A stretch of 64,000 nt of DNA from Parelaphostrongylus tenuis. Its lineage: Eukaryota > Nematoda > Chromadorea > Rhabditida > Metastrongylidae. Every line of letters starts with the position of its first letter. The stretch's first letter is position 1. A program made the translations under genes and the position numbers. Below the pieces are notes generated by a model. It searched no databases, was not told the DNA's origin, and worked only from the letters and a program-made list of their open reading frames with translations. Of the stretch, positions 1 through 64,000 are shown in pieces. The stretch spans positions 124,001-188,000 of the forward strand of contig JAHQIW010002262.1 in assembly GCA_019055375.1 (NCBI GenBank). Direction: 5' to 3'.

Positions 1-212
1 CATCCATCCCTCCGCGGTCGATAAATTGGTACCAGGCTGGTCTCAGGCTTGTCCGGAAGGACAAGCAGCACTGATTCGGTTCAGCGGGAGGCCACCGCGA
101 GTTATTGTAAAGGCCAGATATGCATTCAACCAGCTCAAACGAAGTTAAAAATTGAAGACGAATGCATGATACATCCCTCAGGGATTGATCAACGCCGAGA
201 ACTTTATCCTTT
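1..212 (+). repeat. SINE-A copy, cut by the window edge
   Basis: This is the body and tail of a tRNA-derived SINE whose head lies outside the window. It matches the body of the complete copy at 43680-43985: the CATCCATCCCTCC start, the GTACCAG segment, the AGCACTGA segment and the tail CAGGGATTGATCAACGCC followed by a TTTATCC tail. Best copies of the family carry RNA polymerase III A and B boxes in the head. Confidence 0.85.
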
Positions 213-1094
213 ATCCTTTCACTGTATGGGTTCAAGCGTGATATCATACCTTTTTCTTTCCTGCAGCTTGATTCTTGGATTTGTGAAATCTATCCACAGT
301 GTTTCGACAGTTCATGCGCCAATATTTTATATTCCTCTTCCAAGATGGCAACTCCTTCATAAAGTTCTCCGTTATCTCGGTGTATTCTGTGCACTCCTGA
401 GGGCTAGAATTTTAGTTATACCGACTCAGTGTTCTTTGATACGGACAGAGAGTGGTGTACACGTTTTGTCGTTTATTCTCTCTTAAAGTCTCCCAAAAGA
501 CTGAGTATACCGTACCCGAACTCACACATTCAACGTCTCTATTCCTAGAGCATGTTATGCATTGTGGTCATACCAGTGGCCACGAACTAGTTAATCTGAG
601 AAATCCGGTGGTATTCAATCATGGTGATAGATTTTTCGAAGCGTGCTCTTCTTGGACAGCGTTCTATAGCTAAACTTGATCGTTTGAAATGGAGGACTGC
701 GCAGACAAAACCTTATTCGGGCTGGAATTATCGTTTGCAGGAGCAATTATTTCTTCAAGCAAATGTGGAAGGACTACATATTTGTGAGCGTTGAAAATAG
801 TTGATTATCGCACCAGTTACAAGGAATCTTTCTGCTGCTTTCTTCCCGCGCACTCCCTACTGGTTGTAAAAAACACGGTGCATACAAGCGCCTTTTTCTA
901 TGCGAGGATGAGAGACGGAATAAGGAACATGTTCCTCCTATTCCCGGGTGAGCCTGGCAAGCTACCCGTGGTGTTGCCACTTCCTACGTTCAAAGTTCAG
1001 CAAGTTATACGTTGTGTATCAATGCTAAAGAGTAATACAAATGGGTGTCATTTCCTTGAACGTGAAAAATCCCTTGACACGCAACGTTGAGCAG
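213..1094. other. No gene seen
   Basis: Several short frames overlap here on both strands, but none has splice signals or a recognisable family. The right end may be the decayed 5' end of the RTE element that follows. Confidence 0.5.
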
Positions 1095-2620
1095 GGCGAG
1101 CGCGGAGAGGTTGCTAAATTCCAAAGGTTAAACTATGATGTCAACGAACTAAAAGGCGACTATGTATGTACACTTGCATGAGAATCCTCTGTCTTTTGTT
1201 GGAAGAAAAAAGAACAAAGTATCATGCCATTTGTTGCGATAATGGCTAAAGATTTCGAAACCTCTGCATGGCTGATTTGAGAAGGAGCCGCTGATTTTGC
1301 CCCGTTTAAAACACGGAGAGAAGAGCTGTTTCTTGGAGCATGCGATCGCAGTGTGACGGCGGCGTTGGATTTCTCGTCAAAACGAATTTTACCATGAACA
1401 TCGATTCATTTGAAGCAAAGACAACCCTCATCAGACGACTGCTGTTGAAGGAATACGGACCAATGCCAACCTTGCCAATTTTCGTTGCTTCACCATCAAC
1501 ATCGAGCTGTGACAAGGGTGAAGTCGAAGTGCTCCTTTGTGGGCTTCTAAAAGTATTTCAGAAAACAACATACATTCCATACTCATCATCGAAGAATTTA
1601 ATGCGAATATTGGAACTAGAAAAACAACTGAAGATGGTCACAATGGGAGACACGGACTGGGCTTAAGCGAGCGGGTGAGAGGCTGTCTAAATTTATCATG
1701 GCGACCAAAATCATCGTGGATAACTCACAATCATAAAAGCATTAGTAGCCGTAAAGGCCGTAGCCGTGAGAGTGTGCCAATGGCAAGTACATAATGAAAT
1801 AGGCCACTTATAGTAAATCAAAAGTTCTGCCTAACCGATGTCTTTGTTCTTGAACTTTACGCGGTATCAAACCATCGCCTCCCTCATTCATTGTACCATA
1901 TATGAAAAAGGCGGAGAAAGTCTTCGAAATTTAGTAGCGAAGTCTCAAGAATACAATAATCTGGGTGTATAGAAATTATTAGTCAGCTCTTGGAAAGAGA
2001 CCGTTATCAAGAACATCGACGAAGAATACGACCGGCTCGTATATCTTCACGTTAGCGCTATGGAAGCCGAAAGTTCTAACGTCGCTAAGAAATGCTACTT
2101 CACAAACAGTTGAGTTGATACATCAACGTGGCATAAAAGGAGCTGCAGGCCACCGGGACCCCATGTCCGCACTTGCTAAACGATGCAGAGGAACGATAAA
2201 GGAAGTTCATAAAGGGAGAAGAGTAGCAGGTATAGTCGATGTTGCAGAAGCTGGGAATAGCATTGGCAAAGACCACCGAGGCTTTGCCAATTACAGGACG
2301 AAGATGATTGCACTCCGATGCCTTGACGGGACAATTACATCTCACAGAAGAGAAATGGAGAAAATCATCTATATCGCTACTCGGGTCTCTTTAGTAGCGA
2401 TGTCCTCTTCCCGTCATATGATTTGAAAGATTATGAACTTGTCGTTCTACCTATTCTCTCTTCCGAAATCCAGCACTTTTTTTCGTTGATGGAGAATAGA
2501 ACAACACCAGATCCAGACAAGATAGGACCACAACAGTTGAGGAACCTCCCACCAGTCCTCACACTTATTACGCACTCTTACAACACTCTCTGTGAAGACC
2601 ATCTCAAAACTAATCCCAGC
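1095..2620 (+). mobile_element. Decayed RTE-type LINE, endonuclease and start of reverse transcriptase
   Basis: Frameshifted translations match the RTE-type retrotransposon protein common in hookworms. In order: GGVGFLVKTN and TMNIDSFEAKTTLIRRL (apurinic endonuclease, about 1360-1440), a decayed FNANIGTRKT (from the usual GDFNAKIG, about 1595), FCLTDVF followed by a degraded SDHR block (about 1827-1880), NIDEEYDRLV (about 2010), the linker AEAGNSIGKDHRGFANYRTKM (2246-2308), MEKIIY (2356) and NRTTPDPDKIGPQQLRNLPPV (2493-2555), the start of the reverse transcriptase. Catalytic blocks are altered and frames broken many times, so it is dead. The 3' half is missing. The family call rests on my memory of its conserved blocks. 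Confidence 0.8.
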
Positions 2621-3894
2621 TTTGAAATCATCGGTTTTCAAGTTATTGATCATGGACTGACTAGCCGAGCGAGGAATGCGAGACATGGGTCAAACATGAT
2701 TTTCTTCTTGCTGCTACACCGCACTAAGAGATCCTTTTTAAAAACCAAGCGCATTGTCAAAATCATTGAGAGCTAGACAATCGAATGATTTTCAATAGTC
2801 TAAGCAGAAAGCGAAAATATGTCACTGTCCAAGAGTTGAATAATAGAACATAATAAGATATAGAATAATATCATTAAAGAGATTTCGGAAAGAGATTATA
2901 AGTAAAACACACACCTATGTGTTAAACCCTTGTTTTATCGAACACACCATATCATTGCGGAAGCTAAGAATTTTTCCAAGTACTATCAAACGTTTTCTCT
3001 TATTTTAGTGATGTCCTTGGAGTAATTCGGTAGATTGAAAAATACAGTCCATAGTAAAAAACTTGGTTTCCGAAAAGACTGTAATAAAACGTTCTGCTAA
3101 TGAAAAGAAGATTACAGTTTGCTTCTGCAATCCACTTTCCAGCCACAGCTGATTTTTGATATTATATAGCATATCTTCGATTCTAAAGCAACTTTACCAC
3201 AACAACAAATAGAGCAACAATGAAGGGACTTTCGTCAACATATTTTCAAAAGGAAAAGCGTTGAGTTGTTCTGAAAATCCCTCCTGTTTGACTTTTTTGA
3301 AGCAAAAGTTACACTCAGGGGAAAGCAGCGTATTCTAACTCTTTCTACACATTTCATCCGACGATTATGTAGAAGTTTAATTTGAGGCCACATCTTCCAC
3401 AATGCATGCTTTTTAGAAAAAAACAAATCCAATAGAGGCTTCAACATGTAGTTGGAGTAAGGCTTTATCAAGCCCGCATTCACTTGTTTGAGGCGTGCAC
3501 CTTGAAAAAAATCCATTTTTCTGACCCTGACCCATTTCTTCTTATGCTGAAACTTTTATCCAGCAATCAACAAGTTATCGGATCGACATCGGTTGTAAAC
3601 AGTTTACCTTCAGTCACTCGTTATCACCAATCAACAACTTATCTTTGCTGGGTAGATTTTCTATCTCTCACAGCCAACAAGTAATACTTCTTGCCATTTC
3701 AGTAAACTACTAGTAGTCATTCGATAGCTTGTGGAATAAAGAAATGAATAGTTGGCCAAAATTTTGCATTTAATTATCACAAGATCCGTGGTGAAGTTAA
3801 GCAACGGGTTATCTACTCCAAAAGTGGAACGACGTCTTCTTTTCGTTTGTAAAGTGGTTAGGAATTCTAGCTTCGAGGAACATGAAATATGAGA
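2621..3894. other. No gene seen
   Basis: AT-rich sequence with only short overlapping frames on both strands. I see no exon signals, RNA gene or recognisable repeat. Confidence 0.5.
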
Positions 3895-4165
3895 AAGACT
3901 TTCAAAATTGAAAAAATATTCAAAGCCTAAGCGAGGTTGGTACGACAGGGCCATACACCGGTGTTCAGGAGATCTCGTCCTCCTCGTTAGTGAACCACGC
4001 CCCACAGTAAGGCCTGCATTGTAGCAAGGAGGAAGGCGTATATGGTGACGGTACATTGGACAATGACACTGGTCCATCACCACCTTTCGGTCGATGGATC
4101 TCGGCTGGTAGAGCAGAATTGATCCATGGCATCGACTGTTTCCAAAACCGCGCAATAAACATTTG
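3895..4165 (-). repeat. Single old copy of the hammerhead repeat unit
   Basis: This is a diverged monomer of the unit repeated at 27.0-28.0 kb, in the same orientation as the three minus-strand units. It keeps the hammerhead region, the CCTCCTTGCTACAATG stretch, the hairpin built on GGTGA/TCACC and the ATCGACTG stem. Its ends lie at TATTCAAAG (left) and ACATTTGAAATA (right), equivalent to the ends of the monomer at 61.1 kb, so single copies have fixed ends. Confidence 0.85.
3948..3996 (-). ncRNA. Decayed hammerhead ribozyme
   Basis: Read on the minus strand, stem I is GGUUCA/UGGCCC (weakened), the core is CUAACGA instead of CUGANGA, stem II is GGAG...CUCC with a longer loop, and UGAA replaces GAAA. 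Stem III ACACC/GGUGU is intact. Two core changes (G5 to A and the GAAA block) should abolish cleavage. It is a fossil of the 27 kb ribozyme. Confidence 0.75.
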
Positions 4166-6379
4166 AAATAGTTTAAAAAAGAGAATGCAAAAGACTATCT
4201 TAGTAAAATAGTGAAGTCCTCAAAGGCCTTATTGGCTCTATGCTAACGCTTATGAGTCGGAATATGTTCACCAAATCATCATTGATTTCGATGCGACACT
4301 ATGATTGCATCCGACGTAACGAAACAAATGTCATATTCAAGTTACTCAGTCTGAGAAACACTCATCATTGGAACCTCCTGCTGTCGACTCCACTTATATG
4401 TATTAGGTCTATCGCTACATTTTTAGTCACCAATGTGAGGATGCGAAAGCAAATGTGCTCAGAAAACGAAAAAGATATTTTTCCAAAAGCAGCACAGTAC
4501 AATAGGATACCCTTCAAGTTTCTTCAAAGTACACTTTAGTGTTTTCTTTCCACAGAATATCTCCAAGATCAATCCCTTGAACTTGAGTGTGATCGCTTTG
4601 AGGTTTATACGCAGCGGATTTTTAGTCCTGATTTCATACGAGCAACTATCAAATTAAACTTCCGTAGTAATTAGAGCGTATCTATTAGAAAAACTTGGTA
4701 GTGCCTTAGTTACAGTGAGCATTAATGGGGAAACTATTCAAAGCGGCTAAAAGCATTGACCGCTTAGATCACAGCACACCTTTTGGAATAATTGATGCGA
4801 GATATAAGATAAATGCTAACAATGAGCAAGCCATAATGCTCTATGCCAGTTTCGAATTACACGGAAATTCAAAACCAAAGCATTCGACCAACATAAGTAC
4901 GTAAGTGTATCAAAATTTGAAGACAGTGAAGAATATAATGAAAATACATGCTTTTAACACAGTATATAAGAGGGTACAAGGAGATACAAAACAAAACTTG
5001 GTATGAAAGGGAATAATACACTTTTCCAGACAGAGAACTGGATCTTTTTAAATCTTCATCTTCACATATGCAGTTGTTAGAATGATCGACGATCGAAGCA
5101 TAAAATAATGTTAGGTTTCATAAAAAACTAGAAAAAAACTCAAGTTGCGGCATAATAATAATCAAAATTTGATGGGAGTGATTGATTGAGAATATTGCTG
5201 AAATTCACTAGAACTTTGAAGATATAAACGAAACTTACTTTTCAAGGTGGTTCTGATGCCACCTCAACGTCTTCCAATAAGGGCACACGTGATAATGCAG
5301 ATTGTTTAGGAGCACCGTCTCTGTTATACATAAATTGATAAAAGAAAAAATTCCCAAAAAGAAGATGACAACTAACCAATAAGCCGACCTTCGTCTTATT
5401 GACACCGCTGAAGGTCATGAGATGAGACTATAATTACTATGAAAAAGAAGCGGCAATAACTCTGTTTCAAATATGACTCAGTTTGATAGAGTGAGGATGT
5501 CATGATGAGCAAGTGCTTTCTTGACAGTGCTCAGAACAAGTACGCATGAATAAGTGCACATATTACAGACAAGATTAAAATAAGTACATCTCTGAGCTTG
5601 CATACAGAACTGAGAAATTTTGAAACATTGTTTAGCTAAGCCTGGAAGAACATTCAGGTGCTCCATAAGAGAATTCGTTCAAAAACAGCGCTATAGCAAA
5701 AAACCCTTCAGCTGATCCTATTCATGGCAATCAATCTAAATCAAACTTATTTCTACCATTTTTACTCTTGTCTTGCCATTATGAATTACAAGGGTGTTGC
5801 CAATGAAAGACACTTTATTGATTCGTTTTAACAGTGTTCTCTTTTTCATTGTGAGGATCCCAGTACTTCTAGCAATCGTTATTTAAAAGTATATGGAATA
5901 CACCTGGTGTTATAACATCTGGAGATTTGTGAACGAATTAAGCTATAACTCCACTCTTTCGCAAAAGGGATTCAATGAGATAAGCCCATCTGATTATATA
6001 TAAATACAACACCTTCAAGAACTTTGCAACACTGGTAAGAACTGCGGCTTAATCGATAAACACTAATCGGCCACTCTAAAGTAATTTGAAATATTAGAAA
6101 AGAACGAAAAAACGCTCAATCAAATTTCCTACACAAAACGCAAAAAGTAACAGTGAACATTAATATTTTGCAAAGTGCCTAACAACGTTGCGATTACATT
6201 TCTACCAAAAACACAACCTGGAGACTGAGTGTTGCTACGGAACCTAATTTGTCATCAGTTCACTAACTAAAATAGCATTGCTCCTGTTGGGAGTCGTACA
6301 AAGATCACAAGCGCAGAAACTTGGAATGAGTTATGTAGTAAGCAAGCAGGCAAAATATTAGGTCGTTTCACAAGTTCTG
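4166..6379. other. No gene seen; short SINE-B tail at 5845-5885
   Basis: Mostly featureless AT-rich DNA. At 5845-5885 the string GTGAGGATCCCAGTACTTCT matches, with one difference, the end of the minus-strand SINE-B copy at 39549, so a SINE-B remnant lies here on the minus strand. No credible exon was found. Confidence 0.45.
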
Positions 6380-6930
6380 ACACAGAATAAACACCGAATT
6401 TATTGAGCAAAAGCAGTTCAAATTGCATGATTTTGGTATCCTTCAATTTCGCGTTTTCTTGCAAATATCTTGATGTATAATTTGCCCATACTTGCTCTAA
6501 GATGGAGCTGTCGTAAGAACAAAATCGCTTATTACTCATGCATAGATGAGGCATAGGGAAAATTGCTAGGGAAGTGGTGCACAAGGTCAATGGAGCTTCC
6601 TATGGACGGCTTAAGCGCGAATGATCCTATAAACTGCTTTTTTTCCACCTTTGAACTTCGCGGTCCACTTCCTAGCAGTCCTTTCTGTAGCCGTATCATC
6701 GCTCCAAGGTCTCTTAATATTGCGTGCCGCCTCTCTAGCATTTTCTTCTACACGCCATTCGTGCACGAATAGCAAGCAATTTTATTTCCACAATAGCTCC
6801 ACTTCAAAGAAAATATAGACAAGTTGTACATCAAAAACTCCGCAAGGAAATGCGCAGTTAAATGATACGATAATGCAATTTTGTTGGGTTGAGGAAAATG
6901 TTCCATGACATCCACTGGAAATTCAAAGTT
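6380..6930. repeat. Fold-back element, copy 1
   Basis: Two imperfect inverted arms of about 170 bp (roughly 6420-6590 and 6715-6900) flank a centre of about 125 bp. The arms contain the matching blocks TGATGTATAA/TTGTACATCA and GGAGCT/AGCTCC. A related element in the same orientation lies at 20430-20960. No transposase is present, so this fits a non-autonomous MITE or fold-back element. Short frames on both strands here are by-products of the palindrome. Confidence 0.75.
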
Positions 6931-7511
6931 TGTACATAAATTCAATCAGAAACATCAGTAATCATTGTCTCTGGTTTGCTGGGGCGGGCAGATGAGGGCG
7001 ACGACCACAAGCACCTGCACGTGGTCACGAGGTTATTTGGAGAGGTAGAAACTGAACGTGTCCAGGAAATAGTTTGAAGGTATCCAACTAAAAAGAGCTA
7101 CGCAAAACACGTAAAATCGGTGCACATTTCCAGTGTCAAAAATAGTCACGATAAGAATGTTCATAGTCGAGATAAGTTAATAATGAAAAGTGCGTCATAT
7201 CACTACGAAAAGTCCGTTGTGTGACTTTGTGTATTTCTCTGTAAGTTCCAACTCTTGAAGTGAGGTAGAAATCGAAAAATTATCGAGGACTGTCTATGAA
7301 CTGACATCACGTGCGATGAACAGCTTCATCGTTGATAAGTTATTCCTGATAAATGTCTTGTGTTTTTCAATCACTACGATAACTTTAGCGTATTGTGTGG
7401 AGTGCGAGGGTATCTGAACTGAAAAATTTGTGTTGTATTACCTGCTTTGAAAAGTATAATAGGCAACTTGTGGCTATAAGGAGGCAAATGCAAAACCAAT
7501 CTCATTCTCTG
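6931..7511. other. No gene seen
   Basis: A short GC-richer stretch at 6978-7030 (CTGGGGCGGGCAGATGAGGG) stands out, but no family or structure could be assigned. Confidence 0.4.
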
Positions 7512-8095
7512 GAGAGGAAATTTTGATAGAAATGTTAGTAACCATTCGAAAGCTGAATTTTTTTTTTGCTACAGCCCCACTTCGCCGGTTTTCGCAACTC
7601 TTTCTTCTGACGTTGTTACATGAGGAGATTACTTGCGTAGCAAGCGCGCATAATGCGAGCTTGACGGAGCACTTTTCTGGGATATTAGTAATCATTCAAT
7701 AGCGTAATCGTTTCCGAATCCAATGCTGTGCTTATATTCTGAAAAGACCGAATTTTTGCAACGGAGCAGGTGAAGTAATTTAAATTAGTGTGAGCGACCA
7801 AGGTGGACTTTGACCGATTCACGTGCCGCTGCGTAAGGCGACCACGTGCGTTGACGTGATGATCGATAGACGTTGAATCGGTCTTAAAACATCGTGCCAG
7901 CCCAAGTGGCCGCCGTACCCAGCGGCAAGTGAACTGGCCAAAGACACCTTGGTTGCACGTTCGAATTCGACTTATTTTACCTGTTATGTTGCAAGGGTGT
8001 TCTGAAAAACCGGCGGCATGGGGCTGTAGCTAAAAATCTCGGTTTCTGAATGGTTACAAACATTTCTATGGAAAGTTCCTCTTCATTGGATGAGG
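7512..8095. repeat. Nested fold-back element
   Basis: Outer arms 7512-7586 and 8019-8095 are inverted copies: TAGAAATGTTAGTAACCATTC on the left faces GAATGGTTACAAACATTTCTA on the right, and both reach CTACAGCCCCA. Inside is a second inverted pair, 7798-7830 and 7921-7951 (CCAAGGTG and CACCTTGG ends, 31-33 bp), around a GC-rich centre of about 90 bp. No coding capacity. Confidence 0.8.
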
Positions 8096-10297
8096 TCGAT
8101 TTTACATTTGTACCCCTATAACCATGAAGTGCCCTACAAAATTATTTCGTTAATGATAGTCTGACAAATTACTTTTTTGAGGAAATATACTAAGATGAAG
8201 TGTTATCAACGCGATTTGTAAAAGATAAATATGCTAAAGTATGACAAAATATGTTAAGATTGCCTTGTTGAAGTCTCTTCTATCATATTTTATTAATTAT
8301 TGACAAATAGACCGCCTTTGGCGACTACTGGTTTAAATTTATTTGGAACAATGAAACATAGTGATAGAGCATGTCCCGTCGCAATACCACAGCGTTATGT
8401 GCCAGACGAAATACCAGTATTGTACGGAAAGTGCCAAATTTTACTGCACTAAATTTTTTTTTTGCCGCACTTTGTGTGCTCAGTGAACAAGTTATTCTAG
8501 CCCACCAAAAACATTATCGAACAAGTTCATAATTTCCCTAGTATGCTGGAAAACTAAAGTTTGATCTTTAGTAAGACGTTCCCATCAGAACAAGATAGCA
8601 AAGTCATTAACTGAAGTTATGCAGGAGTAGCTACTGTTTTTGGGAGCCTACACGTATGTCCCTTGCTCCACAGAATCACTACAGACGAAGCCAAGTCTCC
8701 AGCCATAGCGGGATCGCTACTTATGAATACCAAAATTTGAATGAGTAAATAAGTTTAGTTGACCTCTTCTGTAAAATTCAGAAATCTTGAGTCCGTACTT
8801 GGGCCGCTCATGCAGGATATTCCGACGGAAGGCGACTTTGTCTCTGAACGGGATGAAGGATTAGTCAACACATAGATATTCTCCAGTCTTTTATTCTTTA
8901 CAGAAGATCTCCGCTAACGATTTGAACTATTGGTCTCTGGTCAGTTGTTCATTGTGTCAGTAAAAAAACTGACGCTAATCAACATGCTTTCAACTATATC
9001 TATTGTTATGACATGGAATGTCATTCTAAAGCAGTATCGAAAATATGTGTTTTTACTACCTAGTCTTTTATTATGTATAACATTTTATTTCTTCTGTAAA
9101 ACATTCAAATTCTCGTTATAAACAAAGCAGCAGTGCATTAGCTCTGCTTTCCGAATAAAAAATAGTCTTTCTAGAACGCATTAGCTGTTACCTAACATCC
9201 CGTAGTTGGGAGACATTTCGTAGTATCACTCATGTTATACTTCATTCCATATATCATTGCAATCACTATGCACCATTTCACTTCGTGCAAGTGTTCGTTG
9301 CCTCTCACCAGCAAACCAAAGACCTCCCGGTTCGCTCTACTGATTCCGATGGGTGAACCACTCCACTTAATCCAATTCGGGTAGTCCTTCTCCTACATGA
9401 CTTGCTACGTTTTATCCGCCTGCAGCACTTTCTGTCAAAAATTAAGAGCTCTTGCTCTTTTATCAGAAATGGATAGATTTACTATCTTTCTTGAATAAGC
9501 CTGTAGCACATGGTTGCCATTTTTATTTCGTGCTACTAACGTTTCGACGTCTTCATCTTCTTTATAGTTAATGATTTGAGTCGATTGTTCGTCCACAACC
9601 GCTCGTCTAGGTTGCCGTCTTCGCCTTCATCGAATCTTTTTGAAAGAGCAGCGCTCAGAAGTACCTCACTCGACAATGCTTACATATAGGGCGGTACGAG
9701 TCAAACATAATACCGAGTAATGATACTATACGAATAGGTTTTATAATCATCCTCTTGTCACAGGCTCAATCCACAATGAAACGTGATTAATTAGTGATTT
9801 TGAGGTTCATGGAAAGTCGATTTACCATATATTGATAGAAGTATTCTGTTTACATTTATGAACTTTGTTAATTTATACAAAGCATTCATGCCTCATGTTT
9901 GCGAAGATGAGTCAAATTGTTTTACGAAAAACTGTGTACAAAAAACCACGATGAATTCAGGAAAACTAGTCAGCACTGCTATTTCTCAATTGTTCAGTGA
10001 CACACTTGTTCTTCCCAGGCAACGGATATAATAAACACCCGGACAGTGTCTTTGATTGACTGTTATATCAAATGCACAAGATATGATGGCTTCACGCTTG
10101 CTACAAAATATGGTAGCAAATGCATATTCACCCAATACGGTATCTAGAAATTTATATTCTAAGATACAGTTGTATCTTATGAAGGATGGTAGGTCTTGTA
10201 AAGTTATTGATATATGCCGTAGATCCTAATTTTGATGCATTTTGCCTATTACTGTAAGTTGTTACAACTGTATACGCGAGCGATCATTTCTCTTCAG
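8096..10297. other. No gene seen; weak hammerhead-like motif at 9541-9562
   Basis: AT-rich sequence. On the minus strand at 9541-9562 a GATGAAGACGTCGAAACG string resembles the CTGATGA-stem-GAAAC core of Penelope-type hammerheads, but the first two core bases differ and no stems I and III were found. Nothing else could be assigned. Confidence 0.35.
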
Positions 10298-10409
10298 TGA
10301 CAATGAAAAGCAAACTTTGTTGGGAAGAAAACCACATCGTCTTAAGAGCGCACCCCACCCTAGAAAGAAGCTCAGTATTGCGCAGATGCGTTGCACGCTT
10401 GTGCTAATG
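10298..10409 (+). CDS. Candidate upstream exon, Lys/Arg-rich
   Basis: A TTCTCTTCAG acceptor is followed by one base and 37 open codons up to a GTAATA donor after ATG. The peptide includes DNEKQTLLGRKPHRLKSAPH and PRKKLSIAQMR, a basic composition typical of a real cytosolic segment. It lies upstream of the two-transmembrane gene on the same strand and could belong to its N-terminal part. I could not connect the phases exon by exon to 18600, so membership is unproven. Confidence 0.45.
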
Positions 10410-10791
10410 GTAATAAGGACCTTGCCCACCAAAGCCACTGTTGTCTGTGAAGAATCTTATGGCAGTTGAACACTGTCCATCTGCTCGTAACCTACTAGTA
10501 GAGCTTCCTATATATGCTTTTAATTAGTTGTGTAGTATTATGAGCGAGTTCACAAAACTTAGTTGTTATATGTAGTTTCTCTACACTGAATAAATAAGGT
10601 GTCGCTGCATAATTTTATCAACTGATTATAGCGTAAAGTGTTTCTACGTGTCTAACTTCAATGTTCAGGTACAGCAAAAGAGACACCTTTGCTTTCTTAT
10701 CACCGACAACAGTCTGTGTTGTGAGAATTCTCGTCAAAAACATCGCTCTTAGCGTAGTGAACTCGTCTAGAAAGATTTTCTTTGTAATTTA
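10410..10791. other. Nothing certain
   Basis: A weak exon-like stretch (acceptor CAATGTTCAG, about 17 codons from GTACAGCAAAAG, donor GTGAGA near 10721) is present but its phase does not fit the neighbouring candidates. Confidence 0.25.
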
Positions 10792-11124
10792 CTAAGCGTA
10801 GGGATTGGCTCTCCCCAAACCACGTCTGACACTATATTTGCGCTTAAAGGAAAAGAACACTCTGATTAGTTTGACCTGCTGCTCGCAATGCATCTTGGGA
10901 GTATTTGTTGAAACCACAGTAAATCGAGTGTGCTTCAAATTAGTAACAATGTCGTCATCTAATCTTGAGTGGTTATTATGACGCCTTCCAATTTTTTCCA
11001 ATAATTTTTCCCTGTTTAATGGGATCAGTTCACATAAAAGGTTATTAGTGTCGATCTGCATTGCGCTGTAAGTGCACCCTACAGATACGTCCTCAGGGCT
11101 CGGCATTTTCACTCTAGTAACCAC
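10792..11124 (-). pseudogene. Minus-strand coding-like segment, possibly Penelope-type
   Basis: An open frame of 110 codons on the minus strand contains MPSPEDVSVG, NREKLLEKIGRRHNNHSR and DDDIVTNLKHTRFT, ending in a stop. The block with D-D-x-V-x-NLxxxxFT resembles the N-terminal region of Penelope-like reverse transcriptases, but only loosely. The first residues follow a possible acceptor TTACTAG. It could equally be an exon of an unknown gene. Confidence 0.3.
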
Positions 11125-11217
11125 AGAGAAAAAGAGGTTTTGCCGTAGACGTTAACACTCCATCAGTTGTCGGATGTTACCAGATCTCACTAGTCCAGGC
11201 TGGGGTGATGCATAATC

Positions 11218-11403
11218 CTAGAAGTGCGGCCTAAATTGGATAGTAAAGGGAACGTATTGATTTGAGGTGTGTTTCGTGGGAGTAGCATAGTTAAAATTGG
11301 CAGAGCCAGCCCCATTATCTGGCAGCGTTACTTCTGAGCTGTTCGCGTTATCTTCACCCGCCCCATCCTCAGGAAAAAAGGGAGATCCTCGCTCTTGTGT
11401 CAT
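11218..11403 (-). CDS. Small minus-strand ORF, unknown
   Basis: A 61-codon frame with an ATG start contains FPEDGAGED and a similar DNGAGSANF block, then polar sequence to a stop after RPHF. The acidic and Gly/Asn-rich composition differs from chance frames nearby. No family is recognised and no splice sites were confirmed. It may be an exon of a minus-strand gene that also includes 10792-11124. Confidence 0.25.
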   Translation of the reverse strand: MTQERGSPFFPEDGAGEDNANSSEVTLPDNGAGSANFNYATPTKHTSNQYVPFTIQFRPHF

Positions 11404-12108
11404 CGAGTAGCCTTTATGTCATGCGTAGAGCATTCTAATTTCTGATACTTTACTTTTACCATGTCGCTGCTGTTTTGCCTCACTATAACCTTCAAATTGA
11501 AAGATATCTCTGATGTCACCAAAGATGTTCTCTGAAGAGCAATAATCCCAATATCGCCATCTTTGCAATCTATTTTTTTCTATTGCTTGCTTTCATTGCT
11601 CGAAAATTCAGTTGCTGTCCTTTAGATAGTTTTCACTAGAGTAAGTCCCTTGCCGACATTTAGTAGAACAAAGAACCAAAAACAAAAAAGAAATCAGTAC
11701 ATTAGCGAGATAGGATTTCAAGAACACCGTCAATCTATTTTATAAAGCAGAGTAAAAGAACACAGAAAAAATATTCCTGTACTTATGTGCAAGCATTTTA
11801 CAACCAGTAAGAACAGAAACTGGAACTCGCTTCTACAACTAGTGTGTCATTGATATCGGCATTACTTAGAATATTATTTACGATTGAAATCAGTTTGTTA
11901 AATTAGAATAGATTTTGTAGGATTGAATTATGTACTCTTGAAAGGCTTCAGTAATCGTGAATAGTTTAGTAAGAAATAAAGCAAATATTAAGTGAATCGA
12001 AATAATCACATTCATGCAATCATATGGCCTAATATATGAAGTTCCATTTTGATCACGAAAGAACAGAAACATTTTTGCTAAAGCGCACTGCCATTGATTA
12101 ATGTCTTC

Positions 12109-12112
<4 letters not shown>

Positions 12113-12140
<28 letters not shown>
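12113..12140. repeat. (TA)n microsatellite
   Basis: Uninterrupted TA dinucleotide run of about 14 units. The surrounding 11.4-13.2 kb is AT-rich with no gene that I can support. Confidence 0.9.
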
Positions 12141-13205
12141 AGCATATATATTGCTTAGCGCTTTTAATATCACATATATGTATATGTAAATATAGATAGG
12201 CAATAAAGATGGTTACATAATTACGCCTCTATGTTATATTTTTACATAGCTTCAAAACTTTGGATTTGTTATTCCCCGTAATATAGTCCTGCTCTGTACA
12301 ATTTAAACTCAAGCATTGTTCGATCGAAATTCATTCATTTGACCGCCGGTTTCTGTGGTATGACGTTATAATATACCTGATAATGTGGAGTGCTGTGCAA
12401 AAACATTGTTTATTAATGATTGTTTCACCTGTAGAGATCCCTAAAATTAAAAACTTGAAGTTCCATCCGACCTCAGTGACAGGAAGAAACTAAGCGCCAA
12501 GAATTCTCATATTTGAAGCTTCGTTTTGCTACGGTCACTAAAAAAGAATGTGGCGCGCCGATCGACTCAGCAATGTCATGCTTACTTATGATAAATCGCG
12601 AAGTATTTCTAGCCTACGAAGAACGAACGGCGATCACTGTATAGTATTTGACATTTGACGTTAGAAATTGCGATTCTTGAAGGGCTAACGCAAATGCAGG
12701 TTGTATTTGCAGTATCTCAAAATCGAAGTGCGTAGAACGAAAAATTCTACAGAAATGGCTTGATTATCAACCCAAAATTTCGATGATGCTGTCTACACTA
12801 TAATATACGATCCGCTTTACAATTGGTGGTCTAGAAAAACAGGAACTGAAGCGCAAGGCTGCCTCATCCGTCCTCTTTCCTTTAATCAACACTTTACCCG
12901 TGTTTCTAACATCTGGACAAGTTTCGTGCAAAAGCATCTCATAATCACTAGAATCTAGATAAAAACTTAAGGACTTTATCGACTTGACGGATCTAACTGT
13001 GCATTTAGGTAACTCTCATGACACACAAAAACAATTTATAGTGTATTTAACCCTCAGATTGCGTGACATTCCATTGCCTTTTTTTTCATATCAATTTTTG
13101 CAGTTGTCATCAGTAGCTTCTCAACTCAAACGCTGTGTCATGCATGCTTCAAGAAAAGCTGTATTTCACGCATTATTTTACAACCTTTTTATATGATATT
13201 ACTCG

Positions 13206-13382
13206 CCTTTCCATAGAGATAATTACTGGTAAAGAAAATGCTGCTGCTTGTTCTGGTGAGAATCCCACGGATGAAGAGGGTGCCAAGTTATTTGCCCTGA
13301 ACCAATATGACTACATGCTTTCGGCGGGGACTAAGTGTCTTTTGAGGCCGCAACGTATCAGGAGGACTGTTGCGAGTGAGAA
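13206..13382 (+). CDS. Candidate upstream exon of the two-transmembrane gene
   Basis: Open codons run from a TTTCCATAG or CATAGAG acceptor to a GTGAGA donor. The peptide includes IITGKENAAACSGENP, TDEEGAKLFALNQYDY and GTKCLLRPQRIRRTV; the basic end would suit the cytosolic side just before a membrane helix. The position between 10298 and 18600 and the strand fit. The donor phase does not directly match the acceptor at 18600, so an unseen exon would have to lie between, or this is not part of the gene. Confidence 0.35.
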
Positions 13383-15128
13383 AGAGACTTGATATCTTTT
13401 TTCAAGGAAGAAGTGAGCAATGCATTAATTTCAACGCCATCTGGAATCGCAGGTCAGCCCTCGCCCAATGCTACAGACTACGAAAATCAACCACTGCGCA
13501 AATATCTTAATCCTGTAATCAAATTAAAAGTGGTTTCGAAATAACATGCTGAAGTAAAGGGAATCATATATTGTGTAAATGCGTCGAAAGAAGGAGATGG
13601 ACATTTCTCAGATTGGTCATTGCATTTTTAATAGCATTCTGTGTTTGGTAAACATTTAGTGTTGTGAACGTATTTACCCGTCGTGACAAACATCGCTTGC
13701 TTTACTCACTACTCTTTCACATTTTTCAACAATGCCACGCCGATTTTTTCAGCCAAAACACTGCCGAGTAGAAGCGGACCAGTATGAGTATCGCTACTTT
13801 CTGATTCTCCCTTTTTCATGTATTGCTGCTGCGTATCACTTCACCGACACCAGATCCACTTAATAAGGTGAAATGTTCTTTATCATTTGTCTATAACAAC
13901 TCAGCTTGATATTTCTTGAATTTGAAATATATGAAAGTTTAACTAATAGTTGAGAGAATAATGTTGAAATTTTTCAAAAGCCATCTATAGTTTTGTAGAA
14001 AGATCATAGCTATGCGTTCTAAATTGTTCTGCACTCTAAAAAAAATTTGTGTGAATCCTCAGGTTGATAAAAAGCCGACATAAATACACAATGTTGCCAA
14101 TCGTCCAAATAAGATGGGTAATTTTTTTCTCAGAGAACCATACTCTTTCTCATCTCCATGCCTGTTTTAGTCGCAAGGAGATGCTTTGAGATTTGAAACG
14201 TCGTGAAGAGAACTAATCAGTCCTCCTTTAGAATGATCTTCTAATTGTATTTGTTTTGGAAAGCTTTCAGGGTCGAGAAAGAATATGTAAATCAGGAGTT
14301 AATCTGTTATGAATCAGAGCCGTGTGCATAACACTTGAATCAATTGATATGGAAAAAACCACCCTAATAAAGCTTTTGTTGTTAAATAGATTTTGAGGAA
14401 CACGAGTCGCAAAATAAGTTTTGGGCTATTCACCTCTTGTTAACCTCAGAAAGCGCTGCGAAGTCGCCGCACCTCCTGACAAATTATATTTCCTTTTGCA
14501 CCATCTAAGAGAACCTTCATCTCATTTCTTAGAAATGTTCACCCACATTTACGTAGCCGTCTGCCTTTTAGTAGGAGTGATGTTATGGTATGTTAGAATA
14601 GTTTCTACACCCATCAAATTGAGTAAATAGTCCATCAACTACTTCATATGGAAAATTTCTCATTTTGGAAGAACTTAAAAGGATCACACTTTCATTTTAT
14701 AAACAGAACGACCACGTTTTGTGAGAATCTTTCTACTGTTCTTAGCACAGCACTAATCTCCAGAGAGCATGAGATGATTTTCTGACATCGGTTTTTCACA
14801 CAATAGAATACTTCAATGTTGACAGGAAAACGGGATATGGAAATTGAAGTTTAACATCCATGCAGTATTTTCAATTAGCTAAAACATTTTCGCATACACT
14901 TCTCACTATAACATTGTCTTTTGACTCACTTTTCGTTTAAGTGCTAGTTTCACCTCGAATAAAAAGGAGTTACAAAAAGCAAAACAACGCAACAAAACAA
15001 AAAATGAGCCAATCAATCACAGTTATAGAAACGTCGGAATCTTATGTGAATGATAATTGATCATTCCTACGAAATTGTTTGTGAAACTCGTTAAATCGTC
15101 CAACACCAACTACAATGAAACAACATAG
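13383..15128. other. No gene seen
   Basis: AT-rich sequence with short frames only; no repeat family or RNA gene recognised. Confidence 0.4.
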
Positions 15129-15413
15129 TCACGCTCCAGTATAATCGGCTTTGTACGGCTTGCCAGTGATTAGGTCCTTGTGGGTATAAACTGATTTTAC
15201 TATGGGCATACGCATGTAGTTCTCAAGCCACTTCAGCTGCTTGGAGAGCGAGGCGCTTGATATGTGGTTAACGAGTTGTGTTGCAAGTTGCCTCGAAAGG
15301 ATGAGGGGTGTGTTGCACAGACTTGAAATCATGAGTGGGTCCATGTTCCCAGTGGTTTCTCTCCTGCTTACCTTAATCGCTCGTTCCGCATAGATAGCGT
15401 AGTAGACTACCAT
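15129..15413 (-). CDS. Minus-strand ORF of 94 codons, unknown
   Basis: This frame is richer in GC than its surroundings and has a balanced composition: ATG GTA GTC start, SLCNTPLILSRQLATQL, ASLSKQLKWLENYMRM and THKDLITGKPYKADYTG before a stop. It could be an intact terminal exon or a retrocopied fragment. I recognise no family and saw no clear acceptor upstream, so the start is provisional. Confidence 0.35.
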   Translation of the reverse strand: MVVYYAIYAERAIKVSRRETTGNMDPLMISSLCNTPLILSRQLATQLVNHISSASLSKQLKWLENYMRMPIVKSVYTHKDLITGKPYKADYTGA

Positions 15414-16004
15414 TATCCTTCGCGGTCAAGTAGAGTTGGCGTTATAAAGAGACGACAAAGGATACAACAATTGTATAGAAAAGATGTTGACCAATTCAGT
15501 GACACATCACTGTATAGCATCAACACTACAGAGTAAATCTAGCAGTCTACCTGATAATTTTTCATTGCATTTGATTTGCTCATATTTCAAAAAAGCGGAG
15601 CACATTTGGAAACTGAGCTGGTATCATGGTAATTGCTGATAATTATCCTATACCTGAACCATTTGAGAAGCCAAGAACTTGGCAGATGTGTAGAGGAAAT
15701 ATGAAGCAAGCTCTGTGGGTACATGCGATTTCTTTTACGTTTATGTTTCATATGGGTAACGTTGAAGAATATGTTGAAGGCAAAAGTTTGAATTTTCAGC
15801 GTAAGTGCTGTAAAATCACTGAGATGAACTCTTTCAGCACCGCCTATGTCTCATCATTTGGTTTTCTGATTGTTCAATCTTTTGGCCACTAGAAATGTTA
15901 TTGTCAATAAAAATAAGAAACTGCTGTCCTCCAAAAATACAGAATTTTGTTTTGAAAAAAGGAGAATAAGCATGCGATACTTCTTTTTCGACTGTTTTGA
16001 GATA
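15414..16004. other. No gene seen
   Basis: Short overlapping frames without splice or family support. Confidence 0.4.
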
Positions 16005-16011
16005 TCGCATA

Positions 16012-16054
16012 GTGCAAGACACGTGTTTCGGCTTTTTAGTCCCACCAGGTGCAC
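16012..16054 (-). ncRNA. Hammerhead-like motif, minus strand
   Basis: In minus sense: stem I GUGCA(C)/(U)UGCAC, core CUGGUGG (two A to G changes from CUGAUGA), a stem II segment ending in GCC, intact GAAAC, and stem III ACACGUGU followed by C at the cleavage position. The fold is preserved but the core is mutated, so it is probably inactive. Confidence 0.6.
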
Positions 16055-16423
16055 GGTGCCTTTTGTTTCAGCCAATCTCCTTTGGGGGAAACCCCCACAT
16101 ATAAAGGAATCGACGACGAGCAACTTACACTGCTGTAAGGTGAAAAATAGCCCATCACGCCGTGTTTTGCAGTCACTTGCTCTTGTCTAGTAAAACTTAT
16201 CATGTAGTATAAGGCTCAAAAATGCTATCATATTATATTGTTTTAGGTTAAAACTCCAAAAAGAAAGGTATTACATAATAAGTCTTACTAGTCACGAGCA
16301 GTTGACTGCAAAACACCGCATCACAGGTGGTCTTTTCACCTTATGGCAAGGTAAGTTCTTGGTCATAGATTCCTTCATATGTGGAGGATCCCCCTACAAG
16401 GATTGGCTGGAAGGAAAGTCACC

Positions 16424-16466
16424 GTGGAACTGATAGGGTTGGAAGGCCGAAACATGTGTCTTGCAT
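16424..16466 (+). ncRNA. Hammerhead-like motif, plus strand
   Basis: Inverted partner of the motif at 16012. Stem I GUGGAA/UUGCAU has one mismatch, the core reads CUGAUAG, stem II GGUUGGAAGGCC can pair partly, GAAAC is intact and stem III is ACAUGUGU. One core base (G8) is changed, so cleavage is doubtful. Confidence 0.6.
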
Positions 16467-16470
16467 TATA

Positions 16471-17185
16471 CAACCACAACAGATCTCACGAAAGGCTAAA
16501 TACGTTATCAGAACAAGAAACACATTGTTAGCAAATATCTTTCAATTTCAAATTCTCCTGCAGCTAACGCATTTCGCCATAAACTATAGCAAGTTTATTT
16601 AACTCTTCGAAAATAGCGCGCGCTTTGTAGAATGCACGCGTACTTCTTAAAATTTTTTCACTGCACGGAGCTTTGTCCATCAGAATTTTGGCAGCCATCT
16701 GGTAGCTTGATAAATGCCGATTTCAATGCCATATTCAATTTCCAAAACAGGATTTTTATACGCTGTAGCAGCAAAAATAAGATTAAGTTCCACTTTCGGC
16801 ATTCACTTTTTGCTCGGGTAGAGTCTGTGAATGGCCTTACACCGCAATTTTAGTGGTCATTTAATGGCTTGGAAAAGGCAGTTTCAACAGAAGACTTGCT
16901 TTTTTCAAGACTCCCAAATGTGTGTAACAGTAATGAGAAGTCACGTTTCCCTATCGTAGTAGGTATATCAATGCTTGAATTTGCTCTTAGGGGGAGGGAG
17001 AGGTTTGCTCGTCAATACACAGCGAAAATGCTAGTATTCGTGAGACGATAAAACAAGGTTGCTTCAAATTTTGTTACTCAAGCCTTGGAATCCATAAGAG
17101 GGAAGAAATTTTTTGAATAAATAACAAAAATTGCTTCAAAATTATAGTGCTTCTACTGCTTATTTCGAAATGTTATGATGTTACT
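16471..17185. other. Tail of hammerhead module, then no gene
   Basis: 16480-16530 belongs to the module family (ACAGATCTCACGAAAGGCT, compare 63706-63724). The remainder is AT-rich without an assignable feature. Confidence 0.4.
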
Positions 17186-17363
17186 TATATAACTTAGAGA
17201 ACTGAGTGATGAGCAAAAGCACTAAACACGAATGAGTGGTCGGGCAAATGTGCCTCGGTGGTGTAGTGGTTAGAGCACGCGTCCCCGGATAGTACAAAAC
17301 GCGAGTTAGATTCCCGCCTGAGGCCGCGTTTTTGCTCACCACTCAATTCTCTAAGTTACATAA
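17186..17363. repeat. Terminal-inverted-repeat element with a tRNA-like core
   Basis: Arms of about 33 bp (17186-17218 and 17331-17363) pair almost perfectly: AACTTAGAGAACTGAGTGATGAGCAAAA on the left, read in two halves, faces its complement on the right. Between them lies a 73 bp tRNA-like sequence. Two weaker relatives occur at 42289-42408 and 61820-61933. The design, DNA-transposon-like ends around a polymerase III promoter, is unusual. Confidence 0.8.
17252..17324 (+). tRNA. tRNA-like sequence, not a functional tRNA
   Basis: Exactly 73 nt. The acceptor stem GCCUCGG/CUGAGGC pairs over all seven positions (one G-U). The A box TGGTGTAGTGGTTAGAGCAC and a B-box-like GAGTTAGATTCCC are present, and the T stem has four of five pairs, abutting the acceptor strand as in a tRNA. 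The anticodon region is degenerate (stem CGCGU/ACGCG with a 16 nt loop), so no anticodon can be assigned. It likely served as the promoter of the surrounding element. Confidence 0.6.
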
Positions 17364-18599
17364 CAAAAATAGCACTTTTTAAGGCGTTAGCTTCAATCGC
17401 TGCGTGCAGTGCTGCTCAAGAAAGACGTAAATTTCCTACTTTTTTCACACATTTACTCTGTTAGTAAAGTTTAAATTGCTTCATATATGGATACAGCAAA
17501 ATTTTCTCTATACGTTCATATGCTTTTGTTACATATTTCCTCGAGTGCTGAGCGTAACATTCTTTTCGCTCTTACGAAGCTGTCTTACAGCTTATTTGAA
17601 ATTTGAACCCAATTTCGGGATTATCGCCTTTTGGGCTCTCAGTTGTTTTTCAAATGTCCATTTGTAAACGCCAAGCACAGACGCCAATCGTGCAAATAAG
17701 GGGCGTCAAAGGTGAAAACACTTTTGTTTCTGGTGTTGCAGAGTCTTAGCAAGGCGCTTTGAAAACCAAGTACAGTTTTGAAATTGCGAGATTTGAGCTA
17801 TCAAATGGCTATCAAAGTTTTCAATTATGAGCTAAAGAAATCATGGCCTCAAAGATTAAAGATTGGAACATCGCTTGGAGTTCGGTCATTTTCAGTCATA
17901 TAATAGATGAACTTTGAAATTTTTGGAATAAATTTCAGTCATGTCGACAGACAAAATAAATTACACGGAACTGGACCTGGATATTATACTTGGATTTTAG
18001 AATTGCTCCAAAGTATGTAGGCTTGTGAAATAAGTATATATTGACGGCCCCTCGAACTAGTTTGCAAATAGTGTCACATTCTATTAGCGCAGCTCAAATA
18101 AAAAAAAAACATTGCCACCTTTACTCAGAATTCTAGGATGTCAGTGTCACAGCATTTCTATTTTCTTCATTACAAGCCACTGCAAACGCTTATGATCCAG
18201 TGATGCTCTCCATGTGTCTACAGTTCTCCAAAAGAACAGCTGTTTCTTCGATTATTCGACCGAGCGTAGATAATGTAACAGACGGAAATTTTTTTGTCCT
18301 CGTAACTCTCCTCAATCATACCTTACTATCCTCCACTTCACTGCTATAGCAAGTAACCACGTGAAACACTCCCCAACCATGGAGCTTTGAGATGTTGTTC
18401 ACACATTGTGGGAGCTATTGATCCACACAGACTGCTCCAAAATCCACTTCATCATCGGCGTAACATTCAGTCTTCAGTGAATCATTGTTTTCTCCTCATT
18501 ATCCCTGGTATTTGCCGCACTAATTCTATTTCACTGCTTCCCATTTTCAGCTTCAAACTGAAATTATTTTCATTAGGATTTCAACAACGCAAATTTCAG
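17364..18599. other. No gene seen
   Basis: Intergenic or intronic AT-rich DNA. If the candidate exons at 10298 and 13206 belong to the gene, this is intron. Confidence 0.4.
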
Positions 18600-18687
18600 T
18601 TACGGATGTGTTTCGTTCGGTCTTATTACAACAGGACTAGTTTTTACTGTATTTGCGATCTTCCAGAAGGACTCTGAGATAGGAAAG
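18600..18687 (+). CDS. Exon with transmembrane helix 1
   Basis: Acceptor AAATTTCAG, one base then 29 codons, donor AAG|GTGAAG. The peptide YGCVSFGLITTGLVFTVF is a membrane helix, followed by FQKDSEIGK. It leads in phase 0 into the exon at 18786 across a 98 bp intron. Confidence 0.75.
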
Positions 18688-21600
18688 GTGAAGTTTGTTC
18701 TCAATCACGGTTTGATTTAACTCTCTCGAGATGAGCTTGAATCAATCCATGCGTCATTATTTTTGCTCCTCCATAAAAATTTTAGGTATGGCTCGCTGGC
18801 CCAACAACGATGGTAGTGGGACTCGTCTTGTGTGGTAAGGTTAGTGTTCTTCTACTTGCTGAGGCATATGTGAGCGCTGCAAACCATTTCTTTCTTTCGG
18901 CAAAGCAAATGTTACAGGTGATAATAGATTGGGGCCCGGCGATGTTACACGCGAGAGAGGGCTCTATCGACTCTAGATTAATGGAGCATTATGTACAGGT
19001 CTGTTTCATACTAGCTGAATTTTACTACAATTCAAAGGAACAACATTGCTGTTTCAGGCTGGTTTCCAATTGCCAGGAATAGTTGATCCTTTGAACAATG
19101 AAAGATGTTCCAAACACCTTTCAACCAAGCATGAACCAAGACGCAATGGTTCGCTCTTGATGGGCTCGACAACAGAACAGTCATCATGCATGGCTGAAGC
19201 TGTTCCTTTATTAGATCACGATGTGTTGCATCCAAACTCACAGTACCTCATGTTATCGCAGCACTACTCATCGACCAACGATTGTAACGTGAGTTTTCAA
19301 ACCACATCAACAGATATCGCTCAAATTTCTCACATTAATCCTAATTTCCCATACTCCACTGCCAAATTTTGCAAATATCTTATCTTGGTAAATGTAATAC
19401 TGGCTACTTCTCCAACAAATCCACTTTGATTAGAAAATACTACAGGAACAACACAGAGGGTCTTACTACATACTGTGTAGACACCGAGCAATGATATCAT
19501 CACTTATAACTTGTGCAATATGATATTGCCTGATATCAACACGCAGTTGCTGGCAGGCTAGAGAAGTTTTTCAACCTCTGTGAAAGTTATTCAGATGCCA
19601 CTTCGATGTTCATTACTTAGAGTAGAGTATTATTATAAATGTCATTAGAGAAAATCTCCCTCAAAACCACATTTTCTGCCACGCTTCTGCACTTCATACA
19701 GAGTATGGCTCAATGTGGAATGAAGCGAGATGCAAACTCTTTTAAGCGGGAAAAGTTGAAATCTCCGAAACATATAAAGTGCGAGAAGACATTTCCTATC
19801 AAGTGCATTTGGCTAGATTATTCTTTAGTGGCTCAGTATGGTCATGGAAAACATGTCGCGGTGTTTGAAAATAGACTCGGATATGAGTAATATTACGAAC
19901 CGCAAGATGAATTTTAGGTAACTTCTAGCTATTTGACTCCACCGTTTTGGTAAAAACGATGTGCAGGATACTCAAGCACTTCGGCATAAGCTAGCATGGG
20001 TTTATCTACGCGCTTGCAAAAGATTTCAAATATTATGTCTTTTCATCACTTAGGCAGTAGAGCAAAAACACCAAATTTGGTAATATATATGGATTATTGG
20101 TAGTCATTTGAGAGCCCAAATCTCGACATCATGGGTTGAACTTCATAGTGGGTCTATTAAGCAATGTGGAACAGAAAAAATTTTGCACCTGTAGAACAAT
20201 AGAACAAAGTGTTCTCAACTATACCTGTACAAAAAGTCTGGAAAGGCTTCCGGAAAGGACAAAAGTTTCTAACTAAGTGACACCGTGCGCAGAGATTTCA
20301 ACTACCGTCTCGATAAAGCGACTCACTCGAGAGCCGCGCGATTTCTTCAACATATTTTGAAATTTTCTCCCCTTTGCGGAAAAAATTGCTAGGTTTTTTG
20401 TATATGTATGATCATTCTATAAGTTTTGGCACTAGAGCAATGAACACCAAATTTATCAACCAGAAGTAATTGAAATGGATGATTTTGGTATTGTTCGATT
20501 TCGCATTTTGTTGCGAATATTTTGGCATACAATTTGCCTATACCTGCTATGAAAGGGAGCTATCTTGGGAACAAATTCCCTTGCTATTCATGCATGAATG
20601 GAGCGTAAAGGAAAATGCTAGTGACGCGGCGTGCAAGATTAAGGGAACTTGAGGCGATAATACGGTCGTAGAAAAGACGGCTAGGGAGTGGTCCCCTGAG
20701 TTCAGTGCTGGAGAGAACAGTGTGGAAGATCAGTCGTTCTCGTGCCGTCCACAGGGAGCTCCATTAATCTTGCGCACCACTTCATTAGCATTTTCCCCTC
20801 CGCGCCATCCGTGCATGAGTAACAAGCGAATTTGTTTCACCGTAGGGCAAGTATGGGCAAGTTGTAGACCAAAATGTTCACAAGAAAATTTACAGTTGAG
20901 TCATATCAAAATTATATAGTTTTAGTTATTTTTGTTTGATAAATTTGGTGGTCAGTGCTCTGGTGTGATACCCATGGGACGACCTAATATGGCAATTGTA
21001 GGAGAGACTTTGTTCTATCGTTTTGCAGGTGCAGAATTTTCTTTTGTTTCGCACCAGCAAATAGAACCTTTATAATGTTTGAGCGACGAGCCAACTATTG
21101 TATATGATTGAAATGATTTTCGTTTTGCTCTAACAGCGATCTATATAGACCGTTTTGAAAATCAGTCTCAGCATCAAAATTGTCAAAATTCGGGCTATTG
21201 AATGACTACCAGTAATTCATGTATGCTATTGATTTTGGTGTTTATTGCTCTAGATTCAAAACTCATGAGAAGACCCAATACCGGAAATCAGTCCGAAGCA
21301 ATGATGTGTTTAGAGGAAGGTCACGCATATTCTTGACTACGGGATTCGGAGACACTACGAGAAAAAAGTGTGGTCAATGTGCGTGATTGTTTTTCTTCAA
21401 CTTGTCATTGAGCGGTAAATGTTGTCTTCGACTGGATAAATGCTCGAATTTTATTTGTTTTGCTATTGGCCAGAAAGTGAATAACTCATGAGTTGAATCA
21501 TACCTCTGAATCTTTATAAAAGCCGCAAGCTCGACTGCCGGTCACACATCGGCAGGTAATACCATCATCCGACTTGGATGATTATTTTTACTCGGCGTCG

Positions 21601-24600
21601 ATTTCTTTAGAGGATTTTTAGCCTCAAGGGATCGACGGAACCGAAGGAGTGTGGTACTGATGAGTCCCAATAGGACGAAATAGGCGCCTATATAGCACTA
21701 GACCTATCGGCTCATAACAAGTCACATCCTTATCGTAGGATTGAACAGATCTATTCAATAATGGAATATTGCAAGCAGGTAAAATAAAACACCATTATAC
21801 CATGGCATAAACACGCCCATATGCAAAACACAGTGTATGCTGATGTGTGTGCTAATGCATGTGCCGATGCTGATAGAGGTTTTCAATATTTATGCTCAGG
21901 TAGGCATTTATGAAATTGAATGAATGAAGGCCTTATAATATATATGTAATATACGCCTGAAATACTGATGCACACTTAGTCAATGTGGCAACCTAACCCT
22001 TCAACGAGGTCCGCTAACAACTTTGTTTCCAAAAAATCTACGCATGTGGTATCACTGCGCGCCATTTTCCATATCATTGCTTCTGGACTTTATCTTAGCT
22101 TTCTTTGAACACCTTATTTTTTCTTCCTAACTAATATAAGTCCGGCTCTCATGGGCAATTAAAAACCACTGGAAGATAATCATTACTCGATAAATACATA
22201 TGAACAGTATGAAACTAAGAAATACCATGTGATTACGAACTTGATTTCTGATAACAATTCCGCCGTGTATCGTGCACTTTTAAGATTTTCTGCTTTGTAA
22301 TGAGTTTTTAAATTTTCTCCCCACAATTTTAGTTTCATAGCCATTCAGTCTGAAAAACCGTTGTTTATGTATTTCAGACTTTAATTTTTCGATAGCCAAT
22401 TTTAGCCAATAAGCATGATTTTTTATCATATGATGAAGTGCACGAAGTAATTTCTCATTTGATGCCGCCTTTCAGCATTAAGCTGCCTCATCAGAGCAAA
22501 AGGATAAACACATCATATATCTAAAATAGTTAGACAAGATTTTTCAGGATTGCCAAGGGCTGAGAATGGATAGTGATTCAGAATCTCGATTAACATTTTC
22601 ACATCCAGCTCCTCACCGATCTTCCAATGCAACACCTCCTTCAATAGCTTGCTCAGTCAACGATGTAAGTGGTTTTATGTAAAGATAATCATGAATTCAT
22701 TAGAAATGAAACAAATTTTGTGAAAGAGACATGTTTCATATTACTTCGGAAAATGTGGAATAATATATTGTCTTAAAAAAAGTACTACGAACAGAAAACT
22801 TAATATTCCAATGAGATTAATACTGATTTTTCCTTCACCCAGCTCTGCTATACCCTGTGTTATATTTGCTCTCTCTGAGTCATCTGTGAAAAATGTATAG
22901 ACTTTGGCGTATAATAACACAAGTCATTGACCACTGCTGAGCTGATTTCTTCTTCATTGATTTATGTATACACACAAACTTTTCCGTTAATGCCCGATTT
23001 AGATCCAACAAAATGAATATTTAAATGCTCCAATTAGATCTATCCAGACTGGGAACCAAATTAAGGAACGACTCTGCTCCAGTTGTGCAGAATGGCTGAG
23101 AAGAGTGGAGAAAAATTGAAAGATCAAGTATTAAAAGAATATACGAAATACAACCAACTCTGCGCCCTCTTTCGACTCAACGGTTCTCCCTGCCCTAACG
23201 CGCGTATCATAAACTTGATCGCTATGTAATTAGGTGAAGGATCACTTGGCGTTATTGAAGGCACAGTCGATATGTCAATGTTAGGAGTATCCTGTATATC
23301 GCAAGTGAAAGAAGAGATCCGAGTTACCGGTCTACGCCAATGATCAAGAATCGGAGACGTCACTCCACACGTCAAATTGTCGAAAGTTAGGTGAGGCGGG
23401 CACGTAATGAGCTTTAACAACAAGCGGTGGACGAGAACTATCATTCATTGAAGAATTCGAACAAACGCACAGTAAAAAGACCACAGATCTGACTACTTGA
23501 TTTTTTCTAGAAGTCCACAAAGAAAATATGATGCTTCAAGAAGGATCCACGGGACTATTCTTTTCGGAATGGGAAAAAAGGAAGATTGCACCTGCTTGAG
23601 TCACTTAAAGGGACGATAGATTATATAAGTGGAATCTAATGCGACTGTATTCCTCACAGAGTATAAGGATACGCCTTGATTCAACGGTTGCGAGATCATG
23701 TGTATGTATAAAACAAACGAGGCCTCATTCCTCTATTTAGAGAGTAGTCGCCACCTACATACTCTGAAATATTATAAGTGTAACCATCACTCACCTGTTT
23801 TCCGTGCATTTAATGCCTTATGTTTATACTTATACCTTATATGTAAAATATACTGACAGAAGGATATCATGTCTCATGAGGACGTGATAGACTTATCTAC
23901 GGATTCAAAGCAAGGGTATTCAATTGAAATTCCTAATCATCGGTTAAACTAGTAGCTCCTCGTCGCTTGTCCAAAGTTTTGCTGGAAAAGCTGGAGGTTT
24001 TCACTTTGCTTTCAAATATTTCTGTTGTTAGTGGGGGACAAAGAGGTAATGCAGGAGCAAGATTACAGCTTTTTGCTTCTAGAACATGTCCCTCTGCTTC
24101 TATAACGTCTCCATGGGACAGTGGAGGACTCGGGAGGTCCTCGAAAGAGTAATAGACTGCATCCACGAGGAGTCGAAGCTAACTGAAGTTCCACGTTTTC
24201 TCGTATCTCAGTACCCTTCTGATTAAGTCCATTTTTTGTCATTCCATACGATAAATACGTAATTGATCAACTCTGCCATGCAGTGCGGTCAAATTTATGG
24301 CTTATCTTCTATGAGACTGACCAGCTATGAATGCCTCCTTATTTGTCCTTTGTCGTTCATATACATAGGCGTATGTGTAGTGCATATAGCATCTTGTTTA
24401 GAAAAGCGCTGTTCAAGTAGTATGTGACTAAAGGTTACACTACAGAGAAAGCGCTTCACCATGCAATTGATCAAGCTCACCACATAGGATCAAAATAATT
24501 GGATCCTTAGTTATTCGTTTTGCTGTATGAGCATGAGAAGTATATATTTCAGATATGCAAGTGCTCACAATACGGCTCAATACGGCGGGGACCACCTACA

Positions 24601-27600
24601 TTTCAGGGAGAATCATTTGTTCTTAATGAAAGAAACTACTTCATATAAATTTCAAACAGGTCTTGACTCCTTGTGTCTTTCACCTATATCTATTTACACA
24701 TAAGTATATTCCTGTCAAAATGCGAAACTTGTAAATTTAACGTCTTCCAAATTAGTTAAGGGATATAATTAAGCCAATCTGTACTTTTCAACGGGTAAAC
24801 AACAGCAAGATACAGTTACATTTTGTTGCCACTATTAGTTCGTTCACATTGTCCTGCTTTTTGGCTTTCTCAGAAATGTCCACCACCTTTCAAGTGGTAT
24901 TGTATTACCTTTATCTACTGATCACGAAGGTAGTGACCAACTGTTTTTGGTCTCGCTCATTTCCGGATGACTCTTACGAAAGCCAATAACCCTTCCACTT
25001 TTTCCTGAAGCCTGCAAGAGTAGCCTAGTGGGATTATCATCTCTTCAGGATCTGTCGTGTATTATATTTTCCTTCTAGCGCTTATGTAAAGAATTCTGGC
25101 CATGTTTAGTACCCTGAGATATTCAATAAGTAACTACTCTTGTTCTTGGCTGTGGTGAAGCCCGTCACGTGTCGGGGTCACCTAATTTTCGACAATGTGA
25201 CGCATGGAACGGCATCTTGGATTTTTGATCGTTTGCGCAGATCAGAGCTTCCTTTTTTGGTCATTTATTCAACTGTTTTTAGAACCTCGTTTTTTAGATT
25301 TCGATATATTCAATGAGGCTGATTTTAGCTCTTTTCAAGGTTTGTTACGTTAGTGCTTAGTACGTTTCGGCGATCTCGCTCGTCTCGTCAGAGCCACACG
25401 CCGCATAGTCACCACCTATGTAGTGAGAAAGGGGAAAAGCAGCATATCAAGATCTAATGACATGAAATGTCGTCTATGCTTTTTAAACAGTCGATCGCAC
25501 ATGACTTTCTTTCATGATTTGGACATTGTCATTCATTCGACCATTTTCATAATCTCGTCTTTAGAATATCGATGTACCCAGGAAGGTTGAGTCCAGCCAT
25601 TTGCGAGGTTTGTTACAGCAGGCATCTGCCATCGGCTCTAAAAAACGAACCAGAAGACACTTCATATTGTCAGGTCTTAATATGATGCGTCTCCACTTCT
25701 CTAGCATGTAGGGATGGCTCTAACGAGGCTAGCGAAATGTGCGAAACGTACGTGAACCAGTGACGTAATAAATCTCGAAAACGGCTAAAATCAGCCTCCT
25801 AAATATATCATTTATTTGATTAGCAAGATACGAGATACTTCTAACATCGACCTTTCATCTGCACGTTCAATAACAACAAGTGGATCTTTCATACTGCTTA
25901 CGTAGAGATGAGATTTTTGAAGCACACGGTAAAATAAAGGTGACTGTTAAGTCGTTCAGGTGTGCATAAGTCAATTGCCCTTTGTTCTCTTCGATAAATT
26001 CCCAATACTCTTAGAGACCACTTCAGCCACTCGCTTCCTTCTGCTCAGTTGTGAATAAGTCTTAATCACATCGATTCTCAACCTGGATAGACGTAAATGA
26101 AGATTCCGGAGAGAGGTTCAGCTGAGTGTTAACGGAGCACGCGAAACTAATCTCTTTCTCATGATTTTCGTTTTTCTGGGATCAAGTCGAACACCAATCT
26201 TTCCATAAGCGTTGTCGAAGTCCGTCGAGTTCGGTTCGGTCTGGATGATGTTTGGTATTATAAGAGCAATCTCACCAGCAGATCGAAGATGGTATATTTG
26301 TTGACCATCTATTTCTACCTCTACACTGCCCTATTCCAGTGTTTGGATGACTCTTTGGTGGATAGCAGTAGATAATTTTGACGTAATGGCGCGACCAGGT
26401 CCTTCATACATGAGTCGGATGCAAGTGAGCGTGCATACACATCGCCACATTAGCCTTTCGAGATGTAGGGACCTTAGATTGTTCTTGAAATTTTAACACT
26501 CATTAGATGTCAAGGGAATGAGGTTCGATCTCTCTGCTGAGTTCAGTCTCATATACCCATTGTTCACCTCTAAATGTGAGGATTGCATAATCACAAGTGG
26601 CTTGTCAGTCTTTCTCACAGTGAACAAGTATTAGCTTATTTGGTAGAGGTGATTCGCATTTCCCTCTTAGTCTACTTCTCACTCATTATCGCAAGCTTTG
26701 TACAATTTTGAAAGGTGAAATAGATTTAGAGTATGTGCCAAACTGAGACAAGGAAGAACGAGGTTCATCCCCGTATTCATCTGCGTCTTAAAAGAGTATA
26801 AGACAACGTTTGGTCTACGTTTAAGCCCCTATACACTTTCGGGAAGCCCCTCACGTGAATTCGTGACTAACGGATCAGTGATCCATCTGTAAGAAAGATC
26901 CGTGACATAACTACACACATTTCCAGATCTCATTACTCAAAACTGTCACTTTTTACAACTTATTACTGTTGCCACCGAAACACACATACCTACATATATA
27001 GAGACATTCAATATAATTCCAAAAAAAGAATGATTTAAGCTCAAAAAAGGGGTTGGTAAGCCCAGGGTCATACACCGGTGTTTCGGAGGTTCGTCCTCCT
27101 CATCAGTGACCCCCGCCCCACATTCAGCCCTGCATTGAAGCAAGGAGGGTGGCGTATGTGGTGATGGCACAGTGTACTATGACACTGTACCATCACCACC
27201 TCTCAGTCGATAGATTTTTCTGTTAGATCAAAACTATATCAAAAGATCGACTGTTTTTGAAACCCCCAAAAAACATTCAATATAATTCCAAAAAAAAGAA
27301 TGATTTAAGCTCAAAAAAGGGGTTGGTAAGCCCAGGGTCATACACCGGTGTTTCGGAGGTTCGTCCTCCTCATCAGTGACCCCCGCCCCACATTCAGCCC
27401 TGCATTGAAGCAAGGAGGGTGGCGTATGTGGTGATGGCACAGTGTACTATGACACTGTACCATCACCACCTCTCAGTCGATAGATTTTTGCTGTTAGATC
27501 AAAACTATATCAAAAGATCGACTGTTTTTGAAACCCCCAAAAAACATTCAATATAATTCCAAAAAAAAGAATGATTTAAGCTCAAAAAAGGGGTTGGTAA

Positions 27601-30600
27601 GCCCAGGGTCATACACCGGTGTTTCGGAGGTTCGTCCTCCTCATCAGTGACCCCCGCCCCACATTCAGCCCTGCATTGAAGCAAGGAGGGTGGCGTATGT
27701 GGTGATGGCACAGTGTACTATGACACTGTACCATCACCACCTCTCAGTCGATAGATTTTTGCTGTTAGATCAAAACTATATCAAAAGATCGACTGTTTTT
27801 GAAACCCCCAAAAAACATTCAATATAATTCCAAAAAAAGAATGATTTAAGCTCAAAAAAGGGGTTGGTAAGCCCAGGGGCGGGGGTCACTGATGAGGAGG
27901 ACGAACCTCCGAAACACCGGTGTATGACCCTGGGCTTACCAACCCCTTTTTTGAGCTTAAATCATTCTTTTTTTTGGAATTATATTGAATGTTTTTTGGG
28001 GGTTTCAAAAACAGTCGATCTTTTGATATATAGAGACATATTTACATATACATACATATATACATACCTACATACATACGTACATACATACATACATAAA
28101 GGATAAAAGGACAAAGCTCTCGGCGTTAATCAATCCCTGAGGGATGCGCCATGCATTCGACTTCAATTTTTAACTTCGTTTGAGGTGACTGAATGCACAT
28201 CTGGCCTTTACAATGACTCGCGGTGGCTCCCGCTGAACCGAGTCAGTGCTGCTTATCCTTCCAGACAAGTCTGAGACCAGTCTAGTACCAATTTACCGAC
28301 CCCGGAGGGATGGATGGCTTGGTGAGCCATGAGCGCGAGATCGAACCACTGATCTCGTGTGCGACGCAGTGCACTATATGCACGCATACACACACGAGTG
28401 CATGCATGCATATATACATACATACATACGTGCATATATATACATATATAAACATATATGTATATTCAAACGCACAGTATGATCTTTTTGAAACGCACAG
28501 TTCCCTCAAACTTTCAGTAATCACTCCATAGCTTAAATTTCGGTGGTTTAAATAGCGCAGTTTTTTTTTATAGGACATCTTCTTAGAGTGCTATAGCGGC
28601 GAAATTAGGACCACATTTACCCAGAGGTCTCAAGTTTAATGCTTTCGAATCTCTGCTTTGATCCTATCTGATCGTCAGTTTGACTGTGCTTATCACCTTC
28701 AAGAAAGTTTTCTAATGGATTTTCTATGACTAGCATACACAAATTAGGACATATGTGGACGACCATCAGAATTTATGCCAGTTTCTACATTTCTCTTCTT
28801 TGTTCCTTTTCGAAATTAACTTGCATTTATGAAGCTACAAAAAATATTGCGCGAGCTTGTACGACCGGAAACGCTCAAATGGAAAAGAATGTTATATTTC
28901 AATGCACTGAAACCGGAAGATGAATGACAAATTTGTCGAAACTTCCAGTTTTTCTTTAAGGTTGCAGAAATATAGCTAGTGTACTCACAAAGAATACAGG
29001 TTGGCTCACGGTGTTACCAAAGCGAAAGTAAAGATTGGAGAAACCCTAAGATATACAATGATCATTTCGCCCCTTCTTTCTGGGCTCATCAAACCTTATC
29101 CCCCTCGAGACCGGCAAAATGATAAGTTTGGGAGAACAGAAGTGCTGAACTGATTGCCGACGCTCTTACATCAGACATGCATTCAACTACCTCCACCGTA
29201 CTGATAAAGCCGTATGATCGGCGCGACTCTGAGCATTTGGCGACTTAACATCAAATGCTTTAACATTTATTATTTTTTCCATGAACAAAAATTAGTGCAT
29301 ATTATGCTCACCAAATAAGTCATTATTCTTTGAGTAAACCTTTGCATTGTTCAAGTCAGCTCTGTGATAAAATGAGGCATGATCACTTACGTTTGAACAA
29401 TTTTTCGCTAATGTTCTGAGTCAGAGGGCACTAATTTCAATTTGAGCTTAAGTGCACAATGAAGTTAGTCATCTGTCGCGCATTAGTGCTCTTTTTCTTG
29501 CAGCAGGACAAAGCTGTCTTAAATTCAAGAATAATCTTGATAACGCTCACTCCACATCCTATCATGATTTCCTGATTGCGTACAATGTGTTCACTGAACC
29601 AATGCTCTTGAAAAACCGTGTGCTTTTCGTCCAGTGACACTTGTGACATAGCATATGACTATCGATACAGTAATAATTTTGATAATTTTGATATAATAAC
29701 AATATTTGGATTATAAGCTTCTGCAAGACAATAGATGCGTTGGAGCATACAGTTCTTTGATTGTATTATAGCATGTAAGGCTATTCTGCTGCTGAAGTAA
29801 AAATTATCGCTCAATTCTTTCTCCACCCGGGAACATGCCGTAGTTGTACACATAATTTTGTCTACCAAATTCGCAAAGTGTGCTGGAAAATAGTGGCAGA
29901 TTCTAATGGGGCTCAATCATTATATCGGTCACTGAGCTGCCCGTGATGACGGTCATAATATATCTGAAAATCTCTAATTGTTCTGAACATAATCGTTGAA
30001 TTTCTCCTTCACATAGTCAACGGAGGATTTCAGATGGAGACGATAGAACACTGTATGATGACTAATTTCAACGATAGGGGTAAAATGGTTTTCTCTGTGT
30101 TAAAGGGTTGCACTGATAATACTCACTGAGAAACAAAAACAAAATGAACGCTGTTACATTTGCCTGTTAGCGAAGGAACTGTTGATCTTTCGTAGCATAT
30201 CAGATGGAGATGTTTCACTACCGTAATCATGTTGTGACATTGATGGCCTTTATCTTTGCATCGACCCTTGTTGTATTGCTCCCATGATAACGAGGTAAAT
30301 TCCAGCTACATTACTGAGACAGACTTGGACCTGAGAAAGGCGTAAACAACTCCAAGACGGCTTGAGTGCAGTTCCATTTTATGTCAGTCACAACTCTGTC
30401 ATCGTGGCAAGGTGACTTAGAATGAAGCCGTCTGAGAGCACTAAGAATCGTTTCATTAATCCGCCAGATGACATCAGTAAGGTCTCTCGTTTCATCTCAT
30501 AGTCGTTAAGTTTTTGAGCTTTGAATAAGCTCCACTCTTTCGTCTATTTTTTCTACTTTTTTGATGCAACTGATGACAACTGAGTTTCTTGTTGTTCATT

Positions 30601-33600
30601 TCCAATTTATAACGTTGAGGAAGATTGATGCGATGGTCAGAAGAGCAGTGATCAGCAAGTTGTTGACACAAAAAATGCTAGAGATCGTGTCATATTTTTA
30701 CAGAATCATTGATGAGATTACAAGTACATCTAGCGAAATGATTTAAACATGAGTGTTAAATACGAGAACTAAGTGATCCACTCAGGTGACGACATTAGAG
30801 AGGTGGAAGGCGAGTGACGAAGTGATGCGAGCAGTTGGCGAATTGAAGTAGTCAACAATGTACTTGCTGCATTGCTGACTATTTTAGTTCTTCGTGTATA
30901 TGTATATGTAGCTGCCTATAAAAGTGATGGAAGACTTGAGGAGAAATGTTCATCGCCTTCCTTTAGTTATCTCACAACGTATTCCACGCACAGTATAGTC
31001 TACGTGAAAACGCCAACCGACTTTTTGAAGCCGTGTTTTGATCCCCTTGAGCCCTTCTTCTAATTTTTGAACTGAAAGAATAGAACGACGATTTCGAAAA
31101 ACTAGTTCACTGAGTCTTTTCTAATTAGTGGATAAATATTGATCTCAATGCGATGCTCTGATTGTACGCTATGGCTAATAAGATTAAAAAGGATTGTTAC
31201 GAATGTTTTCTATTGGCAACACCCCAACGATTTCGCCTTCTTCAGAGCACCGATGACTTGAATCGAGTGCCCATATCAGTTGTCCCCCCTAATGTTGTTG
31301 GTCTTAGTAGTTGTTCCACCTAAGCGAATCGAGTAGAGGTGGACATACGACTAAAATAGCATCCTCAACGCTACACACGGCTCCTCTCGTTCCGAAGTGA
31401 TCCAATATCACTCGACTGTACCGAAGCATTCAAGACGATACGATATGGCTCCTGATTGAATGTCAACCAATATTGTTCATAGCCATCGATAAAACAATAC
31501 AATGACTATTGAATGTTGTACTGATGTGGCGTCGCCGAAACGTACATATACCTTTAGAAATGCCTTTACCAGACCTCTGAAAGGCTTGAAATGTTCTATC
31601 AGATTACATTGATTATTTACGTTGCCGAAAGACGGCGTTGACAATATGAAAATTGTCTTGATTAATTACTACTTCCACGTTATTTTATGTTTTTCTATTC
31701 CAAATATTTTGATGGCTTCACATCGCTAAACAATATCTCTTTTGCAAATGTTGTCGTATACTTTCTATAATCAGTCTGCTGTATGGTGAATTATCCTAAC
31801 AAATGACGAATGTCCTTCCGTCCTTACTAGCCACTACTAGATTACTAAGCTCCTCACAGACTGACATCTGTAGAACCGCCAGGAAATAGTGGCGTCTCTT
31901 AACAGTGCTATTTCTCGCCGGACAGCGCGCAGAACGTTTTATTTCTCTTGCGACTATTGCCCATAGATTTTTAATATGTAATATTTCACATGGAGATAGT
32001 AAACGCAAGAGTCCAATGTTTAAACGTGTTTCACGGCGGAAATACTCAGTCATCGTAGCGCACTATGAACCATAAATGCTTCAAGGAATAATAAGTAGTG
32101 CGACAGACGACAACACGGTTATCAATTCGTCGAATTCGATTTACACTATCGCTAATCTTCTGAACGATGACGGTAAACAGAGTTGTTGACAGTGAAAGAA
32201 ACACTTAGAAGTTTACGAATCCGATCGGTGGGCGGTGTCGGGGGAACACAGTGTGTGGGCGCTGGCGCTCACGTGGCTGCGCTCTACCGATCGCATCGAG
32301 TGCGACCGCCACTAGCGCCGACCCGACTCGCCTCGTCACATTCATCCAGAAAAACGATCGATTATGCGACTTTTCACTTCCAACGGCAAGTCCTTTTCCA
32401 GAAGGAATTGATCGATTTGAAGACGCAGTTTGGTAGTCACATTGGCATTGTCACTCTCTAGCACAATTTCGATTAAGATCGAGTGAAATCCACGCGAGTT
32501 GACGATTTGGTTGAGTGACGTCATCAGTTCAAGTTCTGAGCTACTGGTTAGTACACCAAAGACTTCCCCACTATTTGTGCTACAATTGAAACTTAAGAAA
32601 GTTATGTAATTTTGTTTTCGACACGCTTTTGAGTGTACATGGCGTTTCTTGTTTTCATTTGGTATACATCATTTCTGTTCCGATTAGTAACAGATCTTTC
32701 TAGCAAACATCGTTTAAAGGATTTCCTTCGAACAGTTATTGTTCATCTCATCTCGTCTGTTCTGCGTTAGCAGCTAGCTTTCGTTGGCCTAATACAGTCT
32801 CTTCACATTATGTGCTTGAAATTAGCCCTTTCGTTATGAAACAAGTTTTTTTTCAATAACAGAAGATAATTTTTCTTCGATTAAAGAAGTATTTTGGCCC
32901 CTGGACTTCCGTGGACCCAAATCAACGCAACGTCACTCGGCATTGCAGCTCACAGTCGCCTAAAACGTGAGCTTCCACATTGTTCTTAATGTTCGTTGGA
33001 TTTATTTATCTCTGGCGCAAATTCATGCTGTTTGTTTCGATGTTGAACGATCGCGCCTAGAGGTCAAGCACAAGAAACTTTAAGGAGGTTGAAACTTTTT
33101 GAGAAATTTGCTCTACAGATAGATAAACCTGACGATCTATTGAGAACATTGTGGAAGCTCATATTCTAGACGACTGGGCGCTGCAATGCCGAGAATGCAA
33201 TATACTATTAAGAACAATATAGCTTATATTCTAGACGGTATGGCGCTGTAATGTTGTGTGTCGTCCCACTAAATTAGTTTGGTAAACTCAACGACACTAT
33301 CAACAACAACTTGGAAGCTTAAAATTCTAGACGGCTAGGCGCTGTAAGTTATGTTTTGAGTACTCGGATGTTAAAGGGTTAAGAGTGGAGAACTTTATGC
33401 ATTTGTGAAACTTTGTTGTATCGCATTGGTTGCGGGTATATTTTTGAATTTGTGGACGTTATTTGAGATATCGAGGTCTTTCAAGCAATAGTGGCTAGTT
33501 GTAAACTCAAGAAATGCATTCGTAGACAGTATGATTCCTTATCAGATAAAAGTGTGCTTGTTCACTCGAATTCATAATCAAAATATGAGCCTTTCAACAA

Positions 33601-36600
33601 AAAACTAAGGAGAAAAAGTCTCATGGGCTCTGGAAATTTGAAGTTATAATAATGTTATTTCTATGTGCCAGATAATCAATTTTTTGAGCCACACATAAGG
33701 TCTGTTATATAGGAGCTGAATTATGGGGCCCGAAACACGTGTTTCCACTTCGACGGTCTCATCAACCGGGCGCTTTATCCTTTTCCTCTCTAGCCAATCG
33801 TCTCGGGACGTTCAGTTCAGTCACTATAAGTCAGCTTTTATATAACAGACCACATGCGTGGATCAAAAAAATTATCTGGCATATTGAAATTTGAGCGTGG
33901 TCTTCAGAAAAAAATTATTTGTGTCGTGTAGATAGATATAAATAGTTTCTAGTGGCTTCTGTAGCAGTTAATCAAATTCACCATGAACTGAGAAAGGTTG
34001 ATTCAAAGTTTACAGCTTGTGTTGTTTTTACATTTTATAACTGCTATAGAGGCCCACATTTTTGTGCTCAGGGCTAATAAAAACTCGTAAGTGTAAACTT
34101 CTTAATATTGGGTTCATTTGAAACAATCAAGGATCGTGTGGTAAAAGTCGTATTTTTACTTTCCAAAAGGTTTTTTTGCATTGCAGGTCTCCTTTTTATG
34201 TAAATGGTAAAAAATGAACCATATAACTTCAATTTTGACACCGAATAGTGCAATCTAAGCAGGTAGCTTTGACTGTCTTCTTTTTCCACGACTTCTTGTT
34301 TTATTAGCACTTAAACAGCACATGAAGTACCACTTTGAAATCTCCAACATTCAGCATTTATTTATTAATTTCGTTATTATTTACTTTCTACGTCGTTTTG
34401 TAATCTTTCTGATGATATGTTGATTATTCTCGGAAAATATCGTAAATGATTGTAGATGGATCAACCTGAATTGGCTCCCCATGTCTCGTTCCATGTTCAT
34501 GAAGAAGATCATGATCAACTACATCTTACAAAACCACCTCAAATCGCTTTACGATCCTTAAGCAAAAGCGATCCGCATTTGAGCATTCCCCATCTTCTTA
34601 TGAGCCAGGATGAAGGTATGTAAATTTATTGGACATTGTTATCTCATTTCTGTGAAAGATTGGATTATCCATATCGTGATTTTGTATAGTTTCGTCCTCA
34701 AAATTTGAAAAATCCCCCTCCCCATGTGATAGTGTAAATTTTCAGATCATCCATCCTTGAATCGCATCGTATCCGGTTTATTTCATGTAGGAAGTGCTCT
34801 TCGCACTCCCAACGCGTCCAGCGCAAATCTCAAGGTGATTATGCATACTAGTTCTTAATGTTGAACATTTTTATTCATATTTATGCACTTTATTTGTTGT
34901 GACATATTTTTTTTGCTGCTCACTGACTAATATTTCATGTACAGCCCCACTTCACAGATTCGAATACTTCTATCAGAAGCACGGTCACCTCTTCTGAATC
35001 GTGAGTGGCTTTTCTTGACAAAAAAATCCTCTTATCTCAATTCTTAATACTCCTAAGAATTCTTAAAACCCGTCTCGTTCCGTCTTATGTCACGTTGATG
35101 TGTTGTTGCATTTTTAATCCTAGACTAACTCAATTCATATTCTTTTTTTTTGTTTATGAGATAATTATAAGTGATATGCGTATCTAAACGGTCGTTGCTC
35201 ATTATTATCTTCTTATCTTATCACTCTCATAGAGGTCGCGATTGCAAATATGTTGCGCATCGCAGAGTTGAATGAGTATCTCTTCAACTACACTGTATGT
35301 ATCAAAGAACACCATTACTCGTTGCACTACCCACAAACCGCTGTTTTTGATAGATTTGAGTGACTAGATTAGGGTCAGATGTGAATTGGTATCCACTTGT
35401 ACCTTATGAAAGTAATAGGCGATTCCCACTCTGAATGCGCATAAGTCAAGTAGAAAGTGGTCTTTTTTTAATCAATAGTCGAACCATCAGAATCTGAAGA
35501 ACCGCACCAGTGACATTTCAAATCTGTTACTCCAGTACGATGAAATTCTGTTTTTATGGAGCTCAGAGATCGTTCTTCTGTGGAATCTTTTCATATTTCG
35601 AGAGTGAAAATAACTGGACAAGCTGTAGTTTGCCCATCATTACACGATAATGTTCCCAAATGCGTTTGTTAAACCATTCCACTTTATTCGAAGGGAGCGT
35701 TTGGTTGGAGCGCGGCATCAATGTGCAACAGTTTCGGCGCGCATTTTCCCTGGGACCAGGGAGAAGGTGTGGTTGTACTAGTTTCTTGAGATCATCATTC
35801 CACTGTCTAGTTTCCGAAGAAGAAAAAAAAGTGAACCTAGGCTAGAAAAAATAACAGTCGATCGACGCGTTTTAAGGGTGGTTGATTGGCGCCTGAATCG
35901 ATAGTGTCCGTGTAGGTAGAATGAGCCAATATTCATGGTTGCTTGGATTCTGCATGACATTTTTAAAAATTTAAATCTTTTTATTTTGTTTTGTAATTTC
36001 AACATAAACGACGTGAGAACGAAATAACTGTTTCAATAGCCATACTTTTAAGTAGAAAAAGGAGAATCTCTACTATGACGGAACGCATTATCTTTTCAAT
36101 ACTTCACTCGTTTTGTTTACGCCCTTCTATATAGCTTTCCTATTTTCGGGCTATAAAATGGCTTTATGTGATGGCGGAAAAACTTATACATCACTGCCGT
36201 CTTGCCATATTTTGTCAGCAGAGTTTTGCAAGATATTTTGTTCTAAGATCCTACATTATGGCACATGTGTGGAGCATTCGATTGGTATCCTCTATCCACC
36301 ACCCAAGAAGGTTATCGATCTATCTTTATGTATAGCTTCGGCTACTACTTGGGAATTTTCCCGTGAACCGATTTCCCTGGAATGCTGAGACAATAGTGCT
36401 GAGACTCTCATACGTGACTCAGAGAGAGTAAACTTGTTTCAGACTAGCCTAGTACCAACCTCCATTCAATAGAGAGATTACAGGCTTGATGGGCTCGGTA
36501 CGGGGTCGCATTAGTGCCTGGGTAGGTAGAGCTGTTGGCGTAACAAACGCGGCTTTTACCATTGTGCTAGCCCCTCTTTTTTATCGTAAGATATAGATAC

Positions 36601-39600
36601 GATAATGTTCTTATTTACTCTTGCTTTCAATTCATTTCTAAATCTGCCTTCTTGTTAAGACGATTGTGGTTTATCATAGTGATTTGAAATGTATGAGTGA
36701 TAAGCTAGTGTTGAATTTTGCAAGCTTGAATCGTGTAGGCGGAAACAACTTCAGCTTTGTTTTCGCTGACTGTTCGATGAGAGACTGTGGAAGGTACTGT
36801 AGAGAATGTGACTTCATTGGTGGTTTTTTGAGAGTCTGAAATAATGAATCGGATGTGGAGATGAAGAAGGTACACTGAAGAATGTGTAACACATTTCATG
36901 GTGTTTGTCGAGGAGTTAGAAGTGGAGTTGAAGGTGAGACGATGAACCATTAGGCTGTAACAATGCAGTCACTTTGCCTGACTGAGTGGTCAAGCAGTCT
37001 AGGCTCCATGAGTGAATCTTCTATATAGGTCCGTTTTGAGTGGAACATCTGCTCTTGTATGAATGCGCATAACGAACAGAGATTTATGAAATTTATACTG
37101 CTCATATCTGAAATGTGATTGTAGCTGGACGAGCGTGTACGGAAAAGTGAAGACTAAATAACAAAAAACCAATAACATTTGACGATTCGAAGGCATTCAG
37201 CAGTCGCTATGTTCGAGTTGGGAACTGTCAATGAGCCAGATTTTATTGCTTACCGAAGCCCCTGTTTCATTTTAGTTGTTATTCTCTTGTGTTCAAAACA
37301 ATTAAAATCCCGAATGGCTTCATGTCACATTTTTTGAGTCCCTTTCCGTCAATGCGCATTAAATTGTGCTCCCAAACATACCCTAGCTTTACTTATAATC
37401 TATATCAGGAGTTTTCACTCCTTAGTATCGTTAGGTATCCCTATTGAGGACGACTTCAAAGCAGGGAATCATGGCTGAGTCGATGGTTATGAAGCAATTA
37501 AACGACTCAATGAATCAATGAGGACACCTAAACATAATAAGAATGTGTCCAGAGTAGTCGCTCAAGAGAATCCATCAGTACCCTTCATCCTGACAAATAA
37601 AAGTAAGAACAGGAGAAGGCATTTCATGCAGGTCGCTCAGCAGAAGCTGGGGCTACTGTGGTTGATGTGCGATGGAATATGAATAGTGGCGTGAAAAGAC
37701 AAAGTGGATGGTATTATGATATTGATATCATGGTGTCCAGCAAGCCATCAGAGAAAGTGGTGCTGAAGCTTTCACTAGTCCAAGATTCATTCGTATTTCG
37801 AAGTAATTTAAGGGCCAGAGTGAGAGCGTCTTCACCTCCATTTCTTCAAGACTACTTTATTAAAAAGTGAAAGAGCTGCATTGGCTATTATAGTCTATAA
37901 TCAAAATGTCCACAAGTCCAGGTCTACAATCAATGTGCCAATCAGTTCAGCGAAAGCTTTGGAACCAGGACATGAGACATTATTCACAATGTGTCAATAA
38001 TGCTTATGAAAAGCGCATGTTGTCAAGAGTGTAGATAGGAAAATTGTAAATTATATGTAGAGACCATAAATTGTGATCCGTGTAAAACTGTAATGGTTTT
38101 AATCGTATGAATTTGTGTTCGAGGAGGGTACGTGGTAAAAGCTGGTGAATGCAAGTTGCGCATTTAAATGTGTTAGAAAAGGTTGCTTTATAGTCGGTGG
38201 CCTATGAGATACATATGTTAAACTCGTTCGGTACAGCGTGTACCTGTCCTGGTACGCGATTATTCAAAGTTCTTCTTCGCTAAACAAAGCAATTCTCTCG
38301 CCTTTCAGTAAATTATCAACGCTGAAATGAGGGCGACTCTGATAGTATGTTTGCTTCTGAATAGGCATTTTTATTGCTGTGTAGCTGCGACAATAAAGCT
38401 ATGTTTCACATTTAGAGTGCTGCTTTTGCACGATTAGGATTTGTGAATGAGTTCTCATCATATCTTTGCTACTCATTTGGCAGCTCAATTTCCGCTGATT
38501 TGAGAACCTAATGTGAATTTCAAAAAGCCTCCACGGAACGTTGTGAGAGCAAAAGAAGGTTACTTTTGAAACTCGGAGTTTTCTTCTCACTAATGAGTTA
38601 TGTATACACAAAAAGCTTATGGAGAAAATACGTAGTATCGGAATAATACATGAACATAAAGTTTGTAATGTAAAACGGAGAAAAAAAATTGTAGTTCACT
38701 CACGGAAATAGCGCGCCAATCGCGAATCACGCTATGCGTTTGCTTAATTGCCGGCTCGAACAGGTTAACTACAAAGTTTACAACGACAGTGCAGTGTTAC
38801 GAGATCAAATGTAATGCTTACGAAGATGGAAGTATATATTGCTGGGTGCATATTTTATCCACATCATTTACTCTAAGAGCACATATGGCGCAGTGGGAAG
38901 CGCTCTGTATTGCACGTGAGGTCGATGGTTCAATTTCACGCTCATGGCTCACCAAGCCATCCAACCCCTAAGGGTCAGTAAATTGATGCTAGACTGGTTT
39001 AAGAGGACAACCAGCACTGGCTCTATACAGCGGTGGGCTACCGGGAGTCATTTTAAAGGCTAGATATGCATTCAATCACCTCAAAACGAAATTAGAAATT
39101 GAAGACGAACGCATGGCGCATCCTTTAGGGATGTTCAACGCCGAGAGCTTCTTTTATCCATGTACTCCTGCATGCAAAAAATTATCGTACAAGATCTCTC
39201 AATGATGTACCATTTTAGTGTGGTCACAAAGTGACACACATGTTAGCACAATTACTTAAGCGAGTTCCAAGTGATCTATTATTTCTGTCCGAAGAGCATT
39301 ATTTTTGTTGATTATTAAGTGCAAGGATTAGTTTCTTGTAGAATGTATGTGTTGTAAAATCTGTGCTGAACAACCTAGTGATTTGGTGAGAAGTACAGTA
39401 AAAAATCAGTATGACACAAAGTACACACGAATAGTGCGTTGAGGTTTATGCACACGTTGCGTCTAAGTTTGCATAGGTAATTACTACACCCATGTGTTTT
39501 TCATTTTCTTTTATTGTTTTCTTTGATTATTCTCGCAGTTTTTTTTACTGTGAGGATCCCAGTGCTTCTAATTTTCAATTCGTTTTCTCTCCGCTTCTCG

Positions 39601-42600
39601 AACGTCGTCAAAGACTAGTTGAGCATGTCTCTTTAGAATCTCGATCATAGCCAGTGTGGTGTCCCACAGGGAGTTCGCTGTTGACTGCCTTACATTGTGG
39701 AAGGGAGCAGCCCCGCACTGTACCCCAACGGGCATTACAACCACTCTGCCATGGTCCACCGTTTTTATATTAACTATTCAAAAGTCCGAAGTAATTATTC
39801 TTTAGAAAGGTGAGGACTGGCGATCGACGAACAGTCGTACATATATGCGCCTTTCAAGAGCTCGGAGGCTCAGCAGATGACGGCCTCTAAAAAGTATAAC
39901 GCTTCTGAATTACTTTTTGCTGCGAATCTATTGGTTTAGAGTGTATTTGGAGGTCTAATGAATATTGAAACAATATTACGCAGGTGTCACTGCTCTACCA
40001 AAGGTTTGAATTGTGCTGTGTTGGTGTTTATCAACAGCTTGTGGTTAATCCTAGTCCGTCCTGAATACCGTGGTTTCAAAAGACACATGTAGAAAGTCAA
40101 GCATTAATTGTGTACGTAGTGAGGAACATTAGGAGATATTTTGTATTGTCGTGAAAGGGGGGCTCCGTGGTCGAGTGGTTGTGGTACTCGTCGCTGCGCG
40201 CAAGGACTAACTCCACCACCCTCCCCCGTTCCCCAACTCTCTCTGGCAGTCAACAACAACACCCTTTGGAACGCCACAGCAGATCATCCTCAAGATTATG
40301 AGGAGACGTGCTCAATCAGTATTCTATGACGTTCAAAAAGATGAAGAAAAACGTTTTGAACGCTTGAAGTACTGGGGTCTGCGCAGCGAAAAAAAACCAC
40401 TGTGAAGACGGATCAATAAAATCTAAAAAAGTCTAAAGCTATCTGAAAGGGGTATAAGCAGGTACACACGCCACAATTCTGTTCTTAGTGTCTTTGTAAT
40501 ACTCACCATCAAGTAAATCTCAGGGCTGATCAGTACTGGTTGACTTTTCGGTGGTTTAGATTTTTCTTAGCCATTTCATTCTTTCTAACTCTCCCGCTTT
40601 TTGTTGGAGGTCAGCAGTAGGGAAGTATAGTTGGGTGAAGAATAGCCAACGAAACGATAGTTGGTAATTAACACTTTCGGTACCACGCCGATTTCCCTCC
40701 TGACACGCGGCGCAGTCGACCAACTGGCGGAGCTCGCTCGAATGGCAATTTAGTAGTTTTTTTCTATCGTCATTAAAGAGGTTTTATGACCAGTTATAAT
40801 TATTTTTTGAGGCATCTGTGCATATTGTTGTGAGGAATTGATATAAATTGTGTTCTGCTAACAAATGTAAATTATTTGTGAAGCATTTCAAAGCATTGAT
40901 CGCAGATCTAGTAAGATCATGAAAAACAAAATGAATATCAATAAACTGAACAAGTTTTTTTTTGAAAAATACCAAATCTCCATCTTGGTGCGCATCCAAA
41001 ACAGAGTACTGCCCGGCAGGCTGCAACGCGATGCGGCGCGGCAACCAGCAGTACATAGACGGCCCGCGGGGTGGCCAGAGTCTTAACGGGTTTCCTGGCT
41101 CATAGCTTTTTTGTTTTTACCCCCAGTTATCTAGTGTTGACTTATTCTTATTCTATTCTCTAAATAACTCTAGTCATCGCTTGTTCTTCATCCGTAGTGC
41201 TTGGCCACGTATAGCACAGTGTACGTAGGTAATGTCACCACAGCCGTTTAAAATCCGTTCTAGGACCCGATAGGCCCTCCAAGTTCCTTTCGTGTTTTGT
41301 GAGTCGTAGAATAGAACGATAATTTGAAAAAGTCAGTTCGTCGAGTCCTTACTGATTAGTAGTCGCTAAATGGACTAGTCTAAATTTGGGCTAAGGATCG
41401 GACTGGTCGTTATGGGTTACATAGCCAGTGTTATCGCGGTAGTACCCATCGTGGCAACCAGGATTTGTGGATCTAAGCGTTTTAACTCAACGCTGAGGAG
41501 GTGAATCATAGAGCGTCGGTGTCTCTACTCGAGCAAGACTCCGCCGTTGACTCACGCTGACGTCCCGATCGATATTTCCCCGAAGGGGCAAGCGCGGAGG
41601 TGGTGTCGCCGCGAATCGCACTTGCCCATTCGACAACTATTCGATCTATTCCGGACCAATATCCTCAATTAAAGTGATTGGAATTTATTTATTATTTCTT
41701 CTCTTAATGATTGAGCTGCCCATGATCGCACTCGATGTGTAGATCACTAAGAATTGTAGATCACATGCCTAGAATTTCCTGGAGTTACGCCCTCGAACTA
41801 CCGTATCTTTGTACTCTTTGTGTCATATTATCTCTACTATCATCAGGCTCAGTACTCGTGTACTTTTGTGTGAATTCAGCACTCTTCTAGCTTATTTCTC
41901 TAGGATTTATTAGAATTAGAAAGCAAATAAGATGAATTTTTAAAGGAATTCATTTGAGGGATTGATTTTTGTCCCTAAATTTATCTGGTTTTTTTCTGGA
42001 AGTCGCTGCTCCCAGATTCTGATTCTTAGTGGAATTCTATATATCATTTTTTGTGCAGTCAAGTAGGGAAATGAAGCTGAAACTTTGTGATCTCAGATCT
42101 TGCGGTCTACCTCAGTCGACACCCCTTCGAAAATCGAGTTCAGCTACCGATTGGAGCGGGGTTGTGGCTGAAGCGACGAGGAAAAACTCAAAGGTTAGCT
42201 GCTTTATTGAAGTAGCAGTTATAAGTGAGTGGATGGACGTCGATGTCAGGCGCTTGTCAATTGTAGAGCTTTTGCTTGTATAAGAAAGAGTGGTGACAAA
42301 ACAGACGGCAATAGTACAACAGGTTAGAGAGCCCCCTCCCCCCCCCCTCTCGGACAGGGTGAAATGCGGGTTCGAGTACCGCCTCACGCAGAAGTTTTGT
42401 ACACCACTCAACGTCATCGGGTGTAAATAATGTTTACTTATGTGTGCATATATGCACGAGCACATGTGGCGTAGTGGTTAGAGGTGCTCTGCGTTGCACA
42501 TGAGGTCGTATGTTCAATCTCGCGCTCATAGCTCACTACACCATACATCCCGCCTGGTTCTTGAATTCGTAGCAGATTGACCCCAGACTCATCTGAGAGG

Positions 42601-45600
42601 ATACGGAGCACTGACTCGATATAGTGGTAAGTCATTGCGAGTCATTGCAAAGACCAGATGTACATTCAATCCCCTCAAACGGTGTTACAAATAGAGTCGA
42701 ATGCATGACGCATCCTTCAGGGTTGCTCAACGCCGAGAGTTCATCCTTTTATCCTTTTACATATGCACATATATATTATATATATACATATATATGTCTA
42801 TATATATGTATATGGATCAACACATCAATATATTTAAGTGTATGTACATGTGCGTACGTGGTCTAATAAAACAGGAAGTAATGGAAGTAATGCGTGTGTC
42901 CGTGTGTTCACATACATATATGTATATGTATACATGCATATGTACATATATATGAATGTTTGTATGATAAAAGGATAAAGCTCTAGGCGTTGATCAATCC
43001 TTGAGGGATGCGCCATGCAATCGACTTCAATTTCTAACTTCGTTTGAGGTGATTGAATGCAAATCTGGCCTTTACAATGACTCGCGGTGGTCTCCCGCTG
43101 AACCGAGTCAGTGCTGCTTACCCTTCCAGACAAGTCTGAGACCTGTTTGGTTCCTATTTGCCGACCCCGGAGGGATGGATGGCTGGGTGAGCCATGAGCG
43201 TGAGATCGAACCATTGACCTCGTGTGCGACGCAGAGCACCTCTAACCACTGCGCCACATGCGCTCATGTTTGTCTAGTAAATACGTGAACCGCTGCACGA
43301 AAATGTGCTGGATTAGCAGTTTTGTCCCCTAGAGTCCTGAGTTAAGCCTAGCCTGGGTTTCGTCAGGTCTTCACCACTCTAGAGTAGTCCTCGGCCATCG
43401 TGAATCAGAAGAAATTACCACCTCACGACTAGAAGCTACCAAGGCGGCAGTCATTCCTGGTGTGTTTCACTTTTATCTGGGCATTTCGTGTGGAAACGTG
43501 AGACCCTTCTCAGCTTAAGTGGCCGCACTGGCTGCGAGGTTGTACTCCGCACCTCGCTGTACTTCATAATCCGACACTCAGGGGCACCGCTCAATCGCGA
43601 TGAGGCGGTAAAACATTCGAGAGGTAGATAGTAATGAGTATATATATATATATATATAATATATATATTAATATATACAGAGCGCATATGGCGCAGTGGT
43701 TAGAGGTGCCCTGCGTCGCACACGAGGTCACTGGTTCGATCTCGCGCTCATGGCTCACCAAGCCATCCATCCCTCCGGGGTCGGTAAATTGGTACCAGAC
43801 AGGTCTCAAACATGTCTGGGAGGATAAGCAGCACTGACTCGGTTTTAGCGGGAGGCCACCGCGAGTCATTGTAAAGGCCAGATGTGCATTCAGTCACCTC
43901 AAACGAAGTTAAAAATTGAAGTCGAATGCATGGCGCATCCCTCAGGGATTGATCAACGCCAAGAGCTTTATTCTTTAGCTTTATATATATATATATATAT
44001 ATATATAAGTAAATAGATGAAAGGATAAAGTTCTCGTCGTTGACCAATTGCTGAGGGATACGCCATGCATTCAACTCCATTCGTTGCGTCGTTTGAGGTG
44101 AATGATGCATATTTGGCCCTCAAAATAACTTACGGTGGCCTATCTATATATTAAATCAATGCTACCATCCTGCCAAAAAAAAGTGTCGTACCAATCCTAT
44201 GGAGATCTCAGTGAGCCTCAAGCACGTAATCGAACCATCAACTAGTCGACCACGATCGTGTGTGTGTGTGCGTAGCGAGTGCCTCTAACCGCTGCGCCAA
44301 AGGTGCTCTTCAGCGCAAATTGATTTCCTGATTACCCGAAGGCAGTTGAGAAAACCACCTTGATTAATTTACTCTACTTCTTCATCCATAACGCGAATAT
44401 GAGGACTAGGAGTTGATACTGAGAGGATCAGCAGTTGGACGACTATAAATCCACCACGGTTTCTGGATTTGTAGTGCTTCTCATTGGGTATCAACAGCAT
44501 TGTAGTAGAGCTGGCTTGACCTTTTTAATAAGATTGGACGTTCCTTCGATGGAATTCTGTTGATTAGACGGTAATTAGAGCAAGTGGCGTAGTTACAGTG
44601 TGAACAGAACGATAAAGTTCTCGGCGTTGACCAATCCGTGAAGGATACGTCATGCAATCAACTCCGTTCGTAGCGTCGTTTGTGATTGACGTAAATATAT
44701 GGTCTTCACAATGATTTACGGTGGCTTACCAATATATTAAGTCAGTGTTGCTATCCCCCAAACAAGTTTGGTACCAATTCACCGACCTCGGAAGAATGGG
44801 AGGCTCGGTGAGCCTTGAGCGCGGGATAGAACCATCGACCAGCGATTCATAGACCACGTTTGTCCCATAGCACCTCTAACAACTGCGCCACACGCAGCTT
44901 TATTATATTCTACCGTAAAAGTATAACACTTACTGATATTTGCTCTGGGATTAAACGAAGTATTTGCAAGTAATCGTTCCCCACCTTCATTTTCGTGTAG
45001 TAAATTGGTTATTGAGATAAAATTATATCGTTTTCTGTCCTACTGGTATTTGGTGTTTGATCAGTGTGCGATGAAAGGATGGAAAATAATGAAGTTCTTG
45101 GCGTTGATCAATTCATAGAAGCTGCGCCATGCATAACACGCCATTCGTATCGTCCTTTGAGATGACTGGATGCGTATTTCACCTCTAAAATGACTCCCGA
45201 TGGCACGCTGATGATTAAGTTAGTGCCTATCTTCCCAGACAAGTCTGGTGTCGATTCACCAACTCCAGACGGATGAAAGGCCTGGTGAGCCTCTAGCGGG
45301 GAATTAGACCATCGATCATCGATTGGTCGGGCATGTGTGGTCGCTGGAGAGAAGCTCTAACCACTGCGACACAGGTGCTCTTCTTTATTAAGTGCAGCGC
45401 AAATTGACTTCCTAAACTTTTGATGGGATTTAAATATTCATTTTGATTTGATCAATCTCCTTCTTCCATAACGCAAATATGACGGCAAAAAGTTGGTACT
45501 GAGGACAGGATTAGCAATTGGACGACCGTAGGTTCACCACGGTTCTTGGATTTGTGGTAGCATTCGACTCCATTCGTAACGTCCTCTGAGGTAACTGAAT

Positions 45601-47721
45601 GTGACCTCTACAATGGCTCACGATGGCTCGCTGATGTAAAAAGTCAGAACTTCTATCTTCCCAAACAAGTCTGGGATCCATTCACCAACCCCGGAGGGAT
45701 GAAAGGCTCAATGAGCCTTGAGGGCGGGGTCGAACCATGGACTCTCAGTTGGTCGACCATGCATGCGTTGCATAGCACCTCTCACCACTTCGTCACGGGT
45801 GCTCCTATTTCTCAGTTACAGCGCAAAATTGATTTCCCATTTATTGAGGGGGATTTAGAAACCCACCTCAATTTGTTTACTCTCCCTCTTCTTTCGTAAC
45901 ACGAATCTAGGAACAAAAAGTTGCTATTGAGGAGAGAATTTGCTACTGATCGACTATTGGTTTACTGTGTTCCTAGAAATGTAGGGCTTATTTGGTCATT
46001 TTGGCAAGACTGAATGTTGCCTCGATAGGACACCTCGGAAATAAACTGGGATTAGAACAGTGTGACATGATTTCAGTACGAATCGAACGATAAAACTGTC
46101 GGCGTTGAGCAACCCCTAAGGGATGCGCCATGCATTCGACTTCACTTATAGCATCGTTAGAGGTGACTGCATATTTGACCTTTACAATGATTTGCGGTGG
46201 GTGGGCTAACGATGTACCAAGTCAGTGCTGCTATTCTCCCAGAGTCAGAGAGGTGAAGCACCTCTCACCACTGCGCCATACGCGCTCCTGTGTACGATAG
46301 AACTCTAAATCATTTCTTTTTCTTGTGTTTCAGTTTTTAACTTTCTCTATATTCCAGCAATTGGGTGTGTACGATACATTCAATAGAGCAGTTGGAGACT
46401 CCGGTTCGTCTCAGAGCGGTCTTCATCTAACATCAGTGGTTTTCGATAATCCGAACGAAGTAAGTTAATGAGGCAGTCTTCTTTTAACTAACATTACAAT
46501 CTATTAGTCCTGTTTATAGTTCATTGTATTGCATTGCCATTAGAACATTGCTTTTTTTTTTTAGCCGTTAGAGTCTTTCCTGAGTCATTCTTTGTCGACT
46601 TTCGTCAATTTTCGGCGATGGTCTGTGTTCATTTAGGAAGTGGTAGTAATGTCGGTGTTTATAAACGGTGCGAAGCTCTTCATAAATTTGAGATCTAACC
46701 CATAGTTCTTTTTGATGAGCGAAAAAGACGAGGTTGTTATAATCATATGTATCTGAATAACTAATGTTTCGGCGAATTTGGCCTTCTCCAGGTTCTGAAG
46801 AAATGAGGTTATCGGCAACCCAGCCAGTCATATACCTCCATCGCTTCAAGAAAATCTCACCAAATCTGGATTTCAATGGGTTTGGGAACAAAACGGCTTT
46901 CCCACACACAGCTATCGCTTCCTCATTGTTCACTGAGTTTTCCACCCATATATGGCACTGACTTTCAAATTCGTTTACGGAAAAGAGAGGATAAACGAAA
47001 GCGTCTTCAAGGTGGTTCTTCGTCAATTCAATATCCAATGTAATTGCTTACAACGACCGCGTGTTTTTGCTTATTAGGAACCACTGCTTCTGCGTCTCTA
47101 ACCTTCAACGTGTTGCGTCAACCAATGGTGTCTGATGGCGTCTGCAATTGTTAGACTCAACACATTGAAGGTTGGAGACGCGGAGACCGGGGGTCCACGG
47201 TCCAGTGAGGGTTGTGAACTACTGAACATTGCCCAGTTTAATACTATTCAATCCCGAGAATTTGTTATCTGTCATCCGTCATCGTTTCCAGAAAATTATT
47301 ATCATTATTTCTGCAATAACCCTTATTCTTGTTTACTTTGGCCTTTTCTGGCCCTTTTAGCCCTTTTATTTGCCTTCTTATAGGGTACTGTAATGAGCAG
47401 CTCGGCTGATTACCGTCAAAATTCGTCAACTGCGATAGCCCAAACTTCCAACGAAAGTCACTTTTCGCAGGGTGTTGTGACATCGACAGCCTCTTCGGTA
47501 CAATCTCTGTCAACAGGCTCCGTTGAGGGTAACAACAATAGTACAAACCAAGTAAGTCTTGTGTTTTTTTTCATTTGTGGTCTCTATCACCTTAGAAAAT
47601 CTTAAATTTTTTTTAGAGCCATGGTGTGTTTGGTAATTTGTTCAATCGTGGCTTCTTCTCAAAACCCGTTTTGCGTTCTGAAGAAGAAAGTTATCGTTAC
47701 CTATTGGCTCTGGATCGCTAG
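18600..47721 (+). CDS. Multi-exon gene for a two-transmembrane protein (span of recognised exons)
   Basis: Twelve exons: 18600-18687, 18786-18839, 18918-18998, 19058-19288, 22548-22664, 34456-34615, 34746-34834, 34945-35000, 42059-42193, 46358-46459, 47384-47551 and 47617-47721. Phases agree at all but one junction: 35000 ends with two bases of a codon, while 42059 begins in phase 0, so either an exon in the 7 kb between is missed or the acceptor is the AAG at 42061-42063. The protein has helix 1 (YGCVSFGLITTGLVFTVF), a short loop, helix 2 (AGPTTMVVGLVLCGKVII), then a long Ser/Thr/Asn-rich, probably disordered tail ending SEEESYRYLLALDR. The short two-helix layout faintly recalls TMEM200-type proteins, but I cannot name it. 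The 5' end is not located. Introns of 3-12 kb are filled with mobile DNA. Confidence 0.75.
18786..18839 (+). CDS. Exon with transmembrane helix 2
   Basis: Acceptor AATTTTAG, 18 codons, donor AAG|GTTAGT, phase 0 on both sides. The peptide VWLAGPTTMVVGLVLCGK continues into VII of the next exon and forms the second helix. The intron that follows is 78 bp. Confidence 0.75.
18918..18998 (+). CDS. Exon after helix 2
   Basis: Acceptor TGTTACAG, 27 codons, donor CAG|GTCTGT, phase 0-0. The peptide VIIDWGPAMLHAREGSIDS continues to MEHYVQ. A 59 bp intron follows. Confidence 0.75.
19058..19288 (+). CDS. Exon of the polar tail
   Basis: Acceptor TGTTTCAG, 77 codons, donor AAC|GTGAGT, phase 0-0. It begins AGFQLPGIVDPLNNERC and continues with a polar stretch including LMGSTTEQSSCMAEAVP and HPNSQYLMLSQHYSS. 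Confidence 0.75.
20430..20960. repeat. Fold-back element, copy 2
   Basis: Relative of the element at 6380-6930, same orientation. Arms are about 20475-20650 and 20755-20920; GGCATACAATTTGCC on the left faces GGGCAAGTTGTAGACC on the right, and CATGCATGAATGGAGCG faces CGCCATCCGTGCATGAG. The outer TAGAGCAATGAACACC block recurs inverted near 21245, so the full element may extend to about 21290. Confidence 0.75.
21480..21760 (+). repeat. Single hammerhead-bearing module
   Basis: The stretch before the ribozyme (GGCGTCGATTTC, GGGATCGACGGAACCGAAGG) aligns with that before the hammerhead at 63646 (GGCGTCGTTTCC, GGGATCGGCTGAACCGAAAG), so both belong to one family. No inverted partner was found here. 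Confidence 0.7.
21651..21698 (+). ncRNA. Hammerhead ribozyme, type I
   Basis: Stem I GUGGUA (21651-21656) pairs with UAGCAC (21693-21698) with one G-G mismatch. The core CUGAUGA (21657-21663) is exact. Stem II is GUCC-CAAUA-GGAC with four perfect pairs, GAAA is at 21677-21680, and stem III AUAGG-CG-CCUAU is followed by A21692, the predicted cleavage site (AUA triplet). All invariant core bases are present, so it may still be active. Confidence 0.85.
22548..22664 (+). CDS. Exon, Ser-rich segment
   Basis: Acceptor GATTTTTCAG, 39 codons, donor GAT|GTAAGT, phase 0-0, joining directly in phase to 19288. The peptide includes DCQGLRMDSDSESRLTFSH and SSNATPPSIACSVND. An 11.8 kb intron follows. Confidence 0.75.
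23040..23640 (+). mobile_element. RTE-type LINE relic, 3' part
   Basis: Broken translation retains DSTVLPALT near 23180, HVKLSKVR near 23368, then GGHVMSFNNKRWTRTI near 23396, the conserved end of the hookworm-type RTE reverse transcriptase (usual form KLSKIRWAGHVMRFNDNRWTRAV). Many stops and frameshifts. It lies inside an intron in the same sense as the host gene. The minus-strand frame across it is only its shadow. Confidence 0.75.
23933..24166 (-). CDS. Minus-strand coding-like ORF in an intron
   Basis: A 77-codon frame reads YYSFEDLPSPPLSHGDV and EIFESKVKTSSFSSKTL, ending GATSLTDD and a stop. The composition (Pro/Ser and acidic clusters) looks like protein. There is no in-frame ATG at its start, and a possible acceptor GATGCAG lies just upstream, so it may be an exon of an antisense gene or a transposon fragment. 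No family is recognised. Confidence 0.3.
   Translation of the reverse strand: MDAVYYSFEDLPSPPLSHGDVIEAEGHVLEAKSCNLAPALPLCPPLTTEIFESKVKTSSFSSKTLDKRRGATSLTDD
24167..25289. other. Intron, no gene seen
   Basis: Between 24870 and 25180 the base composition is more even, but no protein match or structure could be given. Confidence 0.4.
25290..25812. repeat. Inverted pair of decayed hammerhead-like repeats
   Basis: The arm at 25300-25400 (GAGGCTGATTTTAGCTCTTTT, TACGTTTCGGCG, CTCGTC, AGAGCCA) recurs inverted at 25700-25812 (AGAGCC/GGCTCT, GCGAAACGTA, GGCTAAAATCAGCCTCC). On the minus strand at 25357-25400 the order is CUGACGA, a hairpin ending CGCC, then GAAACGUAC; on the plus strand at 25720-25757 it is CUAACGA, a hairpin, then GAAACGUAC. 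Stems I and III are weak, so these are relics. A third member lies at 50640-50735. Confidence 0.6.
25815..26560 (-). mobile_element. RTE-type LINE relic, reverse transcriptase middle part
   Basis: Read on the minus strand the decayed protein includes VEVEIDGQQIYHLRSAGEIA (usual form VKVDGRQLHHLRFADDIV), LIIPNIIQTE, FDNAYGKIGVRLDPRKTKIM and RKRVAEVVSKSIG. The catalytic F-A-D-D block has become S-A-G-E. Stops and shifts show it is dead. It lies in an intron, antisense to the host gene. Confidence 0.8.
26561..26993. other. Intron, no gene seen
   Basis: No feature assigned; the 5' end of the RTE relic may reach into it. Confidence 0.35.
27065..27112 (-). ncRNA. Hammerhead ribozyme, array unit 1
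   Basis: In minus sense: stem I GGGUCA/UGACCC, six perfect pairs; exact core CUGAUGA; stem II GGAGG-ACGAA-CCUCC; GAAA; stem III ACACC/GGUGU, a palindrome with no loop of its own; GUA cleavage triplet, cut predicted between 27071 and 27070. The very short stem III suggests folding in a dimer or with an opened stem. Confidence 0.9.
27335..27382 (-). ncRNA. Hammerhead ribozyme, array unit 2
   Basis: Sequence identical to that of unit 1 over all 48 positions, including core and three stems. Distance between cleavage sites of units 1 and 2 is 270 nt, the size of the RNA that self-cleavage would release. Confidence 0.9.
27606..27653 (-). ncRNA. Hammerhead ribozyme, array unit 3
   Basis: Identical to units 1 and 2 over 48 positions. 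Cleavage-site spacing to unit 2 is 271 nt; the extra base is in an A tract. Confidence 0.9.
27883..27930 (+). ncRNA. Hammerhead ribozyme, inverted copy
   Basis: Same 48 nt ribozyme on the plus strand: GGGUCA 27883-27888, CUGAUGA 27889-27895, stem II 27896-27910, GAAA 27911-27914, stem III palindrome, cut predicted after A27924, UGACCC 27925-27930. All core bases intact. It is in the sense of the host gene's transcript, so it could in principle cleave that intron. Confidence 0.9.
28036..28096. repeat. CATA-rich microsatellite
   Basis: Imperfect (CATA)n and (TACA)n run between the ribozyme array and the SINE. A similar run lies at 28380-28462 on the other side of the SINE. Confidence 0.85.
28097..28381 (-). 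repeat. SINE-A copy
   Basis: Complete tRNA-derived SINE in minus orientation: tail AAAGGATAAAAGG, CAATCCCTGAGGGATG, body AGTCAGTGCTGC and GACCCCGGAGGGATGGATGG, then the tRNA-like head with B-box complement GAGATCGAACC. It lies between two CATA microsatellite stretches. Confidence 0.85.
28382..31064. other. Intron, no gene seen
   Basis: After a CATA microsatellite to about 28462 the DNA is AT-rich. Short frames occur on both strands (for example 30561-30746 plus, 29659-29916 minus) without splice or family support. Confidence 0.4.
31065..31135 (+). repeat. Short dispersed repeat shared with 41305-41372
   Basis: GAATAGAACGACGATTTCGA and GAGTCTTTTCTAATTAGTGG align with GAATAGAACGATAATTTGAA and GAGTCCTTACTGATTAGTAG at 41305-41372, same strand. 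Family unknown; both sites lie in introns of the same gene. Confidence 0.6.
31225..31545. repeat. Penelope-type hammerhead relics in inverted pair
   Basis: On the minus strand at 31231-31248 the string GCTCTGAAGAAGGCGAAATC resembles the CUGANGA-stem-GAAA core seen in Penelope-like terminal repeats. On the plus strand at 31521-31541 CUGAUGU-GGC-GUC-GCC-GAAACG has one core change. The two lie about 280 bp apart, left on minus and right on plus, like the other pairs. Confidence 0.45.
31796..32053 (-). pseudogene. Tc1-type transposase, C-terminal fragment
   Basis: The 85-codon minus-strand frame reads HIKNLWAIVAREIKRSAR and then CEELSNLVVASKDGRTFVI, equivalent to the Tc1 family's P-I-E-N-LW-x-x-x-xR block and its LV-x-SM-x-R-x-x-x-VI end. 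The final catalytic D/E region is altered (IKNLW instead of IENLW). Upstream parts were not found. It lies in an intron. Confidence 0.65.
32220..32340. other. Short GC-rich island in an intron
   Basis: GGGCGCTGGCGCTCACGTGG and GCCACTAGCGCCGACCCG stand out from the AT-rich surroundings, with an inverted GGCGCT/AGCGCC pair. Function unknown; it could be regulatory or part of a transposon end. Confidence 0.4.
32342..32524 (-). CDS. Minus-strand ORF of 60 codons, unknown
   Basis: ATG-initiated frame with TSLNQIVNSRGFHSILIEI and LRLQIDQFLLEKDLPLEVKS, ending DRFSG and a stop. The amphipathic end has a faint look of a channel C-linker, which I do not rely on. It could be part of the Tc1-type element next to it or an antisense exon. 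Confidence 0.25.
   Translation of the reverse strand: MTSLNQIVNSRGFHSILIEIVLESDNANVTTKLRLQIDQFLLEKDLPLEVKSRIIDRFSG
33152..33345 (+). repeat. Three spaced copies of a short motif
   Basis: The motif ATTCTAGACGRCTRGGCGCTG occurs at about 33162-33184, 33229-33250 and 33321-33342, each preceded by AGCTCAT, AGCTTAT or AGCTTAA. Spacing is 67 and 92 bp. Function unknown. Confidence 0.65.
33666..33881. repeat. Palindromic element enclosing a hammerhead relic
   Basis: Arms of about 55 bp (33666-33722 and 33829-33881) are inverted: TGCCAGATAAT at the left end and ATTATCTGGCA at the right, and GGTCTGTTATATA facing TATATAACAGACC. A minus-strand hammerhead-like fold sits in the centre. Confidence 0.75.
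33728..33771 (-). ncRNA. Hammerhead-like motif, decayed
   Basis: Minus sense: stem I GCCCGG/UCGGGC pairs at six positions (one G-U), core UUGAUGA (C3 to U), stem II reduced to about two of four pairs, GAAA intact, stem III ACACGUGU, GUU at the cleavage site. Probably inactive, but its position inside an inverted repeat is notable. Confidence 0.55.
34456..34615 (+). CDS. Exon, His/Ser-rich segment
   Basis: Acceptor TGATTGTAG, 53 codons plus one base, donor GTATGT. The peptide contains MDQPELAPHVSFHVHEEDHD, then IALRSLSKSDPHLSIPHLLM. The exon begins with ATG in frame, so an internal start could also give a shorter form lacking the membrane helices. Confidence 0.8.
34746..34834 (+). CDS. Exon
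   Basis: Acceptor AATTTTCAG, two bases completing the split Asp codon then 29 codons, donor AAG|GTGATT. The peptide includes HPSLNRIVSGLFHVGSAL and TPNASSANLK. Phase matches the preceding exon across a 130 bp intron. Confidence 0.8.
34945..35000 (+). CDS. Exon
   Basis: Acceptor CATGTACAG, 18 codons plus two bases, donor GTGAGT. The peptide PHFTDSNTSIRSTVTSSE is Ser/Thr-rich. An in-frame stop follows the donor, so splicing here is required for the longer protein. Confidence 0.75.
35001..36429. other. Intron, no certain feature
   Basis: About 225 bp in, an acceptor CTCTCATAG at 35225-35233 is followed by a frame that would end the protein after about 14 residues (GRDCKYVAHRRVE). This could be an alternative last exon, but the evidence is thin. 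The rest is AT-rich. Confidence 0.35.
36430..36577 (-). repeat. SINE-A fragment, diverged
   Basis: CAGACTAGCCTAGTACCAAC matches the body of SINE-A (CAGACAAGTCTGGTACCAA-type), followed by AGGCTTGATGGGCTCGGTAC and the GGGGTCG head complement. The tail half is missing. Confidence 0.6.
36578..38876. other. Intron, no gene seen
   Basis: AT-rich with short frames on both strands (for example 36674-36950 minus, 37658-37870 plus), none with splice or family support. Confidence 0.4.
38877..39165 (+). repeat. SINE-A copy
   Basis: Head GAGCACATATGGCGCAGTGG (A box region) and GATGGTTCAATTTC (B box, one change), body CACCAAGCCATCCAACCCC and AGCACTGGCTC, tail GATGTTCAACGCCGAGAGC. Confidence 0.85.
39549..39762 (-). 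repeat. SINE-B copy
   Basis: Second tRNA-like SINE family. In minus sense it opens GGTGGACCATGGCAGAGTGG (A-box-like), then GGCAGTCAACAGCGAAC, GACATGCTCAACTAGTC, and ends AGAAGCACTGGGATCCTCAC followed by A-rich DNA. Relatives at 40157-40440 and 55243-55515 share GTCAACAAC and the CGCACAGTGAA-type end. A weak coding frame across it is not a gene. Confidence 0.75.
40157..40440 (+). repeat. SINE-B copy
   Basis: Head GGGGCTCCGTGGTCGAGTGG, middle GGCAGTCAACAACAACACCC and GAGACGTGCTCAATCAGTAT, end TACTGGGGTCTGCGCAGCGA followed by an A-rich tail with GTGAAGACGGATCAATAAAA. Confidence 0.75.
40441..42058. other. Intron; unclassified repeat at 41075-41650
   Basis: 41305-41372 is shared with 31065-31135. 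The following 41390-41640 is GC-richer and ordered (GTGGCAACCAGGATTTGTGG, a CCCCGAAGGGG hairpin), looking like the untranslated region of a retroelement, but I cannot name it. Confidence 0.45.
42059..42193 (+). CDS. Exon
   Basis: Acceptor TTTTTGTGCAG, 45 codons, donor AAG|GTTAGC, phase 0-0. The peptide includes REMKLKLCDLRSCGLPQSTP and SATDWSGVVAEATRKNSK. To join 35000 directly in frame the acceptor would have to be the AAG five bases downstream; otherwise an exon is missing between them. Confidence 0.65.
42289..42408. repeat. Terminal-inverted-repeat element with tRNA-like core, second member
   Basis: Ends AGTGGTGACAAAAC and GTTTTGTACACCACT are inverted copies (one base offset). Inside are GGTTAGAGAG (A-box remnant), a C tract, and GCGGGTTCGAGTACCGC, a strong B box within a T-arm hairpin. 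It shares its right half with 61820-61933. Confidence 0.7.
42458..42760 (+). repeat. SINE-A copy
   Basis: Head GAGCACATGTGGCGTAGTGG, B box TGTTCAATCTC, diverged body with AGGATACGGAGCACTGACTC, tail GGTTGCTCAACGCCGAGAG followed by TTTATCC repeats and a TA-rich microsatellite. Confidence 0.85.
42967..43265 (-). repeat. SINE-A copy
   Basis: Complete minus-strand copy: tail AAAGGATAAAG, CCTTGAGGGATGCGCCATGC, CCGAGTCAGTGCTGC, GACCCCGGAGGGATGGATGG, B-box complement GAGATCGAACC and A-box complement TCTAACCACTGCGCCA. It is inverted relative to 42458 with a microsatellite between. Confidence 0.9.
43680..43985 (+). repeat. SINE-A copy, best preserved
   Basis: Head GAGCGCATATGGCGCAGTGG with A box TGGCGCAGTGGTTAGAGGTG, B box GGTTCGATCTC, and acceptor-like stem GAGCGC facing GCGCTC. 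Body and tail as in the other copies. It is preceded by a (TA)n tract at 43639-43670 and followed by another at 43982-44007. Use this copy as the family reference. Confidence 0.9.
44012..44312 (-). repeat. SINE-A array unit 1
   Basis: Diverged minus-strand SINE-A (GGATACGCCATGCATTCAAC, GAGCCTCAAGCACGTAATCG, TCTAACCGCTGCGCCA) with a (GT)n insertion near 44257. It is followed by a spacer beginning CAGCGCAAATTGATTTCC that recurs after units 3 and 4. Confidence 0.8.
44606..44900 (-). repeat. SINE-A array unit 2
   Basis: GATAAAGTTCTCGGCGTTGA, AAGTCAGTGTTGCTATC and GAGCCTTGAGCGCGGGAT mark the tail, body and head. Its downstream spacer differs from the other units. Confidence 0.8.
45070..45387 (-). 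repeat. SINE-A array unit 3
   Basis: CTTGGCGTTGATCAATTC tail, TTAGTGCCTATCTTCCCAGA body, and ATCGATTGGTCGGGCATG plus TCTAACCACTGCGACACAGG head. Followed by the shared CAGCGCAAATTGA spacer. Confidence 0.8.
45557..45805 (-). repeat. SINE-A array unit 4
   Basis: Lacks the tail end; starts with GCATTCGACTCCATTCG and has AACCCCGGAGGGATGAAAGG, GAGCCTTGAGGGCGGGGTCG and a diverged A-box complement. Followed by the shared CAGCGCAAAATTGA spacer. Confidence 0.75.
46088..46292 (-). repeat. SINE-A array unit 5, internally deleted
   Basis: Tail GTCGGCGTTGAGCAACCCC and body AAGTCAGTGCTGCTATTC are present, but the sequence jumps from CCCAGAGTCAGAGAGG to the A-box complement CTCACCACTGCGCCATACGC; the middle of the head is deleted. 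Confidence 0.8.
46358..46459 (+). CDS. Exon
   Basis: Acceptor CTATATTCCAG, 34 codons, donor GAA|GTAAGT, phase 0-0. The peptide is QLGVYDTFNRAVGDSGSSQS then GLHLTSVVFDNPNE. It lies 65 bp after the SINE array. Confidence 0.8.
46568..47038 (-). CDS. Nested antisense ORF of 156 codons
   Basis: Intronless frame in the intron between 46459 and 47384, opposite strand. Residues include MDIELTKNHLEDAFVYPLFS, VNEFESQCHIWVENSV, FGEIFLKRWRYMTGWVADN and ELWVRSQIYEELRTVYKHRH. The stop is soon followed by an 11-base A run, as in a retrocopy. Within it, 46765-46797, the minus strand reads CUGGAGA, a hairpin ending GCC, GAAACAUUAG, close to a Penelope-type hammerhead relic, so part of the ORF may be retroelement sequence open by chance. 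No family is recognised. Confidence 0.35.
   Translation of the reverse strand: MDIELTKNHLEDAFVYPLFSVNEFESQCHIWVENSVNNEEAIAVCGKAVLFPNPLKSRFGEIFLKRWRYMTGWVADNLISSEPGEGQIRRNISYSDTYDYNNLVFFAHQKELWVRSQIYEELRTVYKHRHYYHFLNEHRPSPKIDESRQRMTQERL
47091..47181. repeat. Inverted repeat, 26 bp arms
   Basis: TGCGTCTCTAACCTTCAACG on the left faces TTGAAGGTTGGAGACGCG on the right around about 38 bp. It could be a small MITE or a hairpin in the intron RNA. Confidence 0.7.
47384..47551 (+). CDS. Exon, Ser/Asn-rich tail
   Basis: Acceptor CTTCTTATAG, 56 codons, donor CAA|GTAAGT, phase 0-0. The peptide is low-complexity: MSSSADYRQNSSTAIAQTS, VVTSTASSVQSLSTGSVEG, NNNSTNQ. Such segments are usually unstructured. 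Confidence 0.85.
47617..47721 (+). CDS. Last exon with stop codon
   Basis: Acceptor ATTTTTTTTAG, 34 codons then TAG. The peptide SHGVFGNLFNRGFFSKPVLR then SEEESYRYLLALDR is the C-terminus. The stop is only 60 bp before the Penelope-like palindrome, so the 3' untranslated region is either short or runs into it. Confidence 0.85.
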   Translation, partial: SHGVFGNLFNRGFFSKPVLRSEEESYRYLLALDR

Positions 47722-47955
47722 ATAAAACCCTATCATTGCCTCAACTAGAGGGAATGCAAGATTACATTATTGTTGTTGCTTTGATATATGACAATCGAGA
47801 AAACTTATCTTGATTAGCTGGCGCGAGGTTGGTAAAGTAGTCGTAGAAATTCGGCTGACGTTTTGGCGACCCGCCTTCTTCAGAGCCTGGGCGTATGTAG
47901 TGTTAGTCTATTTGAATGATTCGGATAGTCTTATTTATATGCTGCCTAGGTCAGG

Positions 47956-48190
47956 TTAAAAGATAAAACGAAGAAAGGGCGCGAGATCTCGTGTGATGGT
48001 GACACATTCTTCCTTCCGGTTTATTTCGGGGTTTTTGGCGTTTATCCAAAATGCCTCAAGAGTTTTGTGCGTGGATGTTTTTGATCCCTGCGCCAGGATT
48101 GTGACAGTCACATCTAAATCCTTGTTGTTGTGTTTTTGTGCCCTATGTAAACCTAAAGGTTTGGTTTTATCTATTTTGGACTTACTGTCT
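47956..48190 (-). pseudogene. Penelope-like GIY-YIG C-terminal fragment, left arm
   Basis: Minus-strand coding: GLHRAQKHNNKDLDVTVTI, then STHKTLEAFWINAKNPEINR and a stop after RFIF. The LEA-x-x-I-x-x-x-NP-x-xNR pattern is the end of GIY-YIG endonuclease domains in Penelope-like elements. The upstream reverse transcriptase is absent. Confidence 0.65.
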
Positions 48191-48246
48191 AGATGTTCTT
48201 TTATGCTGATGAAAAGTGGTCTACATCTACAGTCTAAAATACATCT

Positions 48247-48481
48247 AGACAGTAAGTTTAAAATAGATAAAACCAAACCTTTAGGTTTACATAGGGCACA
48301 AAAACACAACAACAAGGATTTTGATGTGACTGTCACAATCCTGGCGCAGGGATCAAAAACATCCACGCGCAAAACTCTTGAGGCATTTTGGATAAACGCA
48401 AAAAACCCCGAAATGAACCGGAAGGAAGAATGTGTCACCATCACACGAGATCTCGCGTCCTTTCTTCGTTTTATCTTCTAA
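48247..48481 (+). pseudogene. Penelope-like GIY-YIG C-terminal fragment, right arm
   Basis: Plus-strand counterpart of 47956-48190 with few differences: KTLEAFWINAKNPEMNRKEE, then ITRDLASFLRFIF and TAA. The 162-codon frames on both strands are longer only because they read through the opposite arm. Confidence 0.65.
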
Positions 48482-48644
48482 CCTGACCTAGGCAGCATAT
48501 AAATAAGACCATCCGAATCATTCAAATAGACTAACACTACATACGCCCAGGCTCTGAAGAAGGCGGGTCGCCGAAACTCTTCGACTACTTTACCAACCTC
48601 GCGCCAGCTAATCAAGATAAGTTTTCTCGATTTTCATATATCAA

Positions 48645-49104
48645 TTGATTATGCCGAGGTTTATAGAAAGTCGAACTTTTGAATTGTTGTTGTTTTCTTT
48701 ACTAAAATTGAATTGTGAACAATAAGCATTCGTGTGCCCTCATTATAAGAAATATTTTTTCAACACTACATCTCTATTGTTGAATCATGTAATACTTTTC
48801 GCGGGTGCTTTTTGTGTCTCAAGATTAATTCCTAGTTTTTCAACACTGGATTGAGTTTTACACAGTCGGAAACACACGTGTTGCCTTCTGTTCTGACTGA
48901 AATATAATTGATGTTCACCTTATTGTCTACTGAAAACTGTAATTAGGTCAATGCTTGTGTCACAATGAAATTCCACACCCACGTTGTTCTTTTAGTTCTT
49001 AGCAAGACGTGATTAATTGTTATGAACTATGCTAAATAGCCCGGGAAACGTCGAGTTGGCTACACACACAGATCTGTGGTCAACGTTATGGATTATATCC
49101 AGCG
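48645..49104. other. No gene seen
   Basis: Short AT-rich stretch downstream of the palindrome; nothing assigned. Confidence 0.4.
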
Positions 49105-49325
49105 GCCACCTCAGCGGCTAAATCTGGGAGATCATCAATATACAGGACTCTTGGCTGAGAGTTTCCATGAAATGGAGAGCTGGGAGTCATCGAAGGACGT
49201 CTTGTATCATCGAGCATCATCTCAGCGATAAAATCTGTGAATACTTCGATGTGCAGAATCTTAGCTTGGGATTATTCATGAAATCGAGAATTTGGAATTA
49301 TCGAAGAACGTCTGTTTCCTGAAAC
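49105..49325 (+). repeat. Imperfect tandem duplication, unit about 110 bp
   Basis: 49110-49220 and 49223-49325 share CAGCG(G/A)TAAA, ATCTG, ATGAAAT(G/C)GAGA and TATCGAAGAACGTC-type blocks in the same order. Family unknown. Confidence 0.6.
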
Positions 49326-51805
49326 ATTCGGGCTGCTATGGCAACATGAAATCGTAAGAACGTTAGGAGAGCACCATAAGCTCCCGAATTCGCGTACGTC
49401 TGCATAGAATTAATTGGCGCCGATACTGACTTTAGCTCCAGTAGATGGAAAAAGCCGACCAGGACTGGGCAGATTACAAGACTATGATGGTCGCTCTTCA
49501 ATGTTTCAAGGAAGTAGACATTGCTTCCAGACATTCAGTTGGTAGCGGTCTCCATATCATGTCAGGAAGGATGGATATGTTGCCCCATGCAGAGTCATGA
49601 GCAAAATCTGATATATTTTATTGCTGATCGAGCCCTATGCAGCAGTTAGTCTGTAGAAGTTCATACGAGAACACATGTAGAGGTTAGCTCTAGTCTTCAC
49701 CATACACTACTACAGATCTTCAGGCGTTACATGTGAGCAGGTTAGATTCTAGATCCATGGAAACACAATATCCTGTAGAGAATTAGAGTTCACCACAACG
49801 TCACTGTCATATAGTAATCTTAGTAAAGAAGCCGCCTAGTGTGTGGTTTGTCGTTTCACAAGCTGTTCACTAAAATTACCATGAATAGTGGAATCTGGAC
49901 GAAGCAGAGCCGCTCCGGAAAACAGGATTTCAGAACAATACAGAACGGTGGATCACAGCAACTTGTGGCCGAGCTCTTGGAAATACTGCGAGGATTTCTG
50001 TCCCACCCCTTTCTGAAGGCCTTACTATATCAAAACAGGAACCATTATGGGCGTTCGAATCAGTAAAGTGTGTTTCTTTAGTACGTAAAGATCTTTCATA
50101 CACTATATAGCAGCTTTTGAACGAAAAACCCGCATTTTATGATGTCATGATTACGTAACGAAACCTTTCGACCAATACAACTTTACTACGATTAGTCACA
50201 CTTATCATCGAGAGCCCCATACGGACTTTGGTATGTCAAGTACTCCTCAGTGCTTCTACTGTGTGCATCTGAATCACGAAGTTGACTGATGAACGAGGTG
50301 GCTCCAGAGCTGGAGCGGGAAGACCGGTTTGAGTTTCCAGGACCATAGAAAATACCGCGAAGACGCTAAAAAGTGAACGACTGTGTGCTCGTCTTCCACA
50401 TAATACGCTTTCCTTGTCCAGCATATACTCAGGAAATTTGTACGCTATGTAACCGGGATTCGCGATAACTTAGTGTTAGCGAATAAGCTCTCGAAAGGAT
50501 GATGTTAGGGGTATTCTGTTTTAAGCGAGGTAGTAGAAGACGATATCCATGACTTATGCCATTCTATCGGTAATATGGTAAACATATGTGGACAACGATA
50601 ATTTGACTTTTCAACTTTGAAAACATATCTCTAATTCTGAGAGAGCGTTTTGAGCCTTTTCGAGATTTGAAGTGTCAGTGGCGTACGTGCTTTTGGGCGG
50701 CCTCGCCCGCCTCGTAGGAGCCGCATGCTCTGCCAGTCACCCCCTGCTGATAGTAGGATGCCTCTGTTTCGCAAATTTAATCAATTCATGGAATAGCCAC
50801 TAGAATCCATGAATTGTTGCTAAGAAGGCTTGGATTAAGTCGTCCATTACGCCTGGAAATTAGGTTCCTGAACATGATGGACTGTCTCGTATTTGCCGTC
50901 AATTCTAGTGTCACTTACTGAAAAATCGGAACGGTAGTTAATAAAAACGTATCAAATAACGAAATCGAAGTTTCAAAATAGTTTATGTGATTTGACAAAC
51001 AAACGATTGAGAAAAAACAACGTAGAGGTTGATGAGAAAGCTGACGACGTCACAGAGCGAAAGCCTAACAAATCAAAACAAAGATCATGACGGCATTGTA
51101 TCCAACTCATGACGTGCTAATGGCTCATGGGATTGTCGTTTTGATAAATAAGCAGAAATTTCTTGTTTGTACAAGAGAAAGACGCTGAGGAGATAGAATC
51201 CCGTTCCTCCTGCGATAAATAGCCAGAACCCACTTCCGAATATCCTCTGAACTTTAAAACCTTGACATTGTACATTTTAGAGTATTTTGATTTCTGGATA
51301 CTAATCATTGTCAGCTATACGTGCTGAACTACAGTAGAATAACTAGATCAATAACAGGATCGAATAAGTCTACCGTCAACCTATGCAGAGCCGTAATTTT
51401 TGCGGGCTCTCACTGACTTTTTCACCACCAATAGTATATAACACTAAACGAAATAACTTCTCATCTGCTACTTGGAAAAATAACGACGCTAATGTGCTGT
51501 TCCTCTATCACAGGATGATTTCGCCGACTGTAGCTTTAGCAGGGCCTCACGGAAAGTTGCAATGCATTGCAGAGAGGGTTGAAAGAAGATCTTCAAAAGA
51601 CAATTACAGTAGCTACTGCTGTAGCTGTAGAGACGTGGAGTAGCATTCGTAAAGATCATCGAAGTCTCGTCAATTGGAAAAAAAAAGTTGATTGCAATTC
51701 AACGCTCTGGTAGAACACTATAGCTTCCAAAAAGGCCATATAGAAAATCACACACAGTGACTGTTTGGACCTATTAATAGAGATGTTTTACCGTCATATG
51801 AAATA
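49326..51805. other. No gene seen; hammerhead-like relic at 50640-50735
   Basis: 50640-50735 is the third member of the 25.3 kb family (TTGAGCCTTTTCGAGATTTG, GGCGTACGTGC, then CCTCGTAGGAGCC); its core is degenerate on the minus strand. The remainder has only short frames. Confidence 0.45.
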
Positions 51806-52105
51806 AGAGCGCTTGTGGCGCAACAAGTTAAAGATGTCCTACGTTGCACACTAAATCAATGATTCGATCTTGTGCTCAAGGCTCACCAAGACTTCCAACC
51901 ATCCGGGGTTGGTAAACTGTCACCAGTGTTATCTGAGAGGATAAGCAGCACTGACTTGATACATTGGTAGGCCACCGCGAGTCATTGTAAAGGCCACATA
52001 TGCATTCAGTCACTTAAAACAATGCTAAAGATTGAAGGCGAATGATGGTCATCCCTCAAATATTGGTCAATGACGCGAGGTTTGTTCTTTACCTTTTAGA
52101 AATAA
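51806..52105 (+). repeat. SINE-A copy, diverged
   Basis: Head GAGCGCTTGTGGCGCAACAA, B box GATTCGATCTTG, body CCAACCATCCGGGGTTGG and AAGCAGCACTGACTTGATAC, tail with CATCCCTCAAATATTGGTCA. It sits at the 5' edge of the RTE relic. Confidence 0.8.
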
Positions 52106-53510
52106 AGGAGGATGGATTTGTTGCTTCAACGGGTCTTCTTTCAGAACGAGAAACGTATTCAACTGGCAAAAAATCGAATTGTATGTGGTCTGAAGATTCT
52201 TAAAAAAATTTTTCGCCAGTTCTCCGGTCCTCACAGGTTACCTGTCAAAATACAAAGCTCATATCAAGTGAAATACTACTAGGACAGCGTACTATTTGAA
52301 AAAGGAGACGTCCAAGACATCGGCAGCTATTGCCTAATCTGGTTGCTTTCTCTCTTCGTTGAACTCCTCACTAAAAAATTTCCAAACAGGATTAAAAACT
52401 ATCGGGCTAAGGACAGCCGTGTCAACTAGCAAAGTTTTAAAAGGACTTCACCGCATTAGACCACATTCACAATATAATAAGATCTATTAGAGCTTCGCGA
52501 GCTCGAGCGGTATAAGGATCTTTAAGTCAGGATATCACCATTCCACAACGATATTACCATCGACATAAAAACAGGGGTTAGGAGGTCGATAGTATCGCGG
52601 AAACATCATCCATTGCCACTCATCGTCATGCAAACATTCGAATGAGACAATATGAGACTTAAAGTAATGGCCGTGAATTACATTATTTTGATTTGTTGAT
52701 GACATTTCTCTCACCAAGCATCACGCAGGCAGAACGAATGTTAGCTGACCTTGACAACGTATGTGGAAAGTGTAGTCCTAGATTCAATTATAAAATTGAC
52801 GTTTAAGATAACGGATCGGTTTCGTGTGCCCCATTTACTCTCAACATAAAGAAGATTTCCTATTGCACAGTGACGTCATCTGGGTAGGTGAAAAAACATG
52901 ATAATCGGTTTCTCTCCAGAGTTTAAGAGGGAGTAGTCAGCAGCTTGCGGATCTTTCAAAAAACATCGATGATGTAATTTAAGAAATCAAGGAACAAACG
53001 ACTCCGCGTGCACTTTTTCGATTCAGCGACCTTCCTCTTTTAACATATGCGTCAGAAAAGTCGTCGCTAAGAAGCAAGAAGAAAGACCACTCAATGTTGT
53101 CGATCACACAGTCGATAAGTGGGTGCTAGAAGTGTCCCGTATTTCCCAAATGCGAAAGATCCAAAGTGACGATTTAAGAAAGCGATCAAAAATCAGAGAA
53201 ACCTTTCGACATGTCGAAATATTGTAAATAGGACAGGTTGGGGACGTAATGCGTTTTGGGGACAATCGATAAACAAAAGCCGTTATCGAGTGGGTTTCTC
53301 AGGATGCAAAACGCAAACGCACGCTAGGAATGTCACCGTCCTATTGATCAGACTTCTTCACCAAAGCGCTAGAAAATTAATATCATGTCCAGTGAAACAC
53401 CAAAACGAAGAAAACTCATTGAGTCACTTGCGCGAGAGGGAAAAATGGAAGGTTCACTGGCGCTAGCTCGAATCACTCGACCATCAACGGGTCGAAAAAG
53501 ATACAAATGA
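52106..53510 (+). mobile_element. RTE-type LINE relic, most of the reverse transcriptase
   Basis: Traces in order: a KGDVQDIGSYC block (about 52300; usual KGDPHDIGNYRP), RISPFHNDITIDIKTG-like (about 52520-52570), DLRKRSKIRE (about 53170), a decayed WAGHVMRF as GDVMRFGDNR (about 53248) and KAVIEWVSQDAKRKR (about 53277-53320), then SDFFTKALEN (53348-53378) and REKWKVHW (53434-53460). The usual conserved W residues are replaced or stopped and there are many frameshifts. Its 3' end is near an ACAAATGATAGC string. Confidence 0.8.
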
Positions 53511-53596
53511 TAGCCTTCGGTAGCTACGAGTTTTTCACATTATTTCGACTCACCCTCACTGCAGATATCTAATTTCAGAATAGAATAACGACTCAC

Positions 53597-53682
53597 TTGG
53601 TAAGAAGGTGGTAATGGCATGATGATGCGATCAGTATAGTAAGCAATTAGAATAAATATTGATAGGATTACAAAACTCAGAG
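53597..53682 (-). CDS. Candidate exon with a membrane helix
   Basis: Minus strand: acceptor AATAATTTCAG, two bases then 28 codons, donor CAA|GTGAGT. The peptide LSFVILSIFILIAYYTDRII then MPLPPSYQ is a membrane helix with a short flank, and both splice sites are strong. With 57843-57988 it suggests a minus-strand gene spanning at least 4.4 kb; an exon between would be needed to match phases. Confidence 0.5.
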
Positions 53683-54378
53683 CTGAAATTATTCTATTGG
53701 ATGGTTGAAATCTTAGATTACAGCACAACAAACGGGCCCAACCAGAACAGTGACAGAAAAAAAAAACGACTTAGCTAGCTGACGGTGGAATTTTATATCA
53801 GAAATTTTAATTCTTCTATAAATGCGTTGATAACCAAATGAAATTTCCAGGGAATGGAAGAGCACTCAATTATTATTCATTGCGCATTCGATTCAGGATA
53901 TGAAGCGTTAGTTACATCGTAGATGAACAACCAACAGTGTTGCTCTCCTAGCTCTCGAATAAGACATAAACATGTTGTTTGATTTTGACAATAAACTAAC
54001 AACGATAAGAGAAGCAAAGCCGACCTACTAAACTACAGAACTGCATAAGAGATCTTCGATGTTTTTTGGCGAATTGTTCAGCAGTGAGATTGCAGCAGCA
54101 AATAATACACATCAAAATCCACGAAAATACACCAATAAGTAGAAAACGAGCAAGATGTAAGGCTAGATACATAACTGAAAGCAATAGAATCAAAGATAGT
54201 ATAGTTCATCTGTGTACTAGGTTCAAAAGGCCCTTAACACCCGCGACAAACTCAAATTCTACGTCTGTTTCAACACAGAATAGGCTATTGTAAGTTCATG
54301 GGAATATCTCAGAAATCCACAAGAAACTCCTACTTAAACGCTAGTAATAGCGCAGCAAGTCTGAATTTACGAAAGTCA
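53683..54378. other. No certain feature
   Basis: Possibly the decayed front half of the mariner relic that follows; no conserved block recognised. Confidence 0.35.
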
Positions 54379-54673
54379 GCAAACAGTGTGTAACCTTACA
54401 CTGCAAAGAAAGCTAAGGAAATGTTTGCACTAAATGGAGGGAGTCGAAATCCTGCCGTATCCAGACTACAGTCCAGATGCTGCGCCGTCCTATTATAGCC
54501 CAGTTTCACTCAGTAGAACACTTCTGCGTAGGCGCCGATTCGAGCATTCAATCAAATTGAAGAGGCATATCAGGAATTTTCGATTCAATGCTCTAGAAAT
54601 GGTATTTCGAACAGCTAGGGAAGCTTGCAGATCGTTGGCAGAATATCGTCGGGATAATGATGTCTCTGATTGA
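54379..54673 (+). pseudogene. Mariner-type transposase, C-terminal part
   Basis: PYTAKKAKEMFALNG, then after a frameshift VEILPYPDYSPDAAPSYY, which is the mariner H-P-x-YSPDLAPSDY block with the final catalytic D changed to Y. Next come RRRRFEHSIKLKRHIRNFRF and ACRSLAEYRRDNDVSD, matching the family's W-x-x-V end in a decayed form. Frameshift and lost catalytic residue show it is dead. Confidence 0.75.
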
Positions 54674-55242
54674 GGAATAACTATTGCTGTTTCTAATTGA
54701 ATTTACTTTGAATTTTCAGCGGGTGTTAAGGAATTCTTTTCCTCATCTTAAAAACATCTGACAAATCAAGTATTGTCAATCAAAAAAGAGGACCACTAAA
54801 GCAGCTCTGAATAGGTAGTAACCTGCATTAGGAGGCGACACAATACTGAACGGTTCGGGGAAACCACTAGAATTATTCGACCGCGATGACCATGGCAAAC
54901 ATCGAATGGCATCCGCCTTGAAGCAGTCATCGTTCAACCCGCGCTGAAGATAATTATTAAATTATCTCTTGAAATGGGATGAGCTTATGCTGTTGTGAAG
55001 TGCCTGTGAATATCTTTTCAGTAATCAAATGTCCAGAATGTGAATATTCTAATAAACAACAGTCCTCACATTTTTTTAACAAAAGGGAATCCAATAATGA
55101 GGAAATTTGATCTCTCTCACAATTATGACGTTGTGATTCGCTTCTAACCCTGCTGTGTTTCAGAGGTAAAGCACAAATCTGGTATCTAACTTCAACAACA
55201 CATTAGCTTCTTTGCGCATTAATGTCAGCACGTAATTGAATA
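54674..55242. other. No gene seen
   Basis: Probably the 3' flank of the mariner relic and unassigned DNA. Confidence 0.35.
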
Positions 55243-55515
55243 AGGAGCGTTGTAGCCGGGTGGTTGTGATGCTTGTCGCGGCGCGCGTGGGGCCGAACCC
55301 CACCCTCCAACACTCTCCAACAGTCAACAACGAACGAATCATGGAAGACCTCAGCCAGGCTGTCTACGAGATTGCAGAAAGATGCGCTCAACTGTTATTC
55401 TGTGACGTGTAAGAAGAAGACGAAAAAAGATTGAAAGCTAGAAACACTAGGATCCGCACAGTGAAAAAAAAAAACAGAGTGAAGACGGATAATAAAGTGC
55501 CTAAAAAGTAGAAAA
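55243..55515 (+). repeat. SINE-B copy
   Basis: GTTGTAGCCGGGTGGTTGTG (A-box-like), GGGGCCGAACCCC (B-box-like palindrome), ACAGTCAACAACGAACG, GATGCGCTCAACTGTTATTC and the end AGGATCCGCACAGTG with an A-rich tail and GTGAAGACGGATAATAAAG. Confidence 0.75.
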
Positions 55516-57842
55516 CTGGAAGTAAACGGTTTTAAACTCAAAAACATCTTGTAACTCGCTGTGAATGATTTCTAAACCGACGAAAACATACAGACTACAG
55601 TGAATTATTTGAAATAAAAATAACTTATACAGACGCGTCAGTAGGAAACGAGATGTTCCTTCTCGCCAAAGTGTAATACAAATTCGCGACTTTATGATGA
55701 TTTTGTTCGATCCTTTCTTGTCGACGACTTCATTTTAAACGGTGAAGCGACTAGAAGAGCGATTTTAGGTGAGTAAAGCAGCCATGCTGTTCACAGGTAT
55801 CGTCGCACTGTTATTAACAAATTTTGAAAAGTTAACCCATTCTGCCTCATATGGATATTGGGATGATTAACCATTTTCTACACAATGTCTCAGCTGTCCT
55901 CAAACACGTCATTTCCTTTTTTGAAGGGAGAGCACCGATTCGATAGCTTGAAAATTGAAAATTTCAATGGTATACTTGATTTTTGAAAAAAAAATTTCTA
56001 AGTGCATTGTAAGAGTAAAAATAATACAATGCTTCACACTCAGGCATTTGCTGGAGAAAGTTCCCTCCTTAAACTTTAAAAACATTCAATAGCTCAATGT
56101 CGACAAGTTCAATGGCTTAATTGATTGTCAAAAAGAACCCTTCAGTGGGTTGTAGCACTCAAGAGAAGATTGGCTATCGCACTCTGCCATTTCAAGTCGG
56201 CTAGTCGTGTAGAGCAAGTCACATGCAGCGTGCGTTTTTTTGTTTTTGAATTCAGCGTTTTTCTACGTTTTGAAAAAACTCTAGGTGAAACAATGACCCT
56301 TACGCATTAGCTTAGGCTGCTTAGGGCTTAAGCCTAGGGTTATTGGAGCTCTTATTTGTCAATATAAAATGAAAATGAAAGGTCTAAGCCCACCGAACGA
56401 TAGAACGAAGTTTCTGCTTATTTCACTTTACAATCATCTAAATCTTTGCCATCAAATAACTGTTGGTTGCGAAAGCGCAGTGACTTGGTGTCAATATTGC
56501 GAAATCCCATCCAAATACTAGAGCAAAGAACGCGCCGAGTGTGAACCCCAATTTACTTTGGCTGCTACAGCGCACTGAGAAGTCCTTCATAAAAACCAAC
56601 ACCACTGAACTAAACGAGATTTATGCTATCGAATGACTATAGAAAGTTTAGGGAAAAGCTCTGCCAGCGATGAATGTTCGAGCGCTGAATGTAATTTTAA
56701 TTTTAATTTCAAGTATTTTCTTAAGACCACGCTCAAATTTTTGTACGCCTGAATTTTGTAACTTTATTTTTGGTAGTACAACACACCTGAAAGTTCTATT
56801 CGAAAAGCAAGCACACCATTGAAATTCACGAGATCTAAGCTCTTGAATGATTATCAAACTCTGAAAAAAAAAAACAGAAAACGCGTTCTTCTTGAAGGGC
56901 TGAGATAAGGTGTAATTGACGGAAAGGTATGAAATATTATTAGTGCCCGTAGCACTCTCGACCTTTCACAACCATATGTGCAGATTCTTATACATGGGCC
57001 AATCTTGGCTTGAAATCCGCCTTTCAAGGCCTATTTCCTCAACTTTCATTTTTCTCAAGCAAAAAAAGGTGCTGCAAAGATGGCTAAACTTCGTCTTTCA
57101 AATTTTGGATTGTTTTCTGGAAATTTTGAAGCTTTCACCGGTTGTACAGCGACCAGTACGGCAACAAATGCGTTAAGACAAATTTAATTTTATGGAGTCT
57201 AAAGCTTTGTTAGCTAGAATAATAATACAACACTAAAAAAATCATTTTGGCGTTTGCTGAAGGTGCACCATGAGCTATGAAGCACGAAACGCTTAGGAGG
57301 AACATCATTACGCCGATAGCGGTCAGCATTACCTATTTCGCATCCGGTAGAAACGTAGTACAGTTTAGCCTGATTTGTAAAAAGAACAAAGAAAGAAAAA
57401 ATTTGTTATCTTGAATCTGTTCGAGAATGATGAAACACAGAAGAGCATCAATAGGCTATTCAAGATCAATATACGTTAAAATCATTTCTGACCATTACTA
57501 TAGTGCTATTTATGGTTAATAACTACAGTTGAAAACATGATGGAGGAGAAACAAAGTTATTTGCATCTTCTTGCAAGTTACATTTGTAAATAAACATGAC
57601 ATGGATGGATTAGTATAGAAAAAATCTGTTTCTGAAATGTGAATTTCACATGTGTCAGAAGATAATCACATGACGAATTTTCCAACCGCCACAAATGACT
57701 TATCTAATTATCCATTCAAAAAAGGCTAAAATCAGTGGTAGATGTGGTTTTCTTTGGAAAGTAACACGACACAAATTTGCAAACGAGTCTCAACTTCTCC
57801 TAAGCATAGTTTTGTAGAAATTCTTTCCAAACAAGAACTCAC
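55516..57842. other. No gene seen
   Basis: AT-rich; 56520-56560 has an ACTAGAGCAAAGAACGC string related to the TAGAGCAA family at 20-21 kb, and CCACGCTCAAATTTTT near 56730 recurs inverted at 33885-33900. No exon identified. Confidence 0.4.
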
Positions 57843-57988
57843 CTGGAATTGTTTGTTTGAATCAGATTTGTACAGAACAAGCCAAGCGTTGTTATTGTAA
57901 CCGAATATCATGAATACTTCAGCAACAACAGAGCATAAGACACAATAGATATAAGCACAAATATTCGTTTTTTCAACAACCTCCATCA
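57843..57988 (-). CDS. Candidate exon with a membrane helix
   Basis: Minus strand: acceptor GCGTTTTCAG, two bases then 48 codons, donor CAG|GTGAGT, both strong. The peptide runs MEVVEKTNICAYIYCVLC, SVVAEVFMIFGYNNNAWL, VLYKSDSNKQFQ, with one hydrophobic helix. The ATG is three bases into the exon, so it may be the start codon or internal. Protein family unknown. Confidence 0.55.
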
Positions 57989-59242
57989 CTGAAAACGCTG
58001 ATACCGACCATACTTAGCAGTCCACGCAGTTCCAGCATTCAAACATTTCACCTCGTCTTTGGTAATGCGCTATAAAATACGAACAATACCAAATACGAAA
58101 ATTTTGATTAGGTGATAGAAAGCGTCATAGTTTTAGTGTTAAGATCATCGACTAAATGAATACGGATATAAAATAAGGAGTAAATTGCCTGTCAATATGA
58201 CACTTGAAAATTTGAGCAGAGGGAAGCGTGGAATTAATAATGTTACTCAAATTCAAACAGCGCTACAATACAACTTATTGTTGATTTGTACGGGACACAG
58301 AGATTCAGTGACCGAAGCAAAGAGTAATGGGAGAGTAGGTTAATCCGTTAGTAAACAACAAAAATCAACGTTTACTTTGGTCTATTTCCAGTTTTGAGTT
58401 AGCATGCTAAACATTCAGATTAAAGTTTAGGAAACAGAAAACACTTTTCATCACATGATTAAATATGGTTTTTAATTAAGAAAATTGGAAACCACTTAGT
58501 CTTGGGTAGGGGATGTGCTTGAAGGCCGTGCGCTTTTACACTTTTCATTATTTTGATTAGCCCCGAGGTGAAGTACTCTTCATACTAATTAAGAAAAATA
58601 GATATATATTAGAAGGAGTCCGTAACATATGCATAACGAGGTGAAAACATGTGAAAGCTTGTGAAGAGCAGTGAGTAAGCGAATCGTCATCGTCTCCGAT
58701 TGTCCATCCAGTTGCCGCGCATTGGCAATCGATGCTTCGAGGCCACCCACATGCACTGTCTGCAGCCACCTTACGCTGCAGGCTTCAAATCCAGAACGGT
58801 CACCTCATAAAATTCCTTCTACCTGAAATATCCGAAGTTCCTATTAGGACATCTCTTTCCCATATAGTGGCGAGCCGTCAAAAAATTTCAGATTTCAACT
58901 TAGTGAACAAATGTTTGACGGCTGGACTATACGATGAGCGGTTTTTTCCACACGCGTGTAGTTTCTCGCAGTAAACAAATTGACTGTACGTAATGGAAGA
59001 AAAAATAGGAAAAAACAGCTGAAATTTAAGAGTAAGAAAGTAGAAGGACATAAATAGGTATACTGGCTGTTCACTCAATGAGAATAGAGCACATTGGCCT
59101 GTCACCTGAAACAGAAATAAACCTCAAGACATTGCCGACGACGTCGCTTCTACAGAGTCACACTTTCCTAGTGATTTTACTTTGGTTCACAAAAGTTTTT
59201 CCCGTGGAATTCTTGTGCCCAATCAGTATCTTGTTCCATGCT
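57989..59242. other. Unresolved; possible minus-strand exon near 58590-58777
   Basis: After a GGCTGCAG acceptor on the minus strand a frame reads GGLEASIANARQLDGQSET and IRLLTALHKLSHVF before a stop. The overlapping plus-strand frame (58732-58974) is equally plausible, so neither is called. Confidence 0.3.
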
Positions 59243-59552
59243 TAAAGGATAAAGGATAAAGGATAAAGCTCTCGGCGTTGATCAATCCCTGAGGGATGCG
59301 CCATGCATTCAACTTCAATTTTTAACTTCATTTGAGGTGATTGAATGCATATCTGACCTTTACAATGACTCGCGGTGGCCTTCGCTGAACCGAGTCAGTG
59401 CTGCTTATCCTCCCAGACAAGTCTGAGACCTGTCTGGTACCAATTTACCGACCCCAGAGGGATGGATGGCTTGGTGAGCCATGAGTGCGAGATCGAACCA
59501 TTGACCTCGTGTGCGACGCAGAGCACCTCTAACCACTGCGCCACATGCGCTC
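59243..59552 (-). repeat. SINE-A copy
   Basis: Complete minus copy with a tail of three AAAGGAT repeats, CAATCCCTGAGGGATGCGCC, CCGAGTCAGTGCTGC, GACCCCAGAGGGATGGATGG, B-box complement GAGATCGAACC and end CACATGCGCTC. Its head directly abuts the 18S fragment. Confidence 0.9.
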
Positions 59553-59555
59553 TGT

Positions 59556-60608
59556 TTCATCAATCAAACATTTTCGGATGTAGTTTGCTGAGTTTGAACA
59601 ACGCAGCATATCGGCGGCTTGTTCGCCGATATTCCGAAAAAGTGTCTGCCCTATCAACCTGATGGTAGTCTATTAGTCTACCATGGTTATTACGGGTAGC
59701 GGAGAATAAGGGTTCGACTCCGGAGAGGGAGCCTTAGAAACGGCTACCACATCCAAGGAAGGCAGCAGGCGCGAAACTTATCCAACCTTGAATAGATGAT
59801 ATAGTGACTAAAAATAAAAAGACCATTCCTATGGAACGGTCATTTCAATGAGTTGATCATAAACCTTTTTTCGAGTATCAAGTGGAGGGCAAGTCTGGTC
59901 TCAGCAGCCGCAGTAATTCCAGCTGCACTAGTGTAAATCGTCATTGCTGCGGTTAAAAAGCTCGTAGTTGGATCTGATTCGCATGCAATGATTCGCCTTT
60001 GGCGTTAATCATTGTTGTGACTATTTGCTGGTTTTCGATTGAAATTTCGATTTCTATAGTGGATAGCGATTTTTTTTTTTGAATAGTTTCCTTGAATGGT
60101 CAATCATGGAATAATAAAAGAGGACTTCGGTTCTATTCATTGGTTCAGGAACTGAAATAATGATTAAGAGGGACAATTCGAGGGCATTCGTATCCTTGCG
60201 CGAGAGGTGAAAGCCGTGGACCGCAGGGGGACGCCGTAAAGCGAAAGCATTTGCAAAGAATGTCTTCATTAATCAAGAACGGAAGTCAGAGGTTTGAAGG
60301 CGATTAGATACCGCCCTAGTTCTGACCGTAAACTATGCCATCTAGCGATCCGATGGGGTATTGTTGCCTTGTCGAGGAGCTTCGCGGGAGCGAAAGTCTT
60401 TCGGTTCCTGGGGTAGTATGGTTGCAAAGCTGAAACTTAAAGAAATTGACGGAATGGCACCACCAGGAGTGGAGCCTGCGGCTTAATTTGACTCAACACT
60501 GGAGAACTCACCAGGCCCGGATACCGTAAGGATTGACAGTTTGAAAGCTCTTTCTCGATTTGGTGGTCGGTGGTGCATGGCCGTTCTTAGTTGGTGGAGC
60601 GATTTGTT
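59556..60608 (+). rRNA. Degenerate partial 18S rRNA (pseudogene)
   Basis: About 1.05 kb of small-subunit rRNA, roughly positions 260-1300. Landmarks: AAAAAGTGTCTGCCCTATCA (59637), GACTCCGGAGAGGGAGCC (59716), AACGGCTACCACATCC, CAGCAGCCGC (59904), AAAAAGCTCGTAGTTGGATC (59956), GGCGATTAGATACCGCCC (60298), AAATTGACGGAA (60443), GGAGTGGAGCCTGCGGCTTA, GGTGGTGCATGGCCGTTCTT (60569). It stops at GGAGCGATTTG, where 18S should continue. Universally conserved bases are changed (CAGCAGCCGCAGTAA for CAGCAGCCGCGGTAA; GGAATGGCAC for GGAAGGGCAC; CACCAGGCCC for CACCCGGCCC), so it is not functional. Confidence 0.9.
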
Positions 60609-61027
60609 TCATGCATATGCTAGGATATATGTCGCTTAGGAAGATGTATTATCAATAATTTTTCACCTGACTATTACAAATATCTTGAGTTCATTTTGGT
60701 CTTGTCGGTTAGAGAAGAAGTTGTAACTTATCAACTGGTATATTACTGCGAGGACAGTCTTTTATGGAGCAATTAGAGTTCTACATTGATACTTCATAAG
60801 CATTCGATTTATTATAAGAAGTTCAGAAACTAAACTTCTGCGCAACAAAATAAAAGACCGCGAACTCCGTGGAGTCTCAAGAAGCTAAGTTTACTACTAA
60901 TTAGTGTAAAAGTTTATTATTTAAACCATAAGTGATGTTTTACGCAGTGTCTCGTTACACTATTTATATTTTTGATTTATTTATGAAATATTGAATTCGT
61001 ACTTATTTTTCAGAAAGTGCATCGTCT
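60609..61027. other. No gene seen
   Basis: AT-rich sequence after the 18S break; nothing assigned. Confidence 0.4.
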
Positions 61028-61029
61028 AC

Positions 61030-61062
<33 letters not shown>

Positions 61063-61075
61063 CATAAATATATAG
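61028..61075. repeat. (TA)n-rich microsatellite
   Basis: Two TA runs interrupted by TATGTATA, just upstream of the hammerhead monomer. Another pure (TA)n run is at 61618-61640. Confidence 0.9.
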
Positions 61076-61104
61076 CTTAGGTTTAAAACATCTTTTTTTT
61101 CAAA

Positions 61105-61385
61105 TTAATTCAAATGTTTATTGTGAGGTTTAAAAACAGTCGATGTTGCTCTACCAGCCGAGATCTACCGACATAGAAGTGGTGAAAGTACAATGTCATT
61201 GTACACTATCCCGTCACCACGTACGCCTTCCTCTTGCTACAATGGAAGGCTTACTGTGGGGCGTGGTTCATTGACGAGGAGGGCGAGACCTCCGAAACAT
61301 GCGTGTATGGCCGTGGCGTACCAATCTCGCTTAGGCTTCAAACATTCTTTTTTTTATGAAATTATTTTGAATATAAATAAATAAG
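61105..61385 (+). repeat. Single old copy of the hammerhead repeat unit
   Basis: Plus-strand monomer of the 27 kb unit. It keeps AAAACAGTCGAT, the hairpin GTGGTGA...TCACCAC (with an inner AGTACAAT/ATTGTACACT stem), CCTCTTGCTACAATG, TGTGGGGCGTGG and the hammerhead. Start and end match those of the 3.9 kb monomer. Confidence 0.85.
61265..61313 (+). ncRNA. Decayed hammerhead ribozyme
   Basis: Stem I GGUUCA/UGGCC partly pairs; core UUGACGA differs from CUGANGA at C3; stem II GGAGG-GCGAGA-CCUCC is perfect; GAAA intact; stem III ACAUG/CGUGU with one G-U; GUA at the cleavage position. The C3 change should block catalysis while the fold is kept. Confidence 0.75.
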
Positions 61386-61819
61386 TGAATAAATATATAC
61401 AAGAAACCATGTAATTTCAATATCTTGTATACTTTTCGGAAAAGACATTCTTGACATGATTATATGCTTCTGCTGCATGAATAACTCTTGTGTGTAAAGA
61501 AAAAAGGCTGCGACTACTTCACAATTAACACAAAGCTTCTGATCATGAGTAGTAAACTGAGGAAATTTGCAATGTCAAAAGCTCGCTTTGAATTGAAAAT
61601 GATCACAGCAAGAAAGCATATATATATATATATATATATTTGAAGTATTGCAGTTTGCAAGCCTCCAAAGGACTCATCTTTTTCATTTTCTACTTTTTTT
61701 TTTCGTCAGGAATCATGGATCGATTAGTTTGAAGCGATAAAGCATGGTCAAACTAGTGTCAAGGCTCGTTGGCATTGGGGACTCTTGATCAAGCTTGGAT
61801 AGATATTTATTTATCTTAG
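61386..61819. other. No gene seen; contains a (TA)n run
   Basis: AT-rich sequence; (TA)n at 61618-61640. Confidence 0.4.
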
Positions 61820-61933
61820 CACGTGGTAGAGCAAATTAGAACGGGTCAGAGAGCGCGTTGTCGGATGGAGTGAGATGCGGGTTCGAGACCCGATTGACAA
61901 AAAAGTTTTGCACATCTTTTACATCACTGGGTA
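61820..61933. repeat. tRNA-like-core element, third member
   Basis: ATGCGGGTTCGAGACCCGA (B box in a T-arm hairpin), AAAAGTTTTGCACATC and ACATCACTGGGTAT align with the right half of 42289-42420. The left inverted end is lost or eroded (CACGTGGTAGAGCAAA). Confidence 0.55.
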
Positions 61934-61994
61934 TATATACATATATATATGACACCACATCACTGCAAAAGCGGTTCAGCAAAACGACTTCTAG

Positions 61995-62066
61995 ATTTAT
62001 TTACTTATCTGCTTATTTATTTGCTTATTTACCTGTTTATTTATTTACTTATTCATTCATCTACGT
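61995..62066. repeat. TTTA-rich simple repeat
   Basis: Imperfect (TTTA)n and (CTTA)n run between two AT-rich stretches. Confidence 0.8.
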
Positions 62067-63084
62067 ATATATGTGCGACTAAGTTTTATTTTGTTTTTAC
62101 GTCGATCGTCAAAAATTGATGTGTGGATCACAGCACTTTTTGCATTCGATTCGCTCTTCATTTCATCCCGCATTCTATTTTTGAAAAATTCAACCGATGT
62201 TAAAATTATCACGGGGGAGTTTGAACCAGGAATGTTCTTCCCAACGCACGGCACAAATTATTGGGCACGTTGGCGCAGCGTCCTTGCCGGACCTCATGAG
62301 TTGAAATTTACGCGGACAACAGTAGTTTGTCGGCCACTTCTTACAACTACACTGGAGTGTACGTCGTACTACAGATGGTTTATAACTTGGACAATAACCG
62401 CGAATCTTCGTCTTCTTAAACTCTCTAGATATGCCGCCAGTTAGCTCTGAATTTTCGAACACCACTGCAAATCCTTTCTGTGAAAGCCTGTGTTTGCAGT
62501 GAACTAGAGCATTCCGGCCCTATCATGCAAAATCGGCTGATGTTTTTCCACAACTGAGGAGGACATTCGCTAGACCTCATGAAGGAAACTCGAAAGGAGT
62601 GTAGTATGTTCTTGACAAAAAGTCGAACTTGAATGTGAAAGTAATTTTATTGAGAAGTTTTATAGTTCAATGGCGGCCTTTATAACTGGTACCTTTTGAC
62701 AATGGCTAATGTTTTTGACAAATTCAGATAATTTCTCTATGCATTGAAATCGTAATGAATGGTAGACTTCAACAACATTCAATTTCATAGCATTTTGACA
62801 CTGTTGCTGAACATAAGATTTGTATTTTGGAGAGTTACAACACTGTGCTAGATGAGATCTGTCCAATAATTTGAAGGCACAAATACGAAGCTTGACAGAA
62901 AGGTTTGTTAGTATGCACCTGAAAATTAGAATGTCATTGTGATAATAAAAGAAAACTTGCATCTGGTTGACAAAGGTACGTCTATGTTAGCAAATTTTAT
63001 TGTGACTGAAGTACTTCACCATGCGTCGAAGAATGTTGGTAGAAAAGCGGTCGAAGCATATTGGATCCAGTTCATTTACATTTC
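62067..63084. other. No certain gene
   Basis: A minus-strand frame at 62190-62465 is cysteine-rich (TLQCSCKKWPTNYCCPRKF), but a B-box-like GGTTCAAACTC and an A-box-like TGGCGCAGCG nearby suggest a broken SINE head instead. Nothing is called. Confidence 0.35.
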
Positions 63085-63465
63085 GACAAACCTTCACTTT
63101 CGACTGTTTATATAGAGTTCGCTCAAAAACCATGATAATGTGACAATATGATAATATGTTCTGAGCCTTCTATGAGATCTGGTATAGCACTTATACAGTA
63201 CTATTATATAATATACAGTATAACTTATACAGCATTTATACAGTGCCTGTTTCGCCTTCCGTGGCAGGAGGATAATGCCCCTTCTTATAAAGGAATCGAC
63301 GCCGAAATATTCTAATCACTTCATGTCGAGCAACAAATTTCCTCGATATTGCAGTGACCACAGTCGGATGATCATGGGTGGTAGAACAAAATTTATCTTC
63401 ACTTTCGACTTGTTTGTATAGACCTCGCTCAAAAACAATGATAATCTGATTATATGATAACAACA
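63085..63465. repeat. Two direct repeats of about 65 bp
   Basis: 63093-63160 and 63400-63468 share CTTCACTTTCGACT, TATAGA, CGCTCAAAAAC, ATGATAAT and ATATGATAA in order. They alternate with the arms of the hammerhead module pair (63236-63385 and 63518-63690). Confidence 0.7.
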
Positions 63466-63690
63466 TATAAACAGTCGAAAGAGAATGTATGATTCATTCT
63501 ATCAGCCGTAATCGCTCAACTGTGGTCGACGCAATGTATAGGGATTTTGTCACTCGACATGCGGTGATTTGAACAATTCGGCGTCGTTTCCCTCATGAGT
63601 TGGAGTATATCCACCTGCTGGGGATCGGCTGAACCGAAAGACACCGTACTGCTGATGAGCCTAGAAAGCCGAAACAGGCCTGTCTGGTAC
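63236..63690. mobile_element. Head-to-head pair of hammerhead-bearing modules
   Basis: Arm 63236-63385 (minus sense) and arm 63518-63690 (plus sense) are inverted relatives sharing CTGTGGTC, CTCGACAT, TTCGGCGTCG and GAAACAGGC. The left arm's ribozyme is eroded (minus sense CUGCCACGGAAGGC-GAAACAGGC at 63245-63270), the right arm's is nearly complete. Same family as 16005-16470 and 21480-21760. Confidence 0.75.
63646..63690 (+). ncRNA. Hammerhead ribozyme, type I
   Basis: Stem I GUACUG (63646-63651) pairs with UGGUAC (63685-63690), six pairs with two G-U. Core CUGAUGA (63652-63658) is exact. Stem II GCCU-AGAA-AGCC has one C-C mismatch. GAAA at 63671-63674, stem III ACAGG/CCUGU, a palindrome without its own loop, then C63684 at the GUC cleavage site. 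All invariant core bases present; the stem II mismatch may lower activity. Confidence 0.8.
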
Positions 63691-64000
63691 TGTATAAATG
63701 CCATAACAGATTTCATAAAAGGCTCAAAACATTATCACGTCCCGACAAACGTTTTGCCTTGCAGAACTTCTTTGATGAATTTCTCACCGAATATCTATCC
63801 AACAAAGATGTGACTTCTGATGTGGGTTGTTGAAGCAATCATATTTAATATTTTTTACAGCTTTTTTTATGGTTGACCGCATTCTATGGCGAAAGAATTT
63901 GGATAGTTAGAGCAATACCACTCAAAAACTGATGCCTCTGTGAACAGAGACGTTATAGTTACCGTACTTTTTTGAGATCCGAAATTGACATTGTGGGAGC
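63691..64000. other. Tail of the module, then no feature
   Basis: 63700-63765 (CATAACAGATTTCATAAAAGG) aligns with the sequence after the plus-strand motif at 16 kb. Nothing further recognised to the window end. Confidence 0.45.

Follow-up and report, generated by a model that had tools for sequence, protein, structure and literature searches.

The described systems closest to the locus considered here are the Penelope-like elements (PLEs) and the non-LTR retrozymes of metazoans. In PMC11167929, a PLE was purified and shown to cut both strands of its target and to extend them from two adjacent internal sites on the RNA. In that assay the start site is alike for both strands and starts occur without homology to the cut DNA, and the start sites match the genomic tail, which is described there as unique to PLEs. 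Penelope inverted repeats are most often head-to-head, and rotifer PLEs have target-site duplications (TSDs) of 8-10 bp (both from PMC3846280). PLEs have also been named as a strong candidate for retrozyme mobilisation (Cervera and de la Pena, 2020; PMC7229834), in a study that left open the route by which hammerhead RNAs return to animal genomes and whose main text contains neither 'inverted' nor 'nematode'. The element described below, from Parelaphostrongylus tenuis, is in all likelihood a retrozyme, that is, a non-autonomous hammerhead element, with ends like those of the PLEs of its host, and it was likely copied and inserted by a PLE reverse transcriptase (RT) and endonuclease.

The window, i.e. 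the whole stretch of DNA analysed, comprises 64,000 nt of P. tenuis (assembly GCA_019055375.1, contig JAHQIW010002262.1, positions 124,001-188,000, forward strand), and its features are collected in Table 1. Tandem Repeats Finder placed 3.2 copies of a 271 bp unit at 27004-27878 with 99% matches, and the units measure 271 and 270 from cleavage site to cleavage site. Together with a motif scan, this bears out the initial annotation of three tandem units of 270-271 bp with exact hammerheads. The cleavage point that it gave, 27070/27071, is correct for the minus strand because the exact hammerheads lie on that strand. Its description of a plain tandem array holds for the three units, but these are only part of a head-to-head structure, whose inverted copy of 155 nt had been overlooked.

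Table 1. Positions of the retrozyme, its older relatives and the decayed PLE in the window.
Feature	Position	Strand	Remarks
Old diverged family copy, ~1.1 units	3894..4191	-	~78% identical to array unit; ribozyme core mutated; edges approximate
Left TSD of retrozyme, ATATATAGAGACAT	26994..27007		exact 14-bp direct repeat; final 4 bases likewise match the element
Minus-strand arm, 3.2 tandem units of 270-271 nt	27004..27878	-	outer RNA 3' end at unit nt 64-68
Hammerhead 1, core to cleavage site	27071..27106	-	predicted cut between 27071 and 27070
Hammerhead 2	27341..27376	-	motif scan
Hammerhead 3	27612..27647	-	motif scan
Central joint between arms, GGG	27876..27878		3 bp in common
Plus-strand arm, 155 nt, head-to-head with minus-strand arm	27876..28030	+	100% inverted repeat; outer RNA 3' end at unit nt 101-106
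Hammerhead 4, within inverted arm	27889..27924	+	motif scan
Right TSD of retrozyme, ATATATAGAGACAT	28026..28039		exact 14-bp direct repeat; initial bases likewise match the element
Left TSD of window PLE, ATTGTTGTTGCTT	47769..47781		1 mismatch to right copy
Decayed 5'-truncated PLE, head-to-head, GIY-YIG carboxy-terminal remnant	47782..48682		self-inverted, 92% over 879 columns
Right TSD of window PLE, ATTGTTGTTGTTT	48683..48695		
Old diverged family copy, ~1.1 units	61075..61372	+	~74% identical; ribozyme core mutated (TTGACGA); left edge approximate

The element has several of the features by which retrozymes are recognised: its GC content is 0.443 (below 50%), its tandem unit of 271 bp lies within 150-450 bp, its TSD of 14 bp exceeds 4 bp, and every unit carries a type I hammerhead with an intact core. 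Unlike PLEs, which are recognised by an ORF with RT and GIY-YIG domains, it possesses neither, no ORF of at least 110 aa overlaps 27003-28030, and its arms consist of repeated rounds of the 271-nt unit. Stem I (GGGUCA/UGACCC) and stem II (GGAGG/CCUCC) of the hammerhead are fully paired. Stem III is a paired 3 bp stem capped by CCGG, whereas the host PLE motif has just ACGU at this place. The full-motif scan detected 4 hammerheads in the window; 100 windows simulated with its dinucleotide composition had 1 between them. Additionally, two 50-nt motifs cofolded without constraints are predicted to form a double hammerhead at -51.5 kcal/mol, against -18.0 for a single motif alone. Compensatory changes are absent from the hammerhead and hairpin stems among three family copies, and pairing alone supports these stems. 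The Rfam covariance search that had been proposed for the window returned no hammerhead at the gathering score, the best permissive match being Hammerhead_3 (14.4 bits, E = 1); the other permissive matches were mostly to microRNA families. The hammerhead satellites of newt and axolotl (in PMC7229834) are similar in having a tandem type I hammerhead with a palindromic stem III loop that is predicted to work best as a dimer, and they differ from the P. tenuis element in that the latter has a longer stem III (3 bp plus CCGG), a 271-nt unit and a nematode host.

The array had also been assigned to an intron, a location for which the Pfam searches gave no support. At E 0.05, the six-frame search of 15-60 kb found zero domains, with none around the array (six frames, 15-30 kb), and none with X at stops (15-60 kb in all six frames and 1-15 kb in two plus frames). 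Ten long ORFs of the window gave two Pfam matches, both below the cut-off, and a protein search with ORF 46568-47047 gave no match. Because the Pfam scan likewise overlooked the decayed PLE at 47.8-48.7 kb, the array may lie either in an intron or between genes. The proposed nematode host is supported by a dispersed-repeat ORF of the window, which matches a P. tenuis protein (E = 3.1e-4), and by the resident PLE protein, whose named relatives among the 120 of 180 matches listed are nematodes, e.g., Ancylostoma, Haemonchus and Angiostrongylus.

The host genome (481.5 Mb) contains at least 280 matches to the hammerhead family, and the family pattern had 0 matches in collections of viral contigs and genome contigs, from which records near the P. 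tenuis genome were possibly omitted. A sample of 41 genome stretches plus the window yielded 43 pieces. Five of these at a stretch edge (L052, L056, L069, L070 and L071) were dropped from the counts, leaving 38 uncut elements; L056 and C1459 were retained for variant comparison. Twenty-seven of the 38 are head-to-head with the RNA 3' ends outside, 11 are one-stranded and 0 are tail-to-tail. The 27 include L045, a duplicate of L032 with identical flanks and TSD, and represent 26 distinct loci. Both arms are sometimes long, measuring 877 and 894 nt in L034.

A TSD of at least 10 bp is present in 27 of the 38 uncut elements (duplicate included) and absent from 11. Exact TSDs of 10-15 bp occur at 26 distinct loci on many different contigs; their length is 12 bp at 13 loci and 13 bp at seven, mostly longer than those given for rotifer PLEs in PMC3846280. 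The strict search supplied 22 of these loci; applied to 200 mismatched flank pairs, it reached 10 bp at best. The other four (L044, L046, L055 and L059) come from a wider search that is noisy, with 14 of 300 mismatched flank pairs reaching at least 10 before element-internal repeats were dropped. Calls of the wider search for L043, L053 and L065 were rejected as repeats internal to the element, and its call for the window was rejected as a flank repeat, the strict reading being kept.

RNA 3' ends lie on both outsides at 18 of the 26 distinct TSD loci. Exactly one end falls within unit nt 98-119, a range picked after the first loci had been viewed, in all 18, seven of which (L055-L068) were fetched once the pattern was known from the first 20 stretches. 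Its partner is usually at nt 51-64, the second end lying elsewhere in four of the 18 (37, 30, 11 and 269). In the remaining 14 the ends are 37-62 nt apart (median 46.5), compared with a published 30-40. When partners were shuffled in a hand-read set of 19, 19/19 was reached once in 100,000. L064 is head-to-head and stands outside the 18 because its second arm is just 38 nt. Seven head-to-head loci without a 10-bp TSD (L035, L047, L048, L051, L054, L058 and L067) are also outside the 18, and four of them show a single end in nt 98-119. The PLE-type combination of head-to-head arms, TSDs and two internal 3' end sites was found at 18 of 18 loci with a TSD and RNA 3' ends on both outsides; of the 26 distinct head-to-head loci, three deviate: L048 (67/35), L058 (68/61) and L054 (271/127, ends unclear). 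Microhomology at 44 outer 3' ends amounts to at least 2 nt in 24 and at least 1 nt in 29, counts given without a chance level; this sharing of bases with the target differs from the homology-free starts of the PLE assay in PMC11167929.

The genome also harbors PLEs. In a GIY-YIG search all 150 scored matches were positive, out of 1,723 candidates, which places the number at 150 or above, and in a hand-typed list, 20 of 20 pairs of neighbouring hits on opposite strands, no more than 5 kb apart, are arranged head-to-head. The ORF of L077 carries RT and GIY-YIG domains (Pfam). L082, the sole PLE with both ends exactly measured, has the TSD GTATCCATATT and ends 61 and 104 nt past the predicted hammerhead cut. 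The decayed window PLE ends 75 and ~102 nt from its hammerhead, and its second arm lacks ~12 nt near the hammerhead. This remnant is 51% identical over 91 aa to a resident PLE protein and gave no Pfam match of its own.

Similarity between the end module of the retrozyme and that of resident PLEs was found in directed alignments. For the stretch from hammerhead to end, 0 of 2000 simulated sequences were as good as the retrozyme against the window PLE and 1 of 2000 against L082, while the tail of old copy C against the window PLE again gave 0 of 2000. Old copy A aligned only weakly with the window PLE (23 of 2000), and when PLE loci L072-L081 were searched with the unit by plain blastn, a 23-nt match (E = 0.61) was all that emerged. 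Like the PLEs of PMC11167929 and PMC3846280, the retrozyme has head-to-head arms between TSDs, and a hammerhead precedes its start sites, of which there are two, both internal and separated by some tens of nt (the tail). It differs from the metazoan non-LTR retrozymes of PMC7229834 in the head-to-head arrangement of most of its insertions, their two preferred end sites and a PLE-like end module. The ends of the retrozyme are of the same kind as those of resident PLEs, and therefore PLEs likely copy it. The retrozyme-like character proposed at the outset is upheld by the tandem array, the hammerhead scan against simulation and the structure of the sampled insertions; copying by the RT of another element also gains support from the insertion structure, a PLE being the likely partner.

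Other origins of these insertions can be envisaged. A LINE, e.g., of the RTE type, could mobilise the retrozyme by target-primed reverse transcription, with the inverted arm arising by L1-style twin priming. LINE insertions usually show TSDs of 12-13 bp and end microhomology, as do the insertions described here, and the protein sharing the dispersed repeat of the window is one that we take to be RTE-like. However, twin priming affects a minority of LINE inserts, whereas 27 of the 38 uncut elements are inverted. A LINE insert also has its 3' end at the 3' terminus of the RNA, usually with a tail, while the outer ends of the retrozyme are two preferred internal sites, as in PLEs, and no A-tail was seen by eye in the flanks of the first 20 stretches. 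Moreover, the resident PLEs match the retrozyme in both spacing and sequence. With internal ends and inversion at this frequency, the insertions lack the marks of a LINE twin-priming insert. For L1, PMC4245944 gives a TSD of 15 bp. Snap-back self-priming by the first cDNA would explain the 3-bp overlap at the central joint and is how Penelope inverted repeats are interpreted in PMC3846280. It predicts arbitrary ends, whereas the observed outer ends are at preferred sites in both arms, and both arms can be long, as in L034. Because the outer ends are preferred, LINE twin priming was set aside as quite unlikely and snap-back as highly improbable. Satellite DNA spread by recombination would place tandem units at many sites without a mobile element, yet it is barely conceivable given the exact TSDs at 26 distinct loci on many contigs, 22 of them from the strict search with mismatched controls of at most 10 bp.

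If a PLE copies the retrozyme, its template was probably a circular RNA. In L056, the variant A207G is present in 6/6 units that cover this position, counted over both arms, and on this sequence evidence both arms are copied from the same RNA. This uniformity, and arms of ~10 units with just one or two substitutions (L032, L045), speak against an uncleaved linear multimer as the template, as does the accumulation of published animal retrozymes as circles (PMC7229834). A linear multimer, with the remaining PLE mechanism unchanged, is somewhat less likely, although L040 and L051 mix unit variants inside a single insertion, and the PLE of PMC11167929 takes unprocessed RNA, hammerhead mutants inserting normally in vitro.

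The proposed mechanism of PLE-mediated insertion would begin with cleavage of multimeric transcripts by the hammerheads, which would probably act as dimers via the palindromic stem III ACACCGGUGU; the units would be circularised by a host ligase. The PLE protein would bind the module 3' of the hammerhead and, with its GIY-YIG nuclease, make a staggered cut with 3' overhangs of ~12 nt. Each overhang would then act as a primer on the RNA, one close to nt 102 and its counterpart mostly close to nt 57; in many cases 2-5 nt would be paired. Each cDNA could circle the template several times, and the two cDNAs would be joined centrally by microhomology or filler.

SINEs share the 3' tail of their partner LINE. 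Similarly, this non-autonomous RNA would mimic the reverse-transcription start signal of its partner; unlike in SINEs, the partner would be a PLE, and the signal would be internal, used twice and followed by repeated copying rounds. The balance tips slightly toward a general relationship in which animal retrozymes are to PLEs what SINEs are to LINEs. They would carry the double start signal of their partner behind the hammerhead, and one circular RNA would be seized by both target ends and copied round by two polymerases, giving head-to-head arrays within a 12-bp duplication.

This work adds a nematode to the hosts of retrozymes. A literature text search for retrozyme and nematode returned only PMC11620745, which by its title concerns human ribozymes, and one for type I hammerhead and nematodes returned no match, most subscription papers being outside the scope of both. 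For the return of hammerhead RNAs into animal genomes, one retrozyme family is tied to resident PLEs by end structure, spacing and sequence at many loci, and two reverse-transcription start positions are predicted on the 271-nt RNA. If this is true generally, the tail signature would name the retrozyme mobiliser across animals.

The initial annotation described a tandem array of complete hammerhead ribozymes, and this array is real. Repeat detection returned a 271-bp repeat present in 3.2 copies, and the units, which include three exact hammerheads, differ solely by small indels. A motif scan found four hammerheads in the window vs. a total of one across 100 simulated windows, and the Rfam search that had been proposed as a check placed no hammerhead in the window at the gathering score. 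The fourth hammerhead lies in an inverted arm, and the whole insertion is bracketed by a direct repeat (see table).

Coordinates of the hammerhead element, its relatives and neighboring features in the window
Feature	Position	Strand	Remarks
Tandem array, 271 bp x 3.2	27004-27878	minus (hammerheads)	repeat detection
Three exact hammerheads	27106-27071, 27376-27341, 27647-27612	minus	motif scan
Perfect inverted copy, 155 nt	27876-28030	plus	contains fourth hammerhead
Exact 14-bp direct repeat	26994-27007, 28026-28039		ATATATAGAGACAT; both sides of whole insertion
Diverged old copies	3894-4191, 61075-61372		74-78% identity to array unit
Decayed Penelope-like element	47782-48682		head-to-head; 13-bp duplication, 1 mismatch
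Hammerhead-like motifs	25391-25364, 25720-25747	minus; plus (one mismatch)	head-to-head, in region 25260-25800
Self-inverted stretches	16009-16469, 20430-20965, 32936-33193		66-70% identity; possibly decayed head-to-head insertions
SINE-like dispersed repeat, ~280 bp	28096-28374		about ten other places in window
Divergent small-subunit rRNA-like sequence	59553-60788		adjoins dispersed SINE-like repeat; perhaps a pseudogene
tRNA-like match	17252-17325		33.9 bits in Rfam, no ARAGORN call; perhaps a SINE head

The array hammerhead can pair fully, with a stem I of 6 bp, a stem II of 5 bp and a stem III of 3 bp with a CCGG cap; stem III reads as the palindrome ACACCGGUGU. In predicted folds, the 50-nt motif alone favors another structure (-18.0 vs. 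-15.6 kcal/mol for the hammerhead), and two such motifs folded jointly without constraint form a double hammerhead (-51.5 kcal/mol). Based on these predictions, multimers of the retrozyme RNA would be cleaved as dimers, and a monomer circle would have partial protection from cleavage. Both diverged old copies carry core mutations, which differ between the two.

A search of the 481.5-Mb assembly of the same genome returned at least 280 family matches; the count is a minimum, since scoring covered 40 of the 982 candidates. From the match list, 41 genome stretches were picked, which with the window locus gave 43 element pieces; the 38 clear of a stretch edge are the basis for orientation counts. 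The arrangement was head-to-head in 27 (one a duplicate), with the left arm on the minus and the right arm on the plus strand, so the RNA 5' ends meet centrally and the 3' ends lie outside. The remaining 11 had units on one strand only, and none of the 38 was tail-to-tail. One older one-stranded array (L033:418-1382) is about 92% identical to the unit and has its own 13-bp target-site duplication (TSD). Two stretches on different contigs (L032 and L045) hold one insertion with identical flanks, TSD and joint but slightly different units, and are probably two haplotypes.

Sequence variants can be followed across the arms and suggest that both were copied from a single RNA. In the L056 insertion, A207G occurs in all six covering units of both arms, and elsewhere in the compared elements in one unit only (L034). 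C181T occurs in units of both arms, but not in all units, of the C1459 pieces. Variants are mixed inside one insertion in L040 and L051, so a single monomer circle may not account for every insertion. The arms meet with overlap or filler. At these joints, arm 5' ends are denser at unit nt 21-50 (25/67 in L031-L068 and the window), as if the polymerase tends to halt there.

Exact TSDs of 10-15 bp were read by script at 26 distinct loci (12 bp in 13, 13 bp in 7). A strict search supplied 22 of these, its 200 mismatched flank pairs never exceeding 10 bp; a wider search supplied four, and in its control, which still included element-internal repeats, 14 of 300 mismatched pairs scored at least 10. 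RNA 3' ends lie on both outer sides at 18 of the 26. Counting from the first base past cleavage as nt 1, exactly one end falls within nt 98-119 in all 18 (median 102.5), while the second falls at nt 51-64 in 14 and at 37, 30, 11 and 269 in the others. The nt 98-119 range was fixed after the first 20 stretches, and seven of the 18 loci come from stretches fetched afterwards. When partners were shuffled in a hand-read set of 19, 19/19 was reached once in 100,000. Four of seven head-to-head loci lacking a 10-bp TSD also have one end in this range; L048, L054 and L058 do not. At 24 of 44 outer 3' ends, at least two bases are common to TSD and element, as a raw count.

These ends can be compared with Penelope-like elements (PLEs). 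According to PMC11167929, a purified PLE cleaves and extends both strands, and reverse transcription begins at two adjacent internal RNA sites, with the start site equal between strands and without homology to the cut DNA. The interval between the sites becomes a 30-40 bp genomic tail stated to be unique to PLEs, whereas the retrozyme ends are 37-62 nt apart where the second lies at nt 51-64. Head-to-head copies are the commonest inverted arrangement of Penelope, interpreted as self-priming, and its TSDs are 8-10 bp (PMC3846280).

The genome holds at least 150 GIY-YIG matches (all 150 scored, from 1,723 candidates). In a hand-typed list, adjacent opposite-strand matches within 5 kb were minus-then-plus, or head-to-head, in 20 of 20 cases; two further neighbors share a strand. 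The ORF of one PLE locus, L077, carries reverse transcriptase and GIY-YIG domains. Among the best 120 of 180 hits to its protein, all named relatives are nematodes, with Angiostrongylus relatives 65-78% identical across roughly one half to two thirds of the query length. The host is a nematode, probably a strongylid close to the lungworms. A second PLE, L082, has an 11-bp TSD (GTATCCATATT) and arms ending 61 and 104 nt past its predicted hammerhead cut, vs. about 57 and 102 nt in the retrozyme. The decayed window PLE is 51% identical to the L077 protein over 91 aa and itself gave no Pfam match; its arms end at 75 and ~102 nt, the latter having lost ~12 nt near the hammerhead.

The two kinds of element also share sequence in directed comparisons. 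Between the hammerhead and the far end, the retrozyme can be aligned to the window PLE at a score reached by none of 2000 simulated sequences, and its tail aligns with L082 (1/2000 as good). The window PLE also aligns with the tail of old copy C (0/2000) and, weakly, with old copy A (23/2000). An ordinary blastn search with the unit as query gave no significant match in ten PLE loci (best E = 0.61). Retrozyme and window PLE have the far site CTTTTGA in common. The window PLE stem AACCTCG/CGAGGTT has the array counterpart AACCCC/GGGGGTT, in which a single change affecting both sides preserves the pairing; across five compared sequences, 6 or 7 of the 7 pairs form.

Several further sequences may belong to other families. 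Region 25260-25800, where a ACGAGGTTCTAAAAACAGT stretch resembles the PLE tail, may represent a second family of hammerheads or PLEs. Another hammerhead-like core lies at L082:2740, outside the PLE insert, and is followed by CGAGGTCTCAAAAACACTCG; it may come from another retrozyme family sharing the module. The retrozyme insertion lies ~60 bp from one copy of the dispersed repeat; a translated part of this repeat has a match to a Parelaphostrongylus tenuis protein.

The initial annotation's reading of a retrozyme-like element holds: judged from its sequence, the element appears to function as retrozymes do, and the features tested place it among them. The element itself is not a PLE, as it lacks a PLE ORF. 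PMC7229834 leaves retrozyme priming and the mobilizer open and names PLEs a strong candidate. The word retrozyme does not occur in PMC11167929, and the literature covered, mostly outside subscription journals, contained nothing joining retrozymes with the tail signature or describing nematode retrozymes. Structure, end spacing and shared sequence together suggest that this family is likely mobilized by PLE proteins.
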